Shown here: positions 1 to 64,000 of the stretch, piece by piece
Layout of the letters: every line of letters starts with the position of its first letter
Position numbering within the stretch: the first letter of the stretch is position 1
From: Ectocarpus siliculosus
Taxonomy: Eukaryota; Sar; Phaeophyceae; Ectocarpales; Ectocarpaceae
Direction of reading: 5' to 3'
Assembly (NCBI GenBank): GCA_000310025.1
Contig: FN649736.1
Span: forward strand, 1,569,817-1,633,816
DNA: 64,000 bases
The notes under the pieces: generated by a model
What the model was told of the DNA's origin: nothing
The model's input: the letters and a program-made list of their open reading frames with translations, nothing else
The model's database searches: none
Made by a program: the position numbers and the translations under genes

Positions 1-419
1 CCCGACTGATCCTTTGCAGCGGTCAGTTCTACTACGACCTCGTGGCGGAGAGGGCTAAGGCGAGTACGGTGGACGTGGTCTTGATTACATACCGCGGCCC
101 CGAATGACACGGTTCCCCGATAGGTACTATCAATCACGGTACACAAATCCATGGCACCACAAACGAATTAATAAAAATCCTTTCAGGGACCTTCCCCCCA
201 CAGTGCGGGTTCCGACAACCTACTGTGGCTAGGAGGCACACGCCTGCCGCAGCTAGCTTGCCCACCAGGCTGGCTGGCGGGGATGCCGACACCTCCACTT
301 TTTCCCTTTTCCGAAATATTTTGCTCTGTTTCGCTACCTGGGCTATTCCATGCGCGCCCCTTGTCCCGTCTGAGCGGACCCTCCCCGAGGATATTTATCT
401 TGGTTTTAGTAGGGGGTGG

Positions 420-457
<38 letters not shown>

Positions 458-2452
458 ATCTTCACATTAAAAACCGTTGGGTGGAGTTCGGGGATAGCGA
501 ACCCCCCCTCTCTTTATCGTAATTTTGTATTGCAGTCCGCTCGAATGCGGTCCCTTCTTGGCCCCTTGTTGGTGGATGGGTCCTGTCTTTTGTAGTAGTT
601 GCTGGCAGGAGTCTGAGTGATTTTCGCGTCGGTACATACGTCGAAGAGTATTCCGTCTCTGCTGAACCGGCTCTCGTCCACCGCTAATAATACCTTCGCC
701 ATCCACCGTTGCTTGTTGCTTTGGCCTTGCTTTATTCGGGCTTTGGGTGGATCGATGTGCACCTTTGGCCGGTCGTTGCTGCGGGTGAAAAATACCTAAC
801 CGAAACGAATCGAAATACCACGGAACGGCACGACATGGAACTGAACGGGAATATGTGCCATGGGACGGAACAGACGGGTCGCACGGACATCGCCATCGCC
901 CGGGTGGAGCAGGTGACACCTTTCCCCTTCGACAAGGTCGCCAAGCAGATCAAGCGCTACTCCAACGCGGAGGTGGGTTGTTCGGTTTCTCTTTTTTTTT
1001 TTTGTGTGTTTTTTTTTCTTCCTGTAGACTCGCTTGTCGCGGCAGGGGGGAGGGAGCAGGAAGCACAGGGTCTGTTGTAGAGACGAGTTTTTTTCAGCAA
1101 ATTGATTCTCGGGATTTCGTTTGCGTGTTTTCTAGGTAGGGTCAAGGGTGACGACGACCCCCGTTCCCTATTATCTCGTTCCCACCCTTGGAACCCACTT
1201 CAAACAGCCGCCAATAGTCTGCGCATGAAGAACAATTGACACACACGCAACTATTCCACGTGCATGGTAAGGGCTATGATCGCATACGCTGTCTTTATTT
1301 TTTTACTCCGACCGGGCTGTTCACCAGGTGTGCTGGGCCCAGGAGGAGCCGAAGAACATGGGCGCTTGGAGCTTCGTTCGGCCGTGCATCAAGACCTCGA
1401 CCCGCAAGCTCAACAACATGGAGAGGAAGCCGCGCTACATCGGCAGGCCCACCGCTGCTGCTCCGGCAACGGGCCACAGCAAGGTACTTGGTCCGTTGGT
1501 TCCGCGTCCTAAGTCTGGCACAGAAAACGCAAGGATAAGATGATGACCAACACCTGGTGCATAGGGTTGGGGTTAGGGCTTGTGATGGCCAGCTTCTGGT
1601 TCATCCTCGTGAAACGTACAATAGCCTGGGCCGGTGAAAACCCGGCATGTTGTGTTGCTCCGTCCCGGGATGCGAGGTATATGGTCGAATGACTGCGGCA
1701 TGTGGTTACATGAGTACACCCCCACACTTTCTCTTCACGCATGTGGAATCTCCATCCCGCTCATTGTAGCATCGGTAGAGCTGACCTTTGGTGTCGGTTT
1801 GTACCAAACTAGCATCTACCATATAACACCCGTTTTTTTCCGAGGTGTTTTGCGAAACACTCTCTCTTCGCCGGTCACAGATTTGCTGCAGGGGCTTGAA
1901 GCCACACCATGAAGGGGTAGGCGGAGTTTGGCCGTCCTGACCCCAAGTCTCGTTCGTGCCATTGGCGGGTTCCGCACCACTGTCTGATTTGACACAAAAA
2001 ATGGCGCGATTGTTTGCTCTGACTCATTTGTTTTTATTTTCCCTGTGAGCGGCGTGTTTTGCAGCACCCATTCCGAAAAAACCGTGCACTGCATGGACCT
2101 ACAACAGTGAGAGCTACTCATGATGCGCCATCCAGACCATACATGCCAAAGCGATCGTTGCGATGATACCCCCTGCCGGCGTGTGCAACCCCGTCCCTTA
2201 TTCATTCCCCACCCGTCCAAGAAACAAAGCGGATTTGTTTATGGAACCGACGTACGGGCGGGGGCAAGCGGGCGGGGTGGTTTGAGCTTGGCCGATTCAC
2301 CCCTTCGCCGTAATGCACTTGTTGATCTTTGTGTATGATTCACCTCTCTCGCCTCTGCCGTTACTGCTGCTCCTGTCCTTGCTACGACCCCCATCCGGAA
2401 GCTGCACGCCAAGGAGCTCAAGGACATCCTGGTCGAGGCCATCCACGAATAA
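1..2452 (+). CDS. OGDH: 2-oxoglutarate dehydrogenase E1 component, C-terminal exons (5' end outside window)
   Basis: The E1 subunit is the thiamine-diphosphate enzyme that decarboxylates 2-oxoglutarate in the mitochondrial TCA-cycle complex. Four exons read through in one frame: 1-59, 874-972, 1328-1483 and 2402-2452 (stop TAA). They encode the family's C-terminal landmarks in order: LILCSGQFYYDLVAER, then DIAIARVEQVTPFPFDKV, then WAQEEPKNMGAWSFV, then a stretch ending ATGHSK, and the terminal HAKELKDILVEAIHE. Introns 2 and 3 are GT-AG. Intron 1 best fits a GC-AG donor at 60, because this gives the usual spacing between the YYDL and DIA segments; a GT donor at 69 would add three residues. Only about 120 C-terminal residues are in the window. 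No frameshift or stop interrupts the exons, so the gene looks functional. Recognition comes from the family motifs; exon borders are my inference. Confidence 0.87.
419..478 (+). repeat. (TTG)n microsatellite plus a conserved 20-nt flank, in OGDH intron 1
   Basis: About 13 TTG units (419-457) are followed by TCTTCACATTAAAAACCGTT (459-478). The same 20-mer follows a longer TTG array at 51893-51912, so this is probably the end of a dispersed repeat family and not an isolated microsatellite. Confidence 0.7.
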
Positions 2453-5400
2453 ACCGACCGACTGACCGTCCACGGCACGCCGTGGTAAAAATCCGGCTCG
2501 ACGACCCCGGAAGTATTCTTTTCCCTGGACAAATCAACGGTGCACAACGGTATTCCTACCCATTTCGCCCCCCCGGCGTTGCTGCATCCGTCTCCTACCG
2601 CGCCACATTTTTATAGAGCTTTCCTTGTCCAGCGCACGAGGGTTGGTTGGCGGGGGGGCGAGTCCCGAGCAAACACGAGCGTCGTTCGACGGCAACCGTT
2701 CAGAAACGGGGATGGTTGGCATCAGCCCGAACGCGCGTGCAGGGTTGGTGGCCGCGCGTGCATGCGTGTGACTCTGGCGGGCACGTGTGCACCCGTAGGT
2801 CAGTGCTGCTGTTTTTCGTGGGGTCGTTTGTGATATTTTGGTTCATCTCCCTCCACCCGGGGTACCTACGGGTTCCCGGTGTTGTGTGGGCCATGCGGCA
2901 TCATCAGCCGGTTTCCGAGATATTGTGGAAGTAGAATATGTTGCCCGTGCCGCTGACGTTCGAATGCCTTTTCAACCGGACGGAAAGCTTGGGACGTATC
3001 CAGTGCGGGATGCAGGACGACGTGGAACGGGAACCGGACAAAATTTGGATGGGCCGGGATAATCATTGGCGTGACTTTCTCCGTTCAGGATGTATGCGCC
3101 GGAGTTTTTTTTTGGTTGCTCCATGGAGATATTTCCTGTACACGTGGGAGACTCTTAAGGTCTCTGATGGAGATGTTTCCATATTTCCTTTACAGGTGGG
3201 AAACATAAAGGTCTGTGATGTTCGGCGGGTAGAAGATGATGTCCCCGTTCCGGTGCTTGTTTACCCTGTGCCGTCCGTGGCAGTTTGTCATGAGATTTTT
3301 GTCAGTGAAACGGGATGGTGTGCCGTACGGTCTGCCGAGTTGTGCGAAGAAAGGGTTCGAGTGCAACCAATAAAACATCCTTGAGAGTCGTGCAAAAGAA
3401 CAGTGCAGTGTTTCGGGTCACTTTACCTCCGACACGACCCGGTGGTTGATGCCGCCTGCCCTGGGCACCAGTTTTTTTTGTCATCTGTCGTTTCTTTTTG
3501 TAATCTGGCACCTGATCTTGATCTTTCAAGGAAGGCGTGCTGGCCACAGCCCGTCCCTTGCCGGTATTTCCAGGCGATCTACGGGGATACCGATGCCCAC
3601 AACCCGCTTTTGTGTGTGCTTCGTTGGTTAAGATGGATTGCGCTCATCAGCTCGTCCTTCAGCAAGACGTCACGGCGGTGTCTTTCGGACATGAACGTTA
3701 AACTCTTGCGAAGTCTCTTTCTCACTGCTGTGTGTTGCGTTTCACTCAACAGTCATTTCAGGTGAATGTCCCATCTTTGTGTAGCGAATCGAAACGCACC
3801 AAAATCACGTTCGCTTCCTTGCCGGGGATTGTGTCATAGCCGCATCGTCCACCGAGGACCTTGGGAATTCTCCGCAACCTGCACTCTTCGAAGTCCACTC
3901 GTGCGGTTCTAGCACGCTCTACATACGAGAGTATCTCCTCCTCCTCCACACCACGCAGCGCCAGACAACGACGTGAGCAGAACAACCTCAAACGGCTGCT
4001 GCTCCTGCTGCTGCTGCTGCTGACTTTGCTGCTTACCCTGTACGTCCAAAACCGTTGCATGAGGTGCACTCCCATATCTATCTCTGGCTTGACGGACACG
4101 TTTTCGTGCAATCTGCATCCACCTGCGGTACCTTTTCGCCATTCAATGTATTGGCACCGACGGGATGAGCCGGAGTCCCCATGAAACCGGTTATGCAGGG
4201 TGGTCGCTCAGACGTGCAATACACGCATGCAGGTCTTCTACGTAGGCAGTGTGTAGACATATACGCTGCATATTTTCTTTCGGACGGTACAGTCGTTGCC
4301 CGATCCATCGAAACGTTCAAACTTGTAGCAAATACTGCAAAAGGTTGATATATGCGATAGAGTCGAAGCCTCGAGAGAGCGCGTAGGGATTGTAGACACA
4401 GGATAGTTCTGAGACCATCCCATCCCCTCCACACTCATTTTATTGCTGCGATCATTTTGGGGAATGTCCCCTCCCGGTGCTATGAGAGCGCGGAGAGTAT
4501 CCACAGGCAAGGACCTCCACCGATGCTTTTGAAGGGCGAAATGATCCAGTCCGAGGAAGAGTAGACTATGTGGTTTTCTTCCCACTCACTGCAAATACTT
4601 CAATACCCCCCCTTCGACTCTGTTATCATCTGGAACGGATAATCTTTCTTTGATTCTATGAATGTTTTCTAACATTGATTATTCCTTTGCAATGACTCTA
4701 CACTGTGTAGTCTATGCTACATAGTTTACCACAGATGGACACATACATACATGTCACTGACTAGTATCGACTCCATGGAGGCGTAAGTAGGATCCATACT
4801 GCTATGCGTATGACGACCACAAAAAACTTGGGGGGATCAAGAGTGGGGTGATGCCAGAGCTAGTGTGCTAGTGCTATACATATGCACCAGGTGTTGTGCG
4901 GTGGGTATATTCTGCGGTTGTTAAAGCAAAGTGCGGCGTGCGTGATGGCGTGGACGGAAGACCGAAAGACCAAAGAAAACAAGTGAAGCGGAACAAAATA
5001 ATACGTGAAGCGGTCGGAATCAGGCCGCATCGTTGGCACGACATGCGCCGCTCTTCGAAGCCAAACGTCGCGGCCTGTCCAACTCACGTGTGTATACCCC
5101 ACGCATATTTCTTCATCGAATACCAGATCTGAGGTGAGACTCGCATGCAGGCTTACCATGCAGCTTGGAGTTGGCACAGCACCTCATTGTTGACCCAGAT
5201 TGAATTTTGGGGCTCATCTGTGTCAGGTGTCACGTAACTCGTGCTCACTCCCAGAAATTATTGGCGAAGGACAGCGCTGACATGCACCGCGTAGCCTGCG
5301 CACATGTCACACTGTGTTTCTGCTAATGCCAAGGTACTTTTCGATATACTTCCAGCTAAGATGGGCGTTGATCGCCGTCCCGGACGCAAAGCCATCCGCG

Positions 5401-8301
5401 TTGCTGAAGGAGGTCATACTTCCGCGGAACCCATCGACCATGACGACCACGGGCTCCTGGGGGAGATTCATTGGAAAGTGAAAAACTCCGCAGATACCCC
5501 CATGATGCATTCTCTCTTGCCTTCCAGCGGGGGGCAATATCAGAAGTATGATTGCTCGTGCCAGCAAGAGGACGTAACTCCAATCCTGTTTGCTCAGCCT
5601 CGCTTTCACCCCAAGGCGAGTGGGTGTGTTTCGCAGAACAGCAAACAAAGAGATTATTCGAAAAAGGCACGCACACACAGAACAGAAAAAATAAACTGTT
5701 CCTGCGCCGGACTGCGGCGCATGTGGTATATTCAGTGCCAACCCGCCCTTGGTATGTTTCGGCCCCTCTCAAAGTTGAGTCTTTGTTCAGTGGAGGGTCA
5801 ATATCCCCGTCTACACCTGATTTTGATATTCATTCGGAGCGTGAATGGCCACAGCGCCCCCCCAACAATAGCAACGACCTTCAACAGGCCGTAGGCACGA
5901 TAATCCTCTGTTTTATATATTATCTCCCAACCGCTTGAAGGGTATTTGTCAGACAAAGTGATGCTGCTGGATGGCAATGGTGTTGGTACATTTTGAGTGT
6001 GAATTTCCCTGTTCTTTCACACCGACATCTTTCATCGAAGTCAACAGTTCTTTCTTGCAGTGCGAATTCTACTGTTGTTGGCGGGTGCTTCGTAAGAATT
6101 CAATCTCCATAGTGTATTTTCCATGAGTTCTATGAAAACATTAACTAACCTGTTTCTTCAATACAATGTAGACAGGATGCTTATAGTCAGTTCTGAGGCG
6201 CAGTTCTTCATGTCACCTTGTGCATTGCCGGCCCGGTGTATTCTTAAAGAAAATCAGCAATTTCCTCTGCACATGTCTGCAACCCTCGAACCTCTCCCAC
6301 TGCTGCCCTGTTAGGACCCTTTCGTTCCAACCGCCACCACATCATTGCGTGCACACTGACTGGAGGAGCTGCGTTAGCAACGTGTCTTCTTGGTCTTGTA
6401 AGACCTCGGACGTCCAGACGGTCCACGTAGCTTGAAACGTTGTGTGCTCGCCGAACACCAGCAAGGGTCGACCATGTGGTGAGGAATGAATATATGTGTG
6501 TTGGTCTAATTTCGCCCGGCCCAAATCAAAATATCATCCGGGTGTATTGTTGGACGTATGAGGCGGGGTGATACAGCCGGAGGAAGGTCACAAGGTCATA
6601 CAGGAGCGTAGGTATTTTGATCGCCCCATATTTCCCCCTGATATACTTGTCATGTATGTTGTCGCGAGGATAGTCCAGCCGTTCATTTTTTTCTGGTCGA
6701 CCGTTATTCCGAAGCATTTACTTATGAATTCATTCGCTCTCCACCGTCCATAAATTGTTTTAGCAAAGAGAACCCCCCACAGAGAGAATCGAACCCACAT
6801 CCTGCTACCAGTAGGTTTACGGGGTTAATCAACAAGTGGGGCGGCCGGAGGGATGAGGGAGTATTTGGTCAGCAAAACAACAGGCTGATAAACTATTTAC
6901 CAAAGCTTTGGGGTGAACAATTGCTTGTGGGAACGTATTGCATGGTGCGTGTTGTGCCAGAACTTCCTCAGCGTCTTGCGAAACAGGGACTTAAAGCAGT
7001 GAGCGCGAGGTCGTTGTCCAATTGGACGATTTGTTTGAGGCGGCTACAGGATTTTTCTTGGAAATGTTTTTCACTACCCCCGGAGGGCGCGGAACACTGT
7101 ACTCACGATACGCACCATCCATTACATGCATCACATTAATTGCCCAACTCCGAAAGAGAAGCAAGGCTATCATTAGCGGTTATCCTTTATCTGCTCATTT
7201 GTGTGCTCGAAACACGGTGTGCTTCTATCCCCAGGAAACCGTCAAGCGTGGTTCCGGAACACCGAAAACGGGCTATCTGTGTCTGGTCGAGCATCCTGCT
7301 GGCAGTCTTGCTTTGTAAGTGGGATGCATGCGTGCGTATTGAGCTTCATTTGGTGCCCCAATGGCTGCATTGCATGAAACAACAAAGGCGGCAACCTCGT
7401 CTCAAGCCCATTTCCCTGCGAGGCTCCATCGCGAGAGAGTCGAGGTACCGTGGCCAAGAAACACGATGGGACTCATCGTCTAGGCAACGATTCGTCATCA
7501 TCCAAGATTCGCCGTATCTGATACAAACGATACGTGCGAACAGATCCTTTTGCGTTCGTTTTTTTTTTTCCTTTTGGTGGTCTCATGTTTTCTGAAAGAG
7601 TTTTCAGCTTTCGTTCTTGTGTGAAGCTGCAAAAACAAAAGCCAAGAGGAAACCTAGAGCTGCACTCGTCATGTACACCTGGCGAGCGTGTGTGAGGAGT
7701 GGAAGCATAGGTTCAGCCCCACAGAAGAATCAAGCTTAGCTTTCCGAAGACTCAGAACTTTAAATACATTCCGTTGGGTTTCTCAGGAACGACACGGGTT
7801 TGGAAGATTTTTTTCAAGCACGAAAACACGGGTTGCACCGCCCACAGTCTGCTTCGGGCGGCAATTCTGAGCATATCTGTGGCTACCCCACACGTGTGTG
7901 CTGGTGTTCACTCATGTTGTAACCTTTCCTTTACGAGTTGGAAAGGCGAGAACAAGAACAAGGAAGACGTATTATAGGTTGGGTTTGGCACAGATACAGA
8001 TATCTTCCACGATCAGTGCTGGACGTTGCTGAAATAGCTAGTGGCGGGGGAAGCATGATGAGGCGGGCACCACGAAGTGGCTGTACCTGACGTGAGAAGC
8101 GGCAGTTTGTGGCAGGGACCACTGGACATGCTTCGACGAACATCTCGCCTTTGGATATATTTCCGAAACGCAGCAAGTCGATCTCGGGAAACCCCAATCC
8201 AAACTCCAACCCCCAAACGTCGTTGTCGCGAGGGGGCTGATCCCTCTAACAAACGTGTTAGCAGACAAACGTTTGGTTGCTCAACTCCAAACCCACGTGC
8301 G
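2453..8301. other. Intergenic stretch, no supported gene
   Basis: Only short open frames on both strands, none with recognisable motifs or matched splice signals. The longest noticed is a 144-codon minus frame at 5307-5741. Upstream exons of the 8302-12438 gene could lie here, since that gene shows no signal peptide at its apparent start. Confidence 0.4.
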
Positions 8302-11300
8302 ATGGACGAGGAGGCTGAAGCACTGGAACCCACGATTCCGTTGTTTGCTCACGATCTTGATGGGGACATTCCAGTCCTGGTGTCTCTTAGGAAGCCGCGG
8401 CAAATTTGAAAGCAGCATCAAGAACAACAAAACGAGTGGCTACGATATTGTTTGTGGTACGGGCGAAACCTCTCGCCGCCCCAGGACCTGACTTGGTCGG
8501 GAACCTGTCCCACCCCCGCTGGCAATGTCAACCCCAGGACCATCTGAACATAACCCTCAAGTTCCGGCTAACTCTCTTTTCGAATATCGCTGTTTTTCGG
8601 ACGGATCATCGCAGACACGATATGGCAGGTTGTTGTGTTCATCAACCAGCAAGAGCATCCTAGCACGGCGTTCAACGTATCGGTAAGGTACACATTTGCC
8701 GGGTTGCTTGTACCTCGGGGAAAAATGCGATGGCCTCCACCGTTGCCATCAACTGTTGCCGTCAACATTTCTTGTCCTGTATCGTCAAAATCGTTCTTCC
8801 GGGGAATCTGTCTTTCTTGGCAAACTCCCCCTCGAAACGTCAATTAAGAGTTGCCCCGCCTGCGTGGGCGGTACCATCGTAGGCGGCACCCACGTGTAGG
8901 GCGCGCTCGTGATGTCTGTAGTTTTTATTTTTTGTATATCGAACCCCACCTTCGTTTCCGTACGTTGTCCGTGGTGCCGCCTCTCTTCTGCTTGCTGCCG
9001 GCCAGAACGACAGGTTCGCGTTTCCCTACGTGTCGGTGTGCCTGGAGGACGGGTTTGGCTGCTACCACCCAGACGGGTCCACGAACGATTGCGTCCAGTC
9101 TGCGATAGAGTACTCCGATGCTGAGTACGAGGGCCAAACGATCGAAGCTATCGCAGACGAACAGGTCGGGGGGGTTCTGTGTGCTTCTGCACACGCTTGT
9201 TGTCAAGGGGCGTTGAACTCCAACCTTAGCCGTGATGTCTACCAAAAGTAGCGCCCAATCACGGTTCAATGAGAGTCTGTGATCACTCTTGAAGTCGTTG
9301 ACCTTGCGCGTTAGAACACACCAAAACGAGCATGCACGGAATAACAACAAAAACAACGCCTTTCCGATAAACGGGTGCACCGCACAACCGAGGCATACGC
9401 CCTGGCGTAACCAACGAACGTCAGCTCCTCGCCATAACCTCCCTGCTTCCCGAACCCCCGTGCTGTGCCCCCCCCGTTATCGCCCCAGTACCCAAACTGT
9501 GTGGGGTTCGACCTGTCGCAGTTCGAAGTGCCCGAAGGTGATCGGGAGGGGCCGCAGCAGTCGGTGCTGCTTGTGGTAAGTCCGAAGTCTGTTGTGGTGG
9601 CGTGGACGGTTGGCTGCCAGGCATTACCGATGGATTTCGGGATCAAAGGGACATGATTGCCTAGATTCGAGTGCAACCACCAGAACGACTCGGGTGGGGG
9701 TAGCTTGGCTGTGGCCGGGACAAAGTCTCTGCGGTTCTCGATGCGTATGTTTCATCGTGTATTCTAGATCTTCTAGGAGCAGCACAAGATTCGTTGAACC
9801 ATAACGCGAATCGTTCCACGCTTGTAGCTCCGATGTATCAACAGTTACTTGTGGGTTGCTTTCGTACCCAGCGCGGATACTAGAGTTACTGCCTTCTTTC
9901 TGGAGTCACCCAATCCGCTTGGGCTGCGCATGCACGCCGCTTCGTTCCGTTCCGATGACAATCACCCTTGGGTGTGCTTTCGACTGCCGAAACGACGGGA
10001 GTAAAGATGTACTGGACTGCGAGCGAGGACCCTACCGCCGAGACAGAGTACAGGTAAGAGAGAAAGTCAAGAGAGGATGCCTGAAAAGCTGCTCACAGAT
10101 GATCTCCGGCCGACTTGAGTTTTGGGAACGTTCGACACTACATAGGCGGATGCCCGCAGACAGACAGGTTGTCGGGAGAACCCCGCCTTCTTTTCTCTAT
10201 CACTGGGGACAATGCCATAGATACTACTGCTAGTGGCGTGCTCACAGAGTCACTGCAGAGAAAGAGTTGGCAGAGGAAGTGCTGAGAAGAAGAAGAAGAG
10301 GAAGCATGGTAGTCCAACACCTCCCACCTATTGCCTGACGCACCCCAAAAGTCGCCACAACCCAGCGTGCTGTACCGCCTCACGAGGTGTGCGTGATCGC
10401 CTGATGTCCTCGCCAACTGGACCCCCCCCCAGCGAATCGGTCGAGGTCGTACTGGGGGGACCTGACGATAACGAGGAGATCACGACGGTGCCCTATAGTC
10501 GCAACTTGGAATCGTCAACCGAGGAGATATACGCTATTTCGGCGATGGTGAGGCGTTGTCGAATTTGGGTCAGGTTAAGGAGGGCATGTCGCCTCCGCTG
10601 CTCAACTGACCGGACGATGTCGGCGGCTCGGACGTGTTGAGCCTTAGGATCGGCACTCTGTGTAACACCTCGTCTGCCGCGAGAGGGTCTGAACGTAAGG
10701 ATAGCAGCGTCTCTGTTTTCTGCAGAACGAATCCTGACCATTTTCGTATAGACAAGGCTCTACCCTCTCCGCGCTGATCCTCGCCCTTGGTCCTCTCCAG
10801 ACGATTGGCAAGACACACCGAACTTTCCTTGACAAAGACCCGGTCACCAGCTACCCTGCGCTGACGGTTTCGACCACGAAGTACGTCGTGCCGGAGGTGA
10901 GTTCCTTCTCGAAAATTGAATTTACACTTGATAGCAGGCGCATTTCCGGCGTCTTTCTTTCGTGGATACAGACATCGGCCTGTCAGGTTTACCCAACCCG
11001 TGCTTTTCCCCATCAACGGACGTTGTCCGGCTGCCGCGTTCTTTCAACGTGCAAAGCGCGGCCCCGGGAAAGGCGCTAGGGGCGTCGGACGTGACCGCCT
11101 GTCATAACGTCCATGGTAATACTGCACACATGCGCGTCTGTCTGTACTGTGTGTTGAGCGCGTTCGTGCATGTGATCCTGTCCGTCAGAGAAGACCGACG
11201 TGCCTCTGAACCCGCCGTTCGCCTCCGCAGCGCTCCTTCGAGTCCGATCACGACGACGGTGAAACCGACGACTCGTCCGGCTCCAGCGACCACGCCATAG

Positions 11301-12438
11301 GCTTGCTGTACCTCCAAATATCCCAGGGCTCGTACTCGCTGACCGAGGTGGAGGACATCGAGCCTCAGCTGTTGGGAACTTTCCTGGGAAACGTGGGCGG
11401 TTTCTGGGGTACGTTTTCGGTGGTCTATCGTCAACACAGGAGTAGATTCCGCGAGGTTGACCCGGAGAAAATTCAACAATAGGTCTGCTACCATGCGTTG
11501 TTCGGTGCGACTGCGTCCTGGAACTGACGATTGTCAGGGGTGGGGGCGTGTGTGTCTACTTCGAAGAGTCCAAGTCTCTGTCCTGGCGCGAATTCCAGTC
11601 GAACGACCACCAGCGGCCTTCAGATTGCATCCGTTCGCTGCCCCGAACCCAACTGCTTGGTTGTTGTTGAGTACGTGGTCCATGCAGATACTTTATCCCT
11701 CCCTCTGGTCACAGTCAGGGCAGCTGCCATGTGTCCCAGGCCGACTCTTGAGCACGACGCCCTTGGCCGAACAGAGACGGCGAGTTGTACATAATGTGGC
11801 ACAATAATAGCTCCCGCTCTGCCTGAACGGGGGAGAGCGCTCGCACATCCTGTTCCACCCTCTGTGACATCTGACATGTCCCCCCCCGCTTGAAAGCTAC
11901 CGTGCGGCAAGTACGTGCCGCGTTTGCCGGGAGATTCTTCGTTTCGATCGGCGGGCGTCGAGTTTGCTTGTCGTCGAATCGTGCGTTCTTGGCAACTGCA
12001 AAAGCTTCGCTCTGCGAGGCGGATATGGTGCGACTCGAGCGGTGCTGACTGGAGAGTTTCCACACCCCCACAACTCTTTCCGTGGTGATCGTCATACAAA
12101 GTCAAGAATCTGTTCTCTGTCATCATGCCACCACCTCCTCGCTCGATGTTCCTTTTTTTCGCGCTGTTGGCTCCCATTCTTGGCCCTCAGAGCTACTCTT
12201 GCTAGCGTGGGGACTGTGCTTCATCAGTACCCTTCAGGCGCGTGGGGGTGCGCCCACGATGCAGGGGCGTAAGTTCACCTGCTGTTGTGGTGGGACAGGA
12301 ACGCCGCAGCCTTCCACCTCCTCGAAAAGCCCAGCCCACCAGGTCCAGCCAGGAGCCAGGAAGAAGAAATCATCCATGGGAAAGGGTGACGGGGCCGAAG
12401 ACTGCTGCGAGGAGGACATGGAGTGCGAATTCGAGTAA
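8302..12438 (+). CDS. Nine-exon predicted membrane protein, unrecognised family
   Basis: I reconstruct exons at 8302-8379, 8629-8682, 9006-9164, 9489-9575, 10007-10053, 10433-10547, 10801-10896, 11231-11408 and 12191-12438. Total length is 1062 nt (353 residues plus stop) and every junction phase agrees. The body is acidic and Cys-containing (for example VCLEDGFGCYHPDGS) and looks extracellular. It ends in one hydrophobic helix that spans the last junction, GNVGGFW joined to ELLLLAWGLCFIST. A short tail follows with a CCC cluster, a basic Lys/Arg patch and a CC-acidic terminus. No catalytic motif is visible. Exon 1 uses a weak GTGTCT donor and lacks a signal peptide, so further 5' exons may exist. 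The 47-nt exon 5 has a poor polypyrimidine tract and is the least certain internal exon. An ectodomain followed by a helix before a cytosolic tail resembles channel-like families, but I see no diagnostic residues. Confidence 0.68.
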
Positions 12439-14097
12439 ACGAGGAACACGCGCGGCACAAAAACGAGTGCATCACGGGGGAAGACACTCAGAACGCTCAG
12501 CCAGCCAAGCGTGAGCACGTCTGGGGGCACTAGGCAGAGTATTGATTTATGGAGACTACGTGGATATTATTAATGGTATGATGGACATGCGGGTTTTTCG
12601 TGTTGTTTTTTGTTTGATTGCCGTTTGGGTTTTTTTGATGACGTTTGTGGTAAAAGGGGTTGTCATAATAAAAACAAACAGTCTAGACTACACCCCTGGT
12701 ACTCCGTACGTGCTCCGGAAGGGTACATGAATTGGTCAACGAATTGTTGAAACGTAATTTCAGGTGAGTTGAAATCTGAGCATTCAACCAACTCGGGAGA
12801 TGCTTGTACTGTGCTTTGGGGGCAACTAAGTTGACGGTTTCAGGAATAAGGGGAGTTATTCGGATTAATATAGTCTCGTTTTACCGGGCAGTTCGTGAGG
12901 AGGTTTTCTTTCTTCATAATAGGTCGCATCTCGTACGGAGTACGGGGGGAGTGTTTGGGGTCACTCGGCAGAGTATTGATATACACGGTCTCCCGCTAGG
13001 TGGATGCTGTGGAAGAAGACTCTCGCGCCACCCATCATAGCTGTCTCTCGTTTTATTCTCAAGAACCAAACATCTTGAGCAGCATCCCTTCTCTTCCAGT
13101 CTCTGACGAAGCTGCCCCCGCACAAACATACCTGTCTGTATAGCTTTGATGAATATAGTACGATGTTCCTCTCACGCGGCAGGCACCATGTATCGTACGA
13201 GATGGGCAATCGTTCTCAAGTACCAACCCCGTTGAGGAAACAGGAAAAACTAGAGCAAGTCTACATTATTCCCGACAAGTCCCCACTCAAAGCAAAACAC
13301 CATTTAGACAACTTCAACCATGATGCCCGGAATATTGGCCGGTTACCGTGGCAAGTTTCCGCGATCCTCCCGCGGAAAGTGGAAAGTTCCTCCGGCAACT
13401 AGGAAGTTTCCGCGCAGGGTCCGAAGTTACCACCAGAATGCCGGACTTTCGCGTTAACGCCGGACTTTCCACGGGAACTCTCCGCGAACCTTGCCACATT
13501 CTCGCTGGAGCTTCCAGACTGGTCGACATAGTTCCATTCTGTCCGTGGGAACTTTCCGCCGGAAAATAACTCTGGACGATTTCCGCGAAACGTTACCGTG
13601 CAAAGAGGCTTCCGCCGAAACTCTCTGTAATAAAAGGTGGTGTGCTTGACCCAAACCAATGGCGTCACTGTTGACGCTGACATTTTCTGCGAACGTGAAA
13701 GCAGAAGCACGACTACACGACACATGCCTGTTCCCATCGCACGTCCTTAGATTTTTCGCAACCGTACCCTCTACCCCCTCTCCGTCACTGCTGTTCGACA
13801 AAATATCCTGGGCAAAACTCGGTACAAGAGTGAAACGGTCGATACACACAAACTACCGACACCGCTTCTTCGCTGACAGGGAAGACGATATCTGGTAGTT
13901 CGGTAGCGCGCTCGTTTCCCCACCCCCCTCGCCGCCGTCACCACGGCCGTGTGCCGTGGGGTGTGTGATTCATCGGGTGGAAACACCACCAATCGGTTGC
14001 TTGTCAACCGCCGAATATGTTTGCAAGTGAAGGTATTAATCCGAATTCGCTTACGTACCGCAAATCGCTTCAACCACAATAGTGCCTGTACATATGA
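12439..14097. other. Intergenic, with a motif-dense block
   Basis: AT-richer sequence follows the preceding stop. A short direct repeat (GGCAGAGTATTGAT) occurs near 12535 and 12968. No gene is supported. Confidence 0.4.
13330..13610. repeat. Cluster of TTTCCGCG and GGAAAGTTCC-type motifs
   Basis: Within about 280 bp the motif TTTCCGCG occurs repeatedly, alternating with both orientations of GGAAAGTTCC/GGAACTTTCC and with two GTTACCGTG copies near the ends. This could be a degenerate short repeat element or a dense regulatory array; I cannot tell which. Confidence 0.5.
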
Positions 14098-14487
14098 ACG
14101 AAAATATGCTTCGATAGCAACGTCGACCGCACCCATCCAAATGTTGCAACAGATCGGACAGAATTTGGAGGAGTTTGTGGCCCGGCTCGGTTCAAGAAAC
14201 CATTCATCACTTTCTTCGACGCTTATCACCCCATTGTCGTTCGGAAGAAGAACGGCGCCTGCCTCCAAATCGCACAAAAGGTGATGGAAGAATCAAGGAT
14301 GTACTTCTTGCATGCACATCAACTCGCGGTCATGGACGGCGACAACAGGATCGCGGCGTTGTACGAAAATGGACATCAGCATCTCACAACGTTTAAACGG
14401 AAACGTAGGAATCACATGGCACCACGTAGCCGGGACATCCTGATCCTATGGCTTGCCCGCACGTGGGCAAGATGCAAGAATTCATAG
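14098..14487 (+). CDS. Unrecognised open frame (129 codons)
   Basis: An uninterrupted frame runs from just after a TGA at 14095 to a stop at 14487. The first ATG is internal (14284). It contains FKKPFITFFDAYHP and a basic C-terminal third (FKRKRRNHMAPRSR). No domain is recognised. It could be a terminal exon, a transposon remnant or chance. Confidence 0.25.
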   Translation, partial: TKICFDSNVDRTHPNVATDRTEFGGVCGPARFKKPFITFFDAYHPIVVRKKNGACLQIAQKVMEESRMYFLHAHQLAVMDGDNRIAALYENGHQHLTTFKRKRRNHMAPRSRDILILWLARTWARCKNS

Positions 14488-15703
14488 TTGTACCACCTGT
14501 GCTGAACAAATGTCTACGCGATTACCCGCAACCCTGTGATCCTCCCCGATCGACTTGAAACGGCCACGCTAAAGGGCTAAACAAAAACCGAGCCTCACGA
14601 CAAACAAACAGGGCTTTCACCGACGACAACACGACAATATCCATCCACACTATTTTCCTGACCACACCAACAAGCAAACACGGGCAGAAGACACATTCCT
14701 TGTTACCAGCTATCGGAGGACACAGGAAATACGCATACACACAACGTACGTATTGACAGAGTTTCCTCGAACTTCAGGTTGTCACGTCACATTGAGGTGA
14801 GGCACGAAACAATTGGTACATCAATATTCTACATACGAACACTAGATGGCACCTGCACAGCATGCTGCGCTGCCGAAAATCTTGAGAGTGATGGCTCGCT
14901 CAATTCAAGCTACCACCACCAGAACGGACCAAAAGAGCGTCGGGCCACAAGGGCGCAAGATGCCGAGTACTGTAGGACATACGGTTCAACCGAAGGAAGC
15001 GACGCTGATCAACTCTCAAGCAAACACGTACATGAAGTTTTAGGGTTCGATAATACGGAAACAAGTCATCGATCGCCCCAATCAATCAAAACACGAATGC
15101 TCTCCATCCACCTGAATCTAATGTGTACATCCATTTGTATGCGTACGTCCTCTAAAGTCGACCTTTATCCGTCGTCCACACTACTTTTATAGGTTAAGAA
15201 CACGAAACTTGATCAAATATACCCCGAACTTGTTCCAAATGAGACCGACAGTCGTCTTTCTTTCGGGCAAACATTCACGAATCAAACAATGTTTTTGGCC
15301 ACCCCACATGGTTAGCAAGCAAAATCTAACCACTTGAAACTCTTCGATCAATCGAATCGCCTCGCGCGCATCGTAAAAAAAAGAATGAAAGGTTTCCAAC
15401 ATGTCTCGAGACCCCGCGCACCGTGCCGCCGTGGCAACGCTGCGGTACCGGGGTTTTGCTCAAGTGATGCTCAGAAAAAGTAAAATTGCAACTCCCCGCC
15501 AACCCGCAAGAAGAAGAAGAACAACAGCCCAGGGGGGGTCAAGGTGACTCTCGACCAAGCGCGCGAGACACTCCTCCTCTACTACCCGGCCATGGCACAA
15601 TCTTCCTCATTTTCACCACCACTGCACGACTACCCACCACGCAAGGAAGCTTCAGCCAGCTCCTCCTCTGGAAGCGTGGGCCAATGAAACGGAGAGAGTG
15701 ACG
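14488..15703. other. Intergenic, nothing recognised
   Basis: Between the open frame above and the 3' end of the minus-strand PC-esterase gene I see no supported coding region or repeat. Confidence 0.4.
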
Positions 15704-17031
15704 TCACTCTATCTCTATCGGGCAGAGGTGGTTGAGCATGAGGGTGTTCCACTCCTCGACGACGCCGGTTTCGGACCAGTGCCTGCAGTCGATCGGACCG
15801 GAAGCCGCACCGCGGCCGTCGTTCCTCATCCGGGGCTGCTTCATGGTAGACGGCTGCAATTCAACAACAATCAATCACGCGAAAACGACACGCACGCACG
15901 CACGCACGCACGCGGCAGGCGGAGAAGGAGCAGAAACGTTGTTGAAGACCCGCAAGGCTGCAGCAGTAAGTTCGTAATAGTGGTCATCCATTCCCCGGTG
16001 CCATTGTATGTTCAATTGGTGTCGACGTGGTCTGTGTTGTTTCAGATTGTGGAGCTCATCAAAGCCGGTGCCGTTGTACGTTAAATTTGGAGGCGACGGG
16101 GGCCTGTGTTAGTGTGGCAGGCATCATCGTGCCGCTGTAACCGTCAATTGCTTCGAGAACGTCGTGTGTGCGTCTACATATACATGGTACCGCCCACGCA
16201 CTCACCGGCGCAAAGTGACACGTGTGATGGGCCGCTCCCCGTGGCACCGACATGTCGTAGATTCGAAGCAGCTTGATCCTGTCCTCGAGACCGTTGTCGC
16301 GCACGTAGTTCTCCACCCACTGCACACGGCGGACAAAACAACGGCCGGGAAACAAACAAAGAGGCAGGGCTCGGTGTGTCACACTACTGCGTTTAGGTCG
16401 CTGCGCGATTCAATAGTAGACTAGAACGTGCCCGCCTTTGTGTGCACGCTGTTTACACTTGTCCTTCCATCAGCCGCCATCGAGCTTGCACCCGGCTTGC
16501 CTGCTAGGCACCCGAGACGATCGCAACGTTCTCCTTGTTATTTGCTTCTTTTCCATTTTCGGCCAAAACGTCCAGATATGATGCGGTTGGTCACATTCTA
16601 GAACACCTGAAAGAGCCCCTCCCTCCCACCGCCACCCTAACAGATCGCCCCGGGTGCAGTTCTTCGTGGAGTGGTTGGTGAACAATCGCTTCGATAAAGT
16701 GAGAGCTTGCTTCTCCTATGGAAGTTTCCTACAGAACGAGGGGTAGTAGTTGTTTACCGCCTCCGTCGAGACTAGTGTTACCACCTAGGCGATCCCGTCG
16801 CGAGGGTAACGTCGGCGTGGGCTGAACTACATGCACATTGACAGGTCGAACACCAGGTGACTGTCGTGTACAACTTCGAGAGGTGGAGCAACAACAGCTC
16901 ACCTCATTTCGGTCGAACACCTTGGGCGGAGTCCCAGTGCACCTCGGTGTGAGATCTTTCGCGTCCAGGTCGGCGTAAGAGTCGTAAGACCCATTCGCGG
17001 CGGGGAAGTGGGTCGGGGCGATCTCTCTGCA

Positions 17032-17119
<88 letters not shown>

Positions 17120-20100
17120 GAGAGAGAGAGAACAGAACGACAGATCATGATGAGGTCATATGGTCTATGTAGTGCCGTCGCGAACATCGGGTCAACTGAC
17201 ACCGTCCTTGAGAAAAGGGGAGACAGTGGGGAAGGCGCATGCATTCCGTCTCGGTAGTACGAACTTTCTGCGCGGAAACTGTATCTCTCTGGTGAATCCC
17301 TGTGGCGGTTAGCCTCTCTTACGCTCCGCTATTCCCCTCCCTGAAACGCTGGCGAATCTAATCAGTGAATAGACCGGGGCACAAAACTGGGCTCTTGAGG
17401 CGAATCCCCAAGATGAATGTGCTGGGTAGCAGCAGACCCCCCCCGTCGTGTACCTACCTCCAAATGACGGTGGCGTTTTGGCCCAGAACCGCCATGTCTT
17501 GGAGGACGGGGATCATGTCCGTCTTGAACTCCTCGTCGTCCTCGGGGATGTCGTGGTAGTGACCCCCGAAGTTGACCACGAACACGTCCGAGGCTCTCGT
17601 CTCGTTGAAGTCGCTCGCGGCCTTTAACAACCTGCGGCACCAGGAGAAGAAACACCCCCACAACAACAACGCCAGACACACAGCATGACACAGCAATCGT
17701 AAAAATGGTCTGTGGCTGTCTGCAAACACGCGGTGGGGATAGACTTCTCTCGCGCGGCATGTTTTGCTTTCAGCTCTTGTTCCCTTTAGAATGATTCAAT
17801 CTTGATTCCATCCCCAATACTGGGAGGTTTGACCTCCTTCGCCCTACAAGGTGCATCGATGCCTAATCCTCACCCCTCGCATCATGCCTGCCGATCATGC
17901 TTGTGGTTCATCCCACTCCTTCGCTTGTCGTTTTGAGTACTCGAGAGCGCCTGTCTACGAGCTGATACAAAACCTTTCGTTGCATCTCCCATGAGGTCAA
18001 GACGCCAACATTTCGTTGCATAAACTGCGTACCACGTATACGGTACCTAGCAACGAGCCTCTTTACCACGACGTGGGGGAAAGCAGCACATGACTTCGAT
18101 CACCTGCGTCGTTCTTCCTGTTTTCTGGGGGGGGGGGGGGGGGGGCTTGGCGCAACAGATGTGCCTCTCTCTGCCTCTTTTCTCTCACCAGTGCTCGCCC
18201 CTGGGCCTCGAAAGCATCCGCATGTGCACCGAGATTTCATTCCCATCGACGTCGAAAGTCTCCCCGTACCCCTCCACTTCGTCCTCCTCCGCTTCTTCAT
18301 CTTCCTCCGCTTCCTCTTCCTCCTCCATTTCCTCCTCTAGTTCCTCCCCCTCCTCCTCCTCCTGTCCGTGCCCCTCTCCCCACAACAACCACCGCCCGTG
18401 CCTCTGGCTCTTGCGCCTCTTGTGTCCGAGGCCTCTTGTGCCTTTGGTTTGGGCGGTCTTTATCGAGGTGGTTGTCCTGCTTCGCATGGACAGCCTTACC
18501 TTTTGCCATGATGTTGCCCCAGCACGGATGAACTTCTTTTTTCGCGATTTCTTCTGTGTCGGGGCGGCAATTACGGTCGGTCACAGGGGCAGTCAGGCAA
18601 GCAGGCAGAGGCGAGGAGAAACCACGTGGGGAGGGGGGTACGGTGGCGGCAGTGGGTGGACAGCAACTAGGGGGCGAGAGATGGAAACGTGAGGAGACAG
18701 AAAGCGAGAGAGCGTTACTCAAAGAGAAAATTAACCAAGCATCTAAAAACGCAAGTTTCAGTAAGAAAACGTCAACGAAACGTCCGACCCACGCAGCCTT
18801 TGCTACAATGCTACATGCACCTCTACGCTCATATGTTATGCATGCGAAGAAAAGGTAGTGACTGTAGCATTGACAAAGGCACCCTTTGTACGTACCGAGG
18901 GAGGCCAGTCTAGGGAGAACCGCAGGGAAAATCCCGCCAGCAACTAGAGCTCACTGTCAACATTTCAACATTTTCAAGTTCAGAAACGAGGTACCTCCAC
19001 GAGTGTGGTTTCCAAGGTAGATTTTCTGCAAGCCCTGCAATACTCAAGACCATATCAACGGAACCGTACACCATTCTCTCAAACTGTCTTGCCTCCAACG
19101 AAATCTTTTCGTTTGACCACCAGCATAGCCCAAAGTTATCAGCGCCGTTTCGAAACCCGAAGGTAGGCATTCCTCCAGGCTTGTCGCCTGGCTTACCTCT
19201 CGCGACACCGGGTGATCTGAAGCTGCAGGCGGGGGGAAGTCGCTCGTGGAATAGTCGTAGCATCTCTGGATCCAACCGATTGAAGGGTGATAGCAGTCAA
19301 CCAGGGTAAAGTGCTTCGATCCGTCCTTGAAATCCAGCTGCCCGGGAGCAGCAGTAACCGTAGCGGAGCGAAAAGGGGCGGGACAAGGGACGCGTGAGCA
19401 CGAGCCATCTAACCCAATCGAGACACGGCATTCGCGGGGAGCGGCCCTGTACAACACTGGGTGTCAACCCGGAAGGAATTGCACACTGTTGGAAGAAAAC
19501 GCACGTTCGCCCCCCACACTCAATCCTCAGATCCCCACGAAAGTTCATTTCCCCCCCTCTGAGCTACAGGGAGGTAGATCTGCGTCGTCTCCACCTTGCT
19601 GTTTCGCGGGGCCCCCTTGGTCATCCAATCTGGGTGCCAGCCCAGCATGCCCATGAGGGAGTCCCCCTGCTGGTTCGACAGAGAGTCCCCCAGGAAAATC
19701 ACTCGTCTCCCCTTCAAGCACTGTTTTTTTTTCCAGCGTCGGCACGAAGGCAAGAGCCAAGGTTGTCGGAGGGAGGGCACCGGTCAAGTTTCAGTGGAAG
19801 ATCGAAAATCCTAGACCCCCGGCAGGGAGGAAGGAGGGGGCGATGATGAGTCACTTGCGGCGCCCTCGTCGTATTTTGTGAGTGTGTTTTTTTCAGGAAA
19901 TAACGCCAAACGTGGTCGCTCCGCTGGTCTATCTAGTTGGTTAACCTCGCAAACCTACAAGCAGGTCGTCGCTTCGGTTCTCTCTTTTTCTTCACTTCGA
20001 TATGAGAGGTGGGAAGCAATCAAAGTCGTGAGTGAAACCACCTCTGCCAAAGACTTCGTAGACGATGGAGTGTTTTGGGTGCGCGTGGCAAACGCCAGAG

Positions 20101-21652
20101 CCTCAACATGTTTGTTATGTTATGTTCCGGCAAGATACCCCGCGAACGGGTAGTCTTTTTTCTCTTATGTACATAAGATTTGGTCACTTTTCATGCTTCG
20201 GCGTTTGTTTCTCTCGCGGCAGCGAGTCTTTTCTCGTGGGTCCTTCTCAGGGGCACGCAGGAGGCTCGTCGGTATACTACCGCCCGTGCCCGGAGCTCGG
20301 TAGGCCTCCGTGGCGCGTGTGGTTGACAGCCAAAGTTGCGAAAACTGGCTCAAAACCCCGGGGACGCGTTCCACGCTGAAAAAGCCCGGCGAACCAATGC
20401 TGAAACCTATCAAACCCATCAAATACGACGGCTTGAAAATTTTGTCCCTTGCTTGTCCACTTTCGTTCGCATTCATTCATTCATTCGATGATTCATGGCT
20501 GTGACTCTTCGTGTCATCGCATTGTCCAACAGCAGCACCTACGTTTACTACACTTCACAGCGGGCCAAGTGTAGACAAGTCTGAGAGCATGCATCCAGCC
20601 GCAGTGTTAAACGTGTCCCATTTGTGGTGTTGTTTCGGCTTCAAATTCGGTTCTCATCGAAAATCTGCCATCATCAATCAAAGACATCGTCCACGAAAGA
20701 ACAAGCGGGGGGGTCGTCGCTATTCCTCCACGCGTGTGCGTCAAACCGACCCCCCAAATCAGCAATGAAACGGGCTTTTTTTCGTGCCCTACCAAAAACC
20801 TTCACGAGAAACGGGGGAGGATGCGTCTTCCGAGAGCGGTGTCCTGAGCGTCCCACCTACACATATTTCGAGTTGTCGCAGTCCTTTCCATGTTTTCAAA
20901 AGCTATGAATCCATTGCTAATCTGTCTCAGACTCTTTTCTATGATGGAGATGGTTTCGTGGTGTCATATTAAAAAAAAAAAAAAGCGTCCACCCCAAAAC
21001 TTAAACTCGTACCGTACCGAGGAGCGATCGATATTTCTGCTCCCAAACGCAATGTGAAGGCAGCAACAACAACAGCAAATGTCAGGCTAAACGGTTCGCT
21101 CACTCACCGAAGTGACGTCAGGGGGGAAAGGGAATCGCCTTGCCGTGCAGGGAGAGTCGAAGAAGTAGGAGGCTGCCAAGTAGGAGGCTGCCGAGAATTT
21201 TCACGTCGTTGGCGACGAAACGCCGTTTTTGGGGACAGGAGCGGTATTTGGTCGGAGAAGGCATGAACGTACATGTACGGGCTGCCGCGGCAGGTTTGCG
21301 TATAAGGTAAGGCTGGCTGTTATCGAGTAATGAGTTTTTCTGGAGAACCGGGTGTACTGCTGTACCATTCTACTTGTACTCAGGGCTCAGCTTGATGCTC
21401 CCGTTCTTTGTCCACCTGGCACGCACCGTGTTTGGAGTCGCAAGTGTACCGCCTTTCGTAGTCGAAGCGCATCCTCAGCGCGGCAGTCGAAGTCCTCGAT
21501 GGCGCCGGGCTCCACCTGTCCTCCGGCGACACGGAGCACTCTTTCCATCCCGATGCCTTCCCGACGACGACGCCCAAGAACCAGAACACGAAGGGCACCA
21601 GCAAGCCGGAGGCAGCGAGTGAAGGAGGCGTCGCCGGCCGCTTGCCAGGAGC
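15704..21652 (-). CDS. PC-esterase (GDSL-like, TBL/Cas1p-type), type II membrane protein, 5' end uncertain
   Basis: The family is predicted to acylate or deacylate cell-wall or glycan substrates in the secretory pathway. Minus-strand exons are 21652-21416, 19720-19595, 19337-19197, 18361-18189, 17631-17458, 17026-16903, 16319-16206 and 15853-15704; all phases are compatible and sum to 413 codons. The first listed exon encodes a hydrophobic anchor ([15 protein letters not shown]). The second holds the catalytic GDS motif, [12 protein letters not shown]. Later exons give [19 protein letters not shown] and the terminal DCRHW (the DxxH catalytic pair), followed by GVVEEWN. An acidic Glu-rich stretch in the 18361-18189 exon is an unusual insertion. 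Between the anchor exon and the GDS exon the family normally has further residues, so an unrecognised exon may lie at 19.8-21.4 kb; upstream exons beyond 21652 are also possible. The GDS and DxxH motifs make the family call strong. Confidence 0.82.
17035..17130 (+). repeat. (AG)n microsatellite abutting a splice acceptor
   Basis: About 48 AG units with one interruption lie inside a PC-esterase intron. On the coding (minus) strand this is a (CT)n run ending directly at the TTTGTGCAG acceptor of the exon that starts at 17026, so it serves as an oversized polypyrimidine tract. Confidence 0.85.
18127..18147 (+). repeat. Poly-G run of about 20 bases
   Basis: An uninterrupted G homopolymer in the intron downstream of the 18361-18189 exon. 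On the coding strand it is a C tract. Confidence 0.8.
19721..21415. other. Presumed intron(s) of the PC-esterase gene
   Basis: No exon of the expected frame and phase could be defended here, although the gene family predicts coding sequence between the membrane anchor and the GDS motif. A 14-base A run occurs near 20971. Confidence 0.4.
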
Positions 21653-21891
21653 CTGTTTTCGAGTGCGAAAACATGAATGAATCCAATACATTATCAGAAA
21701 GAACCTTGGAAAATAAATGCAAAGCACAGGAAGGTGCTTGTCACGCGATGCTCCTCTTGGTGCTGAAGACAAAGCCGCGATACCAGTAGTCTACCGCGAG
21801 TGTGTCGAGATGTCGAGGTACAACGCTGGAAAAAGAATGCTGCTGCTTGCTACACAGATTGCATGTGTGTAGACTAGACCTGACGGCAGTA

Positions 21892-23284
21892 GAGTTATTT
21901 AAAACTCGAAAAAATGCATGAAACCAGTGAAAGAGCCCGAAAAGTGGATGAATCGAGTTTTATATCGGAGGCGACTTTTGGGCAAAAATGCATGAATCGT
22001 GAGCAAAAATATGTTTGGGGCTCCAGAGCTCCAAGTATATAGATTTGTGTTCCGAGACGAACAGACTGCTCTCTCTCTCTCCCTCTCCTCGCTTTTGCAG
22101 CAAACATCACCGCCGTCACAACAGCAAAGACACAGCACACAGCAGTCATAACAACGCCGCCACCACCGCCAGCCCCCAACCAAGCTTTCGGGCACTGCCC
22201 GAACGATTTTTTGTTGTGCTACGTGCGTATCAACGCGTACGTGAGGTTGCTGCATGCTGCTACACCCTCTCTTTTCCCCTATGCCCTCCTCTTTCGTCGT
22301 GCTCCTTTTTCTTTCTCGCTTTTTCTCTGGTGCCGCCATCGCACGCAAGCACACACGAACTAACGAACAGACACGGTTCCACAAGGCTAGTTCCACAAGG
22401 CTCGCCGCATAGCCTATAGGCTGCCCCGTTATTTTTTGGGGGGGAGGGCGGCCCTTCCTAGTCGGCATGGCGGGGAGGCTGGAGGTTGTTGTTGCTGTTG
22501 ATGCACAGGGTGTGCGTATATATATGCCTGTCTGCCTGTCTTTTCTAACCCCTCTCTCGTTTTCTCTTTGGCACAAAAAAAAGAGAAGAAGGACCAACGG
22601 TTTGTTATCATCAACGTGCCCGCGTGCCAACATACAGAGTATCAGCTAGCGTGGGTTGGGGGCGTTCTTGGCAGAGACGACCGCGCCTTGTTCGCTATTC
22701 GTTTACTACGTTAGGGTGTGCATATTCGTATCACCTTGAAAAATGGCACTCTAATTTCGCATGCTGCTTGTTTCCGGTTGATCAAATTTGGCTGCACCAC
22801 AAACGGCAGCCACCTGCCCACCAGCTGTCCGAGGATTAAGGAATAATAAAAACACACACAGAAAGACTACCCATTCGAGATATACCCACAGTCGAACGGG
22901 ATGTGGTGGAGTCTTTTCAGTGAGTGGAGGGAAACCGGCTGGGTACTGGACTTATTTCGAGTCTTTTTGAGTCTATACACTGATGATTTATACCAGTGAT
23001 GCCAGCTGGTGCTAAGTACAAAAACATCTGGTATAGGTAACTTACATTTTACAATACATCCCCTGTAGTTCTCTACTGGGTCAACGGCAAAATATCGGGG
23101 AGAAACCCTCCGTTGTGCCGTGTATATATATGTATTGGCGCAGCCTAATAGTCCTGTGTTTTTATCCTGTGAAGATCTATTCTCGAGTTTTATATCACGG
23201 GAGTTTTTCAGCAAAAAAAATGTACAAAGCAGTGAAAGGCCCAAAAAAGTCCTGCCGGTCCATGAATCGAGTTTTAAATAACTC
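21892..23284. mobile_element. Non-autonomous TIR element flanked by TA
   Basis: The ends are perfect 18-bp inverted repeats, GAGTTATTTAAAACTCGA, with TA on both outer sides (21890-21891 and 23285-23286), as expected for Tc1/mariner-type insertion. Just inside, variants of the same motif recur (ATCGAGTTTTATATC near 21953 and TCGAGTTTTATATCACG near 23183). No transposase is seen. A segment at 22012-22070 matches 30893-30957 in reverse orientation, so parts of the family occur elsewhere in the window. Confidence 0.65.
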
Positions 23285-23286
23285 TA

Positions 23287-24426
23287 GTGTAACAAGACAC
23301 ACTACAGTTCCGGCAATGTGTCCTCTTTCACGTGGCACCAGCTCAGCTACTGGACCCTTGGTATGATGATTCAGTCTACATGTACACCGGTGTCTCTCCT
23401 GTTTCGTACCCGAGGTCGGTCTTGTTTCCTGCATGACTTGAACCAGCAGTACCGAGCGATTGTTGAGGGTGTACAGCGGTACAAAGTAGGACGTACATCG
23501 GATCTTGGTTCTCATTTTCTGTGTGAAGTAGTATTTTTGTAGCGGCTGTCATCCCTCATATTTCAGACGCCAGCAAGCTCATTCAGTAAGTAGGGTTCTC
23601 AGCGCTCACTGCTGCAAAGAAGGCACCGCATCCCATCGAGTGTGTCTCTACCTGCGGGGCCATTTGCGGTCGAGATCTGGGGTCGTGGTGGCGTCGGAAC
23701 TCGAGGAGCGTTGATTCAGGTGGGATTCACATCATCAATAATTTGATGCTGCTGAGAGCCGCTGCGATTTACAGTAGATGGAGTGATACTTCATACATGT
23801 ACTTGCTGTGGGTGCCTGCGGGAGAAGCTAGCTCGCTTGGATCTACAATAGATAGCCGTCCATTCACATCGAGTAGGAGAGGTTCTTGCTGGGCTATCTT
23901 GACCTGGCGCGTGCCTGACGCGAGACACACACAACTGCATGCAAATGCAGTCCGGGCAGGTTGAGCAACAAAATCAAATCAAATTTTTACACGACATTCC
24001 CTTACCTCTATTTTGAAAAGACACACTTTGCACACACCCGTCCGCATGCCGTCTTGGACCTCTAGGGCAACAAGAGGAACGAAAGGTTGAACGATGTACA
24101 AGCACAACCACGACTAAATCACCAGCGCTGTTGGCATGCTGCGGAAGCCTGGACAATTCCAAACGCTTCCTCGTGAAAGAAGTGCTTGATGAGCAGAGTA
24201 TTCCGAGAGCGAGCAACGGTACTTAGACTTCGTGGTTGACGCACCTGTTCCAATGTTGTTGACGTTGCTGGCGCCATGGCGATACTCTTCCGTTGCCCGG
24301 AACTCATCCACGGTACCTCGCAGGAGATCCTGGCGTAAACCGTCTCCCTGTCCTCACTGCCTCACGCTGGTGATGGTGTGCTGCTGTGATGGTATGATGG
24401 CCCAAATGGCGGTGTTCTGGATGTGC
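23287..24426. other. Repeat-flanked gap, no supported gene
   Basis: Between the two TIR elements I see only short frames. A minus-strand stretch at about 24200-24440 reads like degenerate coding sequence (PEHIQNTAIWAIIPSQQH, then a stop) but was not recognised. Confidence 0.3.
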
Positions 24427-24429
24427 TCA

Positions 24430-25288
24430 GGGTAGGTCTTAACGAAGGAATCGGTTCTCGATTTCACTTCCCGATTTGATTATAAGACCACAAGATCCAA
24501 AGAACTCTCTTGTTGATTGGCTAAAAGTTCTGGAACCCGTGGAATCTTAAGGACTTACAGTCGGATCCCCCCAAATCGGGAATAAAAATAAAGGTAAAAT
24601 GATTTGGTCGGATCCCGATTTGAGTGAAACGAAACCAACTTCGAACATTAGCGGTCCAGTCGACGGCAAGTGACGCACTGACGCAAAGAAAGTAGTGCCG
24701 TGGCAAAGCGCCACACCAAGCCGCGACACCAATCCAGCACGGAGTGCGCACAGGCACACCCACGGTGGGGCACCTTGTTGCGCAAGAGCAGTAGAGGAAG
24801 AATGCCCTATTCGCAAGGCGGGGGGCGTGACCAGGAGCATCACCAGCATCTGGTCCCGAAAAAAAACGTGTGTGGGATGTAGTGTTGGTCTGTGGGGCAA
24901 TCTCCCGTCGGTTGTCGAACTTCAAACGCACAGACGAATTGGCGGCTTTCCGTCGGACGAGGGTCGATTCAAAGTGTCACATGCATAGACATCGTGTCAG
25001 TACCACACAGAGGCCATGTACGCGTTTGGTGTGTGCTTCTCGGGAGCGATAATAGCTCCCCATGTGGTGTGGCCACGTCATAGCAGTACGTCACAACAGC
25101 AATCTGGCAGTTGGCAAGCGGCGGACCTCTCGGGTTGTTCGTGGTGGACTGCAGAGATTCGTTTCCATTTGGCAGATCTCCCGTTAAGACACACAGGCCA
25201 TTTCTGTCCGGATTTGGGTAGATCCGACTCCTGTATTCTTATAATCAAATTCAAAATCGAGAACCGATTCCTTTTTTAAGACCGGCCC
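24430..25288. mobile_element. Harbinger-like MITE with 3-bp TSD
   Basis: The left end begins GGGTAGGTCTTAA and the right end, reverse-complemented, begins GGGCCGGTCTTAA. Similarity continues for about 55 bp through GGAATCGGTTCTCGATTT and TTTGATTATAAGA. Both sides carry TCA (24427-24429 and 25289-25291). Short GGG-starting TIRs with a 3-bp duplication suggest the PIF/Harbinger class. The 859-bp interior has no transposase. Confidence 0.65.
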
Positions 25289-25747
25289 TCAGAACAAGGG
25301 TCGTGTTTGTGCAGCCAAAGACCGAAAGGTGCGTCACGAAACTTGGGCACGATGTTTTCAAGATGTTTTCGCACAACAATCAATCAACAACACGAATACA
25401 CACCCGCATCCCGTTGTGCCCGCCCTGCTGCCTCGTTTGTCTAACTGGTGCCCACACCGCTCAGGTCTGATCGCTGTACATTCAGGCTCAGACCTCAGAC
25501 ACACTGCCGGACCAAGAGGGAGGGCGAAGATCCGCAGATTGGCAGAATGGACGAAGATATTTCGACCTCTCGGAAACCGATGAAGTTTTTTGTTCTGCCG
25601 TTCGGTTTCTTCGGTCTCAAAGAAAAAAAAAAAAAGAACACACAGGAACACGGAATAACATAAGCGCCCATGAGCGGACCGTGATGTATGTATGTATGTG
25701 TGTGACACTGCTGTATCGCTGTGGAGCTGCGTTCTCTATGTATGATG

Positions 25748-26187
25748 TGTCCTCGCATCCAATAAAGAAATAATGGAACGAACGATTTCTTTCAAGTCTC
25801 TTCGTCTCGGAACACAAATATATAGACCAGCACTCTGTCTGCTCTCGGCTCTCGGGGTTCTCTTCGCTTTCCGTCTGTCTCATTCCCTCTGCAGACCAGC
25901 ACTCTGTCTGCTCTCGGTTCGTTCTCTTCGCTCTCCGTCTGTCTGCAGCTCATTTCTGCACGCCCAGCATTCTGTCTGCTTTCGGTTCGTTCTCTATGTG
26001 TCCTCGCATCCAATAAAGGAAAAAGGAACACACGATTTCTTATTCGACACGCTAGCCCCTCAGGCAAGTGCCGCCCCGCACTTGGACCACAACCGATACA
26101 TACCCTCACACCCATACTTCCCATACGCGTATCCCCCACAGAGGATGCACAGGTCGGACTCATATCTAAGTACCACAAACAGCCCCC
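25748..26187. repeat. Composite dispersed repeat, copy 1
   Basis: Contains block II (25748-25824, starting TGTCCTCGCATCCAATAAAG), a partial second block II (25997-26038) and block I (26043-26187). Both blocks recur at 30687-30916 in the opposite order. The intervening part has short CTGTCTGCT repeats. Confidence 0.65.
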
Positions 26188-27836
26188 CTACTTAATACGA
26201 TGTATGATCTTGCAACCAATGCAAAAACGCAATCAGCAAACATAGAAAAACACCCCTTGAGAAAACTTATTCAACAAAACTGGCTACACATCCAACACAA
26301 CGCGTCTCCATCAGTTTATTCACGAATCCAATGTTGGGATGTAACCTTTGTGATAGGTGTATCCCTGGCAGTGGCCACTGTGTAGTAACAGTGTGCAGAG
26401 GCTCACAGAGTGACTGCAAAGTACACTTGTGTTGTAGACCAGATGATATGGTTGTATTGGCGCTTAGTTGGCCGAAAGGTCAGAAGAGAGAAAGGAGAAG
26501 AAGAAGAGACTGAACGAGTGGGGGCGAGCACCACGGGGGTGAGCCATCCACCGTCATCACGGAAAGGAAACACACACGGGCTATTGCAACGTACCGATCA
26601 CGGTAATAGACGGTCACTCCGACCTATGGCAACGTTTCTAGAATATCCTATAGGACAATGGTCCGATGTACCATGCTTCTATGGTTCAATGTATAACCCG
26701 TAGGTGTGTACAATGATCCGATTACTGAATCAACATACCGAAGACTATTCCGGTAATACTCCTTAGATGAATACCTACTTACTGTTGTTTACAGCAGTGC
26801 AAACTCTAATGACTGACATTGAGTATTCCAACATCCACAGCGTTCGTCTCTGGAAATAATCTCAAACCGTTGACACAAAAGAATCATCCTCAGAAAAGTA
26901 TCCAACAATTATTTGTGCTACATCAGAAAGGCGTCGAAGAAAACGGACATTTCTGGAAAAAATAACTTCCAAAAGTCTTAAGAGTTGACACCAAATCCTC
27001 CAACAAAACAAAAACTCAACTTCTTGACCAATCAAAACGAGAATTCGGAAAGCACAATGAATGGCTCCAACCATTAATCGTCAAAACATGTCAAACCCTT
27101 CCTCCAATACCAAATCCTAAACAGCGCGCACCCGCTAATCGGTACCGTCGCTGTTGTCCAAGAAACGATAGAAAATATAAGCAAGCATCCACGCAAACAG
27201 CCCCCCTGCTGTCAGCTCCCAAAATTCACCCCGAGCTAATATCTCGATGTCAACAGTCCCCCCTGCTTTGCCGTTCACCTAAAACACAAATAGACAAGGC
27301 CAGAAAACGAACCAATTCGATTGCTGCTCACGCCCTCTAGAATCATGGTCATACATGACATCCTCCCCCATGATTTTCGATGCAAGAGCAGCAAAACATG
27401 CGATACAAACCAAAAACATGACAACACGTTACACACATGGCATCAAACTCCGGAAAAAGTTCGTACCGTATGAAAACTGTCTTTGCAACTGGAACTACAA
27501 AAGCTACCCTGCTCCCTGAGCCACATGCCTTCACGCACGTCAAGCAACGCGCTATCATCCCATTTCTTGCGCGCGGCCAAAAACACACCGCAGAGAGCGA
27601 CCGCTTAACTCAGGACCAAGCATAAAAAAAAAACCAAAAGTATCGAAACACCCTAAGCGCAAAACGCGACTGAACGTACTCCCGCCAAAGAATAGGGAAA
27701 TAATATGAAGCATTCAGCTGCAAGGTAAAACGCGACTGAAAATATACCAAGAACCAAGGAGAAAAAAAAAATGATAAAAATACCCACGTGCTGCTTCCTA
27801 TTCCACAGGTTGTGGCAATGCTTATCTTGTCGCAGC
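26188..27836. other. No supported gene
   Basis: AT-richer sequence with short frames only. A repeated AAAACGCGACTGAA motif occurs near 27661 and 27728. Confidence 0.35.
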
Positions 27837-28397
27837 TGTGGAGACCACCTTCATAAAGGTAGAAACTCCCCAACGTCTGTCGAGGACGAGTCCCTCTTTT
27901 CACAATGGCGTCGACGAAGAGATGTCAGGGTGTCTGCTTTTGGTTGCAAAAGACACGGGTTCAAAACCCGCTGGTCACCAAATTTTCTTCCGGAAAACGG
28001 AAAAAGAAAAACGGTGGGTGGGCCAAGGGAGGACGCACTGGCTAGTCTGCTTTTGGTTGCAAAAGACACGGGTTCAAAACCCGCTGGTCACCAAATTTTC
28101 TTCCGGAAAACGGAAAAAGAAAAACGGTGGGTGGGCCAAGGGAGGACGCACTGGCTATCGAACTCGGAACTTCTGTAAACGTGGCGGACGTAGCGAATCC
28201 GTAAAACACGTACAGAGGATTGTGAGGAATGTGAATCGCCCCGCCGCCAGCCGGTCGGGTTCCGGTTACCCCAAGAAGACTTCTCTTGCCTGGAAAACAA
28301 GAAAAAGTCTCGAAAAAAGGGGGGGGTAATGTGGAGACCACCTTCATAAAGGTAGAAACTCCCCAACGTCTGTCGAGGACGATTCCCTCTTTTCACA
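27837..28397 (+). mobile_element. TRIM: miniature LTR retrotransposon
   Basis: Two 68-bp direct repeats (27837-27904 and 28330-28397) begin TGTGGAGACC, end TTTTCACA and differ at one base. They are flanked by a 4-bp duplication, CAGC (27833-27836 and 28398-28401). One base after the left LTR is a primer-binding-like TGGCGTCGACGAAGAG, and just before the right LTR is a polypurine tract (AAAAAAGGGGGGG). The interior contains no gene. These are the diagnostic parts of a terminal-repeat retrotransposon in miniature, mobilised in trans. Confidence 0.85.
27933..28158 (+). repeat. 113-bp tandem duplication inside the TRIM
   Basis: Two head-to-tail copies, 27933-28045 and 28046-28158, are nearly identical. 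Each contains CACGGGTTCAAAACCCG, a short palindrome resembling a tRNA T-arm. Confidence 0.85.
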
Positions 28398-28639
28398 CAG
28401 CGTACATTTATTATCATGAAACCAAGTTCAGAAAAAAAAAAAAATACGCACACGCCGTGGCACACGTCTTTTCTGCATCAAAGTGCACGGTGCGCTCGCA
28501 AGGGAAAAACAGAGCAAAAAAATAATAATACGAAGCCAAATGGCGAAGCTAAAACGTCCATGCCTGCTCACAAAACCAAACAAAGTCGTAAACGTTTCAC
28601 ATGATTTCCCACTTGGCTGTAACAACGTGAGGTCGTCGC

Positions 28640-29045
28640 TGTCACCGTGTCCTCCCCGTTCCCGGTCGACTCGAGGGCGCCACCGCTGCTGCCGCCGCTG
28701 CCATCGCCGCCGCTGCCGTTCCCCCGCCGTCACGACCGTCACGGGTTCCAGCGCCAACACGGCTGCCGGTAACGTCGCTGCTGCTGCTTCTACCACCGCC
28801 GCCGTTGTCGCCGCTGCCGCCGACGGGGCTCTGGCCAAAACCGCCGCTGCCGTCGGGGCGGCCGCCGTTGCCGCCGTTGGAGCTGCCACTCCCGTTCCTG
28901 CCCCTATCGAAGGGGTACGCCACCCATGGCACCGCCCCCCGTCTCCTCGCGCCACGCGAAGATGTCTTACCGGGGTCGAAGGGGTGCGTCGGGGCTCCAC
29001 TCCAGGTTTCATCTAACCCCCCCGTTCCCATCACCGCCGCTTTCC

Positions 29046-29090
<45 letters not shown>

Positions 29091-29730
29091 ACTTCCTCCT
29101 CAGTCTTCCCGGGATCAAAAGGGCGCGTCGGGGCTCCACTCCAGGTTTCATGCAACCCCTCGTCGCCGCCCTTGCGGCCGTCTGGACACCCGACGCCAAC
29201 GCGGCGACCGGGGACACCGCTGCTTCTGTCGCCGCCGCCGTTCCCCCCGTCACCGATGTCGCTACCGCCGCCGCTGCGGCCGCTGCTGCTGCTGCTACTA
29301 CTGCTGCTGCCGCCGCCGCTGCTCCGGTCATCCGTCTCTCCACCATACTTCTCCTCTCCATCCACACGCACCTCCAGCATACAAAATCCTCCAGGGTCAA
29401 ACGGGTGCGACGCGCCCCTCTCGAAACCGCAGATGCCGTCGTCTCCGCTGCTGCTGCAGGTCAGGGCACCCGGGGCCATCGCGGCGACCGGGGACGACGC
29501 TGCTGCTGCCGCCGCTGCCGCCGACGCCGCCGCCACCGCTGCTGCGTCCGTCGAGGTGCCCGGGGCCATCGCGGCGACCGGGGACGACGCTGCTGCTGCC
29601 GCCGCTGCCGCCGTGGTCGCTGCCGCCGCTGCGGCCGTCTCGATGCCCGGCGTCAACGCGACCACCGGGGACGTCGCCGCTGCTGCTGTCCCCACCGCCG
29701 CCGTTGCTGTCACTGTTGATAGAGGCACAG
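28640..29730. repeat. GC-rich trinucleotide-repeat tract
   Basis: About 1.1 kb dominated by GCC, GCT and CCG triplets, with pure CTG runs (for example near 29050-29090) and longer nested repeats. A unit containing GCATCGGGGCTCCACTCCAG-like sequence recurs about every 135 bp near 28980 and 29125, and a GGGGCCATCGCGGCGACCGG unit recurs near 29470 and 29560. Several frames on both strands stay open only because of composition. Confidence 0.8.
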
Positions 29731-30514
29731 GTGACGCTGCTGGCTGCCGATTCGGCGACTGGTGGTGTGCACTCATGATATACCGGCACGCTTGCTGCGT
29801 GGCGCCAAACGACCCGCGAGGAGAATATCCCTCGTTCTCGCCGGCAAACTCACCGCCACGCTGCTGCTGATGCAACGAAGAAAATGTGGCAAATCCTCCG
29901 TTCCGCTGCGGCTGTTGAAATCCACCACGATCGCTGCCGTACACCACGCCTGGCTGCTGCTGGTGAAACGCAGACCCTCTGCCAAACCCGCCGTGCCTCC
30001 ACTGCTGCTGGAACGACTGCTGTACGGGGACACCTCCGCATGACTGCTGTTGACCATGCTGCTGTTGTACTCCGAGTCCACCGCCGGCTCCGTACTCCCG
30101 CTGCACCTCGTAGAGTTGATGCTGTGGAAGAGACGCAGGAACTGGCGGGTGCTGCACTATCAACCCGATCCCCCAGCTAGCCAATAGCTCCAAATTCGAG
30201 ACATCCAGACGTTCCACTTCGAGACCGAAGCTGTCCAAGAACTCCTGCTCCTCGCTGTTGAGCTGAAGAGACACCGAACCGGGCAGATGCTGCACTGCCG
30301 ATCCGTTCCTCCCGCAATCCTGAAAGAAACTAGCCGTTCCCCCGGCTCCATCCCTATAATATCCAGACGCATACCCAGCGCCATCCACCCTATCTCTAGT
30401 AGCGTCTCCCGCTGAACTGCGCTCCCTTTCCTCCTCAATTCTCCTCCGTAACTCCGCATTCTCGGCTTCCACTTTCTTCATTCCTTCTTCCAACTCTCTC
30501 TCTCTTTCCGTCAT
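29009..30514 (-). CDS. 501-codon low-complexity ORF with N-terminal coiled coil
   Basis: The frame starts at an ATG at 30514. Residues about 1-33 form a charged coiled coil (MTERERELEEGMKKVEAENA). Next comes a region with a leucine-rich patch (EEQEFLDSFGLEVERLDVSN) and a Gln/Gly-rich segment. The last 250 residues are Ala/Ser/Gly runs encoded by the trinucleotide tract, including WSGAPTRPFDPGKT repeats. No catalytic domain is seen. The non-repetitive first 200 residues look like real coding sequence. Related repeats (block I/II) lie outside both ends, so it may belong to a gag-only or otherwise non-autonomous element. It could also be a host gene; I do not recognise it. Confidence 0.4.
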
Positions 30515-30686
30515 CGCTGAACCAACACCTGGCCTAGCTAGGCTCCACCGATATCGTGTTAGTGCACTGCCGCCCTCAGCGGTCTGTGGTGTTGAGACTG
30601 GGGACTATGTTATCCCAGGAACAGCTGATAAAAAAGGACCATGTATTGTATATATTCGTCACGCAAGCCCCTCAGGCAAGCTGGTA

Positions 30687-30957
30687 TTCGACACGCAAGC
30701 CCGTCAGGCAAGTGCCGGGAGCACACAGACCCCGCACTTGGACCACAACCGATACATACCCTCACACCCATACTTCCCATACGCGTATCCCCCACAGAAG
30801 ATGCACAGATCGGACTCATATCCAAGTACCACAAACAGTGTCCTCGCATCCAATAAAGGAATAAAGGAACGAACGATTTCTTTCAAGTCTCTTCGTCTCG
30901 GAACACAAATATATACTTGGAGCTCTGGAGCCCCAAACATATTTTTGCTCACGATTT
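30687..30957. repeat. Composite dispersed repeat, copy 2
   Basis: Block I (30687-30836), block II (30839-30916) and a piece (30893-30957) that matches 22012-22070 inverted. The copy lies directly upstream of the outer LTR element's target site. Confidence 0.65.
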
Positions 30958-30981
30958 GTCGCAGCTTGCGCAGTCTGCTAT

Positions 30982-31279
30982 TGTAATGGAGCAACTAGTG
31001 TATTTGCATTGTACGAGCGTTTCATGAACGTTGTATGAGCGCTTATTGGATATTGTGAACTTGCTTTGGATATGGATATTTGGCGACGTTGGAGGGGTAT
31101 TGAAGTAGCTTGAAGGAAGATCAAAATCCCAGCCCCACTCCCTCACTCTCCGAGTGGGCGCTGAGCGGACCTGGTCTAAGAAGGCTAAACAAGAGATCAA
31201 ACAACAACTGTGAGTACCCGAAGCCAGGAACAACGAGCTTGCTCCCTTCCCTCTTTTATTTCTCTGTTCCTGCATAACA
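30982..31279 (+). repeat. 5' LTR of the outer element
   Basis: TG...CA terminus, 298 bp, about 96-97% identical by eye to 50384-50681. Confidence 0.92.
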
Positions 31280-31281
31280 TT

Positions 31282-31296
31282 GTGGCGTCGTCTGCA
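31282..31296 (+). other. Primer-binding-site candidate, outer element
   Basis: TGGCGTCGTCTGC starts 3 nt after the LTR. The same TGGCGTCG or TGGCGTTG start follows the 5' LTRs of the inner element and of the TRIM, so the three probably share a primer tRNA type. Confidence 0.5.
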
Positions 31297-31407
31297 GGAC
31301 ACCGGTCCTTCGCTTCGGTGCTCATCGTTCGCGTGAACGTCTCGCATTTACGTCTTCTCGATTTTTTTTAGTTACCTGGTTTTAGAGACGGGCCTCAACA
31401 CATCCCA

Positions 31408-34400
31408 TTGACAGGGTGCGCCGAGTTGGAGCCAGGTGAGGTGCTTGGAGTGGCGACTGCCCCACTTGTGCAGATTCCGCTTGCGTCGATTGATCCTACA
31501 CCGCAGACGGCCGAGGGTGATGGGTTGAGTGACCCTCCGCCGCCAGCCCGTTCCGCGGATGGGCCGCCGTCTCGCGTGAATTCTTTGCACTCAAACATCC
31601 CGGTTGCGGATCCGGAGATCTCGGATTCCCCCGCGGCCTCACTGCCGCCGAAACCGCCGCCACCGGATCTGTTGGAACGCCTCTCAGAAGCGCAGCGAGT
31701 GAGTTTTCGCGAGTTGTGGCAACGTTTGCCTGCACATTTGCACGATGTGACTTTTGATTTACATGACTCGGGTTGGACCCCGGAAGCCATCGACAGCCTC
31801 GCGGATGTGCTGTGTGACTTTTCGGATGTGTTTTCGCGGTCACCGTCCGATTTCGGTTGCTGTTCCGTGAAACCGTTTCGTTTGGAAGTGCCCCCGGGAA
31901 CGAAACCGTTGGCCTCGCGTCCCTGTAGGCTCAACCCATTGGTGGAGAAAAAGGTCGATGCAATTCTCGATCAATACCTTGCTGCCGGTCTTATTCAGCA
32001 CTCGCAATCGCCGTGGGCGAGCCCTCTGGTTGTCATGCCTAAAAAGGACGGCAATCTGCGTTTGACCGTGAACTACAAAAAGCTTAACAAATTGTGCAGC
32101 CTTGGTCAACAACCGCAGTCGCGAGTTGACCACATCATCGATTCCCTGCACAAGGGCAAGGTGTTTTCCATTTTCGATCTTAACTCCGCTTTCCACCAAA
32201 TCACCGTCGAAGAGGACATGGTTCAGCTTACGGCGTTTTGTACGCCCACGCAACTTTTCGAGTGGCTCCGTATGCCTCAGGGAAGCTCCGTGGCACCGTC
32301 GTGGTTCACCATGGTCATCAACGAAGTGGTTAAAGGTCTGGACCATGTGCTTGCATACCTGGACGATGTGATTGTGTTTGACGTCGACCCCATCCACCAT
32401 GTCGCCAACATACGGCTATTTTTGGAGCGTTTGCGCAAGTTCAACCTCAAGCTTTCTCCTTTCAAGAGTCGCGTCGGCGCTAAGGAGGCTGTTTATTTAG
32501 GTCACACAATCTCCCCTGCGGGTGTTAGTCCTCGTGCCGATAAGGTCGAAGCCCTCACAAAAATGCCGCTGCCTAACAACGTCAAAAAGCTGCGTTCCTT
32601 GCTGGGTGGGCTTTCGTATTACCGCAAATTCATCAAGGGTTTGGCCATGCGCGTGAAACCACTCACAGACCTTTTGCGTAAGGACGCGAAGTTTTGTTTT
32701 ACGCCGGCTATGGCGGATACCGTCAAAGAACTCTTGGCGAAACTGTCAGAACCTCCGGTTTTGGCTTTCCCGGACTGGGACGCTGTCGCAGATGGCAGCC
32801 GCCCTCTCCGGCTTTGCTGTGATGCCTGTATCGATGGTTTTGGTGCGGCCCTTGAACAGGAACAGGCCGATGGTTCCATCCGTCCCATTCTGTTCGTTAG
32901 CCGCGCTACGCTCGAATCCGAGCGCAACTGGACAGTGCTCGACTTGGAAGCTGGAAGTATCGTGTGGGCAATTAAACGCTTACGCGGTTATTTTTGGTCT
33001 ACGCACTTTCTGATTTATTCGGATCACAAGGGTTTGGAGAGCATCGTCAAGGTGGGTGAACACAACGCCCACGTCCAACGTTCGCTCGAGTTCCTTTCCT
33101 CGTTCAATTACACCCTTGTCTACCGCAAAGGCACTGCCAACGCCAATGCGGATTTTCTTTCGCGGTTGCCCTTGCCGGCAACCGACACGGATAGACACGT
33201 GACACCAGTATCGCAGTCGATGACGCCGCGGGCGTGTATCTCATTCGTGCGTGCGGACGGAGTTATCACTCTAGTTCGACGCCGAACATCGGCTTGGGTG
33301 GGCTTGACATTGACGATCAACGAGACGCGTTGGCACACGCGCCTCTGACGGAGGATGACTTTGGAGACTTCCGCCGTTTTGGGCCACAAATGGTCCTGCC
33401 GGCTCTGTCGCCCTCCTCCGTAGTTGATTCGTCGAAATTTTCGCCGCCTGGTGTTTTCGCTGTCGTTTGCGATGCAGCCCCCGAGAGTTCTGTGCCCGAT
33501 GGACCTCCTCCGGCTTCCGTTTCTGCGGAGACAGACGCCGCTCCCTCGTCCACCGTCGGAACCTCCTCAGCTGCCCTGTCGCTTTCGCGTGGCCCTCTGA
33601 TTTCTTCTCGTACCCGGGCGAGAACGAATTCGGCCTCGGGCATGGCTCATAGCCGTCCTAATTATTTTCCGAAACAACCCCGGGCCGTTGTGGTGCCCAG
33701 ACCGCCGCGACCTCCTCGAACACCGGCCCGGTCGAGCCGTGCCGCGCGGTCTACGAGAACCGTGGGTAGCCCTACTTCTGGCCCGCTGCCTTCTCCGGCG
33801 CCGGCTGAATTGCAGCCGCCGCCGCCCGCGGCGCCCATGCCGCCAGTGTTGTCGCCCGCAGGTACTAGCCCTGCGACTTCCGTGGTGCCGCCCACGGCCG
33901 CTGAGGAAGCTCACCTCCGCGACTGTGTGCATACAATCTCGCATGCCGATTGGGCCCGAGAACAGCTGTCAGAAAGTGAGTGTGTCGCGGCTATACATTT
34001 TTTGTCTTTGGGATCCCCGGCGGTTTTGCCGGATACATTCTGGGATTGCTTGCCCTGTGCGCAACGGCCGGCGTTGTCTGATGTTGTCGCCTTCGCATCT
34101 AAAACATGCCTGCACACACAGACGATGGTACGCGATTGTTGGTGCGAAATTCTGCCCCACTGCCTCTCGGTAGTTCGGGCGGGCGTATCACTCGCCTCCC
34201 GCCTTCGAAGACTCCGCGCATATACGTGCCTATGCTATTGCGACCTTGGGTCCTACAAGCATGTCACGCCACCGCGTCTTTTCACCTGGGCACCGCTCGG
34301 ACTTTACGTATGTTGGAGCGATTTTTCTGGTGGATTGGGATGGGTTTGTCCGTTCGTTGGTGGCTTCGGCATTGTTTAATTTGCCAAGCGCGCAAGACTT

Positions 34401-36156
34401 CCCGGCAAACGTATCGTTGGCCTACGCTCACTCTGCCCCTCCCGAATGGGCCGGGTATTGTAGTGAGCGTCGATTTTTTTGGGCCATTTCCGGTCACGTC
34501 CCGTGGGAATGCATACATACTTTTGTTTACGGACCGTTTCAGTCGACGGGCGGATATGTATGCCACTACCAAGGCGGAATTTACCGCTAAGGGAACGGCT
34601 AACATTTTCGTCAACCGCTACATGGCGTTGTGGGTTTGTCCGGTGACTCTTCTTTCGGATGACGGTATGCAATTTTGTTCCAAGTTGTCCATGGCTATTT
34701 ACGGGTTGATGAAGATCAAGAAAGTCACCACCAGTTCGTACCACCCCCAAACTAACGATGGGGCCGAGTGTGTTAACCACACCATGGCTCAAACGCTTGC
34801 TGTTGTGGTCAATGAGCGTCAGGACGATTGGGACGTCCATCTTCCCCATGTCGAGTTTGCATACAACAACTCGGTAAACACCGCCACAGGTTTGGCGCCA
34901 AATGAAGTGTATATTGGACGGTTGCCCCGTCTCCCGCTTTCTGTTTTGGACCACCCTAGTGTGGGTGGCCATCAAAGTTTGGATCGAGACCAGCTCGTTT
35001 TCTTCAATCTTGCGGTTGAACGCCAGAGACGAGCTTACGCGTTGGTGCGGGAACAACATGCGATTACGGTGTCGCGTGTCGAACGTCGTAACTCTGCACT
35101 GTTGGACGGTCTGCGTCAGATCCCGAAATACGAAGTTGGTGGTTGGGCTTGGGTCTACAACTCTGCCGCTACTATTCGGCAGGGTGTGCGGAAACACACC
35201 CATGATTCGGTGCTCAAAGCGAAGCTTTCGCTCAACTACACCGGACCATATAAAATCCTTGCTGTTGGCCCGGCTAAAGCGGAGGATTCACCGGATGGAA
35301 AACCTGTGGAGCGCAAACTTCTCTACCTGGACCTGCCGTCAGACATGCTGGGACCAGAATCCCGCAACCGTGTCTCCGTCTTGCGGTGCAAACCGTGTAC
35401 CAACCCATACGACACGGATGACCTGCCTAAGTATATGCCGGCCAATCTGTCGAAATATGTTTTGCACTCGTATAGTAACAAGTCTCCCCCGTATAATTTG
35501 ACTGCTGATGATATTTTAGCGGAGTCTAGTCGTCTGGATGTTGAGAATATTTCAGGACACCAAATTGTACGTGGACTCGGTGGTGTGGTAGCTGTCTTGT
35601 ACCTGACTCATTGGATTGGTTTGTTGACACCGTCGTGGGAAAGGGAGTCTGATTTGCAGGAATACAGAAAACACATTCTGCTTTACTGGTCTGGTAACGC
35701 TAGTCAGCGCGTACAAGGAAACCGAGCTTATCGTAATGCTCGGATAGCTTCGGCCGACCGAGAACTTGCTCGGAATCAGGCCGAAACGTTTCATTGCTCC
35801 TGGGTACGAGTTGGTTTCGCGTGACGTTTGGTTGGCTCGCTTCTCTGTTTCTGTTTTGCCCCGTGGGAGCCCACATTTGGTACAGAGCTTTGGATGGACT
35901 TTGGTGGCTTGGGCAGATTAGTAGTTTCGTAACAGGCCAGTACATTGTTCGATTTTTGGACACCCCCGGCCCTCGAAAGCTTTCTCTCCCAGAGTATAGT
36001 TACTCCACGGCTTTGGATGCTCCTTGTGGTTCTTGGTGCTTGCAAAAACACCGTACTCGTGGTTTGACCAACCCTTCCACGGATGATGGCGTTACGTCGC
36101 GAACACCAGGCGTTGTGGCACAGCTGGCTGTTGCCCCATCTGGATCTGTGCTTTGA
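31408..36156 (+). pseudogene. pol: Outer element pol: RT, RNase H, integrase, chromodomain; frameshifted
   Basis: The frame enters at the protease-RT linker (AELEPGEVLG) and gives reverse transcriptase with YLDD at about 32356, then RNase H (LRLCCDACIDGFGAALEQE), up to 33348. Alignment to the inner Pol shows frame changes near 33.2 kb, 34.1 kb and 35.8 kb, joining the frames 31408-33348, about 33210-34105, 34106-35824 and about 35800-36156. Integrase landmarks remain (HLGTARTLRMLERFFWW, VDFFGPF, SDDG, ECVNH), as does the chromodomain-like segment (THWIGLLTPSWE). No gag, NADAR or protease precedes it. It cannot make one polyprotein, so it is a dead relative of the inner element. Confidence 0.88.
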
Positions 36157-36381
36157 TACCATGCCGCCTACGGGCCGCTACATGTTTTTTATCTTTTGTT
36201 CTACATCGTACGCAGTGGTACGCTAGCGCGTGTTTGGGTGGTGTGAGCTTCTTCCATTGTTGCAATAGTCACCCCGACCTTTGCGTGCCCAACGCGACCG
36301 AACCCCATTTTGATTCAGATTGGTTCCGTCGTTGGCGATGTGATTCTCAGTAGTCATCACTGTGTGGTGTGGGGATGGTTT
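36157..36381 (+). other. 3' untranslated part of the outer element (left of the nested insertion)
   Basis: Non-coding sequence downstream of the outer pol. It resumes at 50220-50383 after the nested element; GTTT at 36378-36381 is the left target-site copy. Confidence 0.8.
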
Positions 36382-36690
36382 TGTTATGGTATTTGGAGGT
36401 AGACAGGTGATAGTGGTTGATCATGGTTATTTGGCGCCGTCGGATGCTATGGCGTGACGTCATGCTAGATCAGGGCTTTATGCCGAGACATGTGCCCTTC
36501 TGTTCAGTGTGTGCGTACAGGCGATCTATGATCGTGTGTGCGTGGGATATTGTGAGTTGGCTTGGAAAGCGTCAATCAAGAGAAAGAGAACAACGGAAAG
36601 CAACAGCAACCTGCTACTGTGGTCGGACAAGAGAGTTCCACACAGCTCAAAGGTGATTGATTCTGAAGGAAGGGGTCAAATACCATTACA
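36382..36690 (+). repeat. 5' LTR of the inner element
   Basis: 309 bp, TG...CA, about 99% identical to 49907-50219. Confidence 0.95.
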
Positions 36691-36691
36691 C

Positions 36692-36708
36692 TGGCGTTGT
36701 TGGTTTTG
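36692..36708 (+). other. Primer-binding-site candidate, inner element
   Basis: TGGCGTTGTTGG starts one base after the 5' LTR, matching the TGGCG start in the two other LTR elements. Confidence 0.5.
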
Positions 36709-36807
36709 GTCGTGTTGCTTGATTCTTGAGTTCAATTGATTTTGATTTTTCGCTTTTTTGCAGTCTGCTGAATAGCGGCAAGGCCACAGCCTTGGCCCTG
36801 CTTCGGC

Positions 36808-39800
36808 ATGTCGGCTCCTGATGAGCCGCGAGGTAGCAGCGACTCCGCTACCTCGACCCCGGTCCCTTTGTCGCCGCACAACACTCCTGATGATGATGGT
36901 CCGAATGCGTCGCGTAGCTCGCTCCGTGTTGATGAGGATTCGCCGAGTGCCTCCTTGCATGTTCGCGGTCGGACTTTTCAGCAGCAGCAGCAGCCACGAT
37001 CGCGATCGCAGTTCGGACGCACGTTAGCAGACGTAGACTCTCAGGAAGATGATGTTGCACGATCGCACACTGAAGGCCTTGGTCGCGCGCCGCGCTCCAG
37101 GTCTGTGCCCTCTCGTGATTCAGCTCGCCGCTGGTCATCAGATGTGGCACACCGCCTTGAGACACCTGCAGAAATGCAGATGCGCTCGGTGGTTCAACGC
37201 CACACTCACACCCCGCATCCATATCCGAACACAGCAATGTGCCGGAATCGGATGGTGAAGGCTCTCGCTCTCCGAGTTTGATTGAAGCCTCACGCACGCA
37301 CACGAATGAAGCTCACCGCTCCATTGTGCGCGTGTCGGACGCCCCCAGTGGCGCGGTCGAGTCTAGTACTCCTGCCCCTGGTAGCCAAGCTGTCGCTGTC
37401 GGCATGTTTGAACCTCAGAGTTTGAATTATTCCGACGCCAGCCCGGCTGCATCCCATTCCGAGCGCGGATATGTGCCGAATGTGGATAGTGTTGGCTCTC
37501 ACTCCACGAGTTTGATCGATGCCTCACACACGCACTCGATTGGAGTTGGCAGCTCCGTCGAATGCACGTCAGAACGCACCAGCGGAGCGGTCGCCGCGAG
37601 CGATTCCGCCCCTGGTTTCGCTGTCGCAAGCCCCCGAGAAACTATCAAAACGTTCTCTCGGCTGCATGCCGACACCCCTTCTTTATCGCATTCCGAGAAC
37701 ACCACAAATGTTTCGGAGATGGATGGAGATGGCTCTCGCTGTCAAAGGTTTGAGAGTCACTTGCGATCTCACAGCAGTCGGATACCCTGAGATCCACTGA
37801 TGGAGAGACACCGCAAGCCACCAGTGGCGCATTTGCTGCAAGCAACCCTGCCCCGCCTGGTGCCGCGCATGATGCAAGCGACGCTGCACTTGTGTACCCG
37901 CGTCCACAATCACGGGAATGAATACACAGACAGTAGTGAATATGTTCCGACTGGCAACCATGCTTCTGCCCCTGTCCGCACCGATGCAATTAATTGCAGG
38001 CAGAGACGTAGAACCTGTATCTTATGTATCTTATCTTTACCCGCCGTAGACGAAGATCGTACCCCTACAGCAGCCCCTCCTCTCCCATTTGCGCCCACAC
38101 CCGTGCAAACTACGAGTATGCCTGTTGTTAGACGGTCACGGCGTCTAGCTGGTAAACCACCATCTGACGCTCTCGATCTAGCACGGTCAACGGCCGCTCC
38201 AACGCGTCCTGTGCCTGCCCATGAAATTACCGAAAAACGACTACACCCAGTTGTACCCCATGGTAATGCAATCTCGTCTGTTGGACTTTCACCCAGCTCA
38301 CCGGCTCTAATGAGCATGGTTTGCAGCAGGCTCGCCCTTACCCTTCGGGGTATGGTTCGCAGAGCCCCTCGCTCACCGATCCTACGGGAGATTTGGTTCG
38401 ACGCGAAACCCTCCCAGCTCACCGGCTCTAATGAGCATGGTTTGCAGCAGGCTCGCACTTACCCTTCGAGGTATGGTTGGCAGAGCCCCTCGCTCACCGA
38501 TCCTACGGGATTTGGTTCGACGCGAAACCCTCACACCGACTCACAGGGGTTCGGTGCGGAGCCCTCGCTCACCGATCCTACGGGATTTGGTTCGACGCGA
38601 AACCCTCCCAACGACCCACAGGGGTTCGGTGCGGAGCCCTCGCTCACCGATCCTACGGGATTTGGTTCGACGCGAAACTCTCCCACCGACCCATAGGGGT
38701 TCGGTGAGGAGCACACGCTCACCGGTACTTTCGGGATTTGGTTCGCAGCACATGGCGCTCACCGGCTCGAATAAGCTTGGTTCCGAGCCCCAGCACGCCG
38801 GCCCTGCGGGGTACGGTATGCCATACCAGCAGCAAGGGCTGTTGCTGAATCCACCACTGTCCATCGCTAGAGGTGGTTATGTGGTACCGCCCCCGGCCCA
38901 ACCGTCATACAGCCAAATGGCGCAAGGACCGCCGGATCTCAGCCTCCGAACGGGGGGTGAATTGTTCCTTGACATTCCGGTGTCTAACTTCGCGCACGTG
39001 CACCAGCAGGCCTTCACGGAAGCATGCAGGATACAAGTCACCAAGGCGGCTACAGTGCTGACGACGATGTTAGAAACCTCGGAGAGACCTATGGTCATTC
39101 TCCGTGAATTCATGCATCACGTCGCTCATGCCCCTACGGTAGACGCCCCGTTAGTCGAATCGGTAACGCGCCTTCTGCACGGGCTCAGAGGAGGTTACGC
39201 TAACCTTACAGGTGGCTACCGCCCGGCGGAGGTCAACTGGTACCTTCCCCCTTCGATTCTGCCAACGACGTTTGGTGCTTCTGCAGCATTCGCCAAGCAG
39301 ACGGGCGATTTCCGTGTCGTCACCCACCGAAAGGTGAAGAAAGAGCGCGCTACCGACAGCAGCAGCTCCCACAGCCGTGGCAGCCGTGGTCGTGGTAGTG
39401 GTCGAGGTTCTTCCAGCAACCGTGGACGTGGCAACAATAACGGTCACCGTCAACGAAGTTCGCGAGGGTCGCGCTCTTCCGCAGCTAGCGAAAGTGACGC
39501 GTCGGCTTCCGTGGCCGCCAGCAGCTCCAAGAGATCGAATCGAGGCAAACGTGGCAACAAGCGCTCTGGGTCCAACGGCCGCCGAGAGGAGGTCGCTGTT
39601 GAACGCAAGCCTTCGGCGACTAAAAGCGTCAGCAAGGAGGACACGAGTCGTGGCCGTCGTCGTAGCCGGAGTCATAGCAGGAGCTGTAGCCCACGCCGCC
39701 GCGGACACCGCCGCGGGCACCGAAGCAGCGACGGCTCGGAGGCACCAGCCTATGAGGATCACTCCCCTGTGGAGATCTTTGACGCAAACCAACCGCACCT

Positions 39801-39867
39801 GACCACCGATCTTCCACTGGAAGAGCGTCTGGACCAACCCCTGACAGCCCCACGTGATGACAGGTGA
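36808..39867 (+). pseudogene. Inner element leader region upstream of Gag (disordered, repeat- and RS/RGG-rich, frame-broken)
   Basis: A true ATG at 36808 opens a Ser/Pro/Gln-rich frame (MSAPDEPRGSSDSATSTP) that ends at 37281. The coding signal continues in another frame at 37239-38696 with one TGA at 37788, then returns to the first frame at 38431-39867. The last frame has a structured part with FLDIPVSNFAHVHQQAF and then a strongly basic region of RGS/RGG and RS dipeptides (for example GRRRSRSHSRSCSPRRR). The frame changes coincide with tandem repeats. The region is probably the N-terminal part of an ancestral Gag. It could be separate overlapping ORFs, but the pattern looks more like indel damage. 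Confidence 0.6.
38295..38715 (+). repeat. 75-bp and 121-bp tandem repeats in the Gag leader
   Basis: Units starting CGCTCACCGATCCTACGGG recur at 38491, 38566 and 38641, a period of exactly 75 bp (25 codons). Upstream, a longer unit beginning AGCTCACCGGCTCTAATGAG recurs at 38295 and 38416 (period 121). The first long unit has a 2-bp GA insertion relative to the second, which shifts the frame. Confidence 0.85.
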
Positions 39868-41069
39868 AGCAGCGTATGGACGACGGTATGAACGGAGGAG
39901 AAGCTTTCAAGCACCTTCTTCGTCTGATCGCGTCCCACTTCAAGCATGAAGACCGTGGAGACGCCTTGACAACGCTGAATGCGTTCGGTGTTCCCAACGG
40001 AACTACGTTTGGAGAATTTTTGCGACAGTATCGTACTGCCGTGAACAACATCACGCACTATTCCAGTCTTTTTAGCCTCAACGAGACTTGGATTGTCGGG
40101 ATCACAAGGAATAAGATCAACGACCAGTTTTCTGTGATGATGTCTGACTGTTTTCCGGGTGCAAAGCGTACCGCTGCAGAACCCTACAGTAGTCTGGATG
40201 AGATGTGGCGAGTGCTGAATGAGTTCACGACCTCTAAGGTTAAGGCAGAGAATGGCGAGCAATATGCTGCGCTCTCGCTTAGTGGATTATCGTTGCATTC
40301 GCAAGGCGGTAGTCGTTCTCAAGGACGTTCGACGACGCAATCGCAGCAGCCTTGGAGCTCCCAGGGAGCACGTGGCAAATCGGTCATGCGTGTTAAGGCA
40401 GAGCCAATTCATGATGTGTTTTGTGTTAGCTACGATGCTTGGCCGCTGGCCACCGATGATCATTGGGAGACAGTGCATGCTGTTGTTTCCAGTGGTTTCA
40501 AACGTCAACTCCCCCCCCTTTGGACACCACTCCTTAGGACTAGAGCTGACCGAGCACAAGCGTTCAGCGCGAATGCTGGCCGTTGTTTAAACTGTCACGG
40601 GTCTGGCCACTCCATCAAACACTGTGAACAGCCTTTCACCAATGCTAGTGGTGTCCTGAACCCAGATTTAGGTGCACTGACTGATGGTGATGACACGTTT
40701 CGCCTGTGGCAAGAGCGCTTGCGGTCCTGGAGGACTAAGCCTGCGACTGCCACAACACACGGCTCACGCAACTCGAATGGCCAACAAAACCGGCGCCGTT
40801 CACACAGACCAGCTCATAGAGTTCAATACGCTGGTAACGCTCCAAACCCGCAACAATACACTCAGACGTGGCATCAACCGCCACCACAGGGCCTGCTGCA
40901 ATCTAGTGCACCAGCCCAACAGCACACATTGGTAGCATACCAGCCTCATGCAGGTACTGCTCCAGCGTCTGCCACACACGCGCAGCCGGCGTTAAGAATC
41001 AACAGCCGGCTCCCCGTAGACTCCAACCCAAATGCCCGCACTCCTGGAACGTATAATGCTGGTAACTGA
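39864..41069 (+). CDS. gag: Gag: capsid-like domain and CCHC zinc knuckle
   Basis: The open frame overlaps the previous one by 4 nt; the first ATG is at 39876. Residues about 10-130 contain a retrotransposon-gag-like helical segment (FGEFLRQYRTAVNNITHYSS, then LDEMWRVLNEFTTS). At 40584-40625 the sequence CLNCHGSGHSIKHC is a CX2CX4HX4C knuckle that would bind RNA during packaging. The C-terminus is Gln/Pro/Ala-rich. The frame ends at TGA 41067-41069. The same frame continues open to TAG 41526, to TAA 41676 and then into the NADAR-protease ORF, so a single ancestral Gag-NADAR-protease polyprotein is likely. Stop read-through is the alternative. Confidence 0.8.
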   Translation: MKQRMDDGMNGGEAFKHLLRLIASHFKHEDRGDALTTLNAFGVPNGTTFGEFLRQYRTAVNNITHYSSLFSLNETWIVGITRNKINDQFSVMMSDCFPGAKRTAAEPYSSLDEMWRVLNEFTTSKVKAENGEQYAALSLSGLSLHSQGGSRSQGRSTTQSQQPWSSQGARGKSVMRVKAEPIHDVFCVSYDAWPLATDDHWETVHAVVSSGFKRQLPPLWTPLLRTRADRAQAFSANAGRCLNCHGSGHSIKHCEQPFTNASGVLNPDLGALTDGDDTFRLWQERLRSWRTKPATATTHGSRNSNGQQNRRRSHRPAHRVQYAGNAPNPQQYTQTWHQPPPQGLLQSSAPAQQHTLVAYQPHAGTAPASATHAQPALRINSRLPVDSNPNARTPGTYNAGN

Positions 41070-41084
41070 CAGCCCAACGGCGGC

Positions 41085-41528
41085 TTGTCGTTGCTCCCCG
41101 ACCCGCCGATGGCAAAACTGGGAGCAGCCAGATATGTGTCGCAGGATGCGCGTATAGTAGGTACGGTCGAGTGTACCACTCCTGTTCCTACAACCGACAC
41201 TTCCGCTACAAGCGGTAGTGCTTCGGCCTCATCGGGTGAAGATGGTGTAGCCCACACTCCCGATCACGGCAGCTTCAGCGCTGTCGTCAATGCATATACC
41301 CCAAGGTTAGGAACTCAAGGAGCGACCTGTCTTGAAGGCGGCTCCCCGAGTTTTAACACAGCTCGAGCAGCTTGCACACGCGACAGCTTCAGCGCTGTCG
41401 TCAGTAAATTTACCCCAAGGTTAGGAACTCAAGGAGCGACCTGTCTTGAAGGCGGCTCCCCGAGTTTTAACACAGCTCGAGCAGCTTGCACAACCCACGA
41501 TTACACCACGTTGCCGCCCGCAAACTAG
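41085..41528 (+). other. In-frame spacer with a 114-bp tandem duplication
   Basis: Directly after the Gag stop, the same frame encodes a Ser/Thr-rich spacer containing two 38-residue repeats (41271-41384 and 41385-41498, starting SFSAVVN and SFSAVVS). It ends at TAG 41526. It is probably a linker of the original polyprotein. Confidence 0.6.
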
Positions 41529-41678
41529 CCTGAACCATTACGTGTTGGCTACACGAATGCAAGGGTCGGTTTGAGATGCGGGTACGGAAGGTCGGGATTG
41601 TCGAGCATGCCCAAGAGGTCCGCTCAGACGTCCTCGTGGAAGACCGTTAAGACACCTACGTTGTCGACAATACATTAA

Positions 41679-43952
41679 GTGTCGCCGGGTTTAGCCACCT
41701 CGAGCGATGCTTTGGACATGTCCACTACGTACGGGTCATCGACAGCCTGCGGCGATACAGCCGATGGAACTCGAGACGGTAATAAAAGTCACTCGCCGCA
41801 CGGTGAAGCGAGTATGACCGATTGCGTTGAAAGAAATACGCGTCGATTTCCCGTGGTTTGCGATTCGCGGAGTACCAAAACTGAGCGGTCCCCAACCGCG
41901 ACCACGGAGGTGCTGACACCACCGTATTCGGAGGACGCTCCGATTGCGCCCCTCGCTGAACAAACAGCGAAAAACTCGCGACCCTCGTCAAGGGAGGTCC
42001 GTCATGTCTCCAACGTGATGGATTCTAGCGAAAGCACTACAGACTATACACCCCCACCGGGTTGCGCTGTTGGTAGAGTAGAGGACTTGGGGAAACAGAC
42101 ATCCCCCTCCTCCGCTAAAGCTGGTATTCGTATCTACCCTCCTCCTCCGACCGACGCCAGGTGTTCACCACCAGCGTTTGATCCGAGCAAGGAGTACTGC
42201 ACACCTGACATGGTGTTGTTCGGGCAAGCCCCGTCGGTTTTCTCGCAATGGACGCCCTCCATCTTTACTGTAGATGGTGTGGAATACTCTTGTGGAGAAC
42301 AATTCTTCGCGGCTGCCAAGGCTCGTCTCTTTGGCGACCAAGATACGTTGCGGCGGATTATGCGTGTTTCGGGCCCGATTAAACATAAGCGTTACGGACG
42401 CCAAGTTAAAGGGTTTGACGAAGCTGTTTGGGAGCGCGAGCGTGAAAACGTGGTGCGTGTCGCCTCCTACTACAATTTTTCGCAAAATCCCGCTATGCGA
42501 CAACATCTTTTGGGCACCGGCGACAAAATGCTCGTCGAAGCTAGCCCATTCGATGCCATATGGGGCATTGGACATCGCGCGGATGATCCTGCTGCAATCC
42601 AACCCTCTTTATGGCGGGGCTCCAATCTGCTTGGCAAAAGCCTGCAGGTTGTTCGAGACCTACTCCGAGAGCACGCGCCGACGCCGACACTTCCACCACA
42701 AGTTTCGTCCGACGCTCAGCTCCGGAATACAATACATGAGGTTAACCCTGCAACGCAAGAGCGTATTTCAACGGCTGCCGCCGAGGAGGCCGCCCCGTCG
42801 TCAGGTTACCGCATAAAATCAGCGCATGTTCCAAGGGATCACAGCGCTGAAGTTCTCGCGGTTACGTCCGCTGAGTATAATGAGGAAGATCGTGTACCGT
42901 TGCTCGCTGAGCATGGTCCTTGCCTCGTAGGTGGTGTTGTTACAGTTGACGACGCTTCATTTACGACTCGAGTCAAAATCCACGCTGGGCCAGCCAAATC
43001 ACAATATGGTTGCGCCGCTCTGCTCGATTCAGGATCACCGGCCACGTTCATCAACAGCAACGCTGTCGGTACCCTCAAAGCCATGGGAGCCATCTCAGAG
43101 GCTTGCATCTCGCACGGTAACTCACGTTCTTGGGGAGGTTTTGGTAAATCCGAGTCTCTTCAGACGTCTGATACAGTCCGTCTGAGTGTGCAATTTTTCC
43201 ACGGTGATACGCCTTCGGCTTCTCTTGCCGTTTGGGCGCACATCGTCCCTGCAAACACCATGCAATTTCCCATCCTATTGGGACGCGATAGTTTCATGCG
43301 ATTTAACACTCGCACGTACCGTATGTTGCCTCCGAGGCCACTGGACAATCGCGTTTTTGGTGAATATACGCTTGCCCACCAGGATGATTCTGGTGCGGTC
43401 GCGTATGTGCCCGATTTCACAGCCCCGGCGGACCAATTCCAGCTCCGTTATGCAGGGCCAACGGGTACTTCATTGTCAGACGACCACCAAATGATTGAAG
43501 TCAACTTGGTGCGTTCCAACGGTACACCGGCTCTGACCGGTCAATACCTTGTCGACATGTTGCCTGATGTTTCGTCGAACGAAGAGATCTTTGTCTCCGA
43601 CGGACGTCAGTTTGTGCCGCTCGCGGGCGCTGCAGAACTTGAGCCAGGAGACTTGCTCGGTACTGCTGCCGCCCCGCTGATGCGCGTCCCGGTAGAGCAT
43701 TTAGAACAACAGTTTAGTGACGAAGCTGACACTTCATGTTCGGTGCCTGGACCTATTTTGGGTTCTACCGAGGATAACGCGGACAGGACCGTCGATCCGC
43801 AGGTGCGTTGCCACGATCCCTTCGTGCACAACCTACGATCCACCGATCTTCCTGTGCCGGACCCAGGGAAATCACCCCCTGCGGCCCCTGCCCCCCGCTC
43901 ACACTTCGCCCTCGCCGCCACCACAGCATGTGATGGAGCGGTTGAGCGCTGA
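41679..43952 (+). CDS. NADAR domain fused to retropepsin-type aspartic protease
   Basis: The frame follows a TAA at 41676; the first ATG is 41718. Residues 1-170 are a disordered linker. Residues about 172-333 (42192-42678) match the NADAR fold from end to end: an FSQW segment, CGEQFFAAAKARLFGD, GRQVKGFDEAVW, LLGTGDKMLVEASPFDAIWG and WRGSNLLGKSLQVVRDLL. NADAR proteins (YbiA and the DarT1 antitoxins) cleave ADP-ribose N-glycosidic bonds. Residues about 425-545 form a retropepsin: LLDSGSPATFI with the catalytic Asp at about residue 450 (43026), and FPILLGRDSFMRF near its end. The C-terminal segment AELEPGDLLG also begins the outer element's pol. The last 236 nt overlap the Pol frame, which is +1 relative to it. 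All key protease residues and the whole NADAR core are intact. Confidence 0.88.
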   Translation: MSPGLATSSDALDMSTTYGSSTACGDTADGTRDGNKSHSPHGEASMTDCVERNTRRFPVVCDSRSTKTERSPTATTEVLTPPYSEDAPIAPLAEQTAKNSRPSSREVRHVSNVMDSSESTTDYTPPPGCAVGRVEDLGKQTSPSSAKAGIRIYPPPPTDARCSPPAFDPSKEYCTPDMVLFGQAPSVFSQWTPSIFTVDGVEYSCGEQFFAAAKARLFGDQDTLRRIMRVSGPIKHKRYGRQVKGFDEAVWERERENVVRVASYYNFSQNPAMRQHLLGTGDKMLVEASPFDAIWGIGHRADDPAAIQPSLWRGSNLLGKSLQVVRDLLREHAPTPTLPPQVSSDAQLRNTIHEVNPATQERISTAAAEEAAPSSGYRIKSAHVPRDHSAEVLAVTSAEYNEEDRVPLLAEHGPCLVGGVVTVDDASFTTRVKIHAGPAKSQYGCAALLDSGSPATFINSNAVGTLKAMGAISEACISHGNSRSWGGFGKSESLQTSDTVRLSVQFFHGDTPSASLAVWAHIVPANTMQFPILLGRDSFMRFNTRTYRMLPPRPLDNRVFGEYTLAHQDDSGAVAYVPDFTAPADQFQLRYAGPTGTSLSDDHQMIEVNLVRSNGTPALTGQYLVDMLPDVSSNEEIFVSDGRQFVPLAGAAELEPGDLLGTAAAPLMRVPVEHLEQQFSDEADTSCSVPGPILGSTEDNADRTVDPQVRCHDPFVHNLRSTDLPVPDPGKSPPAAPAPRSHFALAATTACDGAVER

Positions 43953-46900
43953 TCAGAGAGTTAGCTTTGAGTCATTGTGGAATCGCTTGCCGCCTCACCT
44001 GAAGTTGGTTAAGTTTGATTTACACGGTCCTGGTTGGTCACCAGAGGTCATCACAGAACTTGGTGATCTTTTGCATGATTTCCAAGACGTGTTTTCCACA
44101 TCCTCGACGGATTTAGGGTCCTGTTCCCTGATGCCGTTTGAGATCAAAGTACCTCCGGATTGTCCCCCGGTGACGTCCAAACCGTACCGTATGAATCCTT
44201 TGGTTGCGAAGCAAGTCGATGCCATTTTGGACCAGTATCTAGCTGCTGGCCTAATTCAGCACTCGACCTCTCCTTATTCCAGCCCCATCGTGGTTATACC
44301 AAAGAAGTCTGGTGGAATACGCATCACGGTTAACTACAGAAAGTTGAACCATATCAGCAGCTTTGGTCAACTTCCCATCCCCCGAGTCGACGAGATTCTA
44401 GCGAAACTCAACAGAGGTTCGATTTTCTCGCTATTCGATTTCACGGGTTCTTTCCACCAGATCACTGTCCACAAGGACACTGTCCCCCTTACGGCTTTTG
44501 CGACCCCCACTCGTTTGTTCGAATGGCTCCGCATGCCGATGGGTGCTAGCCAATCCGCAGGCCACTTTGTGAAAGTGATTAACGAAGTAATCAAAGGACT
44601 CGATGGAGTCGAGGCATACCTCGATGACGTCGTTGTTTTTGACGAAGGCCCATGGCAGCATGTCCGTAATATGCGCACGCTCTTCGAACGGTTGAGAAAG
44701 TACGACCTCAAACTTTCTCCCTCGAAAGCCACCATCGGTACCACCAAGGCTGACTTCTTGGGGCACACCATATCTTCGAAAGGTGTCCTCCCCAACGCCC
44801 GTAAAGTAGCCGCCCTGGCAGGTATGCCCATGCCTACGACCGTCAAGCAACTCAGGTCACTCATGGGTGGTCTGAGCTACTACCGACGTTTCCTCAGAGA
44901 CATGGCCAAGCGTGTGAAGTCCATTACGCACTTGCTCAAAAAAGGTGTTCCCTTCGCTTTCACGAGCGACATGGAAACAACTGTTCGCAGCCTACTGGCT
45001 GAGCTCGCGAAACCGCCCATTTTAGTGTTTCCTGATTGGGACGCTATCGCGGACGGTACACGCCCTTTACGTCTTTGCTGTGACGCCAGCTCCGACGGTC
45101 TCGGCGCCGCGCTGGAGCAAGAGCAGAAAGACGGCTCGGTACGGCCGATCGTTTTCATCAGCAGAGCCACGCTCGACGCTGAACGCAACTGGACCGCTCT
45201 CGATCTCGAAGCAGGAGCCGTTGTATGGGCGATCAAGCGTCTCCGCGAATACCTTCGTGGCACACACTTCCGCATCTATTCCGACAATAAGGCTCTGGAA
45301 AGTTTGTCAAAAATCAGCGAGCACAACCCACGCGTCCAACGCTGGATTGAGCTCCGTGAAGCATACAGCTACACGTTGGAGTACCGACGAGGTGCCTCCA
45401 ACGGAAACGCTGACATGCTGTCTCGTCTGCCGATTGAGCCTACTGCCGCCGACATCAACGGTAACAGTCGTTTGACGTCCCCAGAAGACGTTGGTGTGTA
45501 TCTGATCCGAGCGACAGGTCACGCACCACCCGGACAAACCACGCCTGGCGTTGGTTTGGGTGGGCTGGCGCCCCCGAGCGAGAACGCCGCTTTGGGTGGG
45601 CTACCCCTCACTTCCGATGATTTTGCGGATTTTCGCAAACACGGGCCTCGAATGAGGATTGACGACCTAGATGCTCCTGCAGGAGAATTCGTCGCTCGTG
45701 TTTTTCCGTACGTCAATGCGCGAGGACCTTTGCGACACCTTGCGGACGATCGTGCATTGTCTTGCACCGACCACTCCGTATTTGCTGTGCCTGAGGTTAC
45801 TTCCGCTGCAACCCAGAAAATACAGGGCGCTGTGCCGGCACTCCGGTCTTCAGCTTCTCCTGTTGTGTCTCCGATGAGACCATTGTATAGGGACACCGCC
45901 ACGGTTTACGGACCGTCTGCGCGACCCCACACGGATACAGCTGCATTTGCGCTCCCTGTCCACGACACACAGACCGCCGACGATAACTCTCGGTTGCCCC
46001 CTGTCGTGTCTCCTGCGACCGCAATTGTCGACGCCGGCTCCCACTCTTATCGTTTAGATGCCGCCGACTCATTGCCGCCGCCTTCGACCTCTCGGTTGCA
46101 ACCGCATCGTATTGATCCGTCGGAACTGATCTCTACTCGTACGCGTCGCCGAACCGCGGCTGCTGCGGGTCAGCCTCAACCCGATGTAAACTACGGTTTC
46201 GGTCCTGATTTGTCGATCCCCCCACACGTTCCGCGTGCAGGCGCTTCTCGTCGTCAAACACGAGTGACACCCGCTGCCACCACGCCTGAGCCTGCTGTCG
46301 AACCTGTCCCAACGGTGCCCGTAGCGCCGCCGGAGACGGTTACCGACGCCCCTACGGGTCCTCTGTTGGGTTTGTCACAACCGGCTGCTGCAGCTGGTAA
46401 GGCAACGCCCGCAGTGGATTCCATGATCCTCAATCCTGCAGAGTTAGAATTCCGTGAGTCCGTCGAACGCTACACGCGTGCCGATTGGGCGCGGGAACAG
46501 CAGAAAGAGCCGGTGTGTGAAGCCACCATCCGCTATATTCTCCTCAAACGCCCTCAGAGTCTACCTGTCGATTTCTTTGCCAGAGTGTCATATCACTCCA
46601 GGCATAGACCCTCGTTGGAGGATATTCGAGAGCTTGCAGATAAAGGACGCCTCGTCACTGACGATGGCCTTTGCCTCTTGGTACGAAAGAATACCAAGCC
46701 CCCGGTCTCTTCTGACCGTCCCGGAGGACGAGCTGCACGCCTGTTGAATGACGAACCCACTCGTATTTACGTGCCCATGTTAATGCGACCTTGGGTCATG
46801 CAAGCTTGTCATGCCAACGCCCTCTGCCACCTTGGTACCGCTCGCACGCTCAGCTTGCTTGAGAGGTTTTACTGGTGGATTGGGATGAGTATCAGTACTC

Positions 46901-48705
46901 GTTGGTGGATTCGGCGATGTTTGAAATGTCAGGCCCGCAAAACTGCGCGCCAGACTATTCGCTGGCCGATTCTCACGATCCCTCTGCCTTCGGCACCAGG
47001 GGTCGCGATTAGCGTCGACTATTTTGGTCCGCTTCCCACAACTCCGCGAGGTTTCTCGTATATTTTGCTATTCACTGACCGTTTCAGTCGGAGAGCCAAT
47101 ATGTACGCAGTGACTGACGCCGAGTTCACCGCTGAAGGTACAGCTGACGTCCTTGTCAATAAATACATGCCTGTTTGGGGATGCCCCCTCAGCATTCTTT
47201 CTGACAACGGATTGCAGTTATGCTCCAAACTGTCGGTTGCCATCCTAAAATTGCTACGCGTCCGAAAAATTACGACGAGCGCGTACCACCCTAGCGGCAA
47301 CGGAGGAGTTGAGCGCGCGAACCACACCATGGCCCAGATGCTGGCAATGGTTGTGAACGAAGGACAAGATGATTGGGACATTCATCTCCCTCATGTTGAA
47401 TTCGCGTACAACAACTCCGTTAGCGCTGCCACAGGATTGGCGCCCAATGAGGTGCATATGGCGCGCCTTCCCAGGTTTCCACTGACCGTTTTTGACAACA
47501 TTTACGCTCGTGGTCACCAGTCGCTTGCCCGCGATCAGCTCGAGTATTGCAACCTTGCCGCCGATCGGCAACGGCGCTCCTACGAGCTAGTGCGTGAACA
47601 ACACGAACTCACAGTTTCCCGTATGGAAAGACGGAACTCGAAACTGTCTGATGCCTTACACAAACTACCCGTTTACGCTACCGGTGGTTGGGTGTGGGTC
47701 TACAACCATTTGGCTACCATCCGCCAAGGTGCCAAACTCACTTCCAAGGCCCGCGCAGACGCTGACTCCCAGGTACTCAAGAAGAAGCTGTCCTTGAATT
47801 GGACAGGTTCTTTTAAAATCCTAGCAGGTCCTTTTAAAATCCTAGCAGTCGGTCCTTGCAACAAGGCTCCCGATGGCAGCCCGATGGCTGACAAGCTCCT
47901 GTTCTTGGATCTTCCCTCCGATATGCCCGGAGTGGATGCCAAGCGCCGAGTTTCTGTCGCTCGTTGCAAACCGTGTGCGAACCCGCACGATAGTGACGAC
48001 ATGCCTCGGTTCTTGCCTGCAGGCCTCACGCAGTATGTTCTCAACAACTTCACGACGAAGTCTCCGCCGTACCATGTTACCGCGGACGATGTTTCGGCGC
48101 CTGTCCGCAGGCTCGAGGTTGAGAAAATCACGGGACACCAGTCGGTTCGAGGACGTGGCGGCGTTATCGCAGTCATGTACGAGACCTACTGGAAAGGTCT
48201 TCTGCGGCCCTCGTGGGAACGAGAAATGGACCTCCAACACTCCCGAAAACAGATTCTTCTGTATTGGGCTGGTACACCCGACCAACACCGGCAGACTAAC
48301 CGTCTGTATCGTCGCATGCGCATTGGCGCAGCGGAACGTGAACTGTCTCGCATCAAAGGCGAGCGGTCCTCGTCGCCTGGGTACGAATATGTTCCCCGCG
48401 ATGTTTGGGCCCGCCGTTTTCGCAACACCGTGCTGCCTGTTGGCGCATACTTCTGGTACAAGGCTCAAGACGCTCTATGGTGGCTAGGGAAAATCTCCGG
48501 ACACACTCCAACTACAAACGTCTTCTTCGTTCGCTTCCTGGAAGACCCTGGACCTGTCAAGATCACCCTCTCTCCTTCGCGCTACACAACAGCTTTGGGA
48601 GCTGTTTGTGGTTCTCGGTGCCTCCAGCTGCACCGAAGTAGTCCCTTCATGCGAGGTATGTTGCGCAATGTAGACGAGTCGCGTGGTACGGCTATAGATG
48701 CCTGA
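43717..48705 (+). CDS. pol: Pol: reverse transcriptase, RNase H, integrase, chromodomain-like module
   Basis: An intact frame of 1662 residues; the first ATG is at 43933, just before the conserved MERLSADQRVSFESLW. RT spans about residues 130-400, with FDFTGSFHQI and the catalytic YLDD at about residue 300. RNase H begins near 450 (LRLCCDASSDGLGAALEQE, SDNKALESL). A long Pro/Ser/Thr-rich linker of about 360 residues follows. The integrase HHCC module is near 1020-1075 (ACHANALCHLGTARTL, CLKCQ). The core has VDYFGP, SDNG and GGVERANH, with exactly 35 residues between the second Asp and the Glu. A chromodomain-like segment lies near 1466-1523 (TYWKGLLRPSWE), followed by a second small module (ALWWLGKISGHTPTTNVFF). 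A 24-nt duplication repeats FKILAGP. Expression requires a +1 shift from the protease frame, or initiation inside the overlap. Confidence 0.95.
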   Translation: MTKLTLHVRCLDLFWVLPRITRTGPSIRRCVATIPSCTTYDPPIFLCRTQGNHPLRPLPPAHTSPSPPPQHVMERLSADQRVSFESLWNRLPPHLKLVKFDLHGPGWSPEVITELGDLLHDFQDVFSTSSTDLGSCSLMPFEIKVPPDCPPVTSKPYRMNPLVAKQVDAILDQYLAAGLIQHSTSPYSSPIVVIPKKSGGIRITVNYRKLNHISSFGQLPIPRVDEILAKLNRGSIFSLFDFTGSFHQITVHKDTVPLTAFATPTRLFEWLRMPMGASQSAGHFVKVINEVIKGLDGVEAYLDDVVVFDEGPWQHVRNMRTLFERLRKYDLKLSPSKATIGTTKADFLGHTISSKGVLPNARKVAALAGMPMPTTVKQLRSLMGGLSYYRRFLRDMAKRVKSITHLLKKGVPFAFTSDMETTVRSLLAELAKPPILVFPDWDAIADGTRPLRLCCDASSDGLGAALEQEQKDGSVRPIVFISRATLDAERNWTALDLEAGAVVWAIKRLREYLRGTHFRIYSDNKALESLSKISEHNPRVQRWIELREAYSYTLEYRRGASNGNADMLSRLPIEPTAADINGNSRLTSPEDVGVYLIRATGHAPPGQTTPGVGLGGLAPPSENAALGGLPLTSDDFADFRKHGPRMRIDDLDAPAGEFVARVFPYVNARGPLRHLADDRALSCTDHSVFAVPEVTSAATQKIQGAVPALRSSASPVVSPMRPLYRDTATVYGPSARPHTDTAAFALPVHDTQTADDNSRLPPVVSPATAIVDAGSHSYRLDAADSLPPPSTSRLQPHRIDPSELISTRTRRRTAAAAGQPQPDVNYGFGPDLSIPPHVPRAGASRRQTRVTPAATTPEPAVEPVPTVPVAPPETVTDAPTGPLLGLSQPAAAAGKATPAVDSMILNPAELEFRESVERYTRADWAREQQKEPVCEATIRYILLKRPQSLPVDFFARVSYHSRHRPSLEDIRELADKGRLVTDDGLCLLVRKNTKPPVSSDRPGGRAARLLNDEPTRIYVPMLMRPWVMQACHANALCHLGTARTLSLLERFYWWIGMSISTRWWIRRCLKCQARKTARQTIRWPILTIPLPSAPGVAISVDYFGPLPTTPRGFSYILLFTDRFSRRANMYAVTDAEFTAEGTADVLVNKYMPVWGCPLSILSDNGLQLCSKLSVAILKLLRVRKITTSAYHPSGNGGVERANHTMAQMLAMVVNEGQDDWDIHLPHVEFAYNNSVSAATGLAPNEVHMARLPRFPLTVFDNIYARGHQSLARDQLEYCNLAADRQRRSYELVREQHELTVSRMERRNSKLSDALHKLPVYATGGWVWVYNHLATIRQGAKLTSKARADADSQVLKKKLSLNWTGSFKILAGPFKILAVGPCNKAPDGSPMADKLLFLDLPSDMPGVDAKRRVSVARCKPCANPHDSDDMPRFLPAGLTQYVLNNFTTKSPPYHVTADDVSAPVRRLEVEKITGHQSVRGRGGVIAVMYETYWKGLLRPSWEREMDLQHSRKQILLYWAGTPDQHRQTNRLYRRMRIGAAERELSRIKGERSSSPGYEYVPRDVWARRFRNTVLPVGAYFWYKAQDALWWLGKISGHTPTTNVFFVRFLEDPGPVKITLSPSRYTTALGAVCGSRCLQLHRSSPFMRGMLRNVDESRGTAIDA

Positions 48706-48735
48706 TAGCACTGTTGCCCTTGTTTTCCTTGTTTT

Positions 48736-48810
48736 ATGTGTATGTATATGTATGTGTATATGTTTGTGTGTTACATGTTTGTGTTTATGTATGTTTGTCT
48801 GTATGTTTCT
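48736..48810 (+). repeat. TGTATG-type microsatellite
   Basis: A run of ATGTGTATGTATATG variants starts the 3' UTR of the inner element. Confidence 0.6.
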
Positions 48811-49013
48811 AGCTCGCCCTCTCGATCTATTTTCGAGACTGGCTATTGCTTCTGTATGTTTCTAGCTCGCCCTCTCGATCGGTTTTTGAGACTGGCTATT
48901 GCTTCTGCACGTTTCTAGCTCGCCCTCTCGAATATTTCGGGACTGGCTATTGCTCCTTTATGCTTTCCGCTCGCCCTCTCAATCTCTTAGAGACTGGCTC
49001 TTGTTTTTGTGTT
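48802..49013 (+). repeat. Four-copy 53-bp tandem repeat
   Basis: The core CTAGCTCGCCCTCTCGA followed by GAGACTGGCTATTGCTTCT recurs with starts near 48811, 48864, 48917 and 48968, in progressively diverged copies. Confidence 0.8.
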
Positions 49014-49906
49014 GCGTACTTTCTCGCCCCGTTTGTCACTGCTCGGTTGGTTGCCGAAAGTTTTCGCTCCCCTTTCCCTATTTTTCAATGCGACCTAGGT
49101 TCGTCATTTGTTGCGGTGATACCCAAATTTGGTGCATCGTTTAACTCCCCACCCTATGGTTTGCTTTGCATATTTTTTGGTCCAACGTTCCGCCAGTGCT
49201 TCTATTGCATGCCACGGCCAACGTGTTCCATCTTGATACTTTCTTTAGCATTTTTCTTCCTGCTATTGGCCTTGACGTCCCATTAGGATTGTTTTCCTCG
49301 CCCCACCCCGATCGCACGCACGTTGTATCGTGACATGCGAACGTTGTTTTTGGCGTTGGTTCCTGTCCTTTTCTTTGGCCGTTGTTTACGTTCCCCGGAA
49401 ACCCCCTCTTTCCCTACTTTTCTCGATTTTGGTCGACCCCTAGCGGTTTTCCATGTCGTTTGATCTTTTGCAGGCTCGGTTTTCGTTTCTTATTCTTTAT
49501 GTATACATTTCAGCACTCGATCGCATCGTAGCCCCCCTTCCCGTAAGGTTCTGGCTTACTTGATTGCGTATTCGATCGGTTCATTCGTACGAGATCGGTT
49601 GTGATTTTCTCTTCGCGATTTCGTTACTTCGTGTTACAATATGGTCTTTTCGGTTCGGATGTTTTGGTTATTTTTCGCACCCACCCATGTGCCTTTTCCC
49701 GATTTTATCCGCCGACTTTGCCGCCCCGGTTTGTTCTGTGTTTTCTTCTTTCTTGGTTCCGCTTATTTGGTTTGGTTAACGGAGAGGTGCGGGTGAGGGT
49801 TTTGAGTTATCGTATCTTCGATCCACCCCGCAATCCTCTTGATTGACTAGAGTCCCTCCGAGGTTTGCTTCTGTATCTGCATCTACGTCCACTCAGGGTG
49901 GGCTAT

Positions 49907-50219
49907 TGTTATGGTATTTGGAGGTAGACAGGTGATAGTGGTTGATCATGGTTATTTGGCGCCGTCGGATGCTATGACGTGACGTCATGCTAGATCAGGG
50001 CTTTATGCCGAGACATGTGCCCTTCTGTTCAGTGTGTGCGTACAGGCGATCTATGATCGTGTGTGCGTGGGATATTGTGAGTTGGCTTGGAAAGCGTTAA
50101 TCAAGAGAAAGAGAACAACGGAAAGCAACAACAACCTGCTACTGTGGTCGGACAAGAGAGTTCCACACAGACAGCTCAAAGGTGATTGATTCTGAAGGAA
50201 GGGGTCAAATACCATTACA
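49907..50219 (+). repeat. 3' LTR of the inner element
   Basis: 313 bp, the partner of 36382-36690. It is followed by the GTTT target-site copy. Confidence 0.95.
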
Positions 50220-50383
50220 GTTTGGAGTATTTGTCGGGGATGAAATATTTTCTCTGACCCTAGTTGCTTTTATTTTATCTTATTTCGTCTGATTTGGAAA
50301 GTCGCATCTTCGATCTTTATTTGAGGTTGAGTATTGGATTGACGATAAAGTATCTGCATCTACGACTTCCCAGGGTGGGCTAA
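50220..50383 (+). other. Remainder of the outer element before its 3' LTR
   Basis: Continues the outer 3' untranslated region after the nested insertion and ends in the polypurine-like CAGGGTGGGCTAA. Confidence 0.8.
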
Positions 50384-50681
50384 TGTAATGGAGCAACTAC
50401 TGTATTTGCATTGTACGAGCGTTTCATGAACGTTGTATGAGCGCTTATTGGATATTTTGAATTTTCTTTGGATATGGATATTTGGCGACGTTGAGGGGTA
50501 TTGAAGTAGCTTGAAGGAAGATCAAAATCCCAGCCCCGCTCCCTCATTCTCCGAGTGGGCGCTGAGCGGACCTGGTCTAAGAAGGCTAAAACAAGAGATC
50601 AAACAACAACTGTGAGTACCCGAAGCCAGGAGCAACGAACTTGCTCCCTTCTCTCTTTTATTTCTCTGTTCCTCCATAACA
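50384..50681 (+). repeat. 3' LTR of the outer element
   Basis: 298 bp, TG...CA, the partner of 30982-31279. It is followed by the CTAT target-site copy. Confidence 0.92.
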
Positions 50682-51812
50682 CTATTATCTCCCATCGCAC
50701 GAGAGTACGGTGTTTGTTTGCGAAGTTGAAATTTCAGTTTCATCTTGGTCTTTTTGATCCCCCCGAGCGCCGAAGACCGATGGATCTTTAGGAATTCAAT
50801 CTTTTGCCTTATGGAATTGCCCCCAAAGACCGCAGGAAAGCTTGAATTCATTCTTGCTCATTTTGGTCTTTGAAGGAACAATTTTTGATTGGCCTACACA
50901 CCCCGAGATACTCCCGACGTCCTCCCGACACCGCCGCACCATCCCGTGGAGCTGCCCAAACACACACACCTTGGCCGCCGTAGACGACACCATGCATGGC
51001 GAACCAACAACAAACAGTAGCAGTGCCGCCAGACCACAGACGGTCAGACAAACGTCGCTGCACCGCACACCCGGTGCGCATTGCATGCTGCCGACATGGT
51101 GCAACTTTTGCTTCATCTTAAATGTTTATTATGCGTGGACAGAAGCATGCCGCTCTACATGCATGCTCATAATAAGTGACACATCAAGCCGCGGCGTGAG
51201 GAGGTTGAGGCGGTGAGGCGGGCGGCATAGATCTCAGGAGTGCGGCACAGGTGGTGGAGGCGGAGGTGATGGAGATGGGGATGCTTCAAGCGGCGTGGGG
51301 GCGTGAGGAGCTGCAGCGCGTGCGTCATGTGGACCGTACTGTGGTGATTTTTTTGACAGGAAACTATCGACTCCGTCGACGACTTACTGCGATATGTATC
51401 ACAACTTTTGTTCGCGTGCTGAAGGGGTACGTACACACATACATACATGCATGCCTCCGCTTTTTGCGGCGCTACGCTTCCCATGCACTCCCGGTAACTG
51501 AACTGGGCCAACCGCCTGTTCCTGAATTAGTACGTTGCTCCATCAGTATTCTCCATGACTGGGGGTGGGTGAGGGTGCAGTGATAGTAGTGGAGTAGTAG
51601 TAGCCTTGTTGGGGTGAAAGCGGAAGCTCGGAAATATGTTTGGTGTTCCGAGTCGGCTCAACCATCTGTCTGCCGCCGACGGCAAAGGGGCTCCGTCGCA
51701 TTGAACGCAACGTTCTAGGAATTTTCCGCATGTTCAAGACTGAAATATTGCGCTCCGGTCTTCGCAAGCTATTTTTGAAACCAAAATTCAATCTTGGGCC
51801 GGAATTCCTTTG

Positions 51813-51891
<79 letters not shown>

Positions 51892-52550
51892 GTCTTCACA
51901 TTAAAAACCGTTCCGATCTCTCTCTACCCAGTACCTTCGTATATCCGTACTGATCCAACACTCGACGCGGTCGATTCCCGTGGTCACGGGTTAACTTACC
52001 CTAAAAAGGTACACTCAAATAAACTGGCCCCGAGGGGTCCGCAAGTCAATAGAAATCAACGACAGATATTCTGGGATCCTCCGCTCCCTCTTCACGCTAT
52101 GCGGGGTATCAACTGAGATTAGCAGTCACTATCTATCATGGGCCGGAGAGAAAGAGGCACACTCCCTTGGTTCAATCTTGGTACTTCACAACGCAAGCAG
52201 AGACAAGTCCATCTGGCACAGAAAAAGAGAGAAAAAAAGAGAGAATAAAAAGGACAAAGAGAAAAAAAAGGAGAAAAAATAAAAATGGAAACCGTAGTAA
52301 GGAGAAGAGAAAATAAATGAAAATAAAATGAAAAAATGAAAAAAAGGGCGAGGACAAAGAGGGACCAGGCCGAAAATAACAGGAAGTATGAGGCAGAACA
52401 AGGCACACGGTGGAGAGACCACTAACGAACAAGCAAACACGCAAACATGGCCACCAACCAGCGATACATTGTAGTGGTACGAAATCACTACTACTGGGGG
52501 GTTGGTGCAATGGTGCAGCGTTGGGGGGGGGGGAATTGGCGAAAAGAAAT
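50682..52550. other. Host or repeat DNA without a supported gene
   Basis: Short frames only. It contains the TTG microsatellite described separately and a purine-rich, A/G-biased stretch at about 52225-52345 that produces artificial open frames on the minus strand. Confidence 0.4.
51814..51912 (+). repeat. (TTG)25 microsatellite plus a conserved 20-nt flank
   Basis: About 25 uninterrupted TTG units, a TG step, then TCTTCACATTAAAAACCGTT at 51893-51912, identical to 459-478. Confidence 0.8.
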
Positions 52551-53264
52551 TCAATCCGGCACGTGCCGTGCCACTCGGTCCGTCTCTTCTCGTTTGCTTT
52601 CTTCCCTCGCCGTCTCGTCCGTCTCCTGCCCCCCTCCCGCCCCATTGGTTGTTGGCTTGTGGTTTCGTTTGAGCGCTCGTTGTCGGCTGGCCTCTTCTTC
52701 CTTCTCGTGCCAGGAGGTCATGAACCTCTCAGCTCCCTGCAGCACTGCCGCATGCCAGGGTACTCCCCCCTCGACCTTCGCGGCTTCCGTCCACCTTGAC
52801 TTCGGTGCTGTGTCTTTCGGTACGGGAATTCCGAGACAACTTGGGTCGGTTTTCGTAGATCCGTGGTCGGCCCCGAAGGCCTTCAGGTCGTCGAGCACAC
52901 ACTTCGGCCAGTTCTGTTCCTGTCCCCCCCTACGTGGCTTCTCCCCCCCCGCCAGCTCGCCGAGCATCAGTCGTTTCGGGAGTCGCCCGTCCGGCTGCCT
53001 TGCCAGTGCTCCCGCGAACCGTAGGCGTCGTTGTCGGATCGTGGCTTCAACGCTCTGGCATTCGACCCTCTTCAGCGTCTGGGCGTACGAGAGCTGCCGG
53101 TAGGTGTCTTTCTTGCGCTTGTACCCGATAACTCGAAGGAGCAGTCGGTGGTGTGTCGACCGCAGCGTCTGATGGTGGCCGCTGAGTTTGATGGATATAC
53201 TTGTAGCAATGCCAAGTGGTTGTAGGATTGTGTGGTACGTGGAATGTATTTCCAGGGTGTGCAA
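52551..53264 (-). pseudogene. Non-LTR (LINE-type) retrotransposon ORF2 C-terminal fragment
   Basis: The 237-codon minus frame resembles the region after reverse transcriptase in LINE ORF2 proteins. It has an RLLLRVIGYKRKKDTYRQLS segment, then RRLRFAGALARQPDGRLPKR, GELAGGEKPRRGGQEQNW and CVLDDLKAFG, which together form the C-terminal block seen in several stramenopile and animal LINEs. No reverse transcriptase core lies upstream on the minus strand, so the copy is 5'-truncated, as is typical of target-primed insertion. The Lys/Arg/Glu-rich tail may read past the real stop. Assignment rests on remembered family pattern, not on a search. Confidence 0.6.
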
Positions 53265-53591
53265 GGTACCCCTGTTGTATACTGCGTCGCCCCCTCATGG
53301 TGGTGCGTGCACGCGTGCGTGCAGTTCATGTGTTCATGTGTTCATCTGTTCATGTATGTGTTCATGTGTTCATGTGAGTCCATGTTTTTCATGTGAAGAA
53401 GAAGTCTATACAACAAACCCAGCACATCTTTCGTCCTTGGCGCGAGTTCGCCGAGTTGCCGACACCCTATTCAACACACGTCTTGCGACAAGCTACCCCC
53501 AGTTCGGATCATCCTAACACGCTAGCGTGTGATATCACACGGGATCCCGAGGTGAGGTTAGCTAAAAAGGGTTCGGCTAGAGAAGTAGATC
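53265..53591. other. Short gap with a GTTCATGT repeat
   Basis: Contains a TGTTCATGTGTTCAT microsatellite-like run at about 53327-53380 and nothing else recognisable. Confidence 0.5.
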
Positions 53592-53990
53592 ATGGAAGCC
53601 CTCGACCTCAGCAGCTTTACTGAAGAGGACCGCCAAGCATTATCGGCGCACATCAAAGAGGAAGTGGAGAAGGGAATACAAGAAAAAATCAAGTTTACCG
53701 AAGAGAAGCGTCCCGCATCAGAGAGCGTGGACAAGCCCCCCGATGGAGGCGATCCCCGGCATGCTCGGCCGGCTGGAACAGCGTTAGACCCGCAACCTGA
53801 AGACCAGCCACGATCGTTGGAGGACCGTCTCGTTGAGTCCTTCGCGCGGGCAATGCGAAGGACCAACACCCCGGGGGAGGAAACCAGGGAAGTCTTACCC
53901 CCTAAGGACACCATGCATCCTTGTCAGTCCTGTAATACATGTAGCCCCATTTACGGGTGTGTTCGATTCGAGTGGCGATGTCCAGGTTAG
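53592..53990 (+). CDS. Unrecognised acidic/charged ORF, possible retroelement gag N-terminus
   Basis: A frame of 132 codons opens with ATG (MEALDLSSFTEEDRQALSAH). The first 40 residues are strongly helical and charged, followed by a Pro/Arg/Glu-rich region and a Cys-containing end (CQSCNTCSPIYGC) that does not form a canonical CCHC knuckle. Its position about 1.6 kb upstream of a copia RT/RNase H remnant on the same strand suggests it could be a leftover copia-type gag start, but no sequence signature proves this. An exon of a host gene is the alternative. Confidence 0.35.
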   Translation: MEALDLSSFTEEDRQALSAHIKEEVEKGIQEKIKFTEEKRPASESVDKPPDGGDPRHARPAGTALDPQPEDQPRSLEDRLVESFARAMRRTNTPGEETREVLPPKDTMHPCQSCNTCSPIYGCVRFEWRCPG

Positions 53991-55555
53991 AGTACAGGTT
54001 TTTGAGAGCCAATTTCGGATGTTGTTATAACACTGGAGATGCCGAGCAGCAACACCATCAGCATGCGCCTACTAGGGTCGTAGACCCGCTCAGGCACGTT
54101 ATGATCTGCTCACCGTTTTACGTCTCAAGTGGTTTTGGTATGTGCTTGGATGCTTGTCTTCGCCGATTTCGTTTGGGTGTGCTCCGATAAACCTACAGCA
54201 TACCTTGTTGAGTTCTGCATACATACGCGTCATCATCTTGCACATGTTTTTCCTGAGAGGTACAGCAGTAGACCCCATCAAAGGGCGTTCTATTCTAGAT
54301 AAGTTTGCCAGTGATCCACACAAAACTGCGAGGTTGAATGGATATTGAGTCACGTAAGGTTGCCAGTCACCCACACAAAACTGCGAGGTTAAATGGATAT
54401 TGCGTCACGTTAGGTTGCCAGTCACCCACAAAACTGCGAGGTTGTATGGCTACTACGCCACGTAAGGTTGCCAGTCACCCACAGAAACTGAAAGATTAGA
54501 TGAGATTGTCAGCGAATCCTAACCAAGCTGCTGCATATACCTTCTTGAGTGCTTTGAAGTTGATGGAAATGTTTTGTCCCGTATGTGTTAAAATACAGAG
54601 ATTGATCTCCGACTCATTATTTTTGCGTTCACGTCGATAACGGGATATGCGAAGGCGTCATGAATCTTTGTACCCTCTACCGACAATGAGTTGCGTGTTA
54701 CGAACAGGAGTCTGTTGCATGTCCAGCGGTAGGAGTTGTAGGGGGATACACTTGGAAAGTTGGTCAGGGGTCTGTGTAACCGACAGGAATACATGGAGAT
54801 GATCTCCATTTCGTACCAGAACACTGTATGCACGAAAGCAGCGCAGTGGTTGCACACCAGTAAGAAGATGTGTTGGGTTGTTGATCAGAAACACAGCTGT
54901 GTAAGCTCTAACATGGATCCAACATTGTTGTTTGCGTGACCGAGGAATAATTAACCTTGTCAGACAAATAACAAGAATCGTTGTGTCACTTTTACGAAAG
55001 AGGAGTAATTAACCTCAGTCGTAGATTGGCGTTCGATTTGATAGGTAACCATGATGTCGAACAGAATGCGAAAGACAACGATCACTGCTGCGCAGAACAG
55101 GGGGCGTATTGCAAGCTATTCTCCCCAGCAGTGCCACGTGCTGAATTGACGCTTTGGGTGACTGATTTTGCCTTTGCCTTTCCCTTTCGGATGCGCAATC
55201 TCCCCTGCACTGCCGAGTCAATCCCTCCGGAGAGACAGCTGCACACACCCCACCCAGGCGGATACGTGGCACCTGATGAAGCCCGAGCCGCGGCGATGCC
55301 AGCAGAAAAGGGTGGCCGCGGCAGAGGCGAGGGTGGCTACCGCGGGGAAGAAGCAGTGGCAGGAGGGATGGATGAAAGCGCTGGGGTTGATGGGCCGGAA
55401 AAAATACTTCGTGTGACAAATGGTGTGACTTTTCTTATTTGGTGTTCTCATTGTTTTGGCTTTGGTTTGTGTTGCTTCGGCTTTGTGTTCTTTTTTTGAG
55501 TACGAGGTCGAGCCTGAACGAGTAGGATTTTATTTTCGGGGTTTTCACAGGATGT
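53991..55555. other. Mostly non-coding, with a tandem repeat
   Basis: Holds the 55-bp tandem repeat below. A basic open frame, about 55240-55418 (DTWHLMKPEPRRCQQKRVAA and onward to a TGA), follows a good CCCACCCAG acceptor and could be a terminal exon, but its partner exons were not found. Confidence 0.3.
54304..54500 (+). repeat. Tandem repeat of about 55 bp, 3.5 copies
   Basis: The unit starting TTGCCAGTCACCCACA and continuing AAAACTGCGAGGTT recurs at 54305, 54360, 54415 and 54468. Confidence 0.85.
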
Positions 55556-56451
55556 TTGGTTGTGAACAGCGATCACAACCTGAGGGGGCAGGTGGTAGAG
55601 GAGATTTTATTCTTGGAAAATTGGGATGCAGGGACTTTGAAGACCTCGAAGCAGACGTACGCTGAAGAGTTGGGGATGGACTTTGGGGTAGTGTACGGGA
55701 AGGAATTTCCTCTTCCTGTACGGTTGAAGCTTTCAGAGTTTGACCAGGATGAAGAAGTGGTATCAAGGCCTTTTCGTGAGCTGATAGGATCATTGATGTG
55801 GCTGGCAACGCAAACGAGGCCAGATATCGCGAACGCAGTGAGAGCGGTAGCACGGTACTGTGCTTCTCCCAAAGAAATGCATTGGAGAGCAGGTCTTGGT
55901 ATTTTGGGGTATGTATGTATGTGGTAAGGACTAATAGTGACTTGGGTATTGCATTCAGGAGGGGTAATGTAGCAGGGTTGAGCATGGAGGTGTTCGCAGA
56001 CGCAGACTATGCAAGTAAGGCTGCCGATAGTAGGTCTGTGTCAGGAGGATTGGTGATGTGTGGGGGGGGATGTATTTCTTGGTTTTCAAGGACGCAGAAG
56101 TGCGTTACGTTGAGCACGACAGAGGCGGAGTATGTCTCTCTTGCGGATGTGATGAAGGAAGCATTGTTTCTGAGGCAAGTATGGCGTCTCATGTTGCCAG
56201 AAGCAGATATGCCGTGTATTCCGGTGTTCGAGGATAACCAGGGGGCTATTCAGTTGGCTCAGAACCCGACTAGCAACAGTAACTCGAAGCACATCGACGT
56301 AAGGCACCACTTTATCAGGGATTTGGTACGCAGTAAGGAGATTTCGATTTTTCACGTGGAATCGGCGTATCAACATGCTGACTTCCTCACGAAGGCACTT
56401 CACGTGGGAAATTTTGAATTTCATCGTAACTTCGCAATGAGTATGGATTAA
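55556..56451 (+). pseudogene. Ty1/copia RT C-terminus and RNase H remnant, frameshifted
   Basis: The first frame (55556-55927) encodes the end of copia reverse transcriptase: RELIGSLMWLATQTRPDIAN, then CASPKEMHW. The second frame (from about 55925 to 56451) encodes the RNase H domain with its catalytic pattern: VFADADYASKAADSRSVSGG, TEAEYVSLADVMKEALFLRQ, FEDNQGAI and KHIDVRHHFIRDLV. It ends in the usual QHADFLTKAL. The join at about 55913-55925 contains GTATGTATGTATGTGG where GTATGTGG would restore GYVVRTNSD, so two extra TATG units break the frame. The 5' part (gag, protease, integrase and most of RT) is missing. No LTR pair was found. Confidence 0.88.
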
Positions 56452-57098
56452 TATTTTGATGTTTGGGTTTATTTTGTGTGTGATCAAACAACTAGGGTGG
56501 CAACATTTTGCATTTTTGCACATGGTTTTTGTCAATGGATGATGTTCTAGGCTGGGGGGCAATTAGTTCACTGAAGCTCGAAGAAGTATATCTGATACGA
56601 CCGGGGATGGGTATTGATGTCTAGCCAGTGAGACTATTGTTCTGGAGTTGCGTTGAGTTTCTGAGTTTATTTTCTTGTGTTTTGGAGTTCTTGAGGATCG
56701 AAAAAGACATGGCATGGTGCTTAACACAGGTGGCCTCCATCCTCCAGTGTATCTTGGCTACAGCCCGCAGGCAACGCTGGCTGTGACTGTATTACTGTGT
56801 CATTTTGTCTGTTTTGTCAGTACGGGTGGGGGGGAAGGGGGGGGGGTGTACCGTATTTTGGCCTTCTAGGATGCCTGAAGGAGTCCCTAGCTTCCTGAAT
56901 GCCAAATTTGGTGGGGGTTGTTGTCGATATTTTGGCTCTTGCCTGGCGGCCGTTTCGAGGTGTTGCAGCTGCCACGTGCTTCGTTAGACATTTCAGACAA
57001 CACACAAAATTTCAGGCAACGCCTCCCTGAAAACGGCCCCTCAGGCAAGCCCTCAGGCATGCCTAATCGGCCAGGGCTTTCTCGTCCTCTCTCCTTTT
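56452..57098. other. No supported gene
   Basis: Follows the copia remnant. A GGCTGGGGGGCAATTAG tract at about 56551 could be that element's old polypurine site, but no LTR boundary was identified. Confidence 0.35.
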
Positions 57099-57407
57099 TT
57101 TTACTCGCTTTCTTCACGAACGCCCGCTGGAAACCGGAGATGTTTCTGAAAACGTCTCGGGCCTACCACCAGGCTTGGCCGCCAAGAGGATTGCGGTCTC
57201 TTGGGCGGTGGCCGCCTGGAGGATCGCTGTTTCCTCGTGGACATCTTCGATGGCATCGAAGATGTCCAAGAGGAAACAGCGATTCTACAGGCGGTTACCG
57301 CCCAAGAAGCCGCAATCCTACAGGCCGCCAAGCCTGGTGGTAGCCCCAAAATGTTTTCAAGCACACTTGGGCCTGCAGCGGACGTTCGCGAAGAAAGCGA
57401 GTAAAAT
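57099..57407. repeat. 309-bp inverted repeat (hairpin) with a 1-bp loop
   Basis: Arms 57099-57252 and 57254-57407 are inverted complements centred on G57253, where CATCTTCGATG and CATCGAAGATG are perfect. Arm lengths are equal (154 each, no net indel), with identity around 80-85% by eye. Blocks such as GCTACCACCAGGCTTGG, GCGATCC/GGATTGCGG and CGCTGTTTCCTC are shared. A transcript of either strand would fold into a long imperfect hairpin. Confidence 0.85.
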
Positions 57408-58139
57408 AGAGGGGAGGAGGAGAAAAATATGGAGAGGTTTCGTATATTCGGGTCCAGCCCTCCTGCCAGGCTACTTGTTGACCTACCCACTCGTTGTGTG
57501 TTGCCTACTTGGCCCGATATGCGTGGCTTTTTTGTCTTTTTGGGGCAAGTGCAGCTATGCTTGTGAACAGCCGTGCCGCCCGGCTTTCCTTCCGACCAAG
57601 ACGTATTCAAAGTCAAGCACGCCCTGACTCATTGTAGTGTACAACTTGCTGGACGGTGGGGGGCGCAAACTCTCTCTCTCTCCGATTCGTTTGTATTGTG
57701 CGTTGTACGGCAGCCACTAAGCGATTTGGACGCCTACGCTTGCGGCAGTACCTGCGCTCAAAACTGTTTCGGTTTTATCCATACTGCTGTACCAGTAGGA
57801 AATTTGAAATTTGAAATTCGAATCATGGTATCTACAGCAGTGCTGTCATCTGCTTGATGCGATGTGGTCATCTGCTCGATGAAACGTGATCACTGATGCG
57901 CTTGCGACAATTCAACCTTGAAAGGGAGTGTCGGAAACGAATCCGAACGAAGCCTGATCGAACGAACCTCCCAGCACGGAATAGTCTAGTCTAGTCCACC
58001 TCCTCACTTTTCCCCCACCCGCCAACAGCAGGTACAATAGCCATACACATGTTCGCCGTATACACGCCATCTTGTTGTGGTTGCTGCACCTGTGTCATTG
58101 AGAAAACAACTCCCCCGTTCGCTCAATAACACCAATCAG
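57408..58139. other. No supported gene; possible 5' exons of the next gene
   Basis: Short frames only, with a duplicated TTTGAAATTTGAAATTCGAA element at about 57804. Confidence 0.35.
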
Positions 58140-58436
58140 GACGAGAAACGATTCACCAGGAAGCTCACGAAGGCCATGAAGAGCTCACCCCCCTCGGACA
58201 TCGCACTTGTCCGCGCGCTGGTCGACGAAGCCACCACGAAGGGCTTCCGATCAGCCGCGATGGATGAGGCCACCAAGGCCGTTACAAGGCACGACAACCA
58301 GGCGAAGGCATTCGCCGTGCTAAGGTGAGGGATGTGTACTGAAAGGAAGGGCCGACAACGAATACTATACGCCACAATTTCTCTTCGCAGTGCCCACTCT
58401 ATACTTGGGGCTCTAGTCGATGGGGTTGTGGAATAG
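58140..58436 (+). CDS. Last two exons of a small unrecognised gene
   Basis: Exon 58140-58324 follows an AATCAG acceptor, ends before GTGAGG in phase 2 and joins exon 58391-58436 (acceptor CTCTTCGCAG). The join completes a Ser codon and gives AHSILGALVDGVVE before TAG. The encoded 76 residues are helical and charged (DEKRFTRKLTKAMKSSPPSD, VRALVDEATTKGFRSAAMDE). The frame is also open upstream to 58077, so the first listed exon may begin earlier. The gene converges with the minus-strand gene ending at 58715. I do not recognise the family. Confidence 0.55.
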
Positions 58437-58714
58437 GTGTGTGGGTGGTTTCACAACCACCAAGAGCAGGCACACGTCGAAGACCGCGTCTCCAAAACGG
58501 ACGCACAAGATCCCGACCCCAAACATGCAGGTTACACAAAGTACATATCCAAACCTGAGACCAAACAGAAAGAACAAGACGCGAAACGAAAACGACGCCC
58601 AGGACTGAAAGGGTCCGAACTTTATTCACTACGGAGGACACAACGCTGAACCCACGCTTGAAAGCAGGCATAACTGCCCCACATCAATCAACAATCACTG
58701 AAAGGCAAGACAGG

Positions 58715-61700
58715 TCAAACCCCGCCTAGCGTAGGTGGGTTAGCATCAATGCGGTGGGCGTCAGGCTCTTCCCCGTCCACGTCTTCCTCGTTGCCGGCAT
58801 GGTCAGCCTCCGTTCGGTCTACCGCCGTGCCATCTCCGGCTGAGGCCGTGCTGTCCTTGCCCACGTCCACGCCCGTATCATTGACGTCACCGCTGCTGTC
58901 ACTGACGCTGACGCTGCCGTTCCCCTCAGATGGCTCCTCTGAATCGTCCGGGGCCTGTCCAGCGAAAAAATACAAGGTACGCGATCAAACTACCCGGTGT
59001 CATTGCTATGACGGATGGAGGTTGCTCGGTTTTGGCTCGCCTTAAGCATTTGCCATGGGGCGGCACAACTAGGGAACGGACGGTTCTAAGAACTCTTGCC
59101 GTGTTCCGTCTTCGTTGCCGGTGTATGTGCGAACCACAACGACGACAACAAACCATCATCGTACACACGAACGGAGAAGATCTTTGAGACAAGAGTGGCG
59201 CCAACACCTACCATGGCATCAGCAGTCATCGACGATGCAACAATTTGTTCAAGGTCCCTACCACGGCGTTGGTGTCTCCCTTGCGTTGTCGTCATCATTG
59301 TTCAAGTGCCATCACGACTTCCTCCAAGTAACCCCCCCCCCCGCCTCGCCACGCGGAAGGGTTCGGGGGGTTCAAGACGAAAGTCAAAGAGATGCTAGAA
59401 AGTAGGGAGGAGGCAACCCTTCGGAAGAAGGTACGAAGCGAAGACCACTTGGAGATATACGGGAAGTTGAAAGAAGGGATAGGGGTGAAGACGTACTTGG
59501 ACGGCCCCATGGACTACGCGAAAAAGCTGAAATTACAATTTCGAGTAGGCGATCTTGACTTGCCAGAACGGAGGAAGAGGTATACCAGCCGTGGGAGAGA
59601 GGAAGAGGAGGATAGACAAACATGTCCATTCGGAGGAGAGTAGACCCCACATAGTTGGGGAGTGTGAGTTGTACAGGAAGGAAAGAGAGGATCTCGAGGA
59701 GGAAATGAGACAGAGAGGGTGTGACGTGGACAAGTTTGGTAAATTAGACAACAGCGAAAAAACGATCGCGATAATTGGGGATACAAGAGGCCCTAGAGGA
59801 CGGGGATAAGATGTGCAAGAAAGTTTGATGGAGTTTGTGGCAGAAACGTAAAGAGCTCCCAAATGTTGGTGGCGTCTCTAGTAGGGGTAGGAACGGTGCT
59901 CCGTCTCGGAAGGGACGCGTGGTCAATGGTCAAATGACTACGGCAAGCAACAAATGAGTACGCCCCCCCCCCCCCCCGCCTCGCCCCGCCCCTACTCCCC
60001 ACCAGGCGAAAGTAGCGAATTACTGTAGGGACAATCACGCCCCGAGCGCCCCGAGGTGTGTAATCTAGAATCCCAACGACCAACAATCAACGAAGTAGCA
60101 CCCTCGGTCCCACCACTCGTGAAGAGTCGAACGGCCGGTGAACAAGAAACAAGGTTCGCTGCAAGGCATGAAAAATAACGCTGAACCAGCCACAATAACT
60201 CACCTGGCCCGTACAGCTACACATGTTGGACACCACGGCAGCGGACATTTCCTGCATGTCCTCGAACTGTGAGCTGGAACATGCGCACGGGTGCACCGGG
60301 GGGCGTCGGGAGGGGATGCAGGGAAGGGAAGCGGATTAGGTCCTAAAGCCCAAGCAAAAAGCCAAAGCAGTTGCTGGGTATCATCAGTAGTGGCCGACCA
60401 AGAGCGACAACAACAAGCAGGAACGATGACGATGACGCCGACGTCAACATTCACCGTACACAAGGATGGCCAGACTAGCTATCTACAACCGACAGACAGA
60501 CAGACAGAAACAATAGCGACGACAACCACGACAACAGCAACCTCTACCTAACACAAGGACCCATGGCACGATATGTCATGCACTCTCCCCTTGCAATCGA
60601 CCAAGCACAAACGCTTACCGCAGTCTATCGAGGACCCCTTGCTGCGTCTCCTCCACCCGGTCGGCGCGGTTCGCAACGCTGAAGATATTTGACGCCTCCA
60701 GGTCGGAAGCCGCTCGGCGCGGGACAAACACCCCCACTTGCAAGGTGATTTCCTCAACGGAAAAATAGGTGTCCAGCGAAACCCTGTCGACGCTGGTGAG
60801 GCCCTCGGTGCACGACACCCAAGCCTTGTGGGAACCATCCGCCTGCGATTTATGAGAGCCACACCAACGAAACAATCGAGTGGCACAGGTGGGGGGCTGA
60901 GATTTCAGAGTAGTTCTGTCGATGGCTATCGTGGGATCGGCTATTTACCGTGTGCTGTCTATGTAGCCCCAACCACAAACAATTCGACGACCGCGTAGCC
61001 GCCCTTCCCAATGCATCATCCACCGCCCGTAGCCCCTCGATGCCGCCACCGTTCCCCACGATGAATACCAACCAATAAAGGGCCTCTCCCGGCGACGGTC
61101 TCGCGAACGTTTCAAGAAAGAATGTTTGGCAATAAAAAGTGCTATGTACAAGATCGAATGTTCGGGGCATGGGATTGACCAGCTCCCCTCGCCCTAGGCA
61201 CGCAACTAGCGGTGTTTAACTTGTGCAGAATCGAGAAAATAGATACCACCATCAGACCGAGCGACAAACAGTGCTTGATCTCACGCTCGGTCACGCTTAT
61301 CGGATGCTCACGTAGTTTGCGCAGTCGGAGAGGTCCTCGTTGAGCTTCCGCATGTTCTCGTCTGTCTTGACCTCTCGGTCGACGGCATCTGCCTTCTCGC
61401 CCTGGCACGTGAAGATTTCCTCTTCCAGCGTCGACGTGGCCGTCAATGCCAGCCGCTGCGCAGACTCAAAGCGGGCGCTAAAAGGTGCGGCAGCGAAACA
61501 GCCGAGGCGTGTGCGGAGGGGGGGGGTCATGAACACATACCTCTCAAGTGACATCTCCTCGATCCGCCCACCTTCCTCGAGACAGATAGTGGCGGGAGGG
61601 TTGAAGGACTCGACCTGTCCTTACCGGCACTGAGGTCCCAGCGTGACAGCTTCGTCACAAACAACGGATACTGTACCGTCACAATCATCTACAGCAACGA

Positions 61701-62602
61701 CGTCATCTGCAACCATCATAAGGCACGACACAACCCAAGACAAATCAACGCGACGCCCACACAATCGTACCGGATCATGTCGTAATTCGATCCGATACGG
61801 TCCTCAACTTCCGGGGCGAGACCTCCCACGTGCACTGCCGCCTTTGCCGCATCCTCCTGGAGGGTGCGAACAAGGTTCACCGAACGAGAGTGGATGTCCT
61901 CGATGTCCGCGGCGCACGCATCCAGGTCCGTCTGAGTCTTGTCCAACTAAGAAGGTGTATCGAGAGCCACAACGGCAGCGGAGACATTGCGGTGGAGGAA
62001 GGGTGGGCGTTACAAGAGTTGCCGTGTCGATGGTTCTTCATGAGCTAGGATGCGATATAGACAGTAGCAGTGCCGCCAGAGAATGTATGGCTATCATCCC
62101 CAAGTACTTTGTTGAGTGCTCACCTCCTCCTCAGACAAGGCAAGGTCGTCCTCGAGGTCCTTCCCGCATCTCCTCACCCGCGTCCAAGAGGCGGTTCAGC
62201 TCGAGTTCTCGGTCCCTACCTTGTGCCTCCTTCAGCAGGCACGTCGCCTGGTCGCCCTCCCACCTCGATGCTGATTCATCCACCATGCGCCGCACGGCAT
62301 CCAGGCGGGCGCTGCATCAGATCCAAAGCATGTAGGGAAAGCGGGAGGGGAGGGGGCATACGCTGCTGTTACTTACTGGATTTTCGATCGAGCCATCACT
62401 CTGAGACAAAACAGGCATATCAATGCGAATATCGAGCAGGCTTGGGCGTTAACCTCATGACTGTGATCCTACGGTGGCTATTTGATGGGCATGAATCAGA
62501 GGGGTCGGGCGCGAAAAATTCGCAGACGATTCAGTGAGAGCTCTGCTGAAACCTGAAAGCCAAACTCATAGACTACGACGCTATCAAGATAACTGTGTCC
62601 TC

Positions 62603-62648
<46 letters not shown>

Positions 62649-63270
62649 TCAATAGGGTCGACAAATCACCACCACCACCACCACCACCATAAATATCAAT
62701 CAAACGAACGACAAAGACAACAGCACAACCAGCCGCCACTACACAACAGTACACCGGAACCACCCATGCAGCAGCATCTCGTCGAAGCATTGTAGCACGC
62801 TGGAGAGTTAGCTCACCATGTCCTTTGCGACGCCTCGTGCGCCGCAGAGCGGTCGTACATGCCCAATGCCGCCACCTCTGTGACGGGCCAGGTCATGGGT
62901 GCGAGAGGATCTTCGTGGTGGGTCTTCTCCACGGTGAAGCGCGAGAGAGACACAGACGCGCTGTCTACCTCTGCGAGATCCCGCCACAAAACTCGAGCTC
63001 CGCTCGAGCGGCTCGCCTCGAAGTCTTGAGCTTGTTGTCGAGCTGGCGCTGGGCCTGTTCAAACCGCTCGGACTCCGTCGCGGCGGCCAGCTGCTGCTCG
63101 GCCACCGTGTCGGTCAGGGAGGCAATGGTGTCCTCGGCGGTGTCCACCTTTGCCAGGAGGTCCCCCTCCCTCCGGGCCGACCTCTCCTTGTCAGAAGCGG
63201 CCGTCGACAGGACCTTGTTGTTGGTCAGCTGCAGCGCGAGAATTTTCTTGCGCTGTTTGTTCGAGTGCCT
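58715..63270 (-). CDS. Coiled-coil protein with acidic C-terminal tail, multi-exon, function unknown
   Basis: Minus-strand exons with mutually consistent phases are 61946-61771, 61477-61312, 60842-60619, 60273-60204 and 58954-58715 (stop). They give a helical protein (LDKTQTDLDACAADIEDIHS, FESAQRLALTATSTLEEEIF, VDREVKTDENMRKLNEDLSD), a less helical segment (SVEEITLQVGVFVPRRAASD) and a Ser/Asp/Glu-rich acidic tail. Two further coiled-coil exons lie upstream: one from 63270 (LAKVDTAEDTIASLTDTVAE) and one at about 62313-62125 (RELELNRLLDAGEE, then KDLEDDLALSEE). Each of these two appears to change frame near its 3' end, so their borders are unresolved and an assembly error or real damage is possible. 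The 5' end is not identified. The regularly repeated heptads suggest a cytoskeletal or scaffold role, which is inference only. Confidence 0.62.
59380..59957 (+). pseudogene. LINE-type retrotransposon 3' fragment inside an intron
   Basis: Three frames join to give the end of a LINE ORF2. From 59392 comes YAKKLKLQFRVGDLDLPERR. From about 59640 comes the zinc-ribbon-like continuation ESRPHIVGECELYRKERE, and SEKTIAIIGD near 59755. From about 59837 to a TGA at 59957 comes NVGGVSSRGRNGAPSRKG. CPFG...H...C forms the C-terminal Cys/His cluster typical of such proteins. Frameshifts near 59640 and 59810 make it non-coding. It sits antisense within the large intron between 60204 and 58954 of the coiled-coil gene. 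Confidence 0.72.
62594..62647 (+). repeat. (CAA)n and (CAC)n microsatellites
   Basis: About 16 CAA units at 62598-62647, followed shortly by a CAC run (62667-62690), in an intron of the coiled-coil gene. The flanks do not match the TTG repeats elsewhere in the window. Confidence 0.85.
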
Positions 63271-64000
63271 CTGGTGGACGAGGGGGGATAGGGCAGGTGG
63301 ACGAGAGGGCATCGGTCGTGGGAGGAGGGGGTGAACGCTCGTTGAGACAAGGCGAAAGCCTGCAATCGTGAGGAATGGAAACCTTTGGATCACGGAAACT
63401 GCGAACTCAGACGAAATACCTCTCCAACATTTCCGTTTAGAGATTTCCAAGACCTACTGAGAAGGAGGTCAATACATCGGCATTCATCTGCTGATACATC
63501 TGCTTTCCTGAACGTTCATCACCATGAGCAACTCAACACGGGCAAATCTCAAGTAGTCAAATCTCAAGTACGTCCCTCAACATCCCCCCCCGGTGTTCGC
63601 TCTGAGAGAAACGCCGAGCTCGTTCCCTCACCCAACAGCGCACACGACAACAAGGCAGGTCACGCGTCCCTCTATTCAACGGATCAGCTGAATGAAGTTC
63701 GTAGGCACCAGGGCAAGGCTTTTAAGATCACATGTGCCCTCAAACACACCAAGCATGGCCGAAAACTGGAGGCGTTCTCAAGAACTAGAGGGCGTGTGTC
63801 TCGGGGCTTTCTCAAAAGTAGTCCCTCGGTTTAACATCGCACTAAATACTGTTTCCCGTCCCCTGGGTGTTGGCCTCATCTTCCTGTTTTAGGTTGTTAT
63901 CCGCACAAGAAGAACACCACATGCAGCGCTGCAACCCGTGACATCGGGTTTAGACAACATCTACGAGAGGCACTCTAGGGGCACAAGAAGGGCGACTGCT
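63271..64000. other. Window end, no supported gene
   Basis: Presumably upstream intron or 5' region of the minus-strand gene. A short tandem duplication, AAATCTCAAGTAGTC/AAATCTCAAGTACGT, occurs at about 63543-63572. Confidence 0.35.

What the first reader, a model, noticed from the sequence alone, without database searches (positions are those of the whole stretch)
42192..42678. A complete NADAR domain inside an LTR-retrotransposon polyprotein
The ORF upstream of pol encodes a full-length NADAR domain directly N-terminal to the retropepsin. All conserved blocks are present (CGEQFFAAAK, the GR..W segment, VEASPFDAIWGIG, WRGSNLLG). NADAR enzymes such as YbiA and the DarT1 antitoxins remove ADP-ribose adducts, including from guanine in DNA. 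A retroelement carrying one could reverse host ADP-ribosylation of its RNA, cDNA or proteins, as an anti-defence function. I am not aware of this fusion being described for gypsy elements. The reading frame across the domain is undamaged although nearby Gag regions are broken, which suggests selection or recent acquisition.
Basis: partly seen in the sequence, partly recalled or inferred. Interest (0 to 1): 0.92.

Follow-up and report, generated by a model that had tools for sequence, protein, structure and literature searches.

The report
ADP-ribose-removing enzyme inside algal retrotransposon
A jumping gene of a brown alga carries, in front of its usual copying enzymes, an apparently working enzyme domain that in other organisms strips ADP-ribose from guanine; the combination was already reported in 2025, but its intact active site and strong evolutionary conservation suggest that the element really uses it.

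The parts
36378..36381 (.). target-site duplication GTTT, left
   Evidence: read directly; the same 4 bases follow the right LTR at 50220-50223
36382..36690 (+). 5' LTR, 309 bp, TG...CA
   Evidence: 3 substitutions and 4 gap columns against the 3' LTR
39864..41069 (+). Gag ORF, 401 aa; zinc knuckle CX2CX4HX4C at 40584-40625
   Evidence: related Gag matched in 18 of 20 long copies
41679..43952 (+). Pol N-terminal ORF: linker, NADAR, linker, retropepsin
42231..42668 (+). NADAR domain (YbiA type)
42879..43358 (+). aspartic protease region; DSGS motif 43026-43037, LLGRD 43275-43289
   Evidence: motifs; homologous stretch in 20 of 20 long copies; Pfam only weak (Peptidase_A2B E 0.08, below cut-off)
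44296..44772 (+). reverse transcriptase, YLDD at 44617-44628
   Evidence: PF00078 E 5.3e-24, motif
45058..45354 (+). RNase H
   Evidence: PF17917 E 2.6e-29
46771..47292 (+). integrase: H2C2 zinc-binding and rve core
   Evidence: PF17921 E 4.2e-13, PF00665 E 3.5e-8
48115..48267 (+). putative chromodomain after the integrase
   Evidence: PF00385 E 0.048, below cut-off; the published lineage has a putative one
49907..50219 (+). 3' LTR, 313 bp
50220..50223 (.). target-site duplication GTTT, right

Best explanation
This is a copy of the NADAR-bearing Ty3/Gypsy lineage of Ectocarpus. Shown: order LTR-Gag-NADAR-PR-RT-RNaseH-INT-(putative chromodomain)-LTR, a predicted NADAR fold with the ADP-ribose pocket residues in place, and long-term purifying selection on it. 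Inferred: the domain is made as the first unit of Pol, is carried in the particle with RT and integrase, and hydrolyses ADP-ribose from guanine bases of the element's RNA template or single-stranded cDNA, so that adducts laid down by a host or stress-induced transferase do not stop reverse transcription.
Against: No enzyme assay. No guanine ADP-ribosyltransferase identified in the genome: DarT (PF14487) gave no match (its control rang in 1 of 14 genomes); PF03496 and PF01129 gave none, but their controls did not ring either, and all these searches ignore introns. None of the papers I looked at reports ADP-ribosylated nucleic acid in this alga. NADARs from other genetic contexts with activity in vitro did not efficiently rescue cells from DarT1 (PMC11125620), so activity need not mean antitoxin function. 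R93, a pocket residue, is Cys in 10 of 21 proteins from other sources. One young copy (C26, about 248831-256350, LTRs 99% alike) lacks both Gag and NADAR, so a copy without NADAR could evidently insert, perhaps helped in trans.
Confidence: 0.5

Rival explanations
1. The domain destroys a soluble ADP-ribose or NAD-derived signal or toxin of a host response rather than adducts on nucleic acid.
For: Proposed for phage NADARs in PMC9503650 (passages); several bacterial relatives are fused to other domains (PF00293, PF03747, PF00156/PF13793) that I know, from recall, as Nudix, ADP-ribosylglycohydrolase and PRPP-synthetase-type domains.
Against: The same paper argues that NADARs inside polyproteins of eukaryotic RNA viruses act on macromolecular adducts; placement inside Pol favours action in the particle.
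Confidence: 0.17
2. The domain takes part in processing the element's own RNA intermediate, without any host defence involved (the suggestion of Dinatale et al. 2025).
For: Stated as a possibility in PMC12477816; explains conservation in all clades without needing a host transferase, and none of the guanine-modifying kind was found.
Against: The substrates shown for the fold in the papers I read are guanine-ADP-ribose adducts, and the ADP-ribose pocket residues are the conserved ones.
Confidence: 0.17
3. The domain is now a structural or RNA-binding part of Pol and catalysis no longer matters.
For: K75, near the pocket and proposed to serve DNA recognition or DarT1 interaction in the E. coli C7 enzyme (its K115), is Lys in 50 of 55 copies.
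Against: E43, K50 and E125 are kept in 52, 53 and 53 of 55 own copies and in 20, 19 and 20 of 21 proteins from other sources.
Confidence: 0.08
4. Neutral passenger or assembly chimera.
For: Only that the window copy has private changes in conserved positions and that a copy without Gag and NADAR exists.
Against: 150 scored places, linkage 124 of 150, five diverged clades, dN/dS 0.137, and independent publication.
Confidence: 0.01

Closest known systems
NADAR lineage of Ectocarpus Gypsy elements, e.g. Gypsy-12_Ec32 (Dinatale et al. 2025, PMC12477816; section 5 read, passages elsewhere)
   Same: NADAR at the N-terminus of Pol, Gypsy element, putative chromodomain behind the integrase, same host genus
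YbiA-family NADAR hydrolases: Phytophthora nicotianae NADAR (8bau), E. coli YbiA (2b3w)
   Same: predicted fold; E43, K50, E125, W89 and W133 of 8bau
   Different: those are free-standing; here the residue at D86 (contacts the adenine-side ribose) is variable and Y84 is mostly Phe
DarT1-associated NADAR antitoxins (BC4488 family)
   Different: they use Asp where this has Glu and belong to DarT operons; no DarT match in this genome
Host gene Esi0017_0056 of Ectocarpus (PMC7922944, section 5 and abstract read)
   Same: NADAR domain, same genome, E43, K50 and E125
   Different: three-exon host gene, stress-induced; 40-49% identical to 20 retro domains and 49-51% to the three nearest bacterial ones; R79 and R93 are Lys
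Tx1 LINE ORF1 of Crassostrea gigas (reported in PMC12477816)
   Same: NADAR in a retrotransposon
   Different: LINE ORF1; seen only in that paper's text

Membership tests
NADAR superfamily, YbiA subfamily | significant profile match over the whole domain | tested here: met
   PF08719 10-163 of 163, 150.6 bits
NADAR superfamily, YbiA subfamily | YbiA fold | tested here: met
NADAR superfamily, YbiA subfamily | catalytic Glu in the last strand (E125) plus E43 and K50 | tested here: met
   53, 52 and 53 of 55 own copies; definition
NADAR superfamily, YbiA subfamily | guanine-ADP-ribose hydrolase activity | not testable with these tools
   needs purified protein
DarT1-associated NADAR antitoxin | Asp instead of Glu in the last strand | tested here: not met
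   Glu in 53 of 55 copies, window included
DarT1-associated NADAR antitoxin | adjacent darT gene | tested here: not met
   the neighbours in 20 of 20 long copies are Pol domains; no PF14487 match in the genome, a search blind to introns
Ty3/Gypsy LTR retrotransposon | paired LTRs with target-site duplication | tested here: met
   309 and 313 bp, 3 substitutions, GTTT on both sides
Ty3/Gypsy LTR retrotransposon | order PR-RT-RNaseH-INT | tested here: met
   20 of 20 long copies
Ectocarpus NADAR-Gypsy lineage | NADAR at N-terminus of Pol in an Ectocarpus Gypsy element | tested here: met
   genus inferred from the host gene and from named Ectocarpus relatives
Ectocarpus NADAR-Gypsy lineage | sequence identity to Gypsy-12_Ec32 | not tested
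Chromodomain Gypsy elements | chromodomain behind integrase | tested here: inconclusive
   PF00385 E 0.048, below cut-off

The most novel reading that the evidence does not exclude
A retrotransposon lineage keeps a guanine ADP-ribosyl hydrolase in Pol because its host (or an algal stress response) ADP-ribosylates retroelement RNA or cDNA; the host's own stress-induced NADAR, Esi0017_0056, and the retro domain descend from one bacterial gene, so that element and host carry rival copies of the same repair enzyme.
Probability: 0.17. Interest if true: 0.85.

Novelty: already known. Interest (0 to 1): 0.48.

Why it matters
If the hydrolase is active, it would be a case of a retrotransposon carrying an enzyme that repairs ADP-ribosylated nucleic acid, and it would point to base ADP-ribosylation in brown algae, which none of the papers I looked at reports. 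The conserved active site and the selection signal turn a domain annotation into a directly testable biochemical claim, and the host gene Esi0017_0056 gives a cellular counterpart with a published stress phenotype.

Tried and rejected
Chimera or contamination: rejected. NADAR-less sister lineage: 26 of 150 RT copies had no listed NADAR 1-5 kb upstream; two of these 26 (C25:499611 and C1:546109) do have a listed one about 0.9 kb upstream, under my limit. I examined 8 others of the 26: 3 have a frame-broken NADAR (L190, L191, L196), 1 (L189) is a young Gag+NADAR deletion, 1 (L194) has only a decayed PR, and 3 (L192, L193, L195) have neither PR nor NADAR within 3 kb; the remaining 16 were not examined, so a NADAR-less lineage is not excluded. 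Single origin of the retro NADARs: not rejected (p-AU 0.204) and not shown; in the best tree they do not form one group. Descent from the host gene: host plus retro lie on one side at 78/54 only; alternatives not rejected (p-AU 0.297 and 0.16); by identity the host domain is nearer to bacterial ones (49-51%) than to retro ones (40-49%), for which I lowered the novel reading from 0.20 to 0.17. ARTs: DarT none, PARP four exon-sized hits, PF03496 and PF01129 nothing with silent controls, Macro one. Bacterial relatives L129 and L131 show no obvious ART gene beside the NADAR, by eye only, among ORFs of 100 aa or more. Primer-binding site was not assigned to a tRNA. Literature: searches; I do not claim that nothing else is in print.

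Caveats on counts: the 41 NADAR copies are the window, the 20 best-scoring and 20 hand-picked from the list of 150, not a random sample; dN/dS used 32 of them (1 partial, 5 with stops, 3 with shifted or inserted stretches left out), 27 distinct. Between clades synonymous sites are saturated, so 0.137 is a model estimate; pooled within clusters pN/pS is 0.30 for NADAR, 0.36 PR, 0.26 RT, 0.36 INT, with non-independent pairs. The 55 copies are those with at least 125 aligned residues among 61 own loci (window, L009-L048, L168-L187, one of them the host exon); L001-L008, which duplicate L009-L016, were left out. The 21 proteins from other sources are taken as retro copies; 10 of them were read. 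Stops inside: 21 of the 150 places, counted by eye; 80 of 230 candidates were never scored.

Full report
What is there. The ORF at 41679-43952 encodes a NADAR domain (PF08719, E 6.2e-44, residues 185-330, window 42231-42668), followed by an aspartic protease (DSGS at 43026-43037; Pfam match weak). The next ORF, 43717-48705, encodes RT, RNase H and integrase and a weak chromodomain (PF00385 E 0.048, below cut-off). Upstream a 401-aa Gag ORF carries one zinc knuckle. LTRs lie at 36382-36690 and 49907-50219 with 3 substitutions and 4 gap columns between them, TG...CA ends and GTTT on both sides. So this is an insertion of a Ty3/Gypsy element about 13.8 kb long. In this copy the NADAR-PR frame and the RT-INT frame are offset from each other; in some other copies both domains lie in one open frame, for example C237 and C25:3767898 with 2537 aa each.

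It is a family, not an accident. The genome (189 Mb, 492 contigs) gave 230 NADAR candidates, of which 150 were scored and all 150 passed the cut-off; one of these 150 is a host gene exon (below). Of 150 RT places related to the window's, 124 have a NADAR 1.2-3.0 kb upstream on the same strand, median 2.03 kb start to start. Of 20 long copies fetched (the best-scoring), 20 have matches to NADAR, PR, RT, RNase H and integrase in that order and 18 have a related Gag. Five NADAR clades were seen; representatives of the other four are 53-65% identical to the window copy. Of the 26 RT copies without a NADAR in the 1-5 kb range, two have a listed one about 0.9 kb upstream; 8 others were examined: 3 have a broken NADAR, 1 is a young deletion of Gag and NADAR together, 1 keeps only a decayed PR and 3 have neither PR nor NADAR within 3 kb; 16 were not examined.

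Host. The genome is evidently Ectocarpus, strain not shown. At C24 (L188) lies a NADAR gene with two introns; my splice model (best of the splice-site combinations scored against a guide peptide, read from the first Met) is 391 aa, 43.1 kDa, pI 8.74. Rathor et al. 2021 (PMC7922944, section 5 read) give 391 aa, 43.1 kDa, pI 8.74, two predicted introns and the domain at residues 132-291 for Esi0017_0056, a stress-responsive gene that improves salt and heat tolerance in Arabidopsis (abstract). Proteins named Ectocarpus sp. CCAP 1310/34 are 86-94% identical to representatives of three of the window genome's NADAR clades. Rathor et al. thought lateral transfer followed by duplication likely for Esi0017_0056 and two Ectocarpus relatives; that those two are retrotransposon pieces is my guess and was not tested.

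Selection. Under a codon model the NADAR has dN/dS 0.137 (27 distinct sequences from 32 intact copies of 41 examined), against 0.160 for PR (10 distinct), 0.097 for RT (16) and 0.116 for integrase (11); fixing 1.0 costs 163 log units for NADAR. Pooled within young clusters pN/pS is 0.30. Selection thus keeps this domain about as strictly as the element's own enzymes. Copies with stops were left out for all four domains, which may lower all four values.

Origin. The nearest bacterial proteins found are in a Planctomycetota MAG (61%) and two Myxococcota MAGs (56-57% to the window copy), free-standing ORFs of 174 and 193 aa in the two loci read. Retro NADARs, these three and the host gene form one supported group (97/92); inside it the order is unresolved. 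One capture is not rejected (p-AU 0.204) but is not shown. The host domain is 40-49% identical to 20 retro domains and 49-51% to the three bacterial ones, which speaks against simple capture from the host gene. Homology of the linker and protease behind the NADAR between the window's clade and proteins such as P0008 and P0012 from an unnamed source argues for one capture and vertical descent (inference).

Prior art. Dinatale et al. 2025 (PMC12477816; passages, section 5) report that families of one of four Ectocarpus Gypsy lineages all carry a YbiA-family NADAR at the N-terminus of Pol, suggest possible horizontal transfer and a role in processing RNA intermediates, and note NADARs in Tx1 LINE ORF1 of the Pacific oyster. 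The finding is therefore already known in kind and in host. The structure match, active-site census, selection test, linkage count and link to Esi0017_0056 are added here; I did not see the paper's supplement.

Mechanism. In the study that compared hydrolase families, NADARs alone cleared guanine-ADP-ribose from RNA, and they did not act on phosphate ends (PMC11833690, passages); they also act on guanine in DNA (PMC11125620, passages). In animal RNA viruses NADARs sit in the polyprotein with the polymerase (PMC9503650, passages). By analogy the element most likely carries its NADAR with RT to keep template or cDNA free of guanine adducts. The missing piece is a host transferase: DarT gave no match, PARP only four exon-sized matches, and two further ART families nothing, with controls that did not ring.

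Noticed in passing
window 31846-34801 and 50350-50391: A related, apparently older Gypsy element (RT 61%, integrase 64% identical to the window's) lies upstream with no detectable NADAR or protease in 27000-36300; the sequence behind the 3' LTR resembles the element's own pre-LTR stretch, so the window element probably sits nested in the other one's 3' end.
   Followed up: partly
L188 (G000:C24:327800-334200): Three-exon host NADAR gene matching Esi0017_0056 in length, mass, pI and intron count.
   Followed up: yes
G000:C26 about 248831-256350 (L189 part): Young deletion derivative: 5' LTR joined to the protease region, Gag and NADAR missing, LTRs 99% identical.
   Followed up: partly
P0008-P0015, P0018-P0020, P0022, P0024, P0025, P0029: NADAR proteins from unnamed ENA contigs up to 2.5 Mb; the six placed in trees (P0008, P0011, P0012, P0015, P0024, P0025) form one further clade, and P0008 and P0012, read in full, show the same NADAR-linker-protease arrangement.
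   Followed up: partly
P0023, P0026-P0028, P0031, P0035: NADARs of probably bacterial origin fused to PF00293, PF06508, PF00156/PF13793 or PF03747; domain names Nudix, QueC, PRPP-synthetase-type and ADP-ribosylglycohydrolase are from recall.
   Followed up: no
window 38487-38729 and 48798-49007: Short tandem repeats in the 5' part (75 bp period) and behind Pol (about 53 bp period) of the element.
   Followed up: no
Viral-contig scan: 192 viral-contig stretches encode NADAR relatives; the best 80, the only ones kept, are 38-49% identical to the window domain, and none of the 69 in the tree falls inside the group that holds the retro domains.
   Followed up: partly
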